From: Flavobacteriaceae bacterium
Lineage (GTDB): Bacteria; Bacteroidota; Bacteroidia; Flavobacteriales; Flavobacteriaceae
NCBI GenBank assembly: GCA_018669795.1
Contig: JABHSQ010000005.1
Coordinates: 310,001-374,000 of the forward strand
Direction of reading: 5' to 3'
Length of the DNA: 64,000 bases
Every line of letters starts with the position of its first letter. Within the stretch, counting starts at the first letter, position 1. This document shows positions 1 through 64,000 of this stretch, one piece after another. Both the position numbers and the translations under genes were made by a program. A model generated the notes under the pieces. That model ran no database searches. It had not been told where the DNA came from and worked only from the letters and a program-made list of their open reading frames with translations.

Positions 1-639
1 AGTAGTGCAGCGAGTGCTGTTGGAAGTGTTTTTGGAATGAATGCGCTTTTAGGAAGCCCTTATAATAAAACCGAACTCACCCAATTTGCTATGAAAGGGG
101 AAGCCTTGGCTAGTAAATGTGAACATGCAGATAATTTAGCACCTGCTTTGTTTGGAGGTTTTACCCTAGTAAAAAGCCTATCGCCTTTAGAAATTTTAGA
201 AATTCCATCTCCAGATAAATTATATACAACCATTATTCACCCACAAATAGAGGTTAAAACAGCAGATTCTAGAGCCATTCTTCCAAAAGAAGTAAAGCTT
301 CAAGAAGCGATTGTTCAATGGGCAAACTTTGGAAGTTTGATCCATAGTTTACATACTAACAATTACCAATTAATGAAAAGATCCTTGCATGATGCCATTA
401 TAGAACCTCACAGAAGTAAGTTAATTCCGTTTTACAAGGAAGTTAAACAAGCAGCGCTAAATGCAGGAGCTTTGGGTACTAATATTTCTGGTTCGGGGCC
501 TTCTATTTTTTCTTTATGTAAAGGAATTGAAACTGCAACCTTGGTAAGCGATGCTATAAAAAAAGTATATTTAAGCACAGGGATTAAATTTGATATTCAC
601 ATCTCAAAAATTAATATTGAAGGGATTAAAGTGCTATGA
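1..639 (+). CDS. thrB: Homoserine kinase, C-terminal part (5' truncated by window edge)
   Basis: Frame open from base 1 (SSASAVGSVFGMNALLG...); GHMP-kinase C-terminal motif GTNISGSGPSIFSLC; directly upstream of thrC. Confidence 0.9.
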   Translation, partial: SSAASAVGSVFGMNALLGSPYNKTELTQFAMKGEALASKCEHADNLAPALFGGFTLVKSLSPLEILEIPSPDKLYTTIIHPQIEVKTADSRAILPKEVKLQEAIVQWANFGSLIHSLHTNNYQLMKRSLHDAIIEPHRSKLIPFYKEVKQAALNAGALGTNISGSGPSIFSLCKGIETATLVSDAIKKVYLSTGIKFDIHISKINIEGIKVL

Positions 640-687
640 GGTAAACCGGAAACATTCCCAATCGAACGCTAGAAAAACAAACAAACA

Positions 688-1983
688 ATGAAATACTACA
701 GTTTAAATAAAAAAGCAGCTAATGTATCTTTTAAAGATGCTGTTATTAAAGGATTGGCTCCAGATAAAGGATTGTATTTTCCCGAACAAATTACCCCCTT
801 ATCAAAAGCATTTTTTGAGAACATTGATAGGCTATCTCATTCTGAAATTGCCTTCGAAGCCATCAAGCAATTTGTATCTCCAGAAATTCCAACAGATGTT
901 TTAAAAACCATTATAGAAGAAACACTTTCTTTTGATTTCCCCGTCGTGGAATTCAATAAAAATATTTCAACTTTAGAACTATTTCACGGACCAACGATGG
1001 CATTTAAAGATGTTGGTGCTCGTTTTATGGCACGTTGTTTAGGCTATTTTAATAAAAATAATAACAATGAAGTGACCGTCCTAGTAGCTACCTCTGGCGA
1101 TACAGGTGCAGCTGTAGCAAATGGGTTTTTAGGGGTCAAAAATGTAAAAGTAGTAATACTATACCCGAGTGGTAAAGTGAGTGCCATTCAAGAAAAACAA
1201 TTAACGACCCATGGGCAAAACATCAGCGCTCTAGAAGTTAAGGGTACCTTTGATGATTGTCAAGCCATGGTTAAAACTGCTTTTTTAGATAAAAAACTTA
1301 CCGATATGATGCAGTTAACTTCTGCAAATTCTATCAATGTTGCACGTTGGTTGCCACAATTGTTTTATTTTATGTTTGCATACAGAAGATTACATAAAAA
1401 GCATAAAGACCTTGTTTTTTCTGTGCCAAGTGGAAATTTTGGAAATGTCTGTGCAGGAATTATGGCACAACAGTTAGGTTTGCCTATTAAACATTTTATA
1501 GCATCAAATAATGACAACAATGTCGTAACAAAATATTTAAGGACAGCGCTATACAAACCGGAGCCATCTGTGCAAACCATAAGTAATGCGATGGATGTAG
1601 GGGATCCAAGTAACTTTATTCGCATTCAAGAACTATATAAAAATAATTTTGAGACCCTAAAAGAAAACCTCTCGTCGTTTAGTTTTTCCAATAAGGAAAC
1701 CAAGGCAGCGATGTTAGAAATTTATAACCGTTATAATTATGTTGCTGATCCACATGGGGCAGTTGGTTATTTGGGATGTAAAGCTTATTTAGAAAAGAAT
1801 CCAACTGCTTATTGTGTGTTTTTTGAAACTGCACATCCCACTAAATTTTTAGACATTGTAGAAGCGGTGGTCAAAAAGGAACAAGTCCTACCACCACAAA
1901 TTAAATCGGTAATGGGAAAAATTAAAGAAGCAATCACAATAGTTACCTACGAGGATTTAAAACATTATTTATTAAATTCTTAG
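688..1983 (+). CDS. thrC: Threonine synthase
   Basis: 431 aa; PLP motif HGPTMAFKDVGARFMAR, SGDTGAAVANGF; adjacent to thrB. Confidence 0.95.
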   Translation: MKYYSLNKKAANVSFKDAVIKGLAPDKGLYFPEQITPLSKAFFENIDRLSHSEIAFEAIKQFVSPEIPTDVLKTIIEETLSFDFPVVEFNKNISTLELFHGPTMAFKDVGARFMARCLGYFNKNNNNEVTVLVATSGDTGAAVANGFLGVKNVKVVILYPSGKVSAIQEKQLTTHGQNISALEVKGTFDDCQAMVKTAFLDKKLTDMMQLTSANSINVARWLPQLFYFMFAYRRLHKKHKDLVFSVPSGNFGNVCAGIMAQQLGLPIKHFIASNNDNNVVTKYLRTALYKPEPSVQTISNAMDVGDPSNFIRIQELYKNNFETLKENLSSFSFSNKETKAAMLEIYNRYNYVADPHGAVGYLGCKAYLEKNPTAYCVFFETAHPTKFLDIVEAVVKKEQVLPPQIKSVMGKIKEAITIVTYEDLKHYLLNS

Positions 1984-2302
1984 TTGAGTTTGATACATTA
2001 GTAAACGAACCGCATTTATCTATTAAAATTTTTAATTGGTAACAAGTATGTTTTTATTAAATTTTCTAAAATATTTAATTATTTAGATACTATATAATTA
2101 GTAATTCCTTTATCACTTTAAGAAAATACTTAAAAGTACGTTTGTTTCTAATACTATTTTTTTTATAGTTATAAAGCCCATTTATCTTAAAAAATATATG
2201 GAGTTGAGGTATAAATGTATGTAAATTTATTTTCTATAAAATTACATCTATCTGCAAATAAATTAAGATTGTATATTTGTATTAGGAAAATAAAAATTGA
2301 AA

Positions 2303-2383
2303 ATGAAAAAATACTTTTCTAAAACCCAAATATTGATAGCAATTATTGTTCTTCTTATAATTAACTTGTTTATTATATTTTAA
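2303..2383 (+). CDS. Putative 26-aa single-TM microprotein MKKYFSKTQILIAIIVLLIINLFIIF
   Basis: ATG ORF with basic N-terminus and hydrophobic helix, TATATTTG box at 2272-2279 upstream. Confidence 0.25.
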   Translation: MKKYFSKTQILIAIIVLLIINLFIIF

Positions 2384-2470
2384 TTTATGAAAAACTATTC
2401 TGACTTTATAAAAGAAAGACTAATTAAATTCTACAAGTGTGAACTTAAAGCTTGTTAAATTTGTCAGTCT

Positions 2471-3709
2471 TTATTGTGATTTTTCTAAGTTAATAAGGTA
2501 AGCTAAATTTCGAACAATTTTGTTGTGTTTTTTTACAAATGGATTGGATTCATCCCAAACATATCCGGCGAGCACAGCACATATTTGCTTTTTAATTTCC
2601 GTGTTCTGTGGTCTGTGAAAAAATAAGGTTTGTAAATTCCCTGTATACCATTCTTTAACGTAAGTAGAAAAAACATTAACCCCTTTTTTGATATAATTAG
2701 AGTAGTCTTCTTCCCAGTTTACAGTTTCATTATTTAGTTCTTTGGTTATTAGTTTTGCTGCTAATATTCCTGATTCTGTGGCAAAAGTTACACCAGAAGA
2801 AAAGACTGGATCCAAAAACTCTGCACTATTTCCTGTTAAAGCATAGCCTTTACCATAGAGCTGTTTTACCGACTTTGAGAAATTTTTTATACTTACTGGT
2901 TCAAATGTATAATCTAAGTCTTTAAAACGTTCATAATAATAAGTTGAAAGCTTCATCATCTCAGTTAATCTTTTTGTGGAATTTCCTTTAAAAGATTCCA
3001 TGTAATCTGTCGCACCAACATAACCAATACTTGTTATTCCGTTAGAGAAAGGAATTACCCATAACCAAGTATCTTTATCTATCACATCAAAAGTAATAAG
3101 TGTGCCTTCTTTTCCTTTCGGTCGTTTAATATCTTTTACATGGGTAAAAATTGAAGAATGCTCAGGTATAGCTGATGGAGCATCCAGATCTAATAATCTT
3201 GGTAAAACACGACCAAAACCACTAGAATCAATAATGAATTTAGCTTCAATAGTCTTAGTTTTTTGTTCTTTATTCTTTATTGTTGTTACTGAAGTTCCAT
3301 CTTCACTAAAAACCACATCAACTACTTCTTCTTCAAAAGTAATATCTACACCGTTTTTTATGAGTTCGTCGGTAAGTGTTTTATCAAAATCGGCCCTAGG
3401 AACTTGCCAAGTCCAATCCCATCCTTTCGTGTGTTTTTCACTGAAATCGAAATTACAAACTACATCTTCTTTTAAAAAACGAGCTCCATTTTTAATCTCA
3501 AATTCTTGTTTTTTTAAACACTCTAAAAGTCCTACTTCATCAAAATGATCCATGCACCTTGGAAGTAAGCTTTCTCCTATAGCAAATCGCGGGAATTTGT
3601 TTTTTTCAACAACCTTAATTTTTAATCCATTCTTATGCAAATAAGAAGCAGCAACACAACCTGATGGTCCTGCACCAATAATTAAAACATCAACATTTGT
3701 ATTACTCAT
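2471..3709 (-). CDS. FAD-dependent oxidoreductase, flavin-dependent halogenase-like
   Basis: GAGPSG Rossmann motif, GESLLPR, WxWxIP motif (TWLWVIPF); divergent from aryl-polyene locus. Confidence 0.75.
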   Translation of the reverse strand: MSNTNVDVLIIGAGPSGCVAASYLHKNGLKIKVVEKNKFPRFAIGESLLPRCMDHFDEVGLLECLKKQEFEIKNGARFLKEDVVCNFDFSEKHTKGWDWTWQVPRADFDKTLTDELIKNGVDITFEEEVVDVVFSEDGTSVTTIKNKEQKTKTIEAKFIIDSSGFGRVLPRLLDLDAPSAIPEHSSIFTHVKDIKRPKGKEGTLITFDVIDKDTWLWVIPFSNGITSIGYVGATDYMESFKGNSTKRLTEMMKLSTYYYERFKDLDYTFEPVSIKNFSKSVKQLYGKGYALTGNSAEFLDPVFSSGVTFATESGILAAKLITKELNNETVNWEEDYSNYIKKGVNVFSTYVKEWYTGNLQTLFFHRPQNTEIKKQICAVLAGYVWDESNPFVKKHNKIVRNLAYLINLEKSQ

Positions 3710-3811
3710 TATTTTAATAGTAAAGTTTAATTTATTATTTTAAATTCGTAAACGATAATAGCAACAATGCTTTGAAAAAAATAATTCAATAAATATATTG
3801 AAAAAATATAG

Positions 3812-5353
3812 ATGGTAAAACTTTTAGGCGAATTAAGGATCGAAGAATTTTATAAAATAATATTCGAATCTCACTCTATTGAAATGGATAGCACTGTTTT
3901 AGAGATAGTTGAGAGGAGTTTTGTTTTTTTAAAAGAATTTTCGAAAAATAAAGTTATTTATGGTGTCAACACCGGTTTTGGTCCGATGGCTCAGTATAAA
4001 ATTAAAAACTCTGAAAGAATACAATTACAATATAATTTAATAAGAAGCCATGCTTCAGGTACAGGGAATATAATTCCTGATATGTATGTTAAAGCAGCTA
4101 TGTTAGCTAGACTTAATACATTGTCTTTAGGAAATTCTGGTGTTCACAAATATGTCATTGAACTAATGACAATGCTAATTAATAAAAATATAATTCCTTT
4201 AATTCACGAGCATGGAGGTGTTGGTGCTAGTGGAGATTTAGTTCAATTGGCACATTTAGCTTTGGTGTTAATTGGTGAAGGTGAAGTGTTTTACAAAGGA
4301 GAGCGTAAAGCCACAAAGGATGTTTTTAAAGATGAAGGTTTAGAGCCAATTCCTATTGAATTACGAGAAGGACTAGCTTTATTAAATGGTACTTCAGTAA
4401 TGACAGGTATAGGCATTGTAAATACAATCTATACAAGAAGATTATTAGATTGGATGATTTCTTGTTCTGCCGTAATTAATGAAATTGTAAAAGCTTATGA
4501 CGATCATTTATCTTATGAGTTAAATCAGTCGAAAAAGCATAAAGGACAACGCAAAATTGCAGAAGCGATGCGTGAGCATTTAAAAGATAGTTCTTTAACA
4601 AGAAAAAGAGAGGATCATTTGTACGAGAATAATAATAATAATAATAGCGATAATGTTTTGGTATTTAAAGATAAAGTACAAGAGTACTATTCATTGCGTT
4701 GTGTACCACAGATTTTAGGACCTGTTTTAGATACATTAAATGGTGTTGAAAGTGTTTTAATTAAAGAAGTAAATTCTGCAAATGACAACCCAATTGTAAA
4801 TATAGAGAAGCAGCACGTATACCATGGTGGTAATTTCCATGGAGATTATGTTTCATTGGAAATGGATAAGCTAAAGATCGTAGTCACAAAAATGAGTATG
4901 TTAGCTGAAAGACAATTAAATTATCTTCTAAACCCAAGTCTTAATAATATATTACCTGCCTTTGTGAATCTTGGCAAAATAGGATTAAATTTTGGTATGC
5001 AAGGTGTGCAATTTACTGCAACGTCTACAACAGCTGAAAATCAAATGCTTTCAAACCCAATGTATGTTCATAGCATCCCTAATAATAATGATAATCAGGA
5101 TGTAGTAAGTATGGGTACTAATGCTGCTTTGATTACCAAAAGGGTAATTGAAAATGCATTTGAAGTTGTAGCGATAGAAATGATAACAATTATTCAAGCA
5201 ATCGAATATCTTAAAGTTCAAAATAAAGTATCTTCTAAAACAAAAAAGATGTACAATGAAATAAGGCAAATAATTCCTATATTTACAGAAGACGTTGTTA
5301 TGTATCCATATGTAAACAAGGTAAAAGATTTTATTATAAACAATAAAAACTAG
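3812..5353 (+). CDS. Aromatic amino acid ammonia-lyase, probable tyrosine ammonia-lyase
   Basis: MIO motif GGVGASGDLVQLAHLAL; strong similarity by eye to Flavobacterium johnsoniae TAL (YGVNTGFGPMAQY, NLIRSHASGTG, SNPMYVHSIPNNNDNQDVVSMG). Confidence 0.9.
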   Translation: MVKLLGELRIEEFYKIIFESHSIEMDSTVLEIVERSFVFLKEFSKNKVIYGVNTGFGPMAQYKIKNSERIQLQYNLIRSHASGTGNIIPDMYVKAAMLARLNTLSLGNSGVHKYVIELMTMLINKNIIPLIHEHGGVGASGDLVQLAHLALVLIGEGEVFYKGERKATKDVFKDEGLEPIPIELREGLALLNGTSVMTGIGIVNTIYTRRLLDWMISCSAVINEIVKAYDDHLSYELNQSKKHKGQRKIAEAMREHLKDSSLTRKREDHLYENNNNNNSDNVLVFKDKVQEYYSLRCVPQILGPVLDTLNGVESVLIKEVNSANDNPIVNIEKQHVYHGGNFHGDYVSLEMDKLKIVVTKMSMLAERQLNYLLNPSLNNILPAFVNLGKIGLNFGMQGVQFTATSTTAENQMLSNPMYVHSIPNNNDNQDVVSMGTNAALITKRVIENAFEVVAIEMITIIQAIEYLKVQNKVSSKTKKMYNEIRQIIPIFTEDVVMYPYVNKVKDFIINNKN

Positions 5354-5361
5354 TAATATAA

Positions 5362-5610
5362 TGTTCACTAAATATTTTTTCAACTCTTACCCAAGAACTG
5401 GCTTTAGTGAGGGAAAACGACATGTTTGGTTATATAAATACTGTTGGTGAATATGTTATCGAACCACAATTTAAATTAGCAAAGAATTTTTCTGGAAGCT
5501 TCACAGCAGTGCTTCAAGGAGATAAATGGGGATTTATAAATACCAAAGGAGAAGTGTTAGGTGGTAAATGGTTTCAAAATACAGAACTATTTGTAAACAC
5601 AAAACTGTAG
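5362..5610 (+). pseudogene. WG-repeat protein remnant
   Basis: Open frame 5362-5610 (..ALVRENDMFGYINTVGEYVIEPQFKLAKNFSGSFTAVLQGDKWGFINTKGEV) holds about 1.5 WG repeats with no ATG/signal peptide; only GTG at 5407. Confidence 0.55.
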
Positions 5611-5628
5611 AATTTGTAAAAAAAATAG

Positions 5629-6384
5629 ATGAAGGGAAGTATAGAAAATAAAACTAAACATGCTTTAGTTACAGGTGGTTCAAGAGGAATAGGTAAAGCT
5701 GTCTGTATTCAATTAGCCAAAGATACAGAATATCACATTTTAATAAATTACAACAGCAATAAATTAGAGGCTTTAAATACCTTAAAAGAAGTAAATAGAG
5801 TTGGAGGTATTGGAGAAATACTACAATTTAATGTTGTAAATGTAGACGAAGTAAAGAAGGTATTAGATGCTTGGAACGAAAGAAATAAAGATGCTATTAT
5901 AGAAGTACTCGTAAATAATGCAGGTATTACAAAAGATGGCTTGTTTATGTGGATGCCTCAAAATGATTGGCAAGATGTTATTAACACATCTCTTAATGGA
6001 TTTTTTAATGTGACCAATCATTTAATTCAAAAATTACTAGTAAATCGATATGGAAGAATTATTAATATGGTATCGGTTTCTGGATTAAAAGGTACGCCAG
6101 GTCAAACTAATTATTCAGCAGCAAAAGGTGCTGTTATAGCTGCTACTAAAGCATTAGCTCAAGAAGTAGCAAAAAGGAATATTACTGTAAACGCTGTAGC
6201 TCCTGGTTTTATAAAAACAGACATGACAAGTGAACTTGATGAAAAAGAACTAAAGAAAATGATTCCTGTAAATCGATTCGGTACGGCCGAAGAAGTTGCA
6301 CATGTTGTTTCTTTTCTAGCTTCAAATAAAGCATCTTATATCACTGGCGAGATTATAAATATTAATGGAGGAATTTATTCATAA
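5629..6384 (+). CDS. fabG: 3-oxoacyl-ACP reductase (FabG-type SDR)
   Basis: TGGSRGIGKAV, NNAG, YSAAKGAVIAATKALAQE motifs. Confidence 0.93.
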   Translation: MKGSIENKTKHALVTGGSRGIGKAVCIQLAKDTEYHILINYNSNKLEALNTLKEVNRVGGIGEILQFNVVNVDEVKKVLDAWNERNKDAIIEVLVNNAGITKDGLFMWMPQNDWQDVINTSLNGFFNVTNHLIQKLLVNRYGRIINMVSVSGLKGTPGQTNYSAAKGAVIAATKALAQEVAKRNITVNAVAPGFIKTDMTSELDEKELKKMIPVNRFGTAEEVAHVVSFLASNKASYITGEIININGGIYS

Positions 6385-6398
6385 TTTAAATTTGAAGA

Positions 6399-7619
6399 AT
6401 GGGAAGAGTAGTGATTACCGGAATGGGAATTTATTCTTGTATTGGTAAAAATTTAGATGAAGTTAAGGAATCTTTATACGAAGGTAAGTCTGGGATTGTG
6501 ATTGATAAAGACAGAGTTCCTTTCGGATATAGTTCTCCATTAACAGGTATGGTTGATGAACCAAATTTAAAAAAACAACTTTCTAGAAGACAACGTTTAA
6601 GTTTGAGTGAAGAAGGTTGCTATGCATATGTTGCTACTATTGAAGCTTTAGAAAATGCTGGAATTACACAAGATTATCTTGATATAAATGAAGTAGGAAT
6701 ACTTTATGGCAATGATAGTACTGCAAAAGCAGTTATAAATTCTATAGATAAAATTAGAGTAAAAAAAGATACTTCTTTGGTTGGTTCAGGTGCTATATTT
6801 CAGGCCATGAATTCTACTGTAACCATGAATCTTTCTACAATATTTAAGCTTAAAGGTGTTAACTTCACAATAAGTGCAGCTTGTGCTAGTGGTTCACATT
6901 CTATTGGCATGGCTTATCAACTTATAAAAAGCGGATTACAAGAATGTGTTATTTGTGGTGGAGCTCAAGAAATAAATAAGTTTGCAATGGGTAGTTTTGA
7001 TGGTTTAGGTGTATTTGCTATGAATACTGATGATCCAGCAAAAGCCTCACGACCATTTGATAAAAACAGAGATGGTTTAGTGCCTAGTGGTGGTGCAGCA
7101 ACTTTAGTTGTTGAGAGTTATGAGTCTGCAGTAAAAAGAGGAGCTCCTATCTTAGCAGAAATAATAGGCTATGGTTTTTCTTCTAATGGAGATCATATAT
7201 CTACTCCAAATGTTGATGGTCCTTCAAGAGCTATGTTAAAGGCAATTAAACAAGCAAATATAGATAGTAGTGCAATTGATTACGTAAATGCTCATGCAAC
7301 TTCAACTCCTATAGGTGACACAAATGAAGCTAAAGCTATTTTTAATGTGTTTGGTAAAAATGGACCTTATGTGAGTTCTACAAAATCAATGACAGGTCAT
7401 GAATGTTGGATGGCAGGAGCAAGTGAAGTTGTATATTCTGTACTAATGATGCAAAACAATTTTATTGCTCCAAATATAAATTTAGAGGAACCTGATGAAG
7501 ATGCTTCTAAATTAAATTTAGTAAGTAAAACGTTAGATAAAAAAATTGATGTATTTTTATCTAATTCTTTTGGATTTGGTGGTACAAATTCAGCATTAAT
7601 AATAAAAAAAATACAATAG
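6399..7619 (+). CDS. Beta-ketoacyl-ACP synthase (FabF-type)
   Basis: ISAACASGSHSIG nucleophile, NAHATSTPIGD, KSMTGHECWMAGASE. Confidence 0.93.
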   Translation: MGRVVITGMGIYSCIGKNLDEVKESLYEGKSGIVIDKDRVPFGYSSPLTGMVDEPNLKKQLSRRQRLSLSEEGCYAYVATIEALENAGITQDYLDINEVGILYGNDSTAKAVINSIDKIRVKKDTSLVGSGAIFQAMNSTVTMNLSTIFKLKGVNFTISAACASGSHSIGMAYQLIKSGLQECVICGGAQEINKFAMGSFDGLGVFAMNTDDPAKASRPFDKNRDGLVPSGGAATLVVESYESAVKRGAPILAEIIGYGFSSNGDHISTPNVDGPSRAMLKAIKQANIDSSAIDYVNAHATSTPIGDTNEAKAIFNVFGKNGPYVSSTKSMTGHECWMAGASEVVYSVLMMQNNFIAPNINLEEPDEDASKLNLVSKTLDKKIDVFLSNSFGFGGTNSALIIKKIQ

Positions 7620-7623
7620 AAAG

Positions 7624-7866
7624 ATGAATAAAGAAGTTATTATTGAAAAAATAAACAACTTTCTTATAGATGAATTTGAAGTTGAATCTGAAGATATTTC
7701 TCCAGAAGCAAACTTGAAAGAAACTTTAGATCTTGATAGTTTAGATTTTGTAGACCTTGTAGTCTCTGTTGAATCAAATTTTGGTGTTAAATTAGAGGGT
7801 GAAGATTTTTTAAATGTCGTATTGCTTGAAGACTTCTATAATCTTATTGAAAATAAACTTCTATAA
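7624..7866 (+). CDS. Acyl carrier protein
   Basis: 80 aa with DLDSLDFVDLVVSVE phosphopantetheine site. Confidence 0.93.
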   Translation: MNKEVIIEKINNFLIDEFEVESEDISPEANLKETLDLDSLDFVDLVVSVESNFGVKLEGEDFLNVVLLEDFYNLIENKLL

Positions 7867-7882
7867 TCTTACTTAAATATTT

Positions 7883-8767
7883 ATGGATGTTGATTGGAAA
7901 GGGAAGTCAAGAGGTAATGTTCTAGGATATAAAATATTCATATTTTGTATTAAAAAACTAGGATTAACTTCAGCATATTTTGTTCTATATTTTGTTGCTG
8001 CTTATTTTTGTTTTTTTGCTAAAGACAGCACAGAATCATCTTACTATTACTTTCGAAAACGACTCGGCTATTCAAGATTTAAAAGCATAACAAGCGTTTA
8101 TCTAAGTTATTTTGTTTTTGGACAAACAATTATAGATAAAATTGCAATTTCTTCCGGTCTTAAATCTAAATTCACATATGATTTTGACGGTATTCATCGT
8201 ATTAAAGAAGTATTGAAGGAAAAAAAAGGTGGTATTCTTATTAGTGGTCATTTAGGTAATTTTGAAATTGCCCAACATTTTTTTGGAGAATTAGAAGAGA
8301 AAGATTGTATTAGTTTATTAAGGTACAACGTTGAACACACTGCTATTAAGAATTATCTCGATACAGTAATGAAAAAATCTAACATAAAAATTATTTTCAT
8401 TAAAGATGATTTTTCTCATATATTTGAAATCAATGCAGCATTGGCTAGAAACGAAATTGTTTGTATAACAGGAGATAGATATATTAAAGATTCAAAATAT
8501 TTAACTCAAGAATTATTAGGCAAAGAAGCTAAGTTTCCTGCTGGACCATTTCTTCTCGCTTCTAGATTAAAAGTCCCTGTATTATTCGTTTATGTAATGA
8601 AAGAATCCAGAAAACACTACCATTTATATGCAAGAAGCTCAAAAGTAAAATATAGAGATGCAAATGCATTACTAAATAATTATACAAAAAGTTTAGAATG
8701 GATACTTAAAAAGCACCCATTACAATGGTTTAATTATTTTGATTTTTGGAACGTAAATAAAGAGTAA
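7883..8767 (+). CDS. HtrB/LpxL-like acyltransferase
   Basis: GGILISGHLGNFEIAQ, TGDRYI, FPAGPFLLASRLKVPVLFVYV motifs. Confidence 0.88.
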   Translation: MDVDWKGKSRGNVLGYKIFIFCIKKLGLTSAYFVLYFVAAYFCFFAKDSTESSYYYFRKRLGYSRFKSITSVYLSYFVFGQTIIDKIAISSGLKSKFTYDFDGIHRIKEVLKEKKGGILISGHLGNFEIAQHFFGELEEKDCISLLRYNVEHTAIKNYLDTVMKKSNIKIIFIKDDFSHIFEINAALARNEIVCITGDRYIKDSKYLTQELLGKEAKFPAGPFLLASRLKVPVLFVYVMKESRKHYHLYARSSKVKYRDANALLNNYTKSLEWILKKHPLQWFNYFDFWNVNKE

Positions 8768-8768
8768 A

Positions 8769-8951
8769 ATGAAGAACATTCTAGAAATACAATATTCCCA
8801 GTCTGACCAGTTAACTGAACTCACGAAAAATATAGCCAAACCCCTTACTAATTACAAAGACTTAAATGTTGTTTATCATCAAATCAAAATGGAAACAGGC
8901 CATGCCTATCCATGGTTTTTTTTCATATTCATATACCCACTTAACCGTTAG
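8769..8951 (+). pseudogene. darA: Truncated DarA-like dialkylresorcinol condensing enzyme (N-terminus only)
   Basis: MKNILEIQYSQSDQLTELTKNIAKPL...NVVYHQIKMETGHAYPW resembles DarA N-termini (YSQSGQL...PFPW); the frame then degenerates at a T8 run (8916-8923) and stops. Confidence 0.6.
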
Positions 8952-8959
8952 TTAATAAA

Positions 8960-9388
8960 ATGTTATTAGATAAACCTATTTCGAATATTGAAAATTTAAT
9001 ACCACAAAAGGCACCTTTTGTAATGGTAGATACATTACTAGGTTTTTCATGTGAAAATATTATTTCCTCTTTTAAAATTATAGAAACCAATATTTTCTAT
9101 AAAAATCAGACACTATCTGAAGTAGGATTAATAGAAAATATGGCTCAAACGGTGGCACTCCATACTGGATATGATTATTTTTTAAAAGGAGAACCAACTC
9201 CAATGGGATATATAGGCTCAATTAAAGAAATCCAGATTTTAATGCTTCCTCAATTAGATGAGGTCATAATTACAGAAGTACGTATTTTACAAGAATTTAT
9301 GGGAGTAACTTTAGTAGAAATAACTATCTCTAATACTAAAAAAAAGAAAATTGCCTCATGTACAATGAAAACTGTTATGGCTACTTAA
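8960..9388 (+). CDS. Hotdog-fold 3-hydroxyacyl-ACP dehydratase-like protein
   Basis: IPQKAPFVMVDTLLGF, GLIENMAQTVALHTGY typical of FabZ-like proteins of aryl-polyene clusters. Confidence 0.85.
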   Translation: MLLDKPISNIENLIPQKAPFVMVDTLLGFSCENIISSFKIIETNIFYKNQTLSEVGLIENMAQTVALHTGYDYFLKGEPTPMGYIGSIKEIQILMLPQLDEVIITEVRILQEFMGVTLVEITISNTKKKKIASCTMKTVMAT

Positions 9389-9832
9389 TGATTGATTTAG
9401 ATAAAATAGATATATATGATTTTTTAACACATCGTCTGTCGTTTTTATTTTTAGATAAAATTATAACTCTAAATAATAAAGAGGTATTAGCTTCAATTTT
9501 ATTTAAAGAAGATAAACTCTTTGTTGATAACAATTGTTTTAATAAAATAGGCTTATTTGAAAATACAACACAAACATGTTCGTTAATTGTAAGTAAAAGT
9601 TATTTTGACAATAATAATATAAAAAGAGAAGGTGCTAAATTAATAGGTTTTATAAGTGCTATTAAAAAAAAATAACATTTTATGTCCTAAGGTTGGAAGT
9701 TCCATAATATCAAATGCTAAATTAATATCAAAATTTGATACTGAGAGTGACGTCTTCGGACGCTATAGTATTTGCTTATTTCCTGCTATAGGTTTATCAA
9801 CCTTAAATATTTCTGAAAAATCATCACATTAA
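9388..9832 (+). pseudogene. Second hotdog dehydratase-like gene, frameshifted at an A9 run (9664-9672)
   Basis: ATG 9388 overlaps the previous stop; frame stops after GFISAIKKK*, but removing one A continues as GFISAIKKNNILCPKVGSSIISNAKLISKFDTESDVFGRYSICLF... to TAA 9830-9832, alignable to the upstream paralog. Confidence 0.7.
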
Positions 9833-9847
9833 TTACCATTGTTTATT

Positions 9848-10303
9848 ATGAAAAGGAAAATACAGTCTAAAATAAAAAAAGAGATTAGTTTCATTAGTAA
9901 AGTAAGAGTTCGGTTTGTGGAAACAGATCCTTTAGGTATAGTTTGGCACGGAATTTATATTCAATACTTCGAAGATGGAAGAGAAGCTTTTGGGAGACAT
10001 CATTCCATTTCATATTTACATCAAAAAGAATTTGGTTATGCAACTCCAATCATAAAATCAATGAGTGAGCATAAACTCCCTTTACGTTATGGAGATGTCG
10101 CAACTATAAAGACAACATATTTTGACACTCGTGCTGCAAAAATGATCTTTAGATATGAAATTTTCAATCAAGACGAATTACTTGTTTGTACTGGTGAAAC
10201 CGTTCAGGTTTTTATAGATCAAATAGGTCAAGGAAATTTATCTTTAGTAATTCCAGAGTTTTTTGAAAAATGGAAACAAAAAGTTGGACTCTCGGATGAC
10301 TGA
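9848..10303 (+). CDS. Acyl-CoA/ACP thioesterase, 4-hydroxybenzoyl-CoA thioesterase-like hotdog
   Basis: VRFVETDPLGIVWHGIYIQYFEDGREAFGR motif; ATG at 9848 preferred over TTG 9839. Confidence 0.88.
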   Translation: MKRKIQSKIKKEISFISKVRVRFVETDPLGIVWHGIYIQYFEDGREAFGRHHSISYLHQKEFGYATPIIKSMSEHKLPLRYGDVATIKTTYFDTRAAKMIFRYEIFNQDELLVCTGETVQVFIDQIGQGNLSLVIPEFFEKWKQKVGLSDD

Positions 10304-11453
10304 AGTTTACCTGTCATATAATAATATAGTTTCCTCACTAGGTTTTGATAGTGAAACTGTTGTGAGTAATATTCACAACGAAATTTCTGGTTTACAATTA
10401 ATTGATGATAAAGAGATGTTCTTTAAGTCCTTTTGTTCATCAATTATAAACCAAAAGGAATTAAATAATAGTTTTACTTCTATAGCAGTTGAAGGCAATT
10501 TTACGAGATTAGAGATGATGATGATAACCTCTTTAAATAGAGTTATTCAAGACACTAAAATTCCTTTAACAAAAAATGTTGGTTTAATTATTTCAACTAC
10601 AAAAGGGAATATTGATATTTTGGATAAAAATAGTAAATTTTTGGAAGAAAGAGCCTATTTAGGTTCTTTAGGAAAAGTTATAAAAGATTTTTTTAAATTT
10701 AAAAATGATGCTATTGTAGTTTCTAATGCTTGTGTTTCAGGAGTATTGGCTGTAACTATTGCTAAACGATATATCACGCAAGGCATTTATGATAATGTGT
10801 TTGTTGTTAGTGGAGATATAGTGACTGAATTTATTTTATCTGGATTCAATTCTTTTCAAGCATTAAGTAGTGAGCCTTGCAAACCTTACTCTAAGAATCG
10901 TACTGGAATTAATATTGGAGAAGTAGCTGCAAGTGTTTTGGTTACTAAAAATGACACAAATTTAGCAAAAGAGGCCGTCGCTATTTTAGGAGATGGATCT
11001 TGTAATGATGCAAACCATATTTCTGGACCTTCACGAACTGGAGAAGGCTTAGTTAGAAGTGTGAAATTAGCACAAAAAGAAGCCAATATTTCTTTTGATA
11101 ATATTGATTATATTTCAGCTCATGGAACTGGAACACCGTTTAATGATGAAATGGAAGCTATTGCAATTAATAGATTGGGCTTACAAAATGTTCCTATAAA
11201 TAGCTTGAAAGGTTATTTCGGTCATACCCTAGGGGCTTCTGGTCTTTTAGAAACCATTGTTGGAATGCATTCGCTTTATAACAACACTTTATATTCTTCT
11301 CTCGGTTTTGAAGAAATAGGAGTTTCACAACCAATAAATGTAATTACAAAAACAATTACAAAAAAATTGAATATTTTTCTTAAAACAGCCTCTGGTTTTG
11401 GAGGTAGTAATATGGCCGTAATATTTAAAAAAATAAACATGACATCAAAATAA
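10296..11453 (+). CDS. Beta-ketoacyl-ACP synthase
   Basis: VVSNACVSGVLAV nucleophile, SAHGTGTPFNDEMEA, YFGHTLGASGLLE; ATG 10296 overlaps the previous stop. Confidence 0.9.
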   Translation: MTEVYLSYNNIVSSLGFDSETVVSNIHNEISGLQLIDDKEMFFKSFCSSIINQKELNNSFTSIAVEGNFTRLEMMMITSLNRVIQDTKIPLTKNVGLIISTTKGNIDILDKNSKFLEERAYLGSLGKVIKDFFKFKNDAIVVSNACVSGVLAVTIAKRYITQGIYDNVFVVSGDIVTEFILSGFNSFQALSSEPCKPYSKNRTGINIGEVAASVLVTKNDTNLAKEAVAILGDGSCNDANHISGPSRTGEGLVRSVKLAQKEANISFDNIDYISAHGTGTPFNDEMEAIAINRLGLQNVPINSLKGYFGHTLGASGLLETIVGMHSLYNNTLYSSLGFEEIGVSQPINVITKTITKKLNIFLKTASGFGGSNMAVIFKKINMTSK

Positions 11454-11456
11454 ATT

Positions 11457-12074
11457 ATGAATTCTAATTACTATATAAGCTCCTTTTGTTCTATTAAAAA
11501 CAATACGATTTCCTTAAATGGATCTATGGTTTATAGTAATGAAAACATGGAGTTTTTAGAATTTATAAAAGCTGCATATAAATCTTTAGATACAAATTAT
11601 CCTAAGTTTTTTAAAATGGATGGCTTAAGTAAATTAGCTATCTTAGCAGCCCATGTTTTATTTAAAAATGAGAATATAAATCAAGATAAAGATAATGATA
11701 TTGCTGTTGTATTTTCAAACAAATCATCAAGTATAGATACAGATAGAAAGCATCAAAAGTCAATTGAAAACAAAGATGACTATTATCCTAGTCCAGCTAT
11801 TTTTGTCTATACATTACCAAATATTTGTATTGGAGAAATTAGTATAAAGTATAAACTGTTTTCTGAAAATAGTTTTTTTATCTTTGAAAACTTTAGTGCG
11901 CAACACTTGCTGGATTATGCAAATAGTTTGTTGTCAGCAGGTAAAACTGAAAAAGTGCTTTGTGGTTGGGTTGAATTAGACGGGAACCAATATGAAGCTT
12001 ATTTGTATTTGGTAACAAAAATTGGAACAATATTACATAGTAAAGAAAATATAATAAAATTTTATAATACTTAA
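11457..12074 (+). CDS. Half-length ketosynthase-like protein (PF13723-type, no catalytic Cys)
   Basis: 205 aa; MDGLSKLAILAAHVLF, PSPAIFVYTLPNICIGEISIKYKL, CGWVELD; position in APE locus. Confidence 0.7.
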   Translation: MNSNYYISSFCSIKNNTISLNGSMVYSNENMEFLEFIKAAYKSLDTNYPKFFKMDGLSKLAILAAHVLFKNENINQDKDNDIAVVFSNKSSSIDTDRKHQKSIENKDDYYPSPAIFVYTLPNICIGEISIKYKLFSENSFFIFENFSAQHLLDYANSLLSAGKTEKVLCGWVELDGNQYEAYLYLVTKIGTILHSKENIIKFYNT

Positions 12075-12075
12075 C

Positions 12076-12333
12076 ATGGAGACTTTAAAACAAGAGCTAA
12101 AAGAAAATATTATAGAGCAACTAAACCTTGAAGATATAGCAATAGAAGATATTAATGACGATGATATATTATTTGGAGATGGCTTAGGTTTAGACTCAAT
12201 TGATGGCTTAGAATTAATTGTAATGCTAGATAAAAATTATGGTATTAAATTAACAGATCCAAAAAAAGGCCGCGCTATTTTTGAGTCAATTAAAGTGATG
12301 GCAAAGTATATTTCTGAGAATAGAACAAAGTAA
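12076..12333 (+). CDS. Acyl carrier protein
   Basis: GLGLDSIDGLELIVML phosphopantetheine site. Confidence 0.92.
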   Translation: METLKQELKENIIEQLNLEDIAIEDINDDDILFGDGLGLDSIDGLELIVMLDKNYGIKLTDPKKGRAIFESIKVMAKYISENRTK

Positions 12334-12369
12334 ACTCTTCTATGCTCAATAGTTTGTAAAAGATAAAAT

Positions 12370-13572
12370 ATGAGTAGAGGCGTTGCTATAACTGGAATGG
12401 GAATTATTTCTGCTATTGGAAACAATGTAGAAGAAAATTATGAATCGCTTTTAGAAGGTAAAACCGGAATCTCAAGAGTTTCAAAAATTAAAACTATCCA
12501 TAGAGATGATATTATGGTTGGTGAAATTTCCTTTACTAATCAAGAATTAGAACATCAACTTGGTCTTAGCTCAGATAATAATTATTCTCGAGCAGCTTTA
12601 TTAGGCTCAATAGCGGCAAAACAAGCAATCGTAAACGCTGGAATTTCAAATATAAATAAATATAAGACTGGATTAATTTCTTCAAATAGTGTTGGTGGAA
12701 TGGATATGACTGAAGCACATTTTTATGATTATTTTAAAAATGAGGCCATCCAAAAATATATAAATGGTCATCATTCTGGAGATTCTTCTCAGAAGATCGC
12801 TGAGCAACTGGGATTAGAAAAAAGTTTTGTAACCACAATCAGTACAGCCTGTTCTTCTTCAGCAAATGCCATAATGCTTGGCGCAAGATTAATTAAATCA
12901 GGACAACTAGATAGAGTTATTGTAGGAGGAGTAGACTGCTTAACAAAATTTACAATCAATGGATTTAAATCCTTAATGATTTTATCAGATACTTTTAATT
13001 CTCCATTTGATGAGGATAGAAAGGGTTTGAATCTGGGAGAAGCCGCGGCTTTTTTAGTATTAGAGTCAGACAAAGTTTTGCAAGCTAAAAACAAACCTGT
13101 TTTGGGATATGTAAAAGGTTATGCCAATACCAACGATGCCTACCACCAAACAGCTTCTTCCGACAATGGAGATGGAGCGACTTTAGCGATGGAAAAGGCA
13201 TTAAAAGTAGCACAATTATCGTCAAAAGATATTACCTATATAAATGCACATGGTACAGCAACTATTAATAATGATTTATCTGAAGGACGAGCTATTTTAA
13301 GAGTCTTTGGTAATGACGTACCACTATTTAGTTCAACAAAAACATATACTGGGCATACCCTCGCTGCTGCTGGAGCTATTGAAGCTGTGTATTCAATTTT
13401 AGCACTTCAAAATAATATAGTTTTTCCTAATTTGAATTTCAAAACACAAATGAAGGAATTTAACATAACTCCACAATTAGAACTTAAAGAAAAAGAGTTA
13501 CAAACAGTGATGTCTAATTCTTTTGGTTTTGGTGGAAACTGTTCAACCGTTATTTTTTCAAAAAAACAATGA
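12370..13572 (+). CDS. Beta-ketoacyl-ACP synthase (FabF-type)
   Basis: TISTACSSSANAIMLG, NAHGTATINND, TKTYTGHTLAAAGAIEA. Confidence 0.93.
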   Translation: MSRGVAITGMGIISAIGNNVEENYESLLEGKTGISRVSKIKTIHRDDIMVGEISFTNQELEHQLGLSSDNNYSRAALLGSIAAKQAIVNAGISNINKYKTGLISSNSVGGMDMTEAHFYDYFKNEAIQKYINGHHSGDSSQKIAEQLGLEKSFVTTISTACSSSANAIMLGARLIKSGQLDRVIVGGVDCLTKFTINGFKSLMILSDTFNSPFDEDRKGLNLGEAAAFLVLESDKVLQAKNKPVLGYVKGYANTNDAYHQTASSDNGDGATLAMEKALKVAQLSSKDITYINAHGTATINNDLSEGRAILRVFGNDVPLFSSTKTYTGHTLAAAGAIEAVYSILALQNNIVFPNLNFKTQMKEFNITPQLELKEKELQTVMSNSFGFGGNCSTVIFSKKQ

Positions 13573-14633
13573 AAACTGTCTATATAAATAGTATTGGCTC
13601 CATTTCATCGCAAAAAACATTTGACAATTCAGAGTTTTTAGATGATATTATTTCATATGAAGACAATGTTATTTCCGTTGTAAATCCCTCCTATAGAGAC
13701 TATATATCACCAGGAGATTCTAGACGAATGTCAAAAGGTATTAAAATGGGAATTGTAGCTTCTAAAATAGCTTTGAACGATGCAGGTTTAGAAACTGTAG
13801 ACGCCATAATTATTGGTACTGGGATGGGATTACTTAAGGGTTTTGAAAAGTTTTTAAAAGCTCTATTAGATAATAACGAGCAATTTTTAACTCCAACATC
13901 ATTTATACAATCTACCCATAATACTATTGGTGGGCAAATAGCGCTAGGCTTAAAATGTAAAGGCTACAATTTTACCTATGTACATGATAGTATTTCTTTT
14001 GAGTCTGCTATGTTAGATGCAAAATTAATGTTAGAAAACAATGAAGCCAATGTTGTATTAGTTGGTGGTGTTGATGAAATTGGAGATTATACTGCTGAGT
14101 TGCACAAACTCATCCATCATATAAAGACGGAAAAAGTGCATTCTACAAAGCTGTTAAAATCTCAAACTAAAGGTGTTGTTTATAGTGAAGGTGCAAATTT
14201 CTTCGTATTATCTAATGAAAGACAAAATACCAGTTATGCTTTAATTGAAGCCATTAAGACATACAATACTCTTGGAAATATAAATATAAATAAAGTTGTA
14301 AGTGAATTTTTGAAAGAAAATAATCTAGATATTGAAACGATAGATATTGTTGTTCTCGGAAACAACGGAGATATAACTCACGATTATTTTTATAATGATT
14401 TAAGTGCTGGGATTTTCAATAGTACACAACAAGTATATTACAAACATTTATGTGGTGAATTTAACACCGCATCATCATTTGGTGTTTGGTTAGCATCAAA
14501 TATTTTAAAAACACAAAAACTGCCAGAAGCTATAAAATTGAATACTATTGAAGCTTCAAAGTATAAAACTATTTTACTTTACAATCAATATAGAGGAGAG
14601 AATCATAGCTTAACTTTACTTCATAAATGCTAA
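13569..14633 (+). CDS. Ketosynthase-like chain-length-factor protein
   Basis: KS fold (FIQSTHNTIGGQIAL, VVLVGGVDEIGDY) with YVHDSISFESA in place of the Cys nucleophile; 4-bp overlap with the upstream KS. Confidence 0.82.
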   Translation: MKTVYINSIGSISSQKTFDNSEFLDDIISYEDNVISVVNPSYRDYISPGDSRRMSKGIKMGIVASKIALNDAGLETVDAIIIGTGMGLLKGFEKFLKALLDNNEQFLTPTSFIQSTHNTIGGQIALGLKCKGYNFTYVHDSISFESAMLDAKLMLENNEANVVLVGGVDEIGDYTAELHKLIHHIKTEKVHSTKLLKSQTKGVVYSEGANFFVLSNERQNTSYALIEAIKTYNTLGNININKVVSEFLKENNLDIETIDIVVLGNNGDITHDYFYNDLSAGIFNSTQQVYYKHLCGEFNTASSFGVWLASNILKTQKLPEAIKLNTIEASKYKTILLYNQYRGENHSLTLLHKC

Positions 14634-15403
14634 ATTTTAAATCTGTAAATACAATTATAGTAATCGCTTTATTTGCTTTATTATTATTGAGTTGTGTTTA
14701 CGAATTATCGTTATGCTTTATATTTCTAGTGCTAATTGTTTGGTTTTTAATCACACTTTCAGGTTCTTTTTTGATCAGATGGAATTACTATTTTAAATCG
14801 CTGCATTCTAATAAAACAATTAAAGAAAACCAAATCGCTATTACTTTTGATGATGGTCCACATCCGGAATTTACGCCTAAAGTTTTAGAGCTATTAAAAA
14901 CTTACAATGCCAAAGCTACTTTTTTTTGTATTGGTAAACACATAAAAGCATATCCTAAGGTATTTAGTGATATTATAAAACAAGGTCATACCGTCGGTAA
15001 TCATACGTATTCACATTCTAAAATTTTCGGTTTTTTAAAAACTGAAGATGTTATTGAAGAATTACTAAAAACAAACGACATTGTAAAAAAAACTAGCGGT
15101 TTGATGATGCAATTATACAGACCTGCTTTTGCTGTCACCAATCCAAGAATAAAAAAAGCACTAAAAGTAACCAAATTGCAATCCATAGGCTGGAGTGTTC
15201 GCTCTTTAGATACCACCCCTAGAACCTCTGAAATGATATTTAAGCGCACAATTAAAAACCTATCTAAAGGTGATGTTATTTTACTTCACGATACAAGTCT
15301 AAAATCAATTGTGGTATTTGAACAGTTATTGCTATTTTTACAAGAACAAAATATCGAGTCTGTTACCATAGATTCTTTATTTAACATAAAAGCGTATGCC
15401 TAA
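14627..15403 (+). CDS. Polysaccharide deacetylase (NodB-like) family protein
   Basis: ITFDDGPHPEFTPKVLELL...ATFFCIGKH, GHTVGNHTYSH, LLHDT. Confidence 0.9.
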   Translation: MLNFKSVNTIIVIALFALLLLSCVYELSLCFIFLVLIVWFLITLSGSFLIRWNYYFKSLHSNKTIKENQIAITFDDGPHPEFTPKVLELLKTYNAKATFFCIGKHIKAYPKVFSDIIKQGHTVGNHTYSHSKIFGFLKTEDVIEELLKTNDIVKKTSGLMMQLYRPAFAVTNPRIKKALKVTKLQSIGWSVRSLDTTPRTSEMIFKRTIKNLSKGDVILLHDTSLKSIVVFEQLLLFLQEQNIESVTIDSLFNIKAYA

Positions 15404-16013
15404 GTTATTTTATATACTATTTTTTATAGCTACTGCTGTAAATGCACAAACCAAAATGGGTAGTACAGAAGCTGCCAAATTAAAAGCTAAAGTAAAAGCG
15501 CACGCAGCCAGTGTAAAGACATTGTTAAGTGACTTTGCACAATATAAACACTTAGATTTTTTATCTAATGATATTGTGACCACTGGTAAATTGGCATTTA
15601 AATCTCCAAATACTGTGAAATGGGAATATACAACCCCCTTTAAATATGCAGTATTATTTAAAAATGAAACACTTTTTATTAATGACGAAGGAAAGAAAAG
15701 CAATGTAGATATTGGTTCTAACGAAATGTTTAAGCAATTGAACACGCTTATAATAAATAGTATAAAAGGCGATATGTTTAACGAAAATGAATTTGACATT
15801 TCTTATTTTAAAAAAGAAACAAACAGTGAAGTTTATTTTAGCGTAAAACACGAAAAAATTTCGAAATATATAAAGGTATTTCATATTATATTTAATAAAG
15901 AAGGTCATGTCGTAGAATTAAAAATGATAGAACCCTCTGAAGATTATACAAGAATTATATTTAGCAACCGAAGTATAAATATACCATTGTCAGATGCGAT
16001 ATTTACTCAGTAG
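15396..16013 (+). CDS. LolA-like outer membrane lipoprotein carrier protein
   Basis: Signal peptide; TGKLAFKSPNTVKWEYTTPFKYAVLFKNETLFINDEGKKS typical of LolA-like proteins of polyene clusters. Confidence 0.85.
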   Translation: MPKLFYILFFIATAVNAQTKMGSTEAAKLKAKVKAHAASVKTLLSDFAQYKHLDFLSNDIVTTGKLAFKSPNTVKWEYTTPFKYAVLFKNETLFINDEGKKSNVDIGSNEMFKQLNTLIINSIKGDMFNENEFDISYFKKETNSEVYFSVKHEKISKYIKVFHIIFNKEGHVVELKMIEPSEDYTRIIFSNRSINIPLSDAIFTQ

Positions 16014-16599
16014 TTTCTGTTTGCTTTTTATAGCTTGTGGTTCGTATTCTAAAAAGCATGATTTTCAAATTGTGAAATCGTTAAATAGTCGTATTCGTAA
16101 TTCCTATTTTTCAGATGAAAGTAAAGATTATGTATACAAAGCAAATATTACTGTTTACGATAATGATTTTAGTGGTATTTTTATAGTAAAAAAAATAGGT
16201 GAAGCTAATCATCGGATAGTGTTCACAACAGAAATGGGAAATAAAGTTTTCGACTTCTCTTTTATTGATGATACTTTTAAGGTGAATAACATCATAGAGG
16301 ACATGAATAAAGCACTTTTAATAAACATACTAAAGAAAGATTTTACAGTACTTGTTAAAGAAAAAACAACGGTTATTAAATCGTATTCATTACAAGATAC
16401 GTTGGTTTATGAAACGGTAATATTGAACAAAAAATATTTTTATTTTAAAACACAACAACTAAACAAAATACTACGTGTAGCTAGTGGTAAAGAGAAAGTT
16501 ACCTTTTTATTTTCAGAAATTAATGATACTATTGCACACCAAATTAACATTAGACACTCAAATATTAAGCTTAATATTAATTTAAAATTAATTAACTAA
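15994..16599 (+). CDS. Hypothetical lipoprotein
   Basis: MRYLLSSFCLLFIACGSYSKK lipobox-like N-terminus; overlaps LolA. Confidence 0.7.
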   Translation: MRYLLSSFCLLFIACGSYSKKHDFQIVKSLNSRIRNSYFSDESKDYVYKANITVYDNDFSGIFIVKKIGEANHRIVFTTEMGNKVFDFSFIDDTFKVNNIIEDMNKALLINILKKDFTVLVKEKTTVIKSYSLQDTLVYETVILNKKYFYFKTQQLNKILRVASGKEKVTFLFSEINDTIAHQINIRHSNIKLNINLKLIN

Positions 16600-16600
16600 A

Positions 16601-16782
16601 ATGGAAAACTTATTTTTATAATTGGCATTTATTATAATAAGTACAACTGCATACACACAAATAACAATTAGACCTGGTTGATGGCTAGCTTAAATTTTTC
16701 AAATTTAACAAATTCAGGTTTTGATGATATAGTATTAAACCAGTTATTTCAAATAGGAGTAACTTATAAATTCGATTTTTAA
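16601..16782 (+). pseudogene. Internally deleted outer-membrane beta-barrel protein remnant
   Basis: MENLFL*LAFIIISTTAYTQITIRPG (signal peptide) then, in another frame, SNLTNSGFDDIVLNQLFQIGVTYKFDF* (terminal barrel strand ending in Phe). Confidence 0.55.
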
Positions 16783-17153
16783 TGAGTAATTCACTTGAAG
16801 GTTTATACACATTAGATGATTTAGCCGTTGCTGACACTAAAGCAACGGCTAAGATTACTATTAACAAAGACCATATTATTTTTAAAGGTCATTTCCCTGG
16901 TAACCCAGTAATGCCAGGTGTTTGTATGATACAAATTATTAAAGAAATCACGGAAAAAATTGTAAATAAAACCTTGTTTATGCAATCGGCGAGCAATATT
17001 AAATTTATGGCAATAATTAACCCATTTGTGACTCCAGAATTAGAATTACAACTTGAAATTATTGAAACAGAAGGAGTTTTTAAAGTTAAAAACGTTTCTA
17101 AGTTTGAAGAAACTGTGGCTTTAAAATCAACCACTAATTTTATAGAGAAATAA
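16782..17153 (+). CDS. 3-hydroxyacyl-ACP dehydratase (FabZ-like hotdog)
   Basis: IIFKGHFPGNPVMPGVCMIQIIKE active-site motif. Confidence 0.9.
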   Translation: MSNSLEGLYTLDDLAVADTKATAKITINKDHIIFKGHFPGNPVMPGVCMIQIIKEITEKIVNKTLFMQSASNIKFMAIINPFVTPELELQLEIIETEGVFKVKNVSKFEETVALKSTTNFIEK

Positions 17154-17298
17154 TTAAACATCAAACAAATCATTTTAAAAATATTAATTATTCTAACTTA
17201 AGTAATCACATTAAAGACTATATTTTAAAGTCTAAAGCTTTTAGTGATGAAAAAAAAACAGTATTTTCGAAACACTAATATTTTAAGGTTTCTATGTA

Positions 17299-18489
17299 GT
17301 GAATAACCAGTCGATCAATGAAAAAATTTTAGATTTAAGCCTGTGTGTTATTATTCCAACATACAATAACGAGGGTACTTTAAAGCGCGTTATTGACGGT
17401 GTTTTAAAATATACACAACACATTATTTTAGTCAATGATGGCGCTACAGATTCAACTTCAAAAATACTTTCCAACTATTCACAACTTCAACAAATTCATG
17501 TTGAAAAAAATAAAGGAAAAGGCAATAGCTTACGCTTAGCGTTTAAGCATGCGGTAACTTTAAATTATCAGTATGCAATTACCATAGATTCTGATGGTCA
17601 GCATTTCCCAGATGACATTCCAGCTTTTGTTAATGAACTTGAGAAAAGTGAAGATAAAAATCTATTGCTAATTGGTGCAAGAAACATGAGACAAAAAGAT
17701 GTACCTAAGAAAAGTAGTTTTGGTAATACATTTTCAAATTTTTGGTTTTTGGTAGAAACTGGTATTAAACTTCAAGATACACAATCTGGATTTCGATTAT
17801 ATCCTTTAAAAACAATCAAAAAAATTAAGTTTTACACGTCAAAATTCGAATTTGAAATCGAAGTTATTGTAAAATCAGCTTGGGCAGGAGTTACTTTAAA
17901 AAGCATACCTGTTCGCGTATTATACGATGAAACTGAACGCGTTTCTCACTTTAGACCATTTAAGGATTTTACACGCATAAGTATTTTAAATACTTGGTTT
18001 GTTATACTTGCCATTTTATATATTAAGCCAAGAGACTTTCTTAGAGGTTTTAAAAAAAAAGGATTTAAACAATTTATAAAAGAAGATTTACTAGGAACAC
18101 AAAAACCTTCTAAGAAAGCTTTTTCTGTAGCTTTGGGTCTTTTTATTGGGATATCTCCTTTTTTAGGATTTCAAACGGTACTTGTTTTTTTTTTAGCTTA
18201 TATTTTTAAATTAAATAAAGTAATTGCTTTTGTGTTTTCTAACATTAGCTTACCTCCTTTTATCCCTTTTGTTTTGTATGCTAGTGTAAAAATGGGAGAA
18301 TATCTCTTAGGTGTAGAATTAAAATACACTATGGAAGATATGTTAGATAATTTTGAAATATTAATTCATCTCAAAGTTTATATTATTGGTAGTTTTTTAT
18401 TAGCCATTTTAGTATCGGCTAGTTTTGGACTTTTAAGTTATTTTCTTTTTTTATTTTCAAACAAAAAAGTGGCACTCAATAATGGATAG
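17299..18489 (+). CDS. Glycosyltransferase family 2 fused to DUF2062
   Basis: CVIIPTYNNEGTLKRVIDGVL, TIDSDGQHFPDDI; C-terminal ISPFLGFQTVLVFFLAYIFKLNKVIAFVFSNISLPPFIPF (DUF2062); GTG start. Confidence 0.9.
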   Translation: MNNQSINEKILDLSLCVIIPTYNNEGTLKRVIDGVLKYTQHIILVNDGATDSTSKILSNYSQLQQIHVEKNKGKGNSLRLAFKHAVTLNYQYAITIDSDGQHFPDDIPAFVNELEKSEDKNLLLIGARNMRQKDVPKKSSFGNTFSNFWFLVETGIKLQDTQSGFRLYPLKTIKKIKFYTSKFEFEIEVIVKSAWAGVTLKSIPVRVLYDETERVSHFRPFKDFTRISILNTWFVILAILYIKPRDFLRGFKKKGFKQFIKEDLLGTQKPSKKAFSVALGLFIGISPFLGFQTVLVFFLAYIFKLNKVIAFVFSNISLPPFIPFVLYASVKMGEYLLGVELKYTMEDMLDNFEILIHLKVYIIGSFLLAILVSASFGLLSYFLFLFSNKKVALNNG

Positions 18490-21400
18490 ATTTTTTTATA
18501 ATATATATCAAATAATAGTTGCTAAAAAATTATTGGGTTTTGGTATTATGCTTGTCTTTTTTTTAGCCTTGCTGTTTGTAGCTTCAAAAATTGAATTTGA
18601 GGAGGATATTACTAAACTCATCCCATCAAATGATAAAACTTCCGAAATGCAAAAGGTTTTGGAAACTACCAATTTTGCAGATAAGATTATTGTAAATATC
18701 TCTCGTAAATCAGATGGCACAACAGATGATATTTCACAATATGCATCTCAAATTATTGATAGCATAAATAAGTCGTCTAGTGAATATGTTAAACAAATTC
18801 AAGGAAAAATTCAAGATGAGGATTTCCTTGAAACTCTAGATTTTGTTTATCAAAATTTACCACTTTTTTTAGACGATAGTGATTATAAGACTATCGCAAA
18901 TAAAATTCAAAAAGATAGTATTGATATTATAATAAACAGTAATTACAAAACTTTAGTGTCAACTTCTGGATTTATCGCAAAAGAAACCATTTTAAAAGAT
19001 CCATTGGGTTTATCCTTTATTGCTTTAAAAAAAATGCGTCAACTTAGCTTTGGAGATAATTTTATCTTAAATAATGGTTTTTTGATGAGTAAAGATAAAA
19101 ACCATGTCTTATTATTTATAACTCCAAGTTTAGGTTCTAGTGAAACTTCAGATAATGCAAAATTTGTCCAAAATTTATATCACATAAATAATCAACTTAA
19201 TAAAAGTTTTAAAAACAAAGCTCAAGGCGAATATTTTGGAGGTATTTTAATTGCAGTAGCAAATGCTAAGCAAATTAAACAAGACATTCAGCTTACAGTT
19301 GGTATTGCAATGAGTGTTCTACTAATTATTCTTATTGTTTTTTATAAAAAGTTAAGTATCCCTATCGTTTTATTAGTTCCAACAATATTTGGAGGCTTAT
19401 TAGCAGTAGCCTTACTTTATATTATTCGTGTAAATATATCAGCAATTTCTTTAGGTATTGGTTCCGTATTATTAGGCGTTACATTAGATTATTCGCTTCA
19501 TATTTTAACACATATGCGAAGTAATAATAATATTCAAGCGCTATATAAAGAGATTACAAAACCAATATTAATGAGTAGTTTAACCACTGCTTTAGCATTT
19601 TTGTGTTTACTATTTTTAAATTCACAAGCCTTACAGGATTTGGGAATTTTTGCTGCAATAAGTGTATTAGGAACTTCTGCTTTTGCCTTGATTTTTATTC
19701 CTCAAGTATATAAAGGTTCTGTTAATAAATCTAAAAAACAGACATTTATAGATAGGCTTGCTAGTTTTCAGTTTCATAAACAAAAGGGACTTATTATAGT
19801 TCTTGTTATCGCATTTGTTGTGAGTTTGTTCACTTATAATAAGGTTACGTTTAATGAGGATATTTCGAAATTAAATTATGAGCCACAGCATTTAAAAGAT
19901 GCTCAGGTGCATTTAGATGTTTTAACAAATATGGCTTCAAAATCCGTGTACTTGACTGCTTATGGGAATTCTGAAAATGATGCACTTCAAGTAAATGATG
20001 CTATTTATAAAAAACTTGAAGAACTTAAGAATAACAATCAAATTATAGATTTTAGTTCTATTGGCACATTAATTCATTCGGAAATTAACCAAAAACAAAG
20101 TATTGAAAAATGGAATACGTTTTGGAATGATGAAACTATTGCCAACACTAAAAGTAATTTAATTGAAAGTGGTGCGAAATTAGGTTTTATCCCTACAACG
20201 TTTAATGTGTTTTATTCTCTTGTAAATTCCGATTTTGAAACACTTTCTATTGCAGATTATAATGCTTTAAAAACTATTTCAACCGATGATTATATTGCGA
20301 CAAAAGATAATTTTACTACAGTAACTACTTTAGTTAAAGTAAAAGATGAAAACGCAGATGAATTAGTTAATATCTTTAATGATGTCAAACAAATATTAGT
20401 TATTGATAGACAACAAATGAATGAAACGTTTTTAGGTAATTTAAAAACTGATTTTAATCGTTTAGTGCTCTATTCTTTTGTGGTTGTTATATTACTTCTT
20501 TTGGTGTTTTACAGAAGCTTTTCTTTAATGTTAGTAACCAGTATTCCAATAATGTTAACTTGGTTATTAACCATCGGAATTATGGGATTGTTTCATATTG
20601 AATTCAATATTTTCAATATTATTATTTCTACGTTTATTTTTGGTTTGGGTATTGATTACAGTATTTTTATTACCAACGGTTTACTTCATGAATATAAAAC
20701 AGGAGAAAAAGCTTTACAAACTTATAAAACATCCATTATTCTATCTGTTGTCACTACTGTTTTATGCGTTGGAGTTTTAATATTCGCCAAACATCCAGCA
20801 TTATATACCATTTCTTTAGTGTCTCTAATCGGTATTTTATCTGCTGTCATTATTTCATTTACTCTTCAGCCTTTAGTATTTAAATTATTTATTGGTAGCA
20901 AAACTAAACGACCAATAACTTTAGGATTATTAGTATACTCTTTTCTATCATTTAGTTATTTTGGATTTGGAGGTCTTTTTATTTCCTTGATTAGTATAAC
21001 CTTACTAAAGATTATTCCAGTGAGCAAAAAAATAAAAATGAAATGGTTTCATAAAGTCGTCTCATTATTTATGAAATCGGTATTATATACCAACCCTTAT
21101 TTAATAAAGAGAGTTAAGAATGTTGGAAATCAAACTTTTGAAAATCCTGCCATAATAATTGCAAACCATATGTCGTTTTTAGACATTTTGGTAGTTGGTA
21201 TGCTGCATCCAAAAATTGTGTTTTTGGTAAATGATTGGGTTTATAATTCGCCTGTTTTTGGTAAGGCAGTTCAAGTTGCTGGTTTCTATCCTGTTTCTAG
21301 TGGTATTGAAAAAGGTGTTTCTCATTTGGAAGAAAAAGTAAAACAAGGATACTCGTTAATGATTTTTCCTGAAGGGACAAGATCCCCAAACAATAAAATG

Positions 21401-22162
21401 AGACGTTTTCATAAAGGTGCATTTTATCTCATGGAACAATTGAATTTAGATATGATTCCGGTGCTTATTCATGGTAATTCTGAAGTTAACCCAAAAGGAA
21501 GTGCACTTATTAGAAACGGAAATATTACTGTAAAAATACTAGATAGTATTCCTATTATAGATAAAAATTATGGCGAGACCTATACGCAACGTACAAAAAG
21601 GATTAGTACATATTTTAAACGAGAATTTAGAGTGTTTCGGAAAGAAATGGAACACGACACCTACTTTCATAAAATGGTATTAGAGGAGTATATCTATAAA
21701 GGTGATGACTTATACCAAACAGTTAAGAAAGATCTTGACACTTATAAAGATATTTATAATACCATTTTATGGGAAATTGATACTAAAGCGGAAATTACTC
21801 ATATATCAAAAGATTATGGGCAACTCGATTTTCTATTAGCTTTAAATAGTATTGATAGAAAAATAATTTCTTATATTGAAGACGATATGGTTAAGGTAAT
21901 TCTTCAGAATAGTTTTCTTACAAATAAGAACAAGAATATTAATTTTAAAAATACGTTAGAAGCGACTATAAAAACATCTGGGAATACACTAATACTAAAC
22001 ACGAATACCTTATCTGAAGAGCAAATAAATACTATTTTGAATAATAGTATTAATTTCGTTTTTTTAGTAAAAGAAAGTCGAAATTTATATGCTGGATTGA
22101 TTATTAAATTAGGATTTGAGTCGATTAAAGAGCGTGAAAATCTTATGATTTTCAAACGATAA
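18482..22162 (+). CDS. MMPL/RND-family transporter fused to lysophospholipid acyltransferase and a C-terminal methyltransferase-like domain
   Basis: 1226 aa; two MMPL halves with TM clusters; NHMSFLDILVVG and FPEGTRSP acyltransferase motifs; C-terminal DYGQLDFLLALNSIDRKIISYIED segment. Confidence 0.9.
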   Translation: MDRFFYNIYQIIVAKKLLGFGIMLVFFLALLFVASKIEFEEDITKLIPSNDKTSEMQKVLETTNFADKIIVNISRKSDGTTDDISQYASQIIDSINKSSSEYVKQIQGKIQDEDFLETLDFVYQNLPLFLDDSDYKTIANKIQKDSIDIIINSNYKTLVSTSGFIAKETILKDPLGLSFIALKKMRQLSFGDNFILNNGFLMSKDKNHVLLFITPSLGSSETSDNAKFVQNLYHINNQLNKSFKNKAQGEYFGGILIAVANAKQIKQDIQLTVGIAMSVLLIILIVFYKKLSIPIVLLVPTIFGGLLAVALLYIIRVNISAISLGIGSVLLGVTLDYSLHILTHMRSNNNIQALYKEITKPILMSSLTTALAFLCLLFLNSQALQDLGIFAAISVLGTSAFALIFIPQVYKGSVNKSKKQTFIDRLASFQFHKQKGLIIVLVIAFVVSLFTYNKVTFNEDISKLNYEPQHLKDAQVHLDVLTNMASKSVYLTAYGNSENDALQVNDAIYKKLEELKNNNQIIDFSSIGTLIHSEINQKQSIEKWNTFWNDETIANTKSNLIESGAKLGFIPTTFNVFYSLVNSDFETLSIADYNALKTISTDDYIATKDNFTTVTTLVKVKDENADELVNIFNDVKQILVIDRQQMNETFLGNLKTDFNRLVLYSFVVVILLLLVFYRSFSLMLVTSIPIMLTWLLTIGIMGLFHIEFNIFNIIISTFIFGLGIDYSIFITNGLLHEYKTGEKALQTYKTSIILSVVTTVLCVGVLIFAKHPALYTISLVSLIGILSAVIISFTLQPLVFKLFIGSKTKRPITLGLLVYSFLSFSYFGFGGLFISLISITLLKIIPVSKKIKMKWFHKVVSLFMKSVLYTNPYLIKRVKNVGNQTFENPAIIIANHMSFLDILVVGMLHPKIVFLVNDWVYNSPVFGKAVQVAGFYPVSSGIEKGVSHLEEKVKQGYSLMIFPEGTRSPNNKMRRFHKGAFYLMEQLNLDMIPVLIHGNSEVNPKGSALIRNGNITVKILDSIPIIDKNYGETYTQRTKRISTYFKREFRVFRKEMEHDTYFHKMVLEEYIYKGDDLYQTVKKDLDTYKDIYNTILWEIDTKAEITHISKDYGQLDFLLALNSIDRKIISYIEDDMVKVILQNSFLTNKNKNINFKNTLEATIKTSGNTLILNTNTLSEEQINTILNNSINFVFLVKESRNLYAGLIIKLGFESIKERENLMIFKR

Positions 22163-22180
22163 AAAATAAAAAACACACAC

Positions 22181-23734
22181 ATGAAATCACATTATGATGT
22201 TGTAGTAGTTGGAAGTGGATTGGGAGGCTTAGTTTCTGCCATCATTCTAGCCATGGAAGGGAAAAGTGTTTGTGTTCTCGAAAAAAACAACCAATATGGT
22301 GGTAATTTACAAACCTTTGTAAGAAACAAAACTATTTTTGATACTGGAGTACATTATATAGGCGGACTTGATGAGGGACAAAATCTATATCAATACTTTA
22401 ATTATATTGATATTTTAGATCTAATTACCTTAAAAAAATTAGACGAAAACGAATTCGATATTGTGACGTTCGACAATGACCCTATAGAATATAAGCATGC
22501 TCAGAGTTACGAAAAGTTTATTGAAGTTTTAGTTGAACAATTTCCGGAAGAAGAAAAAGCAATAGTGACTTATTGCAAAACCTTAAAAGAAATTTGCGAT
22601 AGCTTCCCATTATATAATTTGAAACAAGGCAAACCTTATTATGATGATACAGCCATGTTTAAACTTCCTGCAAAAGAATATATTTATTCACTTACAAATA
22701 ATAAAAAACTACAAGCTGTACTAGCAGGAACAAATTTTTTATATGCTGGTGATGGTGAACGCACACCATTTTATGTACATGCTTTAACGGTAAATTCATA
22801 TATAGAAAGTTCTTATAGATGTGTCAATGGAGGTAGTCAAATAACTAAGGCATTAATTAAAAGGTTAAAAGAAAATGGAGGTGAAACTTATAAACGTCAT
22901 GAAGTTGTTGATTTTGGTTTTGATGATGGTAAAATCACATCTGCAATTTGTGCAAACGGCAAAGAAATAAAAGGAGATTTGTTCATTTCTAACATTGAGC
23001 CTAAATTGACATTAAAGCTTGTGGGAGAAGATAAATTCAGAAAGTCATATACCAATAGAGTTCATAAAATTGAAAGTACAATAGCTGCGTTTAGCTTATA
23101 TATAATTTTAAAACCAGATTCATTCAAATATAAAAATAAAAATTTCTACCACTTTAGAGATCCAGATAAGGTTTGGGATGTTCATAAATATACTGAAGAA
23201 AGTTGGCCAGAAGGCTATATGATGTCCATGTCAATTAAGAAAAACATGGGAGATTATGGCGATAATATTACCATTATGACCTACATGCATTATGATGAAG
23301 TAAAGCCTTGGGTACATACATTTAATACAGTTGCCAATAAAAATGAAAGAGGGCAAACTTACGAAGAATTCAAAGATGAAAAAGCCGAGAAGCTCATTAA
23401 GGAATTAGAGCTTAAATTTCCTAATATTAGAGATTGTATTCAAGAGGTATACACATCTACTCCTCTGTCTTACCGAGATTACATAGGAAGTAATAGAGGC
23501 TCAATGTATGGTTATGTTAAAGATGTGAATAGACCAATGCAATCTTTTTTATCGCCAAAAACAAAGATTAAAAATTTATTGTTTACTGGTCAAAGCCTAA
23601 ATATGCATGGTATTTTGGGAGTTACTATTGGCGCAGTTGTAACATGTTCAGAAATTTTAGGCAAGGATTATTTGTTGAATAAAGTTTTAAGAGCCAATGG
23701 CGAAGAAGAAATTATTGTAAATAATATGAGATAG
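22181..23734 (+). CDS. FAD-dependent phytoene desaturase-like oxidoreductase
   Basis: VVVVGSGLGGLVSAIILAMEGKSVCVLEKNNQYGGNLQTF. Confidence 0.88.
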   Translation: MKSHYDVVVVGSGLGGLVSAIILAMEGKSVCVLEKNNQYGGNLQTFVRNKTIFDTGVHYIGGLDEGQNLYQYFNYIDILDLITLKKLDENEFDIVTFDNDPIEYKHAQSYEKFIEVLVEQFPEEEKAIVTYCKTLKEICDSFPLYNLKQGKPYYDDTAMFKLPAKEYIYSLTNNKKLQAVLAGTNFLYAGDGERTPFYVHALTVNSYIESSYRCVNGGSQITKALIKRLKENGGETYKRHEVVDFGFDDGKITSAICANGKEIKGDLFISNIEPKLTLKLVGEDKFRKSYTNRVHKIESTIAAFSLYIILKPDSFKYKNKNFYHFRDPDKVWDVHKYTEESWPEGYMMSMSIKKNMGDYGDNITIMTYMHYDEVKPWVHTFNTVANKNERGQTYEEFKDEKAEKLIKELELKFPNIRDCIQEVYTSTPLSYRDYIGSNRGSMYGYVKDVNRPMQSFLSPKTKIKNLLFTGQSLNMHGILGVTIGAVVTCSEILGKDYLLNKVLRANGEEEIIVNNMR

Positions 23735-23736
23735 AC

Positions 23737-25440
23737 ATGCTTAGGAACTCTAATAATATTATTCTAAAAAAATCACAGATGCTACATTGCATTTGTGCTC
23801 TTATATTCCTTTTTATAACAACATCTTGTAGTGTCTCAAAATCCCTAAATGATGTTCCTGATGTTAGTCAATATAGTACATCAATTCCTGAAAGGGTTAT
23901 AGTTTCAGATTCTTCTTTTACTTCAGGAAACAATTTCCTTACCAAGAACAAACAAGGTTTATGGGAACTGTATGTAGAGGGAGATCCTTTTGAAATAGGT
24001 ATGCAAACAGGTAGTTTAACACGAGAATTATTTAATAAACAAGAGCACGCTTTTTTATCAAAAATTAATGAGTTAGTACCATCAAAAACGAAACAATACT
24101 TTTTACGGAAAGTTATAGCTTGGTATAATAGAAAAATGTATTTAAATATTCCTAAAGAATATAAGGCGGAAATTTATGGGCTTTCAAGATATGCGTCGAT
24201 GAATTATGATTATATAGCACCTAATTATTTGAGAGTATTATATTTTCATGGTGCACATGATATTGGTCATGCATTTCAAGATTTAGCTTTAGTAGGTTGT
24301 ACTACTTTTGCAGCTTGGGGAAATAAAACTAAGGATGGTAGTCTAATTATTGGTCGGAATTTTGATTTTTATGCAGGCGATGATTTTGCGAAAGACAAAA
24401 TTATTGCGTTTGTTAACCCTGATGCAGGACATAAGTTTATGTCAGTAACTTGGGGAGGAATGGTAGGAGTGGTTTCAGGAATGAATGAACACGGATTAAC
24501 AGTAACCATTAATGCTGGTAAATCTAAAGTGCCCTTAGTTGCTAAAACACCAGTATCTATACTGACACGTGAAATTTTACAATATGCTTCAACTATAGAT
24601 GAAGCTATTGTTATTGCTAAAAAACGTGAGGTTTTTGTATCCGAATCTCTATTTATTGGTAGTGCAATCGATAAAAAAGCAGTCACTATTGAAGTTTCAC
24701 CAAATAATTTTGGAGTTTTTGAAGTGCCAAATTCTAATCAATTAATTTGTGCTAATCATTTTCAAAGTGAAGCTTATGCGCAAGATAAAAATAATATTAA
24801 ACACATCGCAGAAAGCCATTCGAAATACCGTTATGAGCGCATGGAAGAACTTTTACAAGAGCATGAAAAAGTAACACCACAAATAGCAGTAGATATCCTT
24901 AGAAATAAAGAAGGTATGCAAGACAAACCGATAGGTTATGGTAATGAAAAGGCACTCAATCAATTATTAGCTCATCATAGTATTGTATTTAAGCCAGAGC
25001 AAGGTATAGTTTGGGTATCATCAAATCCATATCAATTAGGTGAGTATGTCGCTTATAATTTAAAAGATATTTTTAAAGATACACCACCAAAGTTATCCAT
25101 GGGAACTTTGTCTAAATCTAAATTTAATATTGAAAAAGATGTCTTTCAATATACTAAAGCATTTCAGGATTATGAAACCTATAGAATAATGAAAACCCAA
25201 ATTGAAGAAGCTATTGCTAATAAAAAATTTATAGAGCCTTCTGTTTTGTTAGATTTACAAAATGCAAACCCAGAGTATTGGGAAGCTTATTATATTGTGG
25301 GTGAATATTATTATCAAAAAAAGTACTACAAAGCAGCATTAAAAGCTTTTGAAAAAGCAAATACAAAAGAAATTACAACAATTCCTAATAAGGAACAAAT
25401 AGAGTTTTATACTAAGAAATTAAAAAGGAAATTAAACTAA
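23737..25440 (+). CDS. C45-family Ntn-hydrolase/acyltransferase, lipoprotein-like
   Basis: GCTTFAAWGNKTKDGSLIIGRNFDFYAGD nucleophile region, GMVGVVSGMNEHGLTVTINAG; N-terminal ICALIFLFITTSCS lipobox. Confidence 0.85.
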   Translation: MLRNSNNIILKKSQMLHCICALIFLFITTSCSVSKSLNDVPDVSQYSTSIPERVIVSDSSFTSGNNFLTKNKQGLWELYVEGDPFEIGMQTGSLTRELFNKQEHAFLSKINELVPSKTKQYFLRKVIAWYNRKMYLNIPKEYKAEIYGLSRYASMNYDYIAPNYLRVLYFHGAHDIGHAFQDLALVGCTTFAAWGNKTKDGSLIIGRNFDFYAGDDFAKDKIIAFVNPDAGHKFMSVTWGGMVGVVSGMNEHGLTVTINAGKSKVPLVAKTPVSILTREILQYASTIDEAIVIAKKREVFVSESLFIGSAIDKKAVTIEVSPNNFGVFEVPNSNQLICANHFQSEAYAQDKNNIKHIAESHSKYRYERMEELLQEHEKVTPQIAVDILRNKEGMQDKPIGYGNEKALNQLLAHHSIVFKPEQGIVWVSSNPYQLGEYVAYNLKDIFKDTPPKLSMGTLSKSKFNIEKDVFQYTKAFQDYETYRIMKTQIEEAIANKKFIEPSVLLDLQNANPEYWEAYYIVGEYYYQKKYYKAALKAFEKANTKEITTIPNKEQIEFYTKKLKRKLN

Positions 25441-26741
25441 TGATTCCTGAAATAGAGAAAGCAACAGCAGATGAAATAAAGATATTCCAAGAAGATAAAT
25501 TGGAAGGCCTTTTGACGTATTTAAATACCAATTCTAAATATTATAAACGTATTTTCAAGAAACATAATATTGATATTACTATGATAAAGACACTTGAAGA
25601 TTTAAGAAAGCTTCCAACTACAACTAAAGAAGATTTACAAAAATATAACGATGATTTTATCTGTGTAGCCAAACATGAAATTATAGATTACGTTACAACA
25701 TCTGGTACCTTAGGAGAACCAGTAACATTTGCTTTAACTGAAAATGATTTAGAACGCTTAGCGTATAATGAAGCCATTTCTTTTGCTTGTGCAGGAGTAA
25801 ATAAAAAGGATGTTTTACAGCTCATGACCACTATGGATAGGCGTTTTATAGCAGGATTAGCATATTTTTTAGGTGTTCGAAAACTTGGTGCTGGAATTAT
25901 TAGAGTAGGTAACGGTATTCCAGAATTACAATGGGATTCTATCCAAAAATTTAAACCATCCTATCTTATTGCTGTGCCTTCCTTTTTATTGAAATTAATT
26001 GAACATGCGCAGAAAAACGACATTGATATTAATGCTTCAGGTGTAAAAGGAGCCATCTGTATTGGAGAGTCTTTAAGAGAAGATGATTTTTCAGCAAATA
26101 TTCTGAATAAAAAAATAAAAGCGAATTGGGATATTGAATTGTATTCCACTTATGCTTCGACAGAAATGAATACGGCATTTACGGAATGTGAGGAGCAAAA
26201 AGGAGGTCATCATCATCCTGAATTAATCATTATTGAAATTTTAAATGATACAGATAATCCTGTAAATGATAGTGAGGTTGGAGAACTTACAATCACTACT
26301 TTAGGTGTTGAAGCTATGCCTTTATTGCGTTTTAAAACAGGAGACATGGTAAAAGCTCACTATTCGAATTGTAAGTGCGGTAGAAACACTATACGGCTAG
26401 GCCCTGTTCTAGGTAGAAAAAAACAAATGATAAAATATAAAGGCACTACGCTTTACCCCCCAGCAATGAATAATATTTTAAATAACTTTAATGAAGTGGA
26501 AAATTATATCATTGAAGTTTTACATAATACAATTGGCACAGATGAAATATTAATAAAGATTGCAACACAAAACCCAACCCAAGTTTTAATGCAAAACATT
26601 AAAGACCATTTTAGAGCCAAATTAAGAGTTATGCCAAAAATAGAATTTCATGACAAAAAAATAATTCAACAACTTCAGTTTCCAAAATTTAGTCGAAAGC
26701 CTGTTATGGTTGTTGACAAAAGAAAGTTTATATTTAAATGA
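25440..26741 (+). CDS. AMP-binding phenylacetate-CoA ligase family protein
   Basis: VTTSGTLGEPVTFALTENDLER, YASTEMNTAFTECE, LRFKTGDMVKAHYSNCKCGRNTIRLGPVLGRKKQMIKYKGTTLYPPAM. Confidence 0.9.
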   Translation: MIPEIEKATADEIKIFQEDKLEGLLTYLNTNSKYYKRIFKKHNIDITMIKTLEDLRKLPTTTKEDLQKYNDDFICVAKHEIIDYVTTSGTLGEPVTFALTENDLERLAYNEAISFACAGVNKKDVLQLMTTMDRRFIAGLAYFLGVRKLGAGIIRVGNGIPELQWDSIQKFKPSYLIAVPSFLLKLIEHAQKNDIDINASGVKGAICIGESLREDDFSANILNKKIKANWDIELYSTYASTEMNTAFTECEEQKGGHHHPELIIIEILNDTDNPVNDSEVGELTITTLGVEAMPLLRFKTGDMVKAHYSNCKCGRNTIRLGPVLGRKKQMIKYKGTTLYPPAMNNILNNFNEVENYIIEVLHNTIGTDEILIKIATQNPTQVLMQNIKDHFRAKLRVMPKIEFHDKKIIQQLQFPKFSRKPVMVVDKRKFIFK

Positions 26742-26855
26742 AAAATATTTTATTCTAACAGAAAACCTCATATAATTATCAGTAGATAAGATATAATTTT
26801 ATCTTTTTAGAAATGAAAATAGCATCAAATAATTAATAATAATATCAAGAATTAA

Positions 26856-28544
26856 ATGCATGTAATAAAAGAAGTAAAAACATTAGATAACAAAACATAC
26901 GATACTATTATTATTGGCTCTGGAGTTGGTGGATTAGCTGCCGCAATCTGTTTGTCTAGGGCTGGACAAAAAATTTTAGTGTTAGAACAACATGACGTTC
27001 CTGGCGGTTGGTGTCATAGTTTTTATATTAATGGAGACCGTTTTACTCCTGGAGTTCATTATGTAGGTTTAGTCGGTGAGGGTTTATCTACATCTAATTT
27101 ATATGAAGGATTAGGTATTGCAAATGATTTAGTATTTTATCGTCAAAACCCTGATGGTTTTGAACATTGTTGGATCGGTGAAGAACGTTTTGATTATCCT
27201 GCTGATTTTAAAACTTTTGAAAATAGATTGATTGAACGTTTTCCTCAAGAAAAGAATAATATTATTAAATATTTAAAATTAGTTAATAATGTTGGTCATC
27301 AATTAGGTTTGATTTCTCAAATTAATAGTTTGTGGGAGCAAATTATTATTCCATTTAGAACAAAACATATGGGCAAATACTCACCTTTTAGTTTAAAACG
27401 AGTTATTGGTTGGCACATTAAAGATCCTTTACTTAAACGTATTTTAAATATACAATTTGGAGATCATGGTTTAGCTCCAGCAAAAGCTAATTTTGTACTT
27501 CATTCTGCAATTATGTATCATTACCATGTAGGTGGTTTTTACCCAATGGGTGGTGGTGGTGCTATTGTTAAAGCAATGACCAATGCTATAAAATCAAAAG
27601 GTGGACTTATAAAAACTAGCACCCCTGTAAAACGTATTCTATTAGATAAAGCAGGGAAAAAGAAAAAAGCTATCGGTATTGAATTAACAACTGGAGAACA
27701 AATATTTGCCAAACGTATAATATCTAATGCAGACCCTGGTATAACTTATCAAAAACTAATAGGAAAAGAAAATTTAAGTTTAAAATTAAATAAAAAGCTT
27801 GATAAAACTAAATATTCATGCACATCACTAATGTTGTTTTTAACAGTAGATTTGGATGTTAAAAAAGCTGGAATGGATTCTGGAAATATTTGGCATATGC
27901 CTAATAGAGACATGGATGATTTGCATGATGAAATGCAGACAAAAAATCTTTTAAAGGATAAAGAATTTCCTGGAATGTTTATTAGCTGCACAACACTAAA
28001 AGATCCCACAAGTTATAATGGTAAACATCATACAATAGAAGCAATTACATTTATTAATTATGATGCTTTTGAGGATTTTAAAAATGAGAAAATAGAACGT
28101 TCTCCATCTTATTTAAAATTTAAAGAACAACTAATTGCTAAGTTTTTGATTACCTTAGAAAAAGTTATTCCAAGTATATCTGACCACATTGTACAAAAAG
28201 AATTAGGTACACCCATAACAAATAAACATTATATAAATTCAACCCGAGGGGGTGTCTATGGTACCGAAAAAAGTTTAAAACATATTGGCCCTTTTGCTTA
28301 TAAATCTAAAAGCGAAATAGAAAATTTGTATATGTGTGGAGCAAGTATCGTATCACACGGTGTAACTGGTGCTAGTTATTCTGGCGTACAAACAGCTGCT
28401 AGTATATTAGGTTGTCATCAAAACGACTTAATAAAGCCATCAAATGAACAACATTTAAGAGTTTTTGAAGCAGAGGATGATTCAAATTACCCTGATTGGA
28501 TATCTAAAAAAATAAAGATAAAGCGCTCAAGATCAATAAAATAA
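26856..28544 (+). CDS. FAD-dependent phytoene desaturase/carotenoid isomerase-like oxidoreductase
   Basis: TIIIGSGVGGLAAAICLSRAGQKILVLEQHDVPGGWCHSF; GGFYPMGGGGAIVKAMTNAI. Confidence 0.88.
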   Translation: MHVIKEVKTLDNKTYDTIIIGSGVGGLAAAICLSRAGQKILVLEQHDVPGGWCHSFYINGDRFTPGVHYVGLVGEGLSTSNLYEGLGIANDLVFYRQNPDGFEHCWIGEERFDYPADFKTFENRLIERFPQEKNNIIKYLKLVNNVGHQLGLISQINSLWEQIIIPFRTKHMGKYSPFSLKRVIGWHIKDPLLKRILNIQFGDHGLAPAKANFVLHSAIMYHYHVGGFYPMGGGGAIVKAMTNAIKSKGGLIKTSTPVKRILLDKAGKKKKAIGIELTTGEQIFAKRIISNADPGITYQKLIGKENLSLKLNKKLDKTKYSCTSLMLFLTVDLDVKKAGMDSGNIWHMPNRDMDDLHDEMQTKNLLKDKEFPGMFISCTTLKDPTSYNGKHHTIEAITFINYDAFEDFKNEKIERSPSYLKFKEQLIAKFLITLEKVIPSISDHIVQKELGTPITNKHYINSTRGGVYGTEKSLKHIGPFAYKSKSEIENLYMCGASIVSHGVTGASYSGVQTAASILGCHQNDLIKPSNEQHLRVFEAEDDSNYPDWISKKIKIKRSRSIK

Positions 28545-28717
28545 TCACCTATTTCATCAAAATTAAGTCGGGGAAAAAACATATAACATATCAGAGTTTT
28601 ATGGGTATTTAGACGAAGATGATAAAGCTACTTTACAAGAATTTTGTTTGATGTTTGGGTAGTAGAATTAAAAAAAGTAAAGTTTGTATATATTTCCGTT
28701 TCTAATATCTAAACTTG

Positions 28718-29140
28718 TTAATTTAATAATGGCAATAATGTAGGAAATTGTTCTGTAATAATTCTATCAAAGCATAATACAAAAGGATTTTTCATTCCTT
28801 GAAATGCATTCCTCATCCCTTTTTCTATTTCTGACCGCAATACTTCTTTTCCTGAATTAGTCTTCAGAAAAGCAATATAACCTTTAGCTGATTTAGCATA
28901 TCCGCTTTTTCTAATTAGTACTGGTATAACTATATAATCAGCCTCGCTTTTATCATTGGTTACTTTTTTTCCCAATTCAACTAATTTAGCCTTGATTATG
29001 CGATTTATTGTTTGCTCAACTTCAAATTTAACAGGGACGCCAGCCTTCTGACTGTCTGTTTTATCAACAAAAAAACTTTGTGAAAAAGAATTTAAACTAA
29101 AAAATAAAGTAAATAAAAATAATATTATAAGTTTTTTCAT
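28718..29140 (-). CDS. Hypothetical secreted protein
   Basis: 140 aa with signal peptide MKKLIILFLFTLFFSLNSFSQS. Confidence 0.65.
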   Translation of the reverse strand: MKKLIILFLFTLFFSLNSFSQSFFVDKTDSQKAGVPVKFEVEQTINRIIKAKLVELGKKVTNDKSEADYIVIPVLIRKSGYAKSAKGYIAFLKTNSGKEVLRSEIEKGMRNAFQGMKNPFVLCFDRIITEQFPTLLPLLN

Positions 29141-29557
29141 AATTGTTGGTTTTAAATGTATTGATTATTAGCTATTAAGCCAAGGTAGTGAAATTTATAT
29201 AAAACTATTAAGTATATCGTATTTCACCTATTATTTAGATAATAAAAATGGCTATCAACTTAATGATAACCTTTAAGACTTACACCAATAGACAGAGGCT
29301 TGACCCTACACCATATTTTACACCCTGATAAAACGGCACATAATGAAATATATGATCCCTTGTCTATTGGATCTCACAAGTTTTTTGAGGTGTATCAGAT
29401 AGATCCGCCAATATTTTCATATCAGATATCCAGAAGCATCGGGTAATATACTATATTGAGACGAATGACCCTCAAAAGAAAGCAATATTTTTAAGAGATG
29501 GGGAATCAGATATTAAATAAATTAGTTGGATTTTTTTGGCTTTTTACTGCCATTTTT

Positions 29558-29591
29558 ACTGCCAGTATTGATCAATTTACTGGCAGTTTTA
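29558..29591 (+). terminator. Hairpin followed by T tract
   Basis: ACTGCCAGT (29558-29566) / ACTGGCAGT (29579-29587) then TTTT. Confidence 0.5.
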
Positions 29592-29703
29592 TGTATATTT
29601 GGTTTTCAACCTATGGCAATAAATAACCAAGGTGTGGTTAATATCAACTGTACAATACTCAACTAATACACTCTTAAATCCTTTGTATAATTGAGTTTAA
29701 ATC

Positions 29704-29733
29704 AAAAAAAAGAGTAACCATTTCTGATTACTC
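29704..29733 (-). terminator. Terminator of tRNA-Met
   Basis: Minus strand GAGTAATCAGAAATGGTTACTCTTTTTTTT directly 3' of the tRNA. Confidence 0.7.
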
Positions 29734-29738
29734 CTCAG

Positions 29739-29812
29739 TAGCGAGATCGAGACTTGAACTCGAGACCTCCGGGTTATGAATCCGACGCTCTAACCACCTG
29801 AGCTACCTCGCC
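29739..29812 (-). tRNA. tRNA-Met (CAT anticodon)
   Basis: Reverse complement GGCGAGGTAGCTCAGGTGGTTAGAGCGTCGGATTCATAACCCGGAGGTCTCGAGTTCAAGTCTCGATCTCGCTA; D-arm, TTCATAA loop and T-arm fold. Confidence 0.95.
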
Positions 29813-30048
29813 ATTTATTTTAAAACATCAATAGCTAAATCAATCATTTTTATTATAAAAAAAAATTCTTAGCTGTGATTTTTTGCGATGGCAAATATAG
29901 GAACAATTTATACGAGCACAAACATTCCGATACTGTTTTGTCATAATTATTTATAATTTATAATAGATAAATAATAAATAATTTTAGCCTTCTTTCTTTT
30001 ACAGTAAGCAATTAATATATATATTGGCCACATGCTAATAACAGCCCT

Positions 30049-30435
30049 ATGAGTGAAAAAATAAAGTACGATATGGAATTTCCAATTCAAGCATCTTCTG
30101 CACTGTTATACCAATACATTTCGACACCTTCTGGAATGCAAGAATGGTATGCAGATAATGTAAACTCCAGGGGAGAATTTTTTAATTTTATTTGGGAAGG
30201 CAGCGAAGAGGTCGCTAAGCTAATTTCAAAACAAAAAGGAAAATCAATTCGTTTTCAATGGATGGAAGATGAAGGCACCAATTATTATTTTGAAATGCGC
30301 ATCGACCTGGATGATATCACCAAAGATGTTTGTATTATGGTTACCGATTTTGCGGAAGAAGATGAAGTCGAAGAAGGGAAAATGCTTTGGGAAAATATGA
30401 TTTCTGAACTGAAACATTTATTAGGTTCTGTATAA
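30049..30435 (+). CDS. START-like (SRPBCC) domain protein
   Basis: 128 aa; FPIQASSALLYQYISTPSGMQEWYADNVNSRG. Confidence 0.8.
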   Translation: MSEKIKYDMEFPIQASSALLYQYISTPSGMQEWYADNVNSRGEFFNFIWEGSEEVAKLISKQKGKSIRFQWMEDEGTNYYFEMRIDLDDITKDVCIMVTDFAEEDEVEEGKMLWENMISELKHLLGSV

Positions 30436-30460
30436 GAAGTCTATTATATAGTATATTTGC

Positions 30461-30489
30461 ACCGCCTTCTAAAATAAGGCGGTTTTTTT
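30461..30489 (+). terminator. Rho-independent terminator hairpin abutting the next start codon
   Basis: ACCGCCTT-ctaaaat-AAGGCGGTTTTTTT then ATG at 30490. Confidence 0.8.
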
Positions 30490-31347
30490 ATGGTTAATTT
30501 AAACGGAACATTACAAAGTACGCAAGAAGGAAAAGTATCTATCAACAATAGAGGGCTGCAATACGGCGATGCAGTATTTGAAACGCTTAAAGTAGTATCC
30601 AACAGGATTAACTTTTGGGAAGATCATTATTTTAGATTAATGGCTTCTATGCGAATTTTAAGAATGGAAATACCCATGACTTTTTCTATGGAGTTTTTAG
30701 AAAATGAAATTCTAAAAACCATTATGGCCTCCAATTTAACCAACGATACCTGCAGAGTTAAGCTTTATGTAAATAGAAAAGAAGGAGGGAAGTACACACC
30801 GAAAACCAATGATGTCGACTATTTTATCGCACTTGAAAAACTAGAGACTCCCTTTTACACGATTGATGACGTTCCCTACGAAGTAGAATTATTTAAAGAT
30901 TATTATATCTATTCTAATTTGCTTTCTACATTAAAAACCAATTCGAAAATAACGAATGTATTGGGGAGTATTTTTGCAGTTGAAAATGGCTATCAAAATT
31001 GTTTATTACTCAACGAAAAGAAAATGGTTGTGGAAGCATTGCAAGGGAATTTGTTTATGGTGAAGGGTAATTTAATTATCACTCCACCCATAACAGACGG
31101 TTGTTTACGAGGGATTATAAGGAAACAATTGATCGCGATCTGTGAGCTTTCAAAAGAGTACAACCTCGAAGAAAAATCAATATCACCCTTTGATTTGCAA
31201 AAGGCGGATGAACTTTTTATTAGCAATGTTATCATAGGGATTCAACCCATAACAAAGTATCGAAAAAAAGAATTTACGAATAAGGTATCAAAGGAGTTAT
31301 TGCAAAAATTAAATGCGAAAGCTAGACTGTCTTCTGTGAGCGATTAA
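30490..31347 (+). CDS. Aminotransferase class IV (4-amino-4-deoxychorismate lyase/BCAT-like)
   Basis: NNRGLQYGDAVFETLKV, NVLGSIFAVENGYQNCLLLNEKKMVVEA. Confidence 0.88.
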   Translation: MVNLNGTLQSTQEGKVSINNRGLQYGDAVFETLKVVSNRINFWEDHYFRLMASMRILRMEIPMTFSMEFLENEILKTIMASNLTNDTCRVKLYVNRKEGGKYTPKTNDVDYFIALEKLETPFYTIDDVPYEVELFKDYYIYSNLLSTLKTNSKITNVLGSIFAVENGYQNCLLLNEKKMVVEALQGNLFMVKGNLIITPPITDGCLRGIIRKQLIAICELSKEYNLEEKSISPFDLQKADELFISNVIIGIQPITKYRKKEFTNKVSKELLQKLNAKARLSSVSD

Positions 31348-31904
31348 TTATAGGATGGATTTTCTGGCGCATTAGACCAAATTAAATAATCACCACCAAA
31401 TTCCACCATTTTTTCTTTCCAAAAACCAGCACCTGTTTTTCCAAGTATTCTGTTTTTATATTTATTTAGGGAGATCACCCAACATTTTTCCTCCAGTTCT
31501 TCCTCTAATTGATGGTGGCTCCAACCGGTATATCCTAGAAAAAAGCGAATTTCAGATTCTTTTATTTTATCTTCTTGAAGTAAGGTGCTAATTTTATTAA
31601 AATCACCACCCCAATAAATGCCGTTCGCTATTTCAATGCTATTGGGAATTAACTCCGGGATTTTATGAATAAAATATAAATTATCCTGTTCTACAGGACC
31701 TCCATTATAAATAGGAATGTTTGAGTTTAATTCAGGTATAAAATCGGTTAAATTATTTTTTAATGGTTTGTTTAAAATAAAGCCAACAGCACCATTTTTA
31801 TTATACTCAGCTAATAATACCACAGACCTATTAAAGGAGACATCTCCAATTATAGAAGGTTCTGCAACCAATAGTAATCCTTTTTCTGGTTTTAAAATAG
31901 TCAT
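31344..31904 (-). CDS. YqgE/AlgH family protein
   Basis: KGLLLVAEPSIIGDVSFNRSVVLLAEYNKNGAVGFILNKPL; internal ATG 31904 more likely than 31952. Confidence 0.9.
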   Translation of the reverse strand: MTILKPEKGLLLVAEPSIIGDVSFNRSVVLLAEYNKNGAVGFILNKPLKNNLTDFIPELNSNIPIYNGGPVEQDNLYFIHKIPELIPNSIEIANGIYWGGDFNKISTLLQEDKIKESEIRFFLGYTGWSHHQLEEELEEKCWVISLNKYKNRILGKTGAGFWKEKMVEFGGDYLIWSNAPENPSYN

Positions 31905-31984
31905 ATTGCTGTTTTCAATACTAAAACTAAGTATTAATTTAATAAAATGCAAATTTTTGGAGCAAGCACTATAAATTATAGCAT

Positions 31985-32021
31985 AAAAAAAATCCCCATC
32001 TGTTTCGGATGGGGATTTTTT
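31985..32021. terminator. Bidirectional-looking terminator
   Basis: AAAAAATCCCCATC-tgtttcg-GATGGGGATTTTTT. Confidence 0.85.
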
Positions 32022-32038
32022 AAATAAAAAAGATTGGA

Positions 32039-32311
32039 TTAGTTTACGCTACCGCTTAAATCTGATCCAGCTTTAAACTTAACTACGTTTTTAGCTTTAA
32101 TTTTGATTGTAGCTCCTGTTTGAGGGTTTCTACCATCTCTTGCTGCTCTTCTAGAAACTGACCAAGAACCGAAACCTACTAAAGAAACTCTGTTTCCTTT
32201 TTGTAATGATCCTTGAATTTCACTTAGCATAGATTCTAATGCTTTTTTTGCTGCTGCTTTCGTAATTCCAGCAGATGCTGCCATTGCGTCAATTAAATCT
32301 GATTTGTTCAT
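32039..32311 (-). CDS. HU family DNA-binding protein
   Basis: MNKSDLIDAMAASAGITKAAAKKALESML...GFGSWSVSRRAARDGRNPQTG. Confidence 0.95.
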   Translation of the reverse strand: MNKSDLIDAMAASAGITKAAAKKALESMLSEIQGSLQKGNRVSLVGFGSWSVSRRAARDGRNPQTGATIKIKAKNVVKFKAGSDLSGSVN

Positions 32312-32493
32312 AATTTGTAAAAATTAAATTGTTGGTTAAACTTCTTTTTATAATTCCCTTACAAAATTAAACGGATTACCGGTTCACGCAAGTAATAGCA
32401 ATGCAAATAGCGTTTTTTGTTAATAACTTGCTTGCTTTGTTAATAAGCTTACCCATTTTTAGTGAATTTTATAAGTTCAATGACTATAAGGCT

Positions 32494-33441
32494 TTACATC
32501 ATTTTTGAATTTTTATCAAAAGTAAATCCATTTAAAAGCGATTTTATGTCCATTTTTCGTTTTCCAGCTAGCTGTATTTCATGGATGATAAGGTAACCAT
32601 TGCCTACTGAAACTTTTAATTCTTTTTTACTGCTTAAAATCGTTCCGTTTTTAAAAGTATGTTTTTCAATTACATAATTGCAATTGTAAATTTTAACCGA
32701 ACTTTCTTTATTATTATTGATCATGGTACACCAAGCAGCAGGATAAGGATTAAGTCCCCTAATAAAGGAGTCAATATCTTCAACAGGTCGATTCCAATCT
32801 ATTTTGGTATTCTCCTTGGTTAGTTTCGGTGCGTTTTTTAAGACATCACTGATGGTCTGTTTTTTGGGATTTTCTTCACTTCGTGCTATCAATTCTAACG
32901 TTTTAATAACCAAGTGGCTTCCTGTATTCATTAACACGTCATGCAAGGACCCAACGGTTTCCCGTTCTTTTATAATTACCGCTTCTTTTAAGATGATTTC
33001 ACCAGTATCAATTTTATCATCAATAAAAAAAGTACTGACTCCTGTTTTAAGTTCCCTATTGATAATTGCCCAATTAATAGGAGCAGCACCTCTGTACTGT
33101 GGTAATAAGGAAGCGTGTAAATTAAAAGTACCATAGCTTGGCATGCTCCAAACCACCTTTGGTAACATTCTAAATGCGACCACAATCTGTAAATTAGCAT
33201 TCAATGAACGCAATTCATCTAAAAAGTATTCCTCTTTTAAGTTGCTGGGTTGTAATAGGTTTAAATTTTGGGAGACGGCATAGGCTTTAATATCAGATTG
33301 TTTTAGCTTCCTGCCTCTACCAGCAGTTTTGTCTGGCGAAGTAATTACGCCTACAATGTTTTTGCCTTCTGCTACTAATTTTTGTAAAACACCTACCGCA
33401 AATCCTGGGGTGCCCATAAATACAATTCTTAAGTCTCTCAT
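32494..33441 (-). CDS. fmt: Methionyl-tRNA formyltransferase
   Basis: RIVFMGTPGFAVGVL, NLHASLLPQYRGAAPINWAI. Confidence 0.96.
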   Translation of the reverse strand: MRDLRIVFMGTPGFAVGVLQKLVAEGKNIVGVITSPDKTAGRGRKLKQSDIKAYAVSQNLNLLQPSNLKEEYFLDELRSLNANLQIVVAFRMLPKVVWSMPSYGTFNLHASLLPQYRGAAPINWAIINRELKTGVSTFFIDDKIDTGEIILKEAVIIKERETVGSLHDVLMNTGSHLVIKTLELIARSEENPKKQTISDVLKNAPKLTKENTKIDWNRPVEDIDSFIRGLNPYPAAWCTMINNNKESSVKIYNCNYVIEKHTFKNGTILSSKKELKVSVGNGYLIIHEIQLAGKRKMDIKSLLNGFTFDKNSKMM

Positions 33442-35339
33442 TAATTTAAAAAATATTCATTCTTAGTGTTCACTCTAATTTTTTCAACATCCTGTAAATG
33501 CCTTAAAACAATTACTATTTTTGATTCAGTAAAAGTAAGTTTTTCTGAAAGTATTCTAGAAGACAATTCTCTTTCTTCCAATAAAAGTAGAATTTTTTCA
33601 GAAATAAGCTGAATTTCTTTCTTGCTTGGGCTGCTTTTTTGTGAAGCACAAACCGAACATATACCACAATTTTCGGCAGACTTTTCACCAAAATAACCAA
33701 CGAGTTGTACACTTTTACAAACAGCATCATTATTGATATAATTTAGCACAGCGTTAACTTCCGATTCTTTTTTATGGTTCAGTGCTTCTAATGCTTTTGA
33801 AACACTATTAATCGTTTTATCATCTTCCCGCGGTACTATAAAAGTAATGCTTGCATCGGTGTGAAATAGTTTTAAGTCTAAAACCCCTTCTTGTTCCATT
33901 TTTTCTAGGGCATTAATTACCGTCGCTACAGACTGCCCCGTTTTTGAAGCAATTAATTCAATTTTTACGGAGGTTTCGGATTCAAAAACACCTCCATACA
34001 TTCTTAAAATTGTTTTACCAATTAAGGAGATTGTTGGGTTTTGTTCTAAATAGCTGATGAGTTTGTCGGAGCTTATTTTAAATTTAAGAACCGACTTCCT
34101 GCCAAATTGTTTTGACAGCTGTATAATGCCCAAGCGTTCTAATGCTGTTAACCCATTATAAGTAAGTAGGGTGTTTAGCTGATAATGCTTGCAGAAGGCT
34201 ACATAATTAAAGCTATTAGTTGTAAAGGCCCCTTCGCCATAAGAAATTTGAAAGTAATTACTTAAGGATCGATAAATGGTTTTTAATTGATGGGTCGTAG
34301 GCCGTGAATCTAAAAATTGTTTTTTTATTAATATTTTATCATAATCATTGTACAGAATCATTGCACTCGAATAATTTCCATCCCTTCCGGCGCGACCCGC
34401 TTCCTGAAAATAACTCTCTATACTTTCCGGAAGTTGTGTGTGAAATACATAGCTAACATTCGGATTGTCAATTCCCATTCCAAAAGCATTGGTCGCCACC
34501 ATCACTTGCTTTTTTCCTTGCAGCCATTCCTCGAGACGTGTATTTTTATCTTCAGAGGAAATACCGCCGTGAAAAAAATGACTCGAAATACCTAGACTAT
34601 TTAATTGTTGGCTAATTTCCACCGTGTTTTTTCTACTTCTCACATAGATAATGGCCGAACCATTACTTTTCTTTAATAATTGCTCTATTCGGTATAATTT
34701 ATCTTCCTGATAATGCACTTGATAGGATAAATTTTTTCGAACAAAAGAACTTTTTATAATGGCAGGTGTTTCTAATTTTAATTGCAAGACAGTATCCGCT
34801 ACTACTTCTGGCGTTGCTGAGGCAGTTAAAGCGATCATAGGCACTAATGGAAGAAGTGTCCTAAGGATGTTGCAATTTTTATAAGCAGGTCTAAAATCAT
34901 TTCCCCATTGAGAAATACAATGCGCCTCATCAATGGCAATTAAATTGACATTCATTTGCTTGATGCAATTCTGTACTAATTCTTGCTGCAACCTTTCAGG
35001 AGATAAATACAAAAATTTATAAGTCCCATACAAGGCATTGTCCAACAATGCATTTAAATCTTGATAGGAAATACCTCCCGGAATACAAAGCGCTTTAATG
35101 CCTTTTTTCTTTAAAGAGTTAACTTGATCTGTCATTAAGGCTACTAAAGGAGAAATAACAATACAAATCCCTTCTTTTGCCAATGCTGGTACTTGAAAGC
35201 AAACCGACTTTCCGCCACCTGTAGGTAGTAATGCAACGGTGTCCCTTCCGTCTAATACGGTGGAGATGATCTCTTCCTGCCGGGAAAGAAATTGATGGTG
35301 TCCCCAATAGTCCTCCAGTATTTGAATTGGTTTTTTCAA
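33441..35339 (-). CDS. recQ: RecQ family ATP-dependent DNA helicase
   Basis: LLPTGGGKSVCFQVPAL, IDEAHCISQWGNDFRPAY, QEAGRAGRDG. Confidence 0.95.
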   Translation of the reverse strand: MKKPIQILEDYWGHHQFLSRQEEIISTVLDGRDTVALLPTGGGKSVCFQVPALAKEGICIVISPLVALMTDQVNSLKKKGIKALCIPGGISYQDLNALLDNALYGTYKFLYLSPERLQQELVQNCIKQMNVNLIAIDEAHCISQWGNDFRPAYKNCNILRTLLPLVPMIALTASATPEVVADTVLQLKLETPAIIKSSFVRKNLSYQVHYQEDKLYRIEQLLKKSNGSAIIYVRSRKNTVEISQQLNSLGISSHFFHGGISSEDKNTRLEEWLQGKKQVMVATNAFGMGIDNPNVSYVFHTQLPESIESYFQEAGRAGRDGNYSSAMILYNDYDKILIKKQFLDSRPTTHQLKTIYRSLSNYFQISYGEGAFTTNSFNYVAFCKHYQLNTLLTYNGLTALERLGIIQLSKQFGRKSVLKFKISSDKLISYLEQNPTISLIGKTILRMYGGVFESETSVKIELIASKTGQSVATVINALEKMEQEGVLDLKLFHTDASITFIVPREDDKTINSVSKALEALNHKKESEVNAVLNYINNDAVCKSVQLVGYFGEKSAENCGICSVCASQKSSPSKKEIQLISEKILLLLEERELSSRILSEKLTFTESKIVIVLRHLQDVEKIRVNTKNEYFLN

Positions 35340-35341
35340 TA

Positions 35342-35878
35342 TTAAAGGGCTAAGCTTGTTTTTATAAATTCCATTCTGTTTGCTAAGGTCCCAAAAGGAA
35401 CCTCAATTACTTCGTATCCATATTTTTCATAGCCTTCTAATAAGCAATGATGTATTTTTTCTGCCTCTTCAAAAGACTCATACCGCTCATTATCTTGTTT
35501 GTATATTTCTTTCCAAGGGGGCAATAAAAAAACCGTATCATAGCGATTATTGTGACAAACTTTTTCAAAGTCATCCGGATAGTTCACCTTTGTAAAATCC
35601 ATATAAGCAATGATATCTGGTAAACCTCTATCATAAAAAATAGGAGCATTTTTAAAATGATGGATGTCCTCAAATTGTTTTAAACGCCCTTCCAGTAGTT
35701 TTTTACTAAAAAGAATAGGGTCTGTAAGAAATAATTGATCAATGCCTTCTTTCTGAGCTTCCAAAATAACATCACGAGAAATCTCCTGCTGACATTGAAA
35801 ACCATTTTCTGAAAGGAAAGAAATCAAGGTAGTTTTTCCGGAACCAGGCCCACCAGTAATAACAATTTTATTTGGCAT
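35342..35878 (-). CDS. AAA family ATPase/NTPase
   Basis: ITGGPGSGKTTLISFL Walker A. Confidence 0.87.
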   Translation of the reverse strand: MPNKIVITGGPGSGKTTLISFLSENGFQCQQEISRDVILEAQKEGIDQLFLTDPILFSKKLLEGRLKQFEDIHHFKNAPIFYDRGLPDIIAYMDFTKVNYPDDFEKVCHNNRYDTVFLLPPWKEIYKQDNERYESFEEAEKIHHCLLEGYEKYGYEVIEVPFGTLANRMEFIKTSLAL

Positions 35879-35957
35879 ATGAATAAGATATTATGCAAAT
35901 AACGTAAATAATTATTGATAGCGAAACCCTATATTTGTAAAGTGTAAAAAAAATAAA

Positions 35958-36248
35958 ATGAAAACAGAGAAAGATACTGCTGCTTTTTACAAAAGATTAG
36001 AGGAAAGTCTTAAAAATGATACTACCTGGCCAGCTGTCTATTTATATAAGTTTATAGTTCCAACAAGCCCTGAAAAAATCGTAGAAATTAAAACTATTTT
36101 TAATGATGCGAGTGCAGAGATTAGCAGCCGTGATTCTTCCAAAGGCACCTATACAAGTATTTCTATAAATGTAAGGATGAAATCACCAGAGGCAGTTATT
36201 GAAAAATATAAAAAAGTTTCTAAAGTAGAAGGAGTTATTTCTCTTTAA
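35958..36248 (+). CDS. DUF493 family protein
   Basis: 96 aa; WPAVYLYKFIVPTSPEKI...TSISINVRMKSPEAVIEKYKK. Confidence 0.85.
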   Translation: MKTEKDTAAFYKRLEESLKNDTTWPAVYLYKFIVPTSPEKIVEIKTIFNDASAEISSRDSSKGTYTSISINVRMKSPEAVIEKYKKVSKVEGVISL

Positions 36249-36336
36249 AAATTAGTATTTTGCACGCAGAATTGAAATTACTTCATAAAATAAATCACAT
36301 TGCAGGTATATAATACTGCAATATTATCCTTAAATT

Positions 36337-36981
36337 TTGATAGATCATATAGAATACAACTCTGAGCGACCAAAGCTTATTATACCTGAATATGGAAGAC
36401 ATATTCAAAAAATGGTAGACCAAGCCATTGAAAAAGAAACAAAAGAAGAACGAAATAAAATTGCAAGCAGTATTATTGCTGTAATGGGTAACTTAAACCC
36501 ACATTTGCGTGATGTCACAGATTTTCAACACAAACTTTGGGATCAATTATTTATTATTTCAGACTTTAAATTAGATGTAGATTCTCCCTACCCAATTCCT
36601 AAGAGGGAAGAATTACAAGAGCATCCTCAATCCCTAGAATACCCTCAAAACTTTCCAAAATATCGTTTTTACGGAAACAATATAAAACGAATGATTGATG
36701 TTGCTATTGGTTGGGAAGATGGAGAGAAAAAGGAAGCTTTAGTGTTTACGATTGCAAATCACATGAAAAAATGCTTCTTAAATTGGAATAAAGATACGGT
36801 GGAAGACGATGTCATTTTTAAGCATTTATTTGAACTTTCTGAAGGTAAATTAAACCTAAAAGGAACTGAAGAAGAACTGCTGGATACCATGACTATTCTT
36901 AGTAATAATAAAAGTTATGGCGCTAAGAAAACCACAAAAACAACTAAAAATACCAAAGGGAGAACTTGGAAAAAATATTAA
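36337..36981 (+). CDS. DUF4290 domain-containing protein
   Basis: EYNSERPKLIIPEYGRHIQKMVDQAI; TTG start, directly upstream of murA. Confidence 0.85.
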   Translation: MIDHIEYNSERPKLIIPEYGRHIQKMVDQAIEKETKEERNKIASSIIAVMGNLNPHLRDVTDFQHKLWDQLFIISDFKLDVDSPYPIPKREELQEHPQSLEYPQNFPKYRFYGNNIKRMIDVAIGWEDGEKKEALVFTIANHMKKCFLNWNKDTVEDDVIFKHLFELSEGKLNLKGTEEELLDTMTILSNNKSYGAKKTTKTTKNTKGRTWKKY

Positions 36982-37055
36982 TAGGTCTTAAGCAATATGG
37001 AAGCTAATTTTAGGTTTATTAATACTACTAATAGTTAGAAAATCAGTTATTTTTT

Positions 37056-38366
37056 ATGGGATCTTTTCGAATAGAAGGAGGCAATAGGTTACAAGGAGAA
37101 ATTATACCTCAAGGTGCTAAAAACGAAACGTTACAAATACTTTGCGCTGTCTTATTAACAGACGAAGAAGTGGTGATTGAAAATGTGCCTGACATTCGAG
37201 ATGTCAATAAATTAATTGAAATTCTTGCCAACCTAGGTGTTAAGGTAAAAAAACTTGGAAAAGGATCTTATTCTTTTAAAGCGGATCAATTGGATTTAGA
37301 CTATCTAGAGTCTGAAAAATTTAAGGAAGAAGGAAGCTCATTAAGAGGATCTATTATGATTGTTGGTCCTTTGTTAAGCAGGTTTGGAAAAGGATTTATT
37401 CCGCAGCCAGGAGGCGATAAAATTGGAAGAAGACGTCTTGATACCCACTTTGAAGGTTTTATAAAATTAGGTGCTACTTTTCGGTATAATAAAGAAGAAT
37501 GTTTTTATGGTGTAGAAGCTCCTAATGGACTTAAGGGTACTTATATGCTATTAGATCAAGCATCGGTAACTGGAACAGCAAACATTGTGATGGCTGCAGT
37601 ACTCGCTACAGGAAAAACAACAATCTATAATGCTGCTTGTGAGCCTTATTTGCAGCAATTATGTAAAATGATGGTTCGCATGGGAGCTAAGATACAAGGT
37701 ATTGGCTCTAATTTATTAGTTATAGAAGGAGTATCTGTTTTAAAAGGTTGTCATCATCGAGTACTTCCAGATATGATTGAAATAGGAAGTTGGATTGGTT
37801 TAGCTGCTATGACTCGCAGTGAAATAACAATCAAAAATGTAAGCTGGGAAAATTTAGGACTCATCCCTGATACCTTCAGGAAATTAGGAATTATTTTGGA
37901 GAAAGTTGGAGATGATATTCACATTCCAAGACAGGAGAGTTATGAGATTCAAGGATACATAGATGGTTCTATTTTAACCGTTTCAGATGCTACCTGGCCA
38001 GGATTCACTCCCGATTTATTAAGTATTGTTTTGGTGATTGCTACGCAAGCAAAAGGAAGTGTTTTAATTCATCAAAAAATGTTTGAAAGCCGTTTGTTCT
38101 TTGTGGATAAATTGATTGATATGGGCGCAAAAATAATATTATGTGATCCCCATCGTGCAACAGTAATAGGTCATGATTTTGAATATCCATTAAAAGCAAC
38201 AACGATGGTATCACCAGATATTAGAGCTGGAATTTCATTGTTAATAGCTGCTTTGTCTGCTAAAGGGACCAGCATTATACAGAATATTGAGCAAATTGAT
38301 CGCGGTTATGAAAATATTGACGAAAGATTGCGAGCAATAGGAGCTAAAATCACAAGATTTGATTAA
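37056..38366 (+). CDS. murA: UDP-N-acetylglucosamine 1-carboxyvinyltransferase
   Basis: GGNRLQGEIIPQGAKNETLQILCAVLLT; PGGDKIGRRRLDTH. Confidence 0.96.
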   Translation: MGSFRIEGGNRLQGEIIPQGAKNETLQILCAVLLTDEEVVIENVPDIRDVNKLIEILANLGVKVKKLGKGSYSFKADQLDLDYLESEKFKEEGSSLRGSIMIVGPLLSRFGKGFIPQPGGDKIGRRRLDTHFEGFIKLGATFRYNKEECFYGVEAPNGLKGTYMLLDQASVTGTANIVMAAVLATGKTTIYNAACEPYLQQLCKMMVRMGAKIQGIGSNLLVIEGVSVLKGCHHRVLPDMIEIGSWIGLAAMTRSEITIKNVSWENLGLIPDTFRKLGIILEKVGDDIHIPRQESYEIQGYIDGSILTVSDATWPGFTPDLLSIVLVIATQAKGSVLIHQKMFESRLFFVDKLIDMGAKIILCDPHRATVIGHDFEYPLKATTMVSPDIRAGISLLIAALSAKGTSIIQNIEQIDRGYENIDERLRAIGAKITRFD

Positions 38367-38372
38367 TGATAA

Positions 38373-38945
38373 TTAGGATTTTTTCTTGTTGATTTCGTCT
38401 TGAAGTTTTCTTCTTAATTGTTGTTCTCTTTCTAAAGAACGTTGCCTGAAATTTTCAAATTCTTCATCAGTTTCACGAAGCTTACTTTTTGTTGTTTTTA
38501 TAATATAAAAACCACTTTTATATTTTATAAACAAAACAACAATGATTAGGAATAGTATCCCAAGTGTGAAAAACACCATAAAGGTATAGTTGGACTTATT
38601 GGTTAAAATTCCCAATACTTGGATTCCATTTTCTTTTTTCTTAGAACTGGTTAATTCGTTTTTTGTAGTAGCTAATTGAACGGTTAACGTGTTGATTTCA
38701 GAATTTTGATTTTCAATTGTAGAAGCTTTTGTTATTATATTTTCTTCTAAAAGGACTATTGAATCTGAAACATTTTCTCTCAGCTTATAAATTTTTTCTT
38801 TTTTTACGACCTTATAACCTTTATAGCTATTGGATTTTTTAATTAACTCTTTAAATTGATCATCAATAGATAATTGTTGGGCTTGCACTGTAAAAGTAGC
38901 AAGGAATACCAATAAAAATATACCTTTTAAAATATTCATCATCAT
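38373..38945 (-). CDS. Hypothetical protein with signal peptide, coiled coil and C-terminal TM
   Basis: 190 aa; VLFLIIVVLFIKYKSG TM and KLRETDEEFENFRQRSLEREQQLRRKLQDEINKKKS. Confidence 0.75.
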   Translation of the reverse strand: MMMNILKGIFLLVFLATFTVQAQQLSIDDQFKELIKKSNSYKGYKVVKKEKIYKLRENVSDSIVLLEENIITKASTIENQNSEINTLTVQLATTKNELTSSKKKENGIQVLGILTNKSNYTFMVFFTLGILFLIIVVLFIKYKSGFYIIKTTKSKLRETDEEFENFRQRSLEREQQLRRKLQDEINKKKS

Positions 38946-39009
38946 CTAAATTAACTTAATACTTAAAAAGTGCAATATCATAAAAATTGCATTAAGCACA
39001 TCCAATTTG

Positions 39010-39234
39010 TCAATAAATTTCACTCAGATATTTTATGTAAAAATTCAATCCACCTGATGGACCTCTTTTAATTTGTGAAATTATTTTCTCATAAGAAGAT
39101 GCTTCTAAATTGATCCAAGTAAATTAAATTACTAAATACTTCCTATCATTTATTGGTGAAACGCTCGCATGAATATATTTAATAGAATTAATTTTTACTG
39201 TTAATGCACCATTTTCGCAGTTATATTTTTCCAT
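39010..39234 (-). pseudogene. Small ORF interrupted by one in-frame stop
   Basis: MEKYNCENGALTVKINSIKYIHASVSPINDRKYLVI*FTWINLEASSYEKIISQIKRGPSGGLNFYIKYLSEIY*. Confidence 0.4.
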
Positions 39235-39374
39235 AATAAGAAAACATATTATTTGTATAATATTTGAAAATAAATTAGCATTAGGTGAAAAACAATAGTT
39301 TTTTTGAATTAAGTGAAATTTTATGAATAGTATTGATTAATTTTATACTCAAAAATTAATCTAAAATAACTATT

Positions 39375-40235
39375 ATGAAAAAATTAATGATACTCGCTTT
39401 TGTTTTTGCAATTATATCAACTGCAAATGCTCAAGTTAAAACACCTCAAGCTAGTACTTTCCAGACGAATACTCAAATCGTAGGATTAACTAATGTTGAG
39501 CTTTCTTATTCAAGACCATCCATGAAAGGAAGAAAGATATTTGGTAATCTAGTTCCTTATAACAAGTTATGGAGAACAGGAGCAAATGCAAATACAACAA
39601 TTTCATTTGATGAAAATGTAATGATTGGTGGAAAAATTATTAAAGCTGGTACCTATGCTATTTATACAAAACCCAATATGACATCTTGGGAGGTTTATTT
39701 TTATTCAGATGCATCAAATTCGGGAACTCCGAAAAATTGGGATTCTGAAAAAGTAGTGGCAACTGTTAAAGCCAATGTAGTTTCATTGCCTTTTGAAATT
39801 GAAACATTTACCCTACAAATCGATGACGTTACCAACGATACTGCTAACTTAGGCATGATGTGGGAAAATGTTTATATAGCTGTTCCAATTCGCTTTATGA
39901 CGGATAGCCAAGTAACAGAAAGTATTACTTCTGTAATGAATGGTCCTAGTTCTGGAGATTACTATACATCGGCCGTTTATTATTTAAATGCAGGTAAAGA
40001 CATTGATAAAGCTAAAATATGGATTGACAAGGCAATTGAAATGCGTAAAAATCCAGCTTTTTGGTATTACCGTCAACAATCTTTAATTTATGCCAAATCA
40101 GGAGATAAAAAAGGAGCTATAAAAGCGGCTAAAGAATCATTAAAATTAGCTAAAGAAGCAGGGAATAATGATTATGTAGCGCTTAATACAGAATCATTAA
40201 AAATTTGGGAAGGTAAGAAACCAGTAAACAAATAG
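39375..40235 (+). CDS. DUF2911 domain-containing secreted protein
   Basis: YSRPSMKGRKIFGNLVPYNKLWRTGANANTTISFDENVMIGGK. Confidence 0.9.
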   Translation: MKKLMILAFVFAIISTANAQVKTPQASTFQTNTQIVGLTNVELSYSRPSMKGRKIFGNLVPYNKLWRTGANANTTISFDENVMIGGKIIKAGTYAIYTKPNMTSWEVYFYSDASNSGTPKNWDSEKVVATVKANVVSLPFEIETFTLQIDDVTNDTANLGMMWENVYIAVPIRFMTDSQVTESITSVMNGPSSGDYYTSAVYYLNAGKDIDKAKIWIDKAIEMRKNPAFWYYRQQSLIYAKSGDKKGAIKAAKESLKLAKEAGNNDYVALNTESLKIWEGKKPVNK

Positions 40236-40253
40236 TTTTTATTATATAAAATT

Positions 40254-40287
40254 TAAAAAAGCAGCTAATTAATTAGCTGCTTTTTTT
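40254..40287. terminator. Bidirectional terminator between convergent genes
   Basis: AAAAAAGCAGCTAATTAATTAGCTGCTTTTTTT perfect inverted repeat. Confidence 0.85.
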
Positions 40288-41393
40288 ATAATTCATCATT
40301 TTTTTCTTCTTGGCTATTAGTCATTAAATAAGCCTTTAAAAATCCATCTAAATCTCCATTGAGTACTGCATCTACATTTCCAGTTTCATGAGCTGTTCTT
40401 ACATCTTTAATTAACTTGTATGGATGAAGTACATAGTTTCTTATTTGAGATCCCCATTCAATAGCCATTTTACCAGATTCAATTTCATTTCGCTGTGCCT
40501 GCTGCTTTCGCAATTCAATTTCATACAATTGCGACTTTAGCATTTGCATCGCTTTTTCTCGATTTTCTAATTGAGACCTAGTTTCAGAATTATGAATCAT
40601 AATACCTGTAGGAGCATGTGTTAATATTGCTTTTGTCTCTACTTTATTTACATTTTGTCCACCAGCACCACCACTTCGAGCAAATGCCCAGGAAATATCT
40701 GAAGGATTGATGGATATTTCAATCGCATCATCCACCAAAGGATATACATAAACGGAAGCGAAACTTGTATGTCGTTTTGCATTGCTATCAAAAGGGGAGA
40801 TGCGGACCAATCTATGAACACCATTTTCTCCTTTTAACCAACCAAAAGCATATTCGCCATCTATTTCTATCGTTACGGTTTTAATGCCAGTAACATCACC
40901 AGACTGAAAGTTTAGCTCTTTGACATTAAGATCATGTTTTTCTGCCCACATTAAATACATTCGCATTAACATTTCTGCCCAATCACAACTTTCGGTACCA
41001 CCTGCACCTGCTGTAATTTGTAAAACAGCACTAAGGTGATCACCTTCTTCACTTAGCATATTCCTAAACTCTAAAGTTTCAATAGCAGTCAATGCTTCAT
41101 CAAATCGTTTTTGTACTTGCTCAGGGCTACCTTCCCCTTCTTTAAAAAACTCATAAAGTATTTCTGTATCGTCGGTTAATGCTTCTGCATTGTTAAAGTC
41201 GCTAATCCAATTTTTTTTGGTACGAAGCGTTTTCATAAAAGCTTCCGCATCTTTTGGATGGTCCCAGAAATTTGGATCGTATGTTTTTTCTTCGTCGTTA
41301 GCGATTTCTATTTGTTTGCCACCAACGTCAAAGATACCTCCTTAACGCATCCAGGCGCTTTCTGAGATCATTAAGTTGATCTGTTGTTATCAT
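40286..41393 (-). CDS. prfB: Peptide chain release factor 2, +1 programmed frameshift at 41328-41330
   Basis: [17 protein letters not shown] motif; upstream frame [21 protein letters not shown] with AGGAGGTATCTTTGAC joins to [36 protein letters not shown]. Confidence 0.93.
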
Positions 41394-41675
41394 ATATAAA
41401 ACCCTAAATTCGGGAGGTTATTAATTAATAAGTTAGTAATAAGTAAAAATAGAATTTAATAAGCCATATTAAAAGAAAATTCTGATATTTTTTATAGATT
41501 TAAAAAATCATATTTTTATAAAATGAAGCTGTCATTATATGTTGAAATTAAAGGGATCGAAGGTTCACGAAATCCACTAAAAAACAAAATATAGCAAGCA
41601 AATGATTACTAGTAAACAGCCTTAAATTGCTATATTTGCCGATGATAAATTTTTGAAAATAAAAAAAATATAACC

Positions 41676-44078
41676 ATGAAATACGCGATGCTTTGTTTAT
41701 TATTCTTTCTTGGATTCAATTCAATCTGCGCGCAATTTTTAGCAGAAAAAAAAGAGTTAAAAACGTTTAATGGTTTTTTTAATTTTCATTACTCTGAAAC
41801 CGATGGAGAAATTTACCTCGAAGTTGATAAATTAGATACTGAATTTTTATATGCTCATTTCCTTGCCACCGGATTGGGATCTAATGATATTGGATTGGAT
41901 CGAGGTAAAATAGGAGCTGGAGTAATCGTAAAGTTTATTAAAAGTGGGAATAAAATATTGTTATTACAACCAAATCAAGATTTTAGAGCGATCACGGATA
42001 ATGAGTTAGAAAAAAAATCTATTGAGCAGGCTTTTGCTAAATCGGTGTTATTTGGTTTTCCAATAAAAGAAACTAGAGCTGAAACCTATATTATCGATTT
42101 AACACCTTTTTTATTGCAAGATGCCCATCGGGTTGCCAATCGTTTAAAAAAAGCAAAAGAGGGAGTTTATAAATTAGATAAAACAAGAAATGTATTATGG
42201 ATGGAAAACACAAAAGCCTTCCCTAAAAATGTAATCTTTGAATCCTTGCTTACTTTTGTTGGAGAACCAACTGGCAAAAATATTGATCCAGTAACTCCTG
42301 ATGAAACTGCAATTTCTGTTATTCAACATTATAGTTTTGTCGCTTTACCCAATGATAAGTATAGCCCTAGAGTATTTGAGACCAGGTGCGGTTCTTTTCC
42401 AATGGAATACATGGATTATGCGACACCTATTTGGGAGCCCATTAAAAAACGATTTATTTATAGACATCGTTTAGAAAAGAAAAACCCCGACTTGGCGATA
42501 TCTGAAGCAGTTGAACCTATCATTTATTATTTGGATTCAGGAACACCGGAACCCATTCGTTCGGCTCTATTAGAAGGAGCTAGTTGGTGGAATCAAGCAT
42601 TTGAGGCCATTGGTTATAAAAATGGCTTTCAAGTAAAAATACTGCCAGAAGATGCTGACCCCTTAGACCTTCGTTATAATTTAATACAATGGGTACATCG
42701 TTCTACAAGAGGTTGGAGTTATGGAAGTACAATAAGTGACCCTAGAACTGGAGAAATAATAAAGGGACATGTTAGTCTGGGTAGTCTTCGCATCCGACAA
42801 GATTTTTTAATTGCTCAGGCATTGATGAATCAACCTTTTGCAGAAAGAGATGATAATTACGAGCCTATGTTATCTATGGCATTAGCTCGAATTAGGCAAC
42901 TAGCAGCACATGAAGTAGGCCATACTTTAGGATTTGCTCATAATTTTGCAGCAAGCCCAACCAATAGATCTAGTGTGATGGATTACCCGCATCCTACTTT
43001 AACATTAAAAAATGGTGAAATTGATTTTTCCAATGCTTACGATACTGGAATTGGAGACTGGGATAAGGTAACAGTTGCTTATTCTTATAGTGATGTGCCG
43101 AAAGGGATGGAAGAAAAAAAATATTTGAGAGGGATCTTAACCAATGCGTTTATCAATGGTTTACAATATATTTCAGATGCCGATGCACGTCCACAAGGTA
43201 GTGCTCACGGAAAAGCCCATTTATGGGATAATGGTGAAAATGCTTCTGAAGAATTGGAGTCTGTTTTAGCCATAAGAAATCAAGCCATAGAAAATTTTTC
43301 TATCGATAATATTAGAAATAATGAGCCCTATACTGTTTTAGAGGATGTATTTGTACCCTTGTATTTTTACCATCGCTATCAAACTGAAGCTGCCGTAAAA
43401 AGTATTGGAGGTTTAAATTATAATTACGCTGTAAAAGGTAGCGGTGGAGTTGTGGTAGAAGTGATTTCTAAAAAAGAACAAAAGCAGGCTTTAAAATCGG
43501 TCTTAAAAACAATAGCCGTTCAAACTTTACTAATCCCGGAAGCTAAATTAAAATTATTTCCACCAAGAGCGATGGCTTACCAAAGAACTAGAGAATCTTT
43601 TAAAAGTAATACCAATGTTGCTTTCGATGCTTTAGGCGCGGTTGCTACTGCTAGTGATATGACATTGCGATTATTGCTAAACCCTGAGCGTGCTAATAGG
43701 TTAGTGGAACAATATGCAATTTCAGAAAATAATTTAGGGCTTGATGGTGTTTTAAACCCATTAATTGACCATTGTTTTAAAAATAAAACACGTACTAGTT
43801 ATAAAGAAGAAGTTAATAATACCATACAATATCGTTTATTACAAAACCTGTTTAATTTAATTTCTTCAACTAGATCTATTGCACAAGTTAAAGCCATTGC
43901 CAATAAAAATCTGGATGATTTAACTTCATTGTTAAATGATGATAATAGTACTTTTAATAAGCAATTATCAAGAGAAATAAATGAATTTAGAAAGCATCCT
44001 GAAAAATTTAAAACTTTTAAAACACCAAAAATCCCCGATGGGAGCCCCATAGGAAGTTTTCAATGTTCAATTCAATAA
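41676..44078 (+). CDS. Zinc-dependent metalloprotease (metzincin-like)
   Basis: HEVGHTLGFAHNF; 800 aa with signal peptide. Confidence 0.9.
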   Translation: MKYAMLCLLFFLGFNSICAQFLAEKKELKTFNGFFNFHYSETDGEIYLEVDKLDTEFLYAHFLATGLGSNDIGLDRGKIGAGVIVKFIKSGNKILLLQPNQDFRAITDNELEKKSIEQAFAKSVLFGFPIKETRAETYIIDLTPFLLQDAHRVANRLKKAKEGVYKLDKTRNVLWMENTKAFPKNVIFESLLTFVGEPTGKNIDPVTPDETAISVIQHYSFVALPNDKYSPRVFETRCGSFPMEYMDYATPIWEPIKKRFIYRHRLEKKNPDLAISEAVEPIIYYLDSGTPEPIRSALLEGASWWNQAFEAIGYKNGFQVKILPEDADPLDLRYNLIQWVHRSTRGWSYGSTISDPRTGEIIKGHVSLGSLRIRQDFLIAQALMNQPFAERDDNYEPMLSMALARIRQLAAHEVGHTLGFAHNFAASPTNRSSVMDYPHPTLTLKNGEIDFSNAYDTGIGDWDKVTVAYSYSDVPKGMEEKKYLRGILTNAFINGLQYISDADARPQGSAHGKAHLWDNGENASEELESVLAIRNQAIENFSIDNIRNNEPYTVLEDVFVPLYFYHRYQTEAAVKSIGGLNYNYAVKGSGGVVVEVISKKEQKQALKSVLKTIAVQTLLIPEAKLKLFPPRAMAYQRTRESFKSNTNVAFDALGAVATASDMTLRLLLNPERANRLVEQYAISENNLGLDGVLNPLIDHCFKNKTRTSYKEEVNNTIQYRLLQNLFNLISSTRSIAQVKAIANKNLDDLTSLLNDDNSTFNKQLSREINEFRKHPEKFKTFKTPKIPDGSPIGSFQCSIQ

Positions 44079-44092
44079 AATATAAAAAAAAC

Positions 44093-44710
44093 ATGAAATA
44101 TCTTTTAATAATTATTTTTGTATGGACCAGTATAGGAGTGCATGCTCAACATGAAAAAAAACACGTAGATCATTTAGTTGCTAAATTCACAAAAAGTTTG
44201 GAAGCCAGAAATATAACGAACTACATGTATATGTATGAATATTGCGATGGGATTATCGATGTTTTTAGATTATCTGATGGCACTAGTTGTTCTTCAAAAG
44301 GCACCTATTATGAAGTGTATGTTTTTTGGAATGAAGACAATCGATCTTTAGTTAAAAAAATTGATAATTGTGGAATATTTTTTGCATTACCAATAAATAA
44401 TATAAATATTTTAAATTATATTTCTACAAATATTCAAGAACTACAAGAACTGGTAAAACAATACGAATTGGAGGCTCCTAAAAATCAAGTAGTAAAAGAT
44501 ATTTCCATTCATCCCTGTCAAACGATGTTTCAATTTAATGTTGATGATCAATCCTTTGGTCAAACTTATAATTTGTTTCAATTAACAACAGATGCTTCCA
44601 ACAAAAATATTAATTTTGACTATAATAATAATTTGAAGATTGTTGCACTTGAAAATCTTTTGAATGAAGAAATTAAATCGATCGAATCCAAGTTTAGACG
44701 AGAATTATAG
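44093..44710 (+). CDS. Hypothetical secreted protein
   Basis: Signal peptide MKYLLIIIFVWTSIGVHAQ; ORF-track start 44063, ATG 44093 preferred. Confidence 0.65.
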   Translation: MKYLLIIIFVWTSIGVHAQHEKKHVDHLVAKFTKSLEARNITNYMYMYEYCDGIIDVFRLSDGTSCSSKGTYYEVYVFWNEDNRSLVKKIDNCGIFFALPINNINILNYISTNIQELQELVKQYELEAPKNQVVKDISIHPCQTMFQFNVDDQSFGQTYNLFQLTTDASNKNINFDYNNNLKIVALENLLNEEIKSIESKFRREL

Positions 44711-44729
44711 GATAAAAAATATAGCTACT

Positions 44730-45755
44730 ATGACAATAGATTTGCGAAGTGATACAGTTACTAAACCTACTCAAGGTATGCTTGATGCGATAATGACCGC
44801 TCAAACTGGAGATGATGTTTACAAGGAAGATCCATCTGTTAATGAATTGGAAAGAAGGTTTGCCGAAACATTTGATATGGAAACTGCTTTGTTTTTTCCA
44901 ACAGGTTCTATGTCTAATCAAGCAGCTATAAAATTACACACGCAACCAGGAGATCAATTAATTTGTGATAAATGGGCCCATGTTTATAATTATGAGGCTG
45001 GTGGTGCTGCATTTAATAGTGGAGTTACTTGTAATTTAATTGATGGAGAACGTGGAATGATAACTGCAAAAGCAATTGAAGCGGGGATCAGTCCTATTTC
45101 AAATTATCACACCGCAAATACAACTTTAGTTTGTTTAGAGAATACCACCAATAAAGGGGGTGGAGCTTGTTATGATTTTAATGAATTTAAAAAAGTAAGA
45201 CAGGTTTGTGATGATTATGGATTGGGCTTGCACCTAGATGGTGCTCGATTAATGAATGCTATTGTTGCAAAAAATGAAGATCCTAAAGATTATGGTAAGA
45301 CTTTCGATTCTATTTCAATTTGTTTAAGTAAAGGCTTGGGAACTCCTATGGGAACAATTTTATTAGGGACTAATGACCTTATGAAACGGTCGATAAGAAT
45401 TCGTAAAATATTAGGAGGAGCAATGCGACAAATAGGGTTGATGGCCGCAGCGGGTTTATATGCATTAGACCATCAAGTAGACCGTTTAGCGTTGGACCAT
45501 GAAAAGGCTAAAGAAATAGCAAGAACTTTGGAGGGGGTTTCTTTTGTAAAAAAGGTAGAACCTACAGAAACCAATATTGTTATTTTTAATGTAGTGGATG
45601 AATTATCAAAAGACAAGTTTGTAAACGATATGCTGCTAAAGCACATTAAAATTAGTGATATGGGTCAGGGAAAATTGCGGATGGTAACTCATTTGGATTA
45701 TTCAGATGCGATGCATGAAATCGTATTAGAAGCCATTAATAATTATCAGTTTTAG
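44730..45755 (+). CDS. Threonine aldolase family PLP-dependent enzyme
   Basis: MTIDLRSDTVTKPTQGMLDAI, TGDDVYKEDPSVNELE, LHLDGARLMNA; ATG 44730 preferred. Confidence 0.92.
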   Translation: MTIDLRSDTVTKPTQGMLDAIMTAQTGDDVYKEDPSVNELERRFAETFDMETALFFPTGSMSNQAAIKLHTQPGDQLICDKWAHVYNYEAGGAAFNSGVTCNLIDGERGMITAKAIEAGISPISNYHTANTTLVCLENTTNKGGGACYDFNEFKKVRQVCDDYGLGLHLDGARLMNAIVAKNEDPKDYGKTFDSISICLSKGLGTPMGTILLGTNDLMKRSIRIRKILGGAMRQIGLMAAAGLYALDHQVDRLALDHEKAKEIARTLEGVSFVKKVEPTETNIVIFNVVDELSKDKFVNDMLLKHIKISDMGQGKLRMVTHLDYSDAMHEIVLEAINNYQF

Positions 45756-45942
45756 AACAGATCCATTCTGAAATTTTTCGATATTATTTTTCTAAAGGCA
45801 AGATCGAACCTGTTTTGTTAATTTAATTAACTTGAACTTCATTTAGTACAATCATAATCTTTGTAAAACTTTCAACCAAATAACAATATTTAAATTTAAA
45901 CAGAATCAGTATATTGTAATCAAACTCATTAATAAATTCAAG

Positions 45943-48078
45943 ATGAAAAAAACAATCATTATTTCGATGGTAAGCCTTATTTTTGCCACCTCTTGTAAAA
46001 ACGAAGAACATTCAAAAAAAAATATGGATATAAAAGCTCCAAAAGCAGAAAAGATTGAAAAGCATTTAGAAAAGCATGGTGATGTGAGAATCGATAATTA
46101 TTATTGGTTAAATCAGCGTGAAAATGAAGAGGTAATAGATTATTTGGAACGTGAAAATGATTATTACGAAAAGAAAACAGCCCATACAAATGATTTTCAA
46201 AAGGATTTGTTTGAGGAAATGAAAAGCCGAATCAAGGAAGATGATGAATCTGTACCTTATAAATATAACGGCTATTATTACATTACAAAATTCGAAACAG
46301 GAAAGGATTATCCAATTTATACCCGAAAAAAAGATAGCTTGGGAGCCGCTGAAGAATTATTGTTTAATGTAAATGAGATGGCTGAGGGGCATTCGTATTA
46401 TAGTTTATCTGGTTTAAATGTCAGTCCTGATAATACAAAAGTTTCGTTTGGAGTAGATACCCTAAGCAGAAGAAATTATACCATTTATATAAAAGATTTG
46501 CTAACCGGAGAATTATTGGATGAAAACATTTCACTTACTACCGGCGGTGCTACTTGGGCAAATGATAATAAGACCTTGTTTTATACTCAAAATGATGAAC
46601 AAACATTGCGTTCAAATAAAATATTTAGACATCGTTTAGGGTCTTCAGTAGAAAAAGATGAGTTAATTTTTACGGAAGATGATGACACATTTGGAACCTT
46701 TGTTTATAAAACAAAGTCTAATAAGTTTATTGTAATTGGTAGTTATAGTACGCTAAGCTCTGCATATAGAATACTTAATGCCGATACTCCTTTTGACGAT
46801 TTTAAAATATTTCAGCCTAGGGTTAGAGGATTGGAATATACTATTTCTCATTATGATGACTCCTTTTATGTGTTAACTAATAAAGACGGAGCTACTAACT
46901 TTAAATTAATGAAGACTCCAGATAGCCAAACAACGACGGATAATTGGGTGGATATGATCCCACATCGGGAAGATGTTCTATTAGAAGATATAGAGATATT
47001 TAAAGATTATTATGTAATCACTGAAAGAAAGAACGGATTAAATAAAATTAAAATTATAGCATGGGATGGAACAAATGAGTATTATTTGCCTTTCGAAAAT
47101 GAAACCTATACCGCCTATCCATCTGTCAATCCAGAATTTGATTCCAAGGTGCTTCGTTATGTTTATAACTCTTTAACAACTCCTTCATCCATAATTGATT
47201 TTAATATGGAAACAAAAGAACAAAAAGTATTAAAGGAAGCAGAAGTATTAGGAGGAGATTTTAATAAAAATAATTACGATTCAAAAAGAGTATGGGCTAC
47301 TGCTGAAGACGGTACAAAAATACCTGTTTCGATGGTCTATAGAAAAGGAATGAAAATGAATGGAAAAAATCCATTATTATTATATGCTTATGGTTCATAC
47401 GGAAGTACGGTAGACCCTTATTTCTCAACAGTTAGGCTAAGTTTGTTAGACCGAGGGTTTATTTTTGCGATTGCGCATGTTAGGGGTAGTGAGTATTTAG
47501 GAAGAAACTGGTATGAAGATGGAAAGTTATTTAATAAAAAAAATACCTTTACTGATTTTGTAGATGTTTCAAAATATTTAATTGAAGAAAAATATACTTC
47601 TTCAGATCATTTATATGCAAATGGAGGATCCGCAGGTGGTTTGCTAATGGGGGCAATCACCAATATGGCACCTGAACTCTATAATGGGGTTATAGCTGCA
47701 GTTCCTTTTGTAGATGTAACTACAACGATGTTGGATGACACAATTCCGCTAACCACTGGTGAATATGACGAGTGGGGAAACCCCAATGAAAAAGAATATT
47801 ATAAATACATGACTTCTTATTCTCCTTACGACCAAGTAGTGGAAAAGGCATATCCTAATTTACTTGTAACAACAGGCTTGCATGATTCTCAAGTACAATA
47901 TTGGGAACCAGCTAAGTGGGTTGCTAAGTTAAGAGATATGAAAACTGACGATAATTTGTTATTGCTTCATATTAATATGGATGCTGGTCATGGTGGTGCT
48001 TCTGGACGTTTTAATGCCTTAAAAAAGTACGCTAGATCATATGCTTTTTTATTAGATTTAGAAGGTATTAAGGACTAG
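45943..48078 (+). CDS. S9 family peptidase (oligopeptidase B-like)
   Basis: ANGGSAGGLLMGA nucleophile, HVRGSEYLGRNWYEDGK. Confidence 0.93.
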   Translation: MKKTIIISMVSLIFATSCKNEEHSKKNMDIKAPKAEKIEKHLEKHGDVRIDNYYWLNQRENEEVIDYLERENDYYEKKTAHTNDFQKDLFEEMKSRIKEDDESVPYKYNGYYYITKFETGKDYPIYTRKKDSLGAAEELLFNVNEMAEGHSYYSLSGLNVSPDNTKVSFGVDTLSRRNYTIYIKDLLTGELLDENISLTTGGATWANDNKTLFYTQNDEQTLRSNKIFRHRLGSSVEKDELIFTEDDDTFGTFVYKTKSNKFIVIGSYSTLSSAYRILNADTPFDDFKIFQPRVRGLEYTISHYDDSFYVLTNKDGATNFKLMKTPDSQTTTDNWVDMIPHREDVLLEDIEIFKDYYVITERKNGLNKIKIIAWDGTNEYYLPFENETYTAYPSVNPEFDSKVLRYVYNSLTTPSSIIDFNMETKEQKVLKEAEVLGGDFNKNNYDSKRVWATAEDGTKIPVSMVYRKGMKMNGKNPLLLYAYGSYGSTVDPYFSTVRLSLLDRGFIFAIAHVRGSEYLGRNWYEDGKLFNKKNTFTDFVDVSKYLIEEKYTSSDHLYANGGSAGGLLMGAITNMAPELYNGVIAAVPFVDVTTTMLDDTIPLTTGEYDEWGNPNEKEYYKYMTSYSPYDQVVEKAYPNLLVTTGLHDSQVQYWEPAKWVAKLRDMKTDDNLLLLHINMDAGHGGASGRFNALKKYARSYAFLLDLEGIKD

Positions 48079-48154
48079 TTAATATTTTTATTGTAAATTT
48101 GTTACGTTAAAAAACAATGATTTTTAATCATATCTTTAAAAAGAGATCGCTTGT

Positions 48155-49192
48155 ATGAAAGAAGATTTAAATGTCTATGACAATATGTTAGCACTTATAG
48201 GAAATACTCCTTTAATTAAGCTTAACAAGATTACTTCTAAATTTAAAGGTACCTTCTATGCAAAAGTAGAGGGTTTCAATCCAGGGCATTCTTCTAAAGA
48301 CAGAATTGCACTGTATATTATTGAAGAAGCCGAAAGAAAAGGAATTTTAAAACCCGGCGATACTATTATTGAAACTACCAGTGGTAATACTGGATTTAGT
48401 TTAGCGATGGTAAGTATTATAAAAGGCTATAAATGTATACTAGCGGTAAGTTCAAAATCATCTCCAGATAAAATTGACATGCTTAAAACAATGGGAGCAG
48501 AGGTTTATGTTTGCCCGGCTCATGTTCCTGCTGATGATCCAAAATCGTATTACGAAGTAGCTAAGAGATTACATAAAGAAACAAAAGATTCTATATATAT
48601 CAATCAATATTTTAATGAATTAAATATTGAAGCACATTACAATTCTACAGGTCCAGAAATTTGGAAACAAACAGAAGGTAAAATTACTCACCTAGTTGCA
48701 TGTAGTGGTACGGGTGGTACAATATCTGGAATTGCTCGTTATTTAAAAGAACAAAGTAGTGAGGTAACTATTATTGGTATTGATGCATACGGTTCAGTGC
48801 TAAAAAAATACCATGAAACCAAAGAATTTGACAAAGGTGAAATATACCCTTATCGAATTGAAGGATTGGGTAAAAACTTAATTCCATCTGCAACAGATTT
48901 TGATCAGATTGATCGTTTTGTAAAAGTAACTGATGAAGGAAGTGCTCATGCCGCCAGAGAAATTGCTAGTAATGAAGGATTATTTGTTGGGTATACAAGT
49001 GGAGCTACCATCGAAGGTTTAAAAATACTTAATAAGGAAGAGGTTTTTGATAAAGACAGTGTTGTCGTAGTCGTTTTTCCTGATCATGGCTCCCGTTATA
49101 TGAGTAAAGTATACAGTGATAAATGGATGGAACAACAAGGCTTTTTTGACAATAAAAAAACAGATGTTTCAGAAATTAACTACGTGAAATAA
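48155..49192 (+). CDS. PLP-dependent cysteine synthase/CBS family protein, candidate cysteate synthase
   Basis: [43 protein letters not shown]; neighbour of SPT/CFAT-like gene. Confidence 0.88.
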
Positions 49193-49216
49193 TATATTAA
49201 TTATATAGATAATTAT

Positions 49217-49243
49217 AAAGCCACTATTTATAGTGGCTTTTTT
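49217..49243 (+). terminator. Rho-independent terminator
   Basis: AAAGCCACTA-ttta-TAGTGGCTTTTTT. Confidence 0.8.
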
Positions 49244-49323
49244 GATGTCAATTTCTTACAAAAAAGTTGATGGTCATATAGTAAAAAAGCAGTATTTTTG
49301 TATATACACTTAAACTTACTAAA

Positions 49324-50586
49324 ATGGCGAAAGATTTATTCGATAAGATATATAAGAGCAAGGGGCCTTTAGGAAAATGGGCAGAAGTAGCGGAAGGTTA
49401 TTTTGTGTTTCCTAAATTAGAAGGACCAATTTCTAACCGCATGAAATTCCAAGGGAAAGAAGTAATTACTTGGAGTATCAACGATTATCTTGGATTAGCA
49501 AATCACCCAGAGGTAAGAAAAGTCGATGCTGAGGCAGGTATTAAATATGGTTCTGCTTACCCAATGGGTGCTAGAATGATGAGTGGTCATACAGACCTTC
49601 ATGATCAATTACAAGATGAGTTAGCAGAATTTGTAAATAAAGAAGCTGCTTATTTATTAAATTTTGGCTACCAAGGGATTGTATCTTCTATTGATGCTTT
49701 AGTTTCAAAAGACGATGTAATTGTCTATGATGTTGATGCGCATGCATGTATTATAGATGGAGTTCGTTTGCATTTAGGAAAGCGTTTTACTTATAAGCAT
49801 AATGACTTAGAAAGCATTGAAAAAAACCTTCAACGAGCTACTAAAATGGCGAAAGTAAGTGGTGGAGGTATACTATTAATTTCAGAAGGAGTTTTCGGAA
49901 TGCGTGGAGAACAAGGAAGATTAAAAGAAATTGTTGCTCTTAAGAAAAAGTATAACTTTCGATTGTTTGTAGACGATGCGCACGGTTTTGGTACCCTAGG
50001 TAAAACTGGAGCTGGAGCTGGAGAAGAACAAGGAGTGCAAGACGATATTGATATCTATTTTGCAACCTTTGCAAAGTCTATGGCGAGTACAGGTGCTTTT
50101 ATTGCTGCTGAAGAAGAAATAATCAACTACTTAAAATACAATATGCGTTCACAAATGTTTGCTAAATCTTTGCAAATGCAGTTAGTAGTTGGAGCATTAA
50201 AACGTTTGGATATGTTGCGTACGATGCCAGAGTTAAAAGACAAGCTCTGGGAAAATGTAAGAGCATTACAAGGAGGTCTTAAAGAAAGAGGATTTGACAT
50301 CGGAACTACACAATCTTGTGTAACTCCTGTTTATCTTAAAGGCTCTGTACCTGAAGCTATGGCATTGGTAAAAGATTTACGCGAAAATCATGGAATTTTC
50401 TGTTCTATTGTTGTGTACCCAGTAATTCCGAAAGGACTTATATTATTGCGTATGATTCCAACAACTACCCATACTTTAGAAGATGTTGATTTAACATTAA
50501 AGGCGTTTTCAGCAATAAGAGAACGACTAGAAAATGGTACTTATAAAAGACTTTCTGCTGCAGTTGCTGCTGCTTTTGGAGAGTAG
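49324..50586 (+). CDS. Alpha-oxoamine synthase (serine palmitoyltransferase/cysteate acyltransferase-like)
   Basis: WSINDYLGLANHPEV, FVDDAHGFGTLGKTGAGAGEE, TFAKSMASTGAFIA. Confidence 0.9.
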   Translation: MAKDLFDKIYKSKGPLGKWAEVAEGYFVFPKLEGPISNRMKFQGKEVITWSINDYLGLANHPEVRKVDAEAGIKYGSAYPMGARMMSGHTDLHDQLQDELAEFVNKEAAYLLNFGYQGIVSSIDALVSKDDVIVYDVDAHACIIDGVRLHLGKRFTYKHNDLESIEKNLQRATKMAKVSGGGILLISEGVFGMRGEQGRLKEIVALKKKYNFRLFVDDAHGFGTLGKTGAGAGEEQGVQDDIDIYFATFAKSMASTGAFIAAEEEIINYLKYNMRSQMFAKSLQMQLVVGALKRLDMLRTMPELKDKLWENVRALQGGLKERGFDIGTTQSCVTPVYLKGSVPEAMALVKDLRENHGIFCSIVVYPVIPKGLILLRMIPTTTHTLEDVDLTLKAFSAIRERLENGTYKRLSAAVAAAFGE

Positions 50587-50593
50587 TTTTTAT

Positions 50594-50968
50594 TTATTTT
50601 GGTTCTATAATAAGAAAAATTGCAGTGCTGTCACCAATATTTAGTACTTCATGCCATTTGGTGCCTTTACTGTTAAAATAACTGCCAGTTTCCACCTTAA
50701 TTTCTCTTGTACCCGTGGTATCTTTTATTCTAAAAGTACTTCCAGCAAGAGTATATCCAAAGTGTGGTAGGTGAAAATGACGTTCATGACCAACACCAGG
50801 AGCAAAAGTACATTTTAGGATTCTTTGCGATGTGTTATCTTCTAATAATTCGCACACACTTTCTCCTTTCCATCCTGCAATTAATGGATCTGGAAGTGAT
50901 GAGTCCGGTTTACAGGAAATAAAAAATAGCACCAAATAAATTAAGTAATTCTGTTTTTTAAAAAACAT
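50594..50968 (-). CDS. Cupin-domain lipoprotein
   Basis: FFISCKPDSS lipobox; HERHFHLPHFGYTLAGS...HEVLNIGDS cupin motifs. Confidence 0.8.
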   Translation of the reverse strand: MFFKKQNYLIYLVLFFISCKPDSSLPDPLIAGWKGESVCELLEDNTSQRILKCTFAPGVGHERHFHLPHFGYTLAGSTFRIKDTTGTREIKVETGSYFNSKGTKWHEVLNIGDSTAIFLIIEPK

Positions 50969-50977
50969 CTGTATGTG

Positions 50978-52096
50978 TTATAGTTGAATTCTGAAGGTAC
51001 TTCGTTCCTTATGTTTTACAGGACTGTTATCCTTCCATAATTGCTGTACAGCAATATTTTCTTCAAGTTCAGGATTGGTTTCTGTTTGAACAATTCCTTT
51101 TTTCCTGAAAATAGCACCCATTTCTTCAAATATTATTGCCGTAACCCCTTTTCCTTGATATTCTGGATCAACCCCAATCAAATAAAATGCAGCTGTATCA
51201 TTCTTTTTTTGAGCCATCATTAAATGATACCATCCAAAAGGGAATAAAGAACCATTAGCCTTTTTTAACGCTTTTGAAAATGAGGGCATTACTATGGAGA
51301 AGGCGATTAAATTTTTATTTTTATCCAAAATACAAGTAATGTATTCTGGATTGATAAAATTAAAATATTTTTCTTTATAATGATCTATTTGGTATTGTTG
51401 TATAGGAACAAAAGTTTGCAGTGAATTATAAGTTTTATTTAATAATTCAAACATGTCATCTACATAAGGTAATATGCTTTTCTTTTTTTTAAATCGAATT
51501 ACTTCTAAACTATATTTCTCTTTAATAATACTTGAAAATCTTTTAACTTTAGCAGAAGTTTCACTGGGATTATACAATTTAAATTCTACCCAAGTTGCTT
51601 GTTTTTCGTAACCTAAAGTCTTTAAATGTGCTGCATAATAGGGGTATTGATACCAGGTGATCATTGTATTTAATTCCTCATAGCCATAGGTTAAGATTCC
51701 AGCTTTTTCCATATTAGAAAAACCGACAGGGCCCTCTGCATATTCAAGATTGTTCTCTTTGCCAATATCGTATGCCTTTTGCAATAATGCTTTGGTTACG
51801 GCTATGTCATCAATCATATCTAACCAACCAAATCTCACTTTTTTCTTCCGGAGTTCGTTGATTTCAATATGATTAATAATAACCGCAATGCGGCCCACAA
51901 TTTTACCTTCTTTATAAGCTAGAAAATAAGTTGCTTCTGCATTTTTAAAAACAGGGTTATTAACCTTATCTAAGGTTTCCATCTCATCCTTGGTGAGTGG
52001 TGGTACCCAGTATTTACAATCTTTATATAAATCGAAAGGAAATTTTACGAATTGTAATAATTTCTTTTTCGATGTTATTTCTTTTACGTCAATCAT
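50978..52096 (-). CDS. GNAT-like acetyltransferase family protein
   Basis: YFLAYKEGKIVGRIAVIINH; FYLIGVDPEYQGKGVTAIIFEEMG acetyl-CoA binding motif. Confidence 0.75.
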   Translation of the reverse strand: MIDVKEITSKKKLLQFVKFPFDLYKDCKYWVPPLTKDEMETLDKVNNPVFKNAEATYFLAYKEGKIVGRIAVIINHIEINELRKKKVRFGWLDMIDDIAVTKALLQKAYDIGKENNLEYAEGPVGFSNMEKAGILTYGYEELNTMITWYQYPYYAAHLKTLGYEKQATWVEFKLYNPSETSAKVKRFSSIIKEKYSLEVIRFKKKKSILPYVDDMFELLNKTYNSLQTFVPIQQYQIDHYKEKYFNFINPEYITCILDKNKNLIAFSIVMPSFSKALKKANGSLFPFGWYHLMMAQKKNDTAAFYLIGVDPEYQGKGVTAIIFEEMGAIFRKKGIVQTETNPELEENIAVQQLWKDNSPVKHKERSTFRIQL

Positions 52097-52108
52097 AAAA
52101 TATTAATG

Positions 52109-53146
52109 CTAATTTAATCCATCAGCTTCTGTATCTAGATTATTTTTTCGTTTACTTTTTTTTTTCTTTGTTTTCTTTTTCGTGCTTTTTTTTTCTTTTT
52201 TTTTCTTTTCTCTACCAGCCTTGCCTTTATCTTCTATATATTCATCTTTTTTATGCATGTCAAATCTATAAGAAACACCAAATCTACCATATAATCTAGA
52301 CGGAGTGTCTTTAAAATTTAATAAGATAGATGCATCTATTTGAAAATTTTTATTTACTAAATAGGTGGCACCACCCCTAAATAGTTGATCTGCATAAAAA
52401 TCACTTTTTATCCCTTGATTTTCTATAAAAGCAGCTAGTTTGGCATTGAATGTATGTGTTAAGGTTAAAATATAAGAATAGGATTTTTCATCCAGTGTAA
52501 ATCGTTCACCGATAAGATTGATGATAAAAACCCAACTTCCCCAATTGTTTTGAGTCGCAATCGCAACTGTTGGACTTATCTCCATTCCAGTTTCTACCTC
52601 TTCATTAAATAGAGTTAATTGAGTGTCAGGAATATGGGTTAAAGGGTTATCTGCTTGATCAAAATTTGCTCCAGCATAAATAGACATAGCTGGAATTAAA
52701 TCCTTCCAGTGAAAACCATTATTAGCTTTCCAACTATATAGATTTGGTTTTTCTAAAGCTTTTTTACGGTAGGGATCAAAAAATAAATATTTTGCTCCTA
52801 AGGTATTAGAGTTAAAATTACGTTCGGTATAAGTGCTTTGACTTTCTAACAATGTTTTTGAATTGGACTGATAGGCCCCAATTAAACTAATTTCTAATTC
52901 TTCTTTCCAGACTCCATATCTTATTTCATAATCAATAATAAAAGCGCTGGTTTCTGTATTTAAAAGGGAATGCTCTTCTTTACCCAACCCAAAACCTGCT
53001 TCAAATTGAAGGATTTGTTTACCTACCGAAAAAGCTCCTTGAGAGAAACCAGGTCTGTTGGAGTTGATCGTCTCCGTATATTGAGCAAATAGAGATAAAT
53101 AACTGAATAATAAAAGAAAAAATATTCCAGTTTGTTTAATTTTCAT
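52109..53146 (-). CDS. Outer-membrane transporter-like protein with Lys-rich C-terminal tail
   Basis: Signal peptide; NSNRPGFSQGAFSVGKQILQFEAGFG; ...KKKKEKKSTKKKTKKKKSKRKNN. Confidence 0.75.
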   Translation of the reverse strand: MKIKQTGIFFLLLFSYLSLFAQYTETINSNRPGFSQGAFSVGKQILQFEAGFGLGKEEHSLLNTETSAFIIDYEIRYGVWKEELEISLIGAYQSNSKTLLESQSTYTERNFNSNTLGAKYLFFDPYRKKALEKPNLYSWKANNGFHWKDLIPAMSIYAGANFDQADNPLTHIPDTQLTLFNEEVETGMEISPTVAIATQNNWGSWVFIINLIGERFTLDEKSYSYILTLTHTFNAKLAAFIENQGIKSDFYADQLFRGGATYLVNKNFQIDASILLNFKDTPSRLYGRFGVSYRFDMHKKDEYIEDKGKAGREKKKKEKKSTKKKTKKKKSKRKNNLDTEADGLN

Positions 53147-53244
53147 AGGATATTCGGTTAAACTCAAAGATATAAATTTATCATTTATTTAATAGTAGTT
53201 TTTCTTAAATTATATATTCTATTTGTATTTTTGAGCATACTTTA

Positions 53245-53523
53245 ATGATTGCTATGAATTCCTTTTTACAAACGATATTAATTATACTTCTGGTATACTA
53301 TGGTTTAAAAATTGTTTTTAAATTTTTTAAGCCATATTTGATAAAATATATTGCAAAAAAAGCGAGTGATCGCTTCGGGCAACCTTTTGGGAATGATCCT
53401 TTTAATAATACTTCTAGAAAAAAAGAGGATGAGGGTGTAATTAGTATTGATAAATCAAATGCAAACACAAAAACATCCAATCCTAAAGTTGGTGAGTACG
53501 TAGATTATGAAGAGCTGGAGTAA
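53245..53523 (+). CDS. DUF4834 family protein
   Basis: N-terminal TM then NTSRKKEDEGVISIDK...KVGEYVDYEELE. Confidence 0.8.
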   Translation: MIAMNSFLQTILIILLVYYGLKIVFKFFKPYLIKYIAKKASDRFGQPFGNDPFNNTSRKKEDEGVISIDKSNANTKTSNPKVGEYVDYEELE

Positions 53524-53602
53524 CTATAAATATGTTCTCATCTTATTTATTTAAAGGAACTGCATAATTTTTCATAAATTACCCATTTATTATTTAAAAT
53601 AC

Positions 53603-56047
53603 ATGATGCAGCGTTTATATAAATTTCTTCCCCATTTTATTGTTTTAGTTTTATTTGTGATCATTTCTTTGGCCTATTTTAGTCCAGTATTGCAAGGGAA
53701 AAAAATTTTTCAAAGTGATATTGTTCAATATACTGGAATGGCTAAACAGCAAAATGATTTTAGAAAATCAACTGGTAAAGAAACATATTGGACCAATGCT
53801 GCTTTTGGAGGAATGCCAACCTATCAATTAGGAGCGAAATATCCACACAACTACATTAAGAAATTAGACCTTAGGCTCCGTTTTTTACCTAGACCTGCAG
53901 ATTATTTATTTCTGTACTTTATTGGGATGTATATTTTGTTTTTAGTTTTAAAACTAGATTATAAATTGGCATTCGTAGGTGCTTTAGCATTTGGGTTTTC
54001 CACCTATTTAATAATTATTTTGGGAGTGGGTCATAATGCTAAAGCCCATGCAATTGCCTACATGCCATTGGTATTAAGTGGAATATTATTAGCATTAAGA
54101 GGCAATTATTTAAAAGGATTTATACTAACTACAATTGCCATGGCTTTGGAATTGGTTGCCAATCACTTTCAAATGACTTATTATTTATTATTAGTAGTCT
54201 TAGTCATAGGTCTTGTTTATATGATCGACTCCTATAAAAAGAAAAAATTACCTATCTTTTTTAAAGGTGTAGGGGTTTTAGTGCTGGCGGTTGTTTTTGC
54301 TATTGGTCTTAATGCTACCAATATATTAGCAACCAAAGAATATGCCGACACGTCAACTCGTGGAAAAAGTGAATTGACTATCAACTCTGATGGAAGTTCT
54401 AAGGAAGCGAATAAAGGCCTAGATTATGATTATATAACAGAATATAGTTATGGAAAATTAGAAAGTTTTAATTTATTTATTCCAAGATTTATGGGAGGAG
54501 GCTCATCAGAACCTTTACCGGATAACCCTAAATCAATGAATGCTATTATGCAATTGGGTGCTTCTCCACAGGAGGCAAATCAAATTTTAAATCAAGTGCC
54601 TATGTATTGGGGAGATCAACCCATTGTTGCTGCACCTGCTTATATAGGAGCTATTATTGTTTTCTTGGCAATTCTTGCTTTGTTTTTAATTAAAGGCAAA
54701 TTAAAATGGTGGTTAGTTACAGGTATTATATTGAGCTTACTCTTATCTTGGGGTAAAAATTTCAGCATGCTCACCGACTTTTTTATTGAATACATTCCAT
54801 TATATAATAAATTTAGGGCAGTTTCATCGATACAGGTATTATTAGAATTATTAATGCCTATACTAGCTATTTTAGGCCTGCAACAGTTCTTTTTTAATAG
54901 CTCTATAACCTCCGAAAAAAAGAAAAAAGCCTTATCATATGCTAGCGGAATTACCGCTGGAATAGCTATTGTATTTATCTTATTTAAAGCTTCATTATTT
55001 AATTTTTCAAGTCCTTATGATTCTTATTTTATAAAAGATTTAGGTCCTAATTTTGTGGACGCTATGAAAGAAGACCGGATGACTTTATTCACTAAGGATG
55101 CCATTCGATCATTAGTTTTGGTTGTTTTGTCTGCCGGATTTTTATGGTTTTTCTTGAAAGCAAAATTAAAACAAGGAACAGCTATCGCATTATTTGCATT
55201 ATTAATTTTAATCGATTTGGTTGGGGTTGATAGGCGTTATGTAAATAGCGATGATTTTGTAGTAGCTAGCGTTATGACGCATCCTTTTCAGGAAAATTTT
55301 GCAGATAAAGAAATTTTAAAAGATACAGATTACTTTCGTGTATACGATGTTACTTCAAGCCCTTTTAATAGTGGGCGAGCAAGTTTTTATCACAATGCTT
55401 TGGGAGGATATCACGCTGCAAAACCTGCTCGTATTCAGGATGTCGATAATTTTTATTTAAGTAAGGGAGCTATTGGAATTTTAAATATGATGAATGTTCG
55501 ATATATCATTACCAAAGGTAAAGGTGGTACAAAAGTTCCTCAACGCAATCCCTATGCAAATGGACCAGCTTGGTTTGTAGAAAATGTAATGATCGCTGAA
55601 AACGCAAATGAAGAGTTGTTATTGCTTGATAGTTTGGATACAAAAAGAACCGCTATTATTCATCAAGAATTTTCCCAAAAATTACCTTTGGAAAATATAG
55701 AACGAGACTCGACAGCAACCATAAAGTTAAAGAGTCATGCTCCTAATTATTTGGTATATGAATCCTCCACGGTATCTCCACAATTAGCACTTTTCTCTGA
55801 AGCTTATTATTCAAACGGTTGGAATGCCTATATAGATGGTCAACCAGTAACACATTTTAGAGCTAATTACCTGCTGCGTGCCATGAAAATACCAGAAGGA
55901 AACCATACCATTGAATATAAGTTTGAACCTGCAGTTGTTGCCATAGGAAGTAAAATTTCTTTAGCGACTAGCGCATTGTTTTTATTGGTATTGCTAGGGG
56001 CTATATTTTATAATTATAGAAAAAAAGAAACGCTCATCAATGAATAA
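53603..56047 (+). CDS. YfhO family membrane protein
   Basis: 814 aa multi-TM; GKKIFQSDIVQYTGMAKQQNDF...YYSNGWNAYIDGQPVTHFRANYLLRAM. Confidence 0.88.
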   Translation: MMQRLYKFLPHFIVLVLFVIISLAYFSPVLQGKKIFQSDIVQYTGMAKQQNDFRKSTGKETYWTNAAFGGMPTYQLGAKYPHNYIKKLDLRLRFLPRPADYLFLYFIGMYILFLVLKLDYKLAFVGALAFGFSTYLIIILGVGHNAKAHAIAYMPLVLSGILLALRGNYLKGFILTTIAMALELVANHFQMTYYLLLVVLVIGLVYMIDSYKKKKLPIFFKGVGVLVLAVVFAIGLNATNILATKEYADTSTRGKSELTINSDGSSKEANKGLDYDYITEYSYGKLESFNLFIPRFMGGGSSEPLPDNPKSMNAIMQLGASPQEANQILNQVPMYWGDQPIVAAPAYIGAIIVFLAILALFLIKGKLKWWLVTGIILSLLLSWGKNFSMLTDFFIEYIPLYNKFRAVSSIQVLLELLMPILAILGLQQFFFNSSITSEKKKKALSYASGITAGIAIVFILFKASLFNFSSPYDSYFIKDLGPNFVDAMKEDRMTLFTKDAIRSLVLVVLSAGFLWFFLKAKLKQGTAIALFALLILIDLVGVDRRYVNSDDFVVASVMTHPFQENFADKEILKDTDYFRVYDVTSSPFNSGRASFYHNALGGYHAAKPARIQDVDNFYLSKGAIGILNMMNVRYIITKGKGGTKVPQRNPYANGPAWFVENVMIAENANEELLLLDSLDTKRTAIIHQEFSQKLPLENIERDSTATIKLKSHAPNYLVYESSTVSPQLALFSEAYYSNGWNAYIDGQPVTHFRANYLLRAMKIPEGNHTIEYKFEPAVVAIGSKISLATSALFLLVLLGAIFYNYRKKETLINE

Positions 56048-56053
56048 TAAACC

Positions 56054-57337
56054 ATGAAAAGAGCACTTGTCATTACTTATTATTGGCCACCAGCAGGAGG
56101 TCCAGGTGTTCAAAGATGGCTTAAATTTGTTACTTATTTTAAAGAATTTGGAATTGAACCTGTAGTTTTTATTCCGGATAACCCTCATTATCCATTGCAG
56201 GATAAAAGTATTGTTTCTGAAATACCTGAAGGAATAGAAATAATTAGGTTTCCAATTAAAGAGCCTTATGGTTTTGCTAAAATGTTTTCAAACAAGAAAA
56301 CGAACCAAGTAAGTAGTGGTATTATAACCAACAAGAATCAATCTGTTTTAGAAAAATTATTATTATGGATTCGAGGTAATTTCTTTATTCCAGATGCAAG
56401 AATAGGATGGGTAAAACCCGCTGTAGGCTTTTTGAAGGAGTATCTTGCTAAAAATGATATGGATATTGTTATAAGTTCAGGTCCTCCTCATAGTTTGCAT
56501 TTAATTGGAATGGCATTAAAAGAGGAACTGGGAATAAAATGGGTAGCAGATTTTAGAGATCCTTGGACGACTATTCATTATCATCAATCACTTCGATTAA
56601 ATAAAAGAGCTCAAAAAAAGCATTTAAAATTAGAATCTAAAGTATTAAATAATTCAGATTTAGTGGTGGTAACTAGCGCAAGAACTAAAAAAGAATTTCA
56701 AAAAACCACATCGGTACCTATCGAAGTTATTAGTAATGGATATGATATTTTAGAAAAAATAGAACCTAATTTAGATGCTCAATTTTCAATAGCCCATATT
56801 GGTTCTTTATTAACCAATAGAAATCCAGAATTATTGTGGGAAATTCTATCAGAATTAAAAGATGAAAACAAAGTGTTTTCTAAGAATTTGCTTATTAAAT
56901 TAGTAGGGGCAGTAAGCGAGGATGTTTTAGAAAGCCTCGCAGTTTTTGGATTAACAGAAAATTATAAAACCTTGGGCTATGTTTCACATCAAGAAGCTAT
57001 TCAAATTCAACATGATGCACAAGTATTATTATTAGTTGAAATGGACAGTCCAGAAACTAAATCTATTATTCCTGGAAAATTGTTTGAATATGTTGCTGCA
57101 AATAGGCCTATATTGGCAATAGGACCTGATGGTAGTGATGTGGAAGGGATTCTAAAAGAAACGAATGCTGGAGTCTATTTTACGTATACTGAAAAAGAAA
57201 AATTAAAAAAACAGCTTCAATTTTATTACGAAGCTTACTCAAAAGCTAATTTAAATATTAACTCCCATAACACAGAACAATATAGTAGGAGGGAACTGAC
57301 TAAAAGTTTAAGTAGTTTACTGTTAAATATTAAATAA
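56054..57337 (+). CDS. Glycosyltransferase family 4 protein
   Basis: YYWPPAGGPGVQRWLKF; PGKLFEYVAANRPILAIGP. Confidence 0.88.
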   Translation: MKRALVITYYWPPAGGPGVQRWLKFVTYFKEFGIEPVVFIPDNPHYPLQDKSIVSEIPEGIEIIRFPIKEPYGFAKMFSNKKTNQVSSGIITNKNQSVLEKLLLWIRGNFFIPDARIGWVKPAVGFLKEYLAKNDMDIVISSGPPHSLHLIGMALKEELGIKWVADFRDPWTTIHYHQSLRLNKRAQKKHLKLESKVLNNSDLVVVTSARTKKEFQKTTSVPIEVISNGYDILEKIEPNLDAQFSIAHIGSLLTNRNPELLWEILSELKDENKVFSKNLLIKLVGAVSEDVLESLAVFGLTENYKTLGYVSHQEAIQIQHDAQVLLLVEMDSPETKSIIPGKLFEYVAANRPILAIGPDGSDVEGILKETNAGVYFTYTEKEKLKKQLQFYYEAYSKANLNINSHNTEQYSRRELTKSLSSLLLNIK

Positions 57338-57395
57338 AAAAACTCCCATTATACAGTTCTATATAAGAGGAGTTTCAAACTAACTAACCAAATTT

Positions 57396-58487
57396 TTATA
57401 ATCCTCTCCCTCTTTTTTTTATTATATTCCTGCTAGCGATCATTTTACGATTACCAGCAGATTTTTCTGACGAATTTGATGCTATTCTTTTTGAACCATT
57501 TATGTTATTTACATACTTTGATGCTTTGTTAGTATTGCTATTTCTACTATGTTGATTTGTGTTTCTTTTAGTAGTATTCAAAGAAGGTATCGCATTTGCT
57601 GCTGGTTTAGAACTAATAACCGGTCTTGTATTTGAAACAGTTCTTGTACTAGCATTATTATTGTTTGTATTAGAGCTTTTTTTAGACCTTCTAGAAAGGC
57701 TATTACTTTCACTAGAATTATCTCTTCGAGAATTTTGAACTACAGCAGTATTTCTTCTGTTAGGCTTATAATCTTTGTTGACCTCAGATTTTCCAACTTT
57801 GTAATGATTTCTGCTTCCTGGTTTATTGAAATTTCTTCTACCATTTGCATAAGAAACATTTGATCTACCTCTGTTTGAATAATAATTATTATGCTCTTTA
57901 TAACTATATCGAGTTGGGTGGTAATATCTTCTATATGGATAATCATAAACTACACAACTAGTATAAACAGGCCTAGTATAATATGCATGCCAAGGTCTAT
58001 AAGTGTAATAAAAATTATAAGAGTTTATATATCCTGTACTATGCGAGTAATATCCATAATAGTTATAATGTACATATAATCCACCTATACGAACAATGCG
58101 ATTTCTATTATAATGTACTTGAATATCACCAGCTTGAGTAATTCGTCCAAACTCATCGTAATAAATGGGTATATTTTCTATTTGGATTACGCCTCCATAA
58201 CAGTCATATTGTACAAACATTTCGTAATTATAACCAGAATTATAGCTAACATTTACAGTAGGTGAACTAATGATAACATTGGTATTATTGTAATTCCCTA
58301 TATAAGTGAAATCAAATTGACCATCTGGAAAAACTGAAAACTCAACATTCTGCACCGTGAAGATGTAAGAATTAACATAATTTACAAAATTAGAATTGTA
58401 ATTTACTGCTTGAGAGTTGGTGGAAGCAATCAAAGTATAAAAACTAATAAGAAAGATTCCGATTAAGAGTATGATTGCTTTTTTCAT
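57396..58487 (-). CDS. Hypothetical secreted Tyr/Asn/Arg-rich protein
   Basis: Signal peptide MKKAIILLIGIFLISFYTLIAS; low-complexity body. Confidence 0.75.
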   Translation of the reverse strand: MKKAIILLIGIFLISFYTLIASTNSQAVNYNSNFVNYVNSYIFTVQNVEFSVFPDGQFDFTYIGNYNNTNVIISSPTVNVSYNSGYNYEMFVQYDCYGGVIQIENIPIYYDEFGRITQAGDIQVHYNRNRIVRIGGLYVHYNYYGYYSHSTGYINSYNFYYTYRPWHAYYTRPVYTSCVVYDYPYRRYYHPTRYSYKEHNNYYSNRGRSNVSYANGRRNFNKPGSRNHYKVGKSEVNKDYKPNRRNTAVVQNSRRDNSSESNSLSRRSKKSSNTNNNNASTRTVSNTRPVISSKPAANAIPSLNTTKRNTNQHSRNSNTNKASKYVNNINGSKRIASNSSEKSAGNRKMIASRNIIKKRGRGL

Positions 58488-58814
58488 GATATTTGATTTA
58501 AATGTTAATATGATTATCATTAAACAACGACCGTGCCATAATTATAAATAACTGATTAACATAATGTAGAATAAAATATAGAAGGAGAGTGATAGTGTTT
58601 GGTAAAGTAAATGGTGGCTAAACATAAAATCTTCCTTCAATTAATATGAAGGCGGATTTTAACAACTAACCAACCAAAACTTATAATTTTATGAAAAGTA
58701 TTACTATGTACTTTATGATGATGTATTTACAATCACCGTTCCAAAAAATAGGTTGATGTTGGTTTAGTATTAATTTAATAATAAATTTACGGGGGGAGTA
58801 ACTAACTAAAGTTA

Positions 58815-61640
58815 CTATAATTTCTCAGATAAATAAGTAGCTGTATAGGAGTTTTTGTTTTTAGCAACTTCTTCTGGAGTGCCTTCTATCATAAGTTTAC
58901 CGCCTTTTTCACCGCCATCTTTTCCCAAATCAATAATATGATCTGCACATTTAATTAAATCAATATTATGTTCTACTACGATTACCGTATGACCTTTATC
59001 CAATAATGCGTAAAAGGATTTTAATAATTTATTTATGTCATGAAAATGTAAACCGGTAGTAGGTTCGTCAAATATAAAAAGTGTTTTTTCTTTGCTAGTC
59101 CCTTTTATTAAAAAAGATGCCAATTTAATTCGCTGTGCTTCACCACCCGAAAGGGTAGAAGAGCTTTGTCCTAATTGAACATAACCCAAACCTACCTCTT
59201 GTAAGGGTTGTAATTTAGTAGTGATTTTTTTTTCATCATTGCTTTTGAAAAAAGCAATAGCATCATCCACCGTCATCTGTAAAATATCGTGGATGCTTTT
59301 ATCATAAAAGTGAACTTCTAAAACTTCTTTTTTAAATCGTTTTCCTTTACAAACATCACATTCTAAATGAACATCTGCCATAAATTGCATTTCAATAGTA
59401 ACTTCACCTTCACCTTTACACTTTTCACACCGTCCTCCATCTACATTAAATGAGAAATGTTTAGGCTTATAGCCTCTAATATCTGATAGTTTTTGGTTTG
59501 AAAATAAACTTCTAATATCATCGTACGCTTTTATATAGGTCACTGGATTAGACCTGCTAGAACGTCCTATTGGATTTTGATTTACAAATTCTACCTTTTT
59601 AATGCTTGAATAGTCTCCTTCTAATTTGGTGAATTGCCCAGGTTTTTCACCATAGCCACCAACTTCCTTTAATATTGCTGGATACAGTATTTTCTTAACT
59701 AGCGTGCTTTTACCACTTCCAGAAACACCAGTTATAGCTGTAAAGCAGCCTAAAGGAAATTCTACATTAATGTTTTTTAAATTATTATGACGAGCGCCAA
59801 TTAATCGGATACTATTTTTAGAAACTCTTCTTTTTGAAGGAACCTCGATAGTAAGTGTTCCGTTTAAATAGTTGGCAGTTAGTGAATTTGATTTTAATAA
59901 ATCACTATAATTTCCTGTAGCAACAACTTCACCACCAAAACTACCAGCCTCAGGTCCTATATCAATAATCTCATCTGCTGCTTTCATGATGTCTTCATCA
60001 TGTTCCACAACAATTACAGTATTTCCTAGGTCACGAAGTGATTTTAAAACTTCAATTAGACGTTCTGTGTCCCTGGGGTGTAAACCAATACTTGGTTCGT
60101 CAAGTATATACATAGAGCCTACTAAGCTACTTCCTAAAGAAGTTGCTAAATTGATTCGTTGAGATTCACCTCCAGATAAAGTATTTGATTTTCTATTTAA
60201 TGATAAATAGCTAAGTCCAACATTGCTTAAAAATTCCAGTCGATTATTAATTTCTATCAGAAGTCTTTTTGCAATTTTCTGATCGTATTTGTTAAGCTCT
60301 AAATTGTTAAAAAAGTGTGTTAGTTTATCTAATGGTAAAGCTACTAGTTCTTGGATAGAAGTTTCATTTACCATTACATAAGCAGCTTCTTTTCTTAATC
60401 GTTTGCCTTTACAATTGCTGCATATGGTCTTTCCTCTGTATCGAGAAAGCATCACTCTATTTTGAATTTTGTAGCTTTTAGAAGTTAAATCTTCAAAAAA
60501 TTCATTCAGTCCCGTAAAGTGTTTATTGCCTTCCCAAATCAATTTTTTTTGTTCTTCTGAAAGTTCAAACCAAGGTTTGTGAATTGGAAAATCAAATTTA
60601 TAAGCTGCATTTACCAATTGATCACGATACCAGCTCATGGACTCTCCACGCCAAGGAAAAATAGTATTTTCGAAAACGGATAATGCGGTGTTAGGAACCA
60701 CTAAATCGTTATCAATACCAATAACATCGCCATAACCTTCACAAGTTTCACAAGCACCATAAGGATTGTTAAAACTGAATAAATGAACATTTGGTGTTAA
60801 AAAGGTAATTCCATCTGCTTCAAAGCGATTGTTAAACTCTTTGATTGAATTGTCGGATAAGTTTTCTATGAATAATACTCCTTTTCCTTCAAAAAAAGCA
60901 ATATTAACAGCATCTGCCAATCTATTGATAAAATCCTCGTCATTTTTAGTAATGACACGATCTACCACTATATGGATATTTTTTGAAAGTGATTTTCCCT
61001 TTAATTCATCAAGTCTAAGAATGGTGTCATCCATCTTAATTCGAGCATATCCTTGTTGTAATAAGGCTAGTAATTTATTTTCAATGGCCCTTCCTTCTTC
61101 TAGATGAATAGGAGCGAGGAGTAATAATTTTTTACCTTCAGGAAATTGTTTAATGTAGTTGATAACATCAGAAATAGTATCTTTTTTAACTTCTTTGCCG
61201 GAAATTGGAGAAATTGTTTTTCCAATACGCGTAAATAATAATTTTAAATAATCATAAATTTCTGTAGTGGTGCCAACGGTCGATCTAGGATTTGTAGAAT
61301 TTACTTTTTGTTCAATTGCAATGGCAGGAGATATTCCTTTAATAGCATCTACTTTGGGTTTGTTTAGCCTTCCTAGAAATTGTCTTGCATAAGAAGATAA
61401 ACTTTCCACGTATCTTCTTTGACCCTCTGCATATAAAGTATCAAAAGCTAAACTTGATTTTCCACTACCTGATAAACCAGTAATAACCACCAGTTTATTT
61501 CGAGGGATCACCACAGAAATATTTTTCAGATTGTGAAGTTTAGCCCCTTGGATAAGGATGTTTTTTTTAATATCTAGGTTGTTAAAATTCAAATTATAAT
61601 TGTAAAAATTTTGTAGATTTTGCAAAGATAACATTTCCAA
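58815..61640 (-). CDS. uvrA: Excinuclease ABC subunit UvrA
   Basis: [32 protein letters not shown]; two ABC modules, CxxC zinc motifs, [14 protein letters not shown]. Confidence 0.97.
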
Positions 61641-61846
61641 ATTGACTATGATAAAAAGGTTAAATATTATTTTTATTGAAAATCTTTGCTATTTTTTTGC
61701 AATTATTACTGATTATTCTTATATTTACATAAGTTAACATAACAAATAAATTTAAGCCTATAGCATAATACTACTTTTTTTAATAAATAATTTATACTAA
61801 CAACCATTGGTAATTAATGAGTTGTTTATAATTAAAAAGTAATGTT

Positions 61847-62431
61847 ATGAAAAAAAATAAATCTACAGATGCACAGCTAGTTAGTGCATATATGAAAGGC
61901 GAAGAATTAGCGATAAGCAAGTTAATAACTCGACACAAGCAAAAAATTTACAGTTTTATTTATTCAAAAGTATTTGATAGAGATGTCGCAGAAGATATTT
62001 TTCAAGATACCTTTATAAAAGTTATAAACACATTAAAAAGAGGTGCTTATAATGAAGAAGGAAAATTTATTCCCTGGGTAATGAGAATTTCTCATAATTT
62101 AGTGATCGATTATTTTAGAAAGAATAATAGAATGCCAAAATTTGAAAATAATTCTGACTTTGATATTTTTTCAGTCTTACATGACGGTTCTTTAAATGCA
62201 GAAAATATAATGATTAAAGGACAAGTTGAAGATGACCTAAGAAGGATTGTTCAAGAGTTACCTGAAGATCAGAAAGAAGTACTAGTTATGAGGATTTACA
62301 AGGAAATGAGCTTTAAAGATATTAGTGAGCAAACAGGAGTAAGTATCAATACTGCTTTAGGGAGAATGAGGTATGCATTAATAAATTTACGTAAGGTAAT
62401 AGATAAGCATAATATCGTATTAACTAATTAA
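61847..62431 (+). CDS. RNA polymerase sigma-70 family (ECF-type) factor
   Basis: AEDIFQDTFIKVINTL region 2; EMSFKDISEQTGVSINTALGRMRYALINLRK region 4. Confidence 0.93.
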   Translation: MKKNKSTDAQLVSAYMKGEELAISKLITRHKQKIYSFIYSKVFDRDVAEDIFQDTFIKVINTLKRGAYNEEGKFIPWVMRISHNLVIDYFRKNNRMPKFENNSDFDIFSVLHDGSLNAENIMIKGQVEDDLRRIVQELPEDQKEVLVMRIYKEMSFKDISEQTGVSINTALGRMRYALINLRKVIDKHNIVLTN

Positions 62432-62490
62432 TACAATAAATGATATTTTGATGCGTTATAAAATAATGTTAACCTCAAAACATCAGTTAT

Positions 62491-62643
62491 ATGGAAAAAA
62501 TGTACTCTGGAACTTCACGAAAGGAACACGTGAATAAAAACTTGATTCCGAAAGAAGATACGATAAGATTTCTTCTTGATTATTCTAAGGCTTTAAATAT
62601 TATAGTTTATAATAAAATGAAGTTTGAAGCACTTTTAAACTAA
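62491..62643 (+). CDS. 50-aa conserved-looking small protein downstream of the sigma factor
   Basis: MEKMYSGTSRKEHVNKNLIPKEDTIRFLLDYSKALNIIVYNKMKFEALLN, followed by a strong terminator. Confidence 0.65.
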   Translation: MEKMYSGTSRKEHVNKNLIPKEDTIRFLLDYSKALNIIVYNKMKFEALLN

Positions 62644-62655
62644 AATTAAATTACC

Positions 62656-62686
62656 AACCTCGAAATAATGTTTCGAGGTTTTTTTA
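62656..62686 (+). terminator. Rho-independent terminator
   Basis: AACCTCGAAA-taatg-TTTCGAGGTTTTTTT. Confidence 0.85.
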
Positions 62687-62702
62687 TATAATAAGATTAC
62701 TG

Positions 62703-63353
62703 TTATTTTTTATAATAGTTATTAATAATAGTTTTTCTGCCGATCGTCTTAGTGATAATGTCATTTTCTAAATCCCAAGCACGAGCTGGTGAATATTTTC
62801 TTCCATAAAATATAATTTGTAAATGCAATTTATTCCAAAGATCAATTGGAAATAATCGTTTTGCGTCTTTTTCTGTTTGTATTACATTTTTTCCATTAGT
62901 TAATCCCCATCGATACATTAATCGGTGAATGTGTGTGTCTACAGGAAAAGTAGGGATATTAAAAGCTTGTGACATTACTACACTAGCCGTTTTATGACCT
63001 ACTGCAGGTAAAGCTTCAAGGTATTCAAAAGTTTGAGGTACTTTTCCTTGATGTTGATCAATAATTATATTAGATAATCCGTGAATTCCTTTCGATTTCA
63101 TTGGAGATAACCCAACAGGTTTTATTATTTCTCTAATTTCTTCTACTGATAATTTTATCATATCATATGGGTTATCAGCAATATTAAAAAGAATGGGAGT
63201 AATTTTATTAACTCCTTTATCGGTGCTTTGAGCAGAAAGTAACACTGCAATTAGTAAGGTATAAGGATCCTTATGTTCTAGAGGAATAGGGGTTTCTGGA
63301 TACAATTCTTCTAATTTATTTATTATAAATGCTACCTTTTCTAGTTTAGTCAT
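62703..63353 (-). CDS. nth: Endonuclease III
   Basis: LLSAQSTDKGVNKITP, LPAVGHKTASVVM, FPVDTHIHRLMYRWGL. Confidence 0.94.
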   Translation of the reverse strand: MTKLEKVAFIINKLEELYPETPIPLEHKDPYTLLIAVLLSAQSTDKGVNKITPILFNIADNPYDMIKLSVEEIREIIKPVGLSPMKSKGIHGLSNIIIDQHQGKVPQTFEYLEALPAVGHKTASVVMSQAFNIPTFPVDTHIHRLMYRWGLTNGKNVIQTEKDAKRLFPIDLWNKLHLQIIFYGRKYSPARAWDLENDIITKTIGRKTIINNYYKK

Positions 63354-63472
63354 TTTATGTACTTTTACACAAAAGTAAAGAATTGAAACGAGTTTGCTAA
63401 AATTTTGTGATTAAAGAGAATGATTAATAGTGATACCTGGGCGTTAGCTATAAAAAAAATACAAATAAACAG

Positions 63473-63931
63473 ATGAAAACATTAAAAGTAGGGGATAAGG
63501 TTCCAAATTTTACTGCATTAGACCAAGATGGTAATTCAATTTCATTATCGGATTATAAAGGAAAACAATTAATTGTATTTTTTTATCCGAAAGCGAGTAC
63601 TCCTGGCTGTACTTTAGAAGCTTGTAATCTAAGAGATAATTACGAATTGCTACAAGAAAAAGGTTATGAATTAGTAGGAGTGAGTGCCGATAGTCAAAAA
63701 AGACAAGCTAATTTTAGAACTAAATATAGTTTTCCATTTCGATTACTAGCAGATGAGGATAAGAATGTTATTGATATTTTTGGAGTATGGGGTCCAAAAA
63801 AGTTTATGGGCCGTGAATACGACGGAATACACCGTAAAACATTTATTATAGATAAAAAAGGAATCGTGACTCAAGTAATAGATAAGGTTAAAACTAAATC
63901 ACACACTTCACAAATACTTGAAAATAATTAA
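63473..63931 (+). CDS. bcp: Thioredoxin-dependent thiol peroxidase (Bcp family)
   Basis: FFYPKASTPGCTLEACNLRDNY; VSADSQKRQANF. Confidence 0.95.
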   Translation: MKTLKVGDKVPNFTALDQDGNSISLSDYKGKQLIVFFYPKASTPGCTLEACNLRDNYELLQEKGYELVGVSADSQKRQANFRTKYSFPFRLLADEDKNVIDIFGVWGPKKFMGREYDGIHRKTFIIDKKGIVTQVIDKVKTKSHTSQILENN

Positions 63932-63936
63932 TTTTT

Positions 63937-64000
63937 TATCCTTTATATCCAAATAGTTTTTTTTGTTTGATAATTTCAGATACTCCTGCGGGTAAAAGTT
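63937..64000 (-). CDS. C-terminal end of a CDS running off the window
   Basis: Minus-strand frame ...LLPAGVSEIIKQKKLFGYKG* with stop at 63937-63939. Confidence 0.35.

Follow-up and report, generated by a model that had tools for sequence, protein, structure and literature searches.

A Flavivirga-type flexirubin gene cluster with a decayed dialkylresorcinol module and an apparently maintained aryl-polyene part

We analysed a stretch of 64,000 nucleotides (here called the window) from the genome of a marine member of the Flavobacteriaceae. Very probably it carries a Flavivirga-type flexirubin cluster whose dialkylresorcinol (DAR) module has decayed, selection having continued to act on the aryl-polyene (APE) part. 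The window contains an FlxB-type ketoreductase, an ammonia-lyase, ketosynthases and acyl carrier proteins (ACPs) in the order conserved in flexirubin clusters, but where such clusters have intact darA and darB genes only 49 and 11 codons are left, and of DarH, DarG and the ABC pair the cluster keeps only a permease fragment. It resembles the DAR-less aryl-polyene clusters in having a complete APE core without a functional DAR module, but these show no trace of the module, whereas the window holds remnants of the WG-repeat gene, darA, darB, the second dehydratase gene (DH2) and the ABC permease gene, in order and at the positions expected from the Flavivirga and G181 clusters (Table 1).

An ORF of 60 codons at positions 8769–8951 sits between the genes for the lysophospholipid-type acyltransferase (LPLAT) and the first dehydratase (DH1); it starts one base past the LPLAT stop, its frame is open and it stops eight bases ahead of the DH1 start. 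In a search of 59 relatives, codons 1–49 matched the N-terminus of intact ORFs of 306–316 amino acids (E-values of 2e-9 to 1e-6), and comparison with the DarA of Flavivirga-type clusters gave 63–65% identity, with a score that none of 200 shuffled sequences reached. In those clusters the DarA-type gene lies directly upstream of the DarB gene; the 377-amino-acid protein encoded there was named as DarB, for the G006 copy, by NCBIfam model NF053539 (666 bits, cut-off 550). The 60-amino-acid stub alone had no match in an NCBIfam or Pfam domain search and, because even the intact DarA of G006 matches no model in either, the identity of DarA rests on synteny and homologues. The first-pass annotation had recognized the darA stub between LPLAT and the first dehydratase but had taken the sequence after a T8 run for junk; read out of frame with the darA remnant, this is instead the C-terminus of DarB, FSYSYTHLTVS and a stop codon, where the relatives have FSYAYAHLTVC and a stop codon, and it lies directly ahead of DH1, the same place as in intact clusters. 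Read from its sequence, the 60-codon ORF is a deletion scar: darA codons 1–49 run, with a change of frame, into the end of darB, and a single predicted deletion accounts for the gap between them.

The other scar lies beyond DH1. By comparison with the intact Flavivirga and G181 clusters, darG, darH (of the BtrH type), the ABC ATPase gene and most of the permease gene are deleted between DH2 and the thioesterase gene, and the frameshifted DH2 is fused to the permease fragment. DH1, an aryl-polyene gene, is intact between both scars, and this island suggests selection for polyene synthesis. The FlxJ-type methyltransferase gene, which comes next after KASb in the nearest clusters, is absent from the window without trace; it is present in only about half of the dar-positive clusters described below, of which 96 of 101 have an intact WG-repeat gene. 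Downstream, the remaining genes are KAS-like, ACP2, KASc, KASd, deacetylase, LolA, lipoprotein and DH3, together with those that encode a glycosyltransferase, an MMPL exporter with an acyltransferase, an FAD enzyme, a C45-type protein and an AMP ligase.

Table 1. Genes and gene remnants of the pigment cluster, in positions of the window.
Feature	Position	Strand	Remarks
FAD-dependent oxidoreductase/halogenase-like, intact	2471..3709	-	in great majority of related clusters
Aromatic amino-acid ammonia-lyase (FlxA type), kept	3812..5353	+	pN/pS 0.11–0.17, like intact controls
WG-repeat gene remnant, codons 13–74 of about 379	5368..5553	+	0/200 shuffles
FlxB ketoreductase, kept	5629..6384	+	NF053542, 415 bits (cut-off 340)
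Ketosynthase KASa, kept, full length	6399..7619	+	81–89% to nearest clusters
Acyl carrier protein ACP1, kept	7624..7866	+	85–96% to nearest clusters
Lysophospholipid-type acyltransferase (LPLAT, ApeD-like), kept	7883..8767	+	
darA remnant, codons 1–49 of 307	8769..8915	+	homologues, shuffles, pN/pS
darB remnant, last 11 codons and stop	8920..8955	+	0/200 shuffles, five reference clusters
DH1, hot-dog dehydratase (ApeP position)	8960..9388	+	140–141 aligned codons open
DH2 remnant, first about 94 codons	9388..9675	+	frame lost at A9 run 9664–9672
DH2 remnant continued, other frame (CPKVGSSIISNAKLISKFDTES)	9683..9757	+	0/200 shuffles
ABC-permease remnant, about codons 290–310 of 423	9770..9826	+	0–1/200 shuffles; order as in intact clusters
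Thioesterase (ApeK-like), kept	9848..10303	+	
Ketosynthase KASb, kept	10263..11453	+	
Rest of aryl-polyene cluster, all full length	11457..26741	+	

Because dS was high, rates were compared between genes only. The darA remnant gave pN/pS values of 0.28–0.41, against 0.09–0.16 between intact copies over the same codons, and the DH2 remnant 0.28–0.38 against 0.13–0.15, so that both have evolved about two to four times faster than intact copies by this measure. DH1 is mildly accelerated (0.26–0.36 against 0.18–0.21) and open over its full length, the WG remnant shows no clear acceleration, and most of the kept genes are at the control values of intact clusters. The values for the remnants are well below 1, indicating either that the loss is fairly young on the branch or that some constraint remained.

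In the genome itself (2.25 Mb, 99.1% complete, 28 contigs), the stub is the sole match to DarA, DarB has no match at 1e-10 and no darH was found; the assembly holds no complete DAR pathway. Three KASIII-like genes were considered as DarB and rejected, being FabH-like and scoring at most 53 bits against the 550-bit DarB cut-off. The loss of the dialkylresorcinol arm appears both real and derived, because the nearest relatives have intact syntenic copies, the remnants are in order and they evolve faster. The first-pass annotation had proposed this loss, had seen no KASIII/FabH-like DarB coding sequence in the window, and had named, among its checks, comparison of the stub with DarA, a genome-wide search for darA and darB, and synteny with relatives; these came out in its favour, the nearest clusters having the same gene order. 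What it missed was the extent of the loss, which takes in not only darA and darB but the whole module, including DH2, darG, darH and the ABC pair.

It is extremely unlikely that the DAR genes exist and were collapsed or misjoined during assembly or binning. The assembly is in several contigs and one frame break falls in the A9 run, a typical site of sequencing error, but misjoining cannot give several separate junctions, ordered and diverged remnants, and faster substitution, and the search of the whole assembly found no second copy. Decay of the whole cluster, with no product, would agree with the presence of at least five lesions in one cluster and with the mild acceleration of DH1; we judge it very unlikely, given that the lesions are confined to the DAR module, the WG gene and the methyltransferase, that the other cluster genes are full length, nearly all with pN/pS as between intact clusters, and that compact DAR-less clusters persist in many genera. 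The open frame of the stub and its close spacing to both neighbours would also suit an ORF kept for a purpose, either as a leader coupling the translation of LPLAT and DH1 or as a small protein, but its codons have evolved faster than their counterparts in intact darA, and the other DAR-less clusters have 0–132 bases between LPLAT and DH1 and no stub-like ORF, which makes such a function unlikely.

The position of the window among related clusters was assessed in a family sample of 399 genomes, 116 of which have FlxB over the cut-off; 31 of these, the window included, have no darB orthologue, and in one further FlxB genome darB is cut by a contig end. Mapping of the clusters of the FlxB genomes and of named relatives, partly chosen by similarity, showed darA, darB, DH2, darG, darH and both ABC genes to be present together in all 101 dar-positive clusters and in none of the 32 dar-negative ones. 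The DAR module is thus all-or-none in these 133 other Flavobacteriaceae clusters, which are related and partly similarity-selected, so that the counts are not independent events, and the window is the sole intermediate. Dar-negative clusters retain LPLAT, DH1, KASb and the downstream genes. Two of them (L057 and L142) have a full-length WG-repeat gene, so the link between this gene and the DAR half is not strict. NCBIfam already has names for DarG and for the BtrH-related acyltransferase DarH, and the putative assignment of DH2 to the DAR module follows from co-occurrence in this cluster sample. In work by Fuchs et al. in 2013, DarB chemistry reportedly involves condensation with an alpha,beta-unsaturated acyl partner, and given this chemistry a dedicated dehydratase for DarB would make sense. 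KASa and ACP1 occur in all 101 dar-positive clusters and in 5 of the 32 dar-negative ones; their conservation in the window and in these five suggests that they have a role apart from DAR.

We favour a course of events in which the DAR module was no longer maintained and decayed, while the APE part stayed under selection. One deletion would have brought codon 49 of darA up against the end of darB; a second, running from the middle of DH2 into the ABC permease gene, would have taken out darG, darH and the ABC ATPase gene. The frameshift in DH2, the shortening of the WG gene and the disappearance of the methyltransferase would be further losses. With no DAR, no flexirubin would be made, and the polyene acid, having no resorcinol to esterify, would go to the outer membrane as an APE lipid, carried by the kept acyltransferase, glycosyltransferase, LolA and MMPL proteins as in ape-only cells. 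The organism now probably makes a plain aryl polyene in place of flexirubin, and we infer that the product is lipid-linked. The first-pass annotation, which suggested a shift from flexirubin to APE, had overlooked that DAR-less aryl-polyene clusters are common in the family.

The product may instead be the aryl-polyene acid in free form or esterified to another alcohol, though we favour this less. No acceptor is identified by sequence, and KASa and ACP1, the Azoarcus counterparts of which lie in the dar operon by annotation (PMC3949708), are kept under constraint; however, the kept acyltransferase, glycosyltransferase, LolA and MMPL genes match, again by annotation, the E. coli genes proposed to anchor and export the APE lipid (PMC8253772). 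It is rather doubtful that KASa and ACP1 now supply a different acyl partner or a longer chain, giving an undescribed polyene ester or lipid; if they do, this would apply equally to the five other DAR-less clusters keeping both genes.

The nearest clusters, those of Flavivirga and G181, are intact and form a clade with the window with a support of 1.0, although placement of the window next to G181 rather than Flavivirga has a support of 0.69 only. UvrA is 84–86% identical to that of most congeners and 75% to that of Flavivirga, whereas the closest counterparts of the cluster genes are in Flavivirga and G181. In two sister genomes (G013 and G003), positions 2073–29673 (27.6 kb) are missing beside the same flanks, which have about 90–96% nucleotide identity and are shared up to 1990–2072 and again from 29673; the sister contigs end before the flanks meet, and the empty site was not seen joined. 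A tRNA-Met gene at 29738–29812 lies next to the point where the right flank begins to be shared, and thrC lies at the other side. This region is probably an acquired genomic island holding the pigment cluster. Both sister genomes have repeat-type lipoprotein genes at the island position, and at the island end a CrtI-like FAD enzyme (26856–28544) has only paralogue matches of 24–27% in the Flavivirga-type clusters. The cluster would have come by horizontal transfer before its decay; most simply, it was gained as an island and its DAR half was lost later. Inheritance of the decayed state with the congeners was rejected: the six congeners that have the cluster carry intact darA and darB, and their cluster is not the nearest to that of the window. 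The tree and the remnants rule out the DAR-less clusters as the source. The cluster tree is midpoint-rooted only, so the three other DAR-less groups may be losses or a DAR-free ancestral state.

The flx and dar clusters of Flavobacterium johnsoniae, Chitinophaga pinensis and Flavivirga (PMC3992019) have the same order and families as flank the scars, but the window has only broken copies, or none, of darA, darB, DH2, darG, darH and the ABC pair. The DAR-less Flavobacteriaceae clusters have, like the window, an APE core without DAR, with LPLAT next to DH1 and DH1 next to the thioesterase gene, and in those from Algibacter miyuki, Winogradskyella wichelsiae, Cochleicola gelatinilyticus, Tenacibaculum caenipelagi and G120, KASa and ACP1 are retained as well; the DAR-less clusters are, however, clean, with no module gene or fragment found, whereas the window has remnants and falls inside the dar-positive Flavivirga group. 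By annotation, the ape clusters of E. coli and other Proteobacteria share with the window ketosynthases, ACPs, a reductase, dehydratases and a thioesterase, as well as an acyltransferase, a glycosyltransferase, LolA and an MMPL/RND exporter (PMC8253772), but the window, unlike these, starts from an FlxA-type ammonia-lyase and derives from a flexirubin cluster.

The division between flx and dar is already known (PMC3992019, PMC3949708), and a survey of marine Flavobacteriia scores darA/darB apart from APE genes and tabulates DAR-less APE genes (PMC5932025). The dar operon of Azoarcus sp. BH72 comprises darA, darB, an ACP, a BtrH-like protein, an ABC ATPase, an ABC permease and a ketosynthase (PMC3949708), and because it lists these genes the module itself is not new. 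By annotation only, its genes correspond to the module genes of the intact relatives, but it is a separate locus, whereas the window keeps KASa and ACP1 and loses the rest. We found no description of a half-decayed dar module in searchable open-access papers; what is new is this intermediate and the sharp module boundary across the 133 clusters, DAR-less APE clusters having been known before. Flexirubin-type pigment is a marker in descriptions of Bacteroidota, and a cluster named as flexirubin from its polyene genes may not make flexirubin. The scars at this locus show that the change ran from flexirubin towards a plain aryl polyene. Which genes make up the resorcinol half is marked by the all-or-none pattern, and this suggests roles that can be tested: DH2 would be a dehydratase working for DarB alone, DarH would be the enzyme joining the halves, and the ABC pair would be an ester-specific exporter.

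Elsewhere in the family, genome G065 (locus L101) has a split arrangement, much as in Chitinophaga: its dar genes, a set comprising an ACP, LPLAT, darA, darB, DH1, DH2 and darG, lie more than 500 kb from flxB. Second DarB-like proteins of about 616–631 amino acids, with 41–46% identity over the DarB part, occur outside the flexirubin clusters in G021, G062, G204, G231, G242, G298, G306 and G424, and may be fusion enzymes for the synthesis of other resorcinols or of cyclohexanediones.
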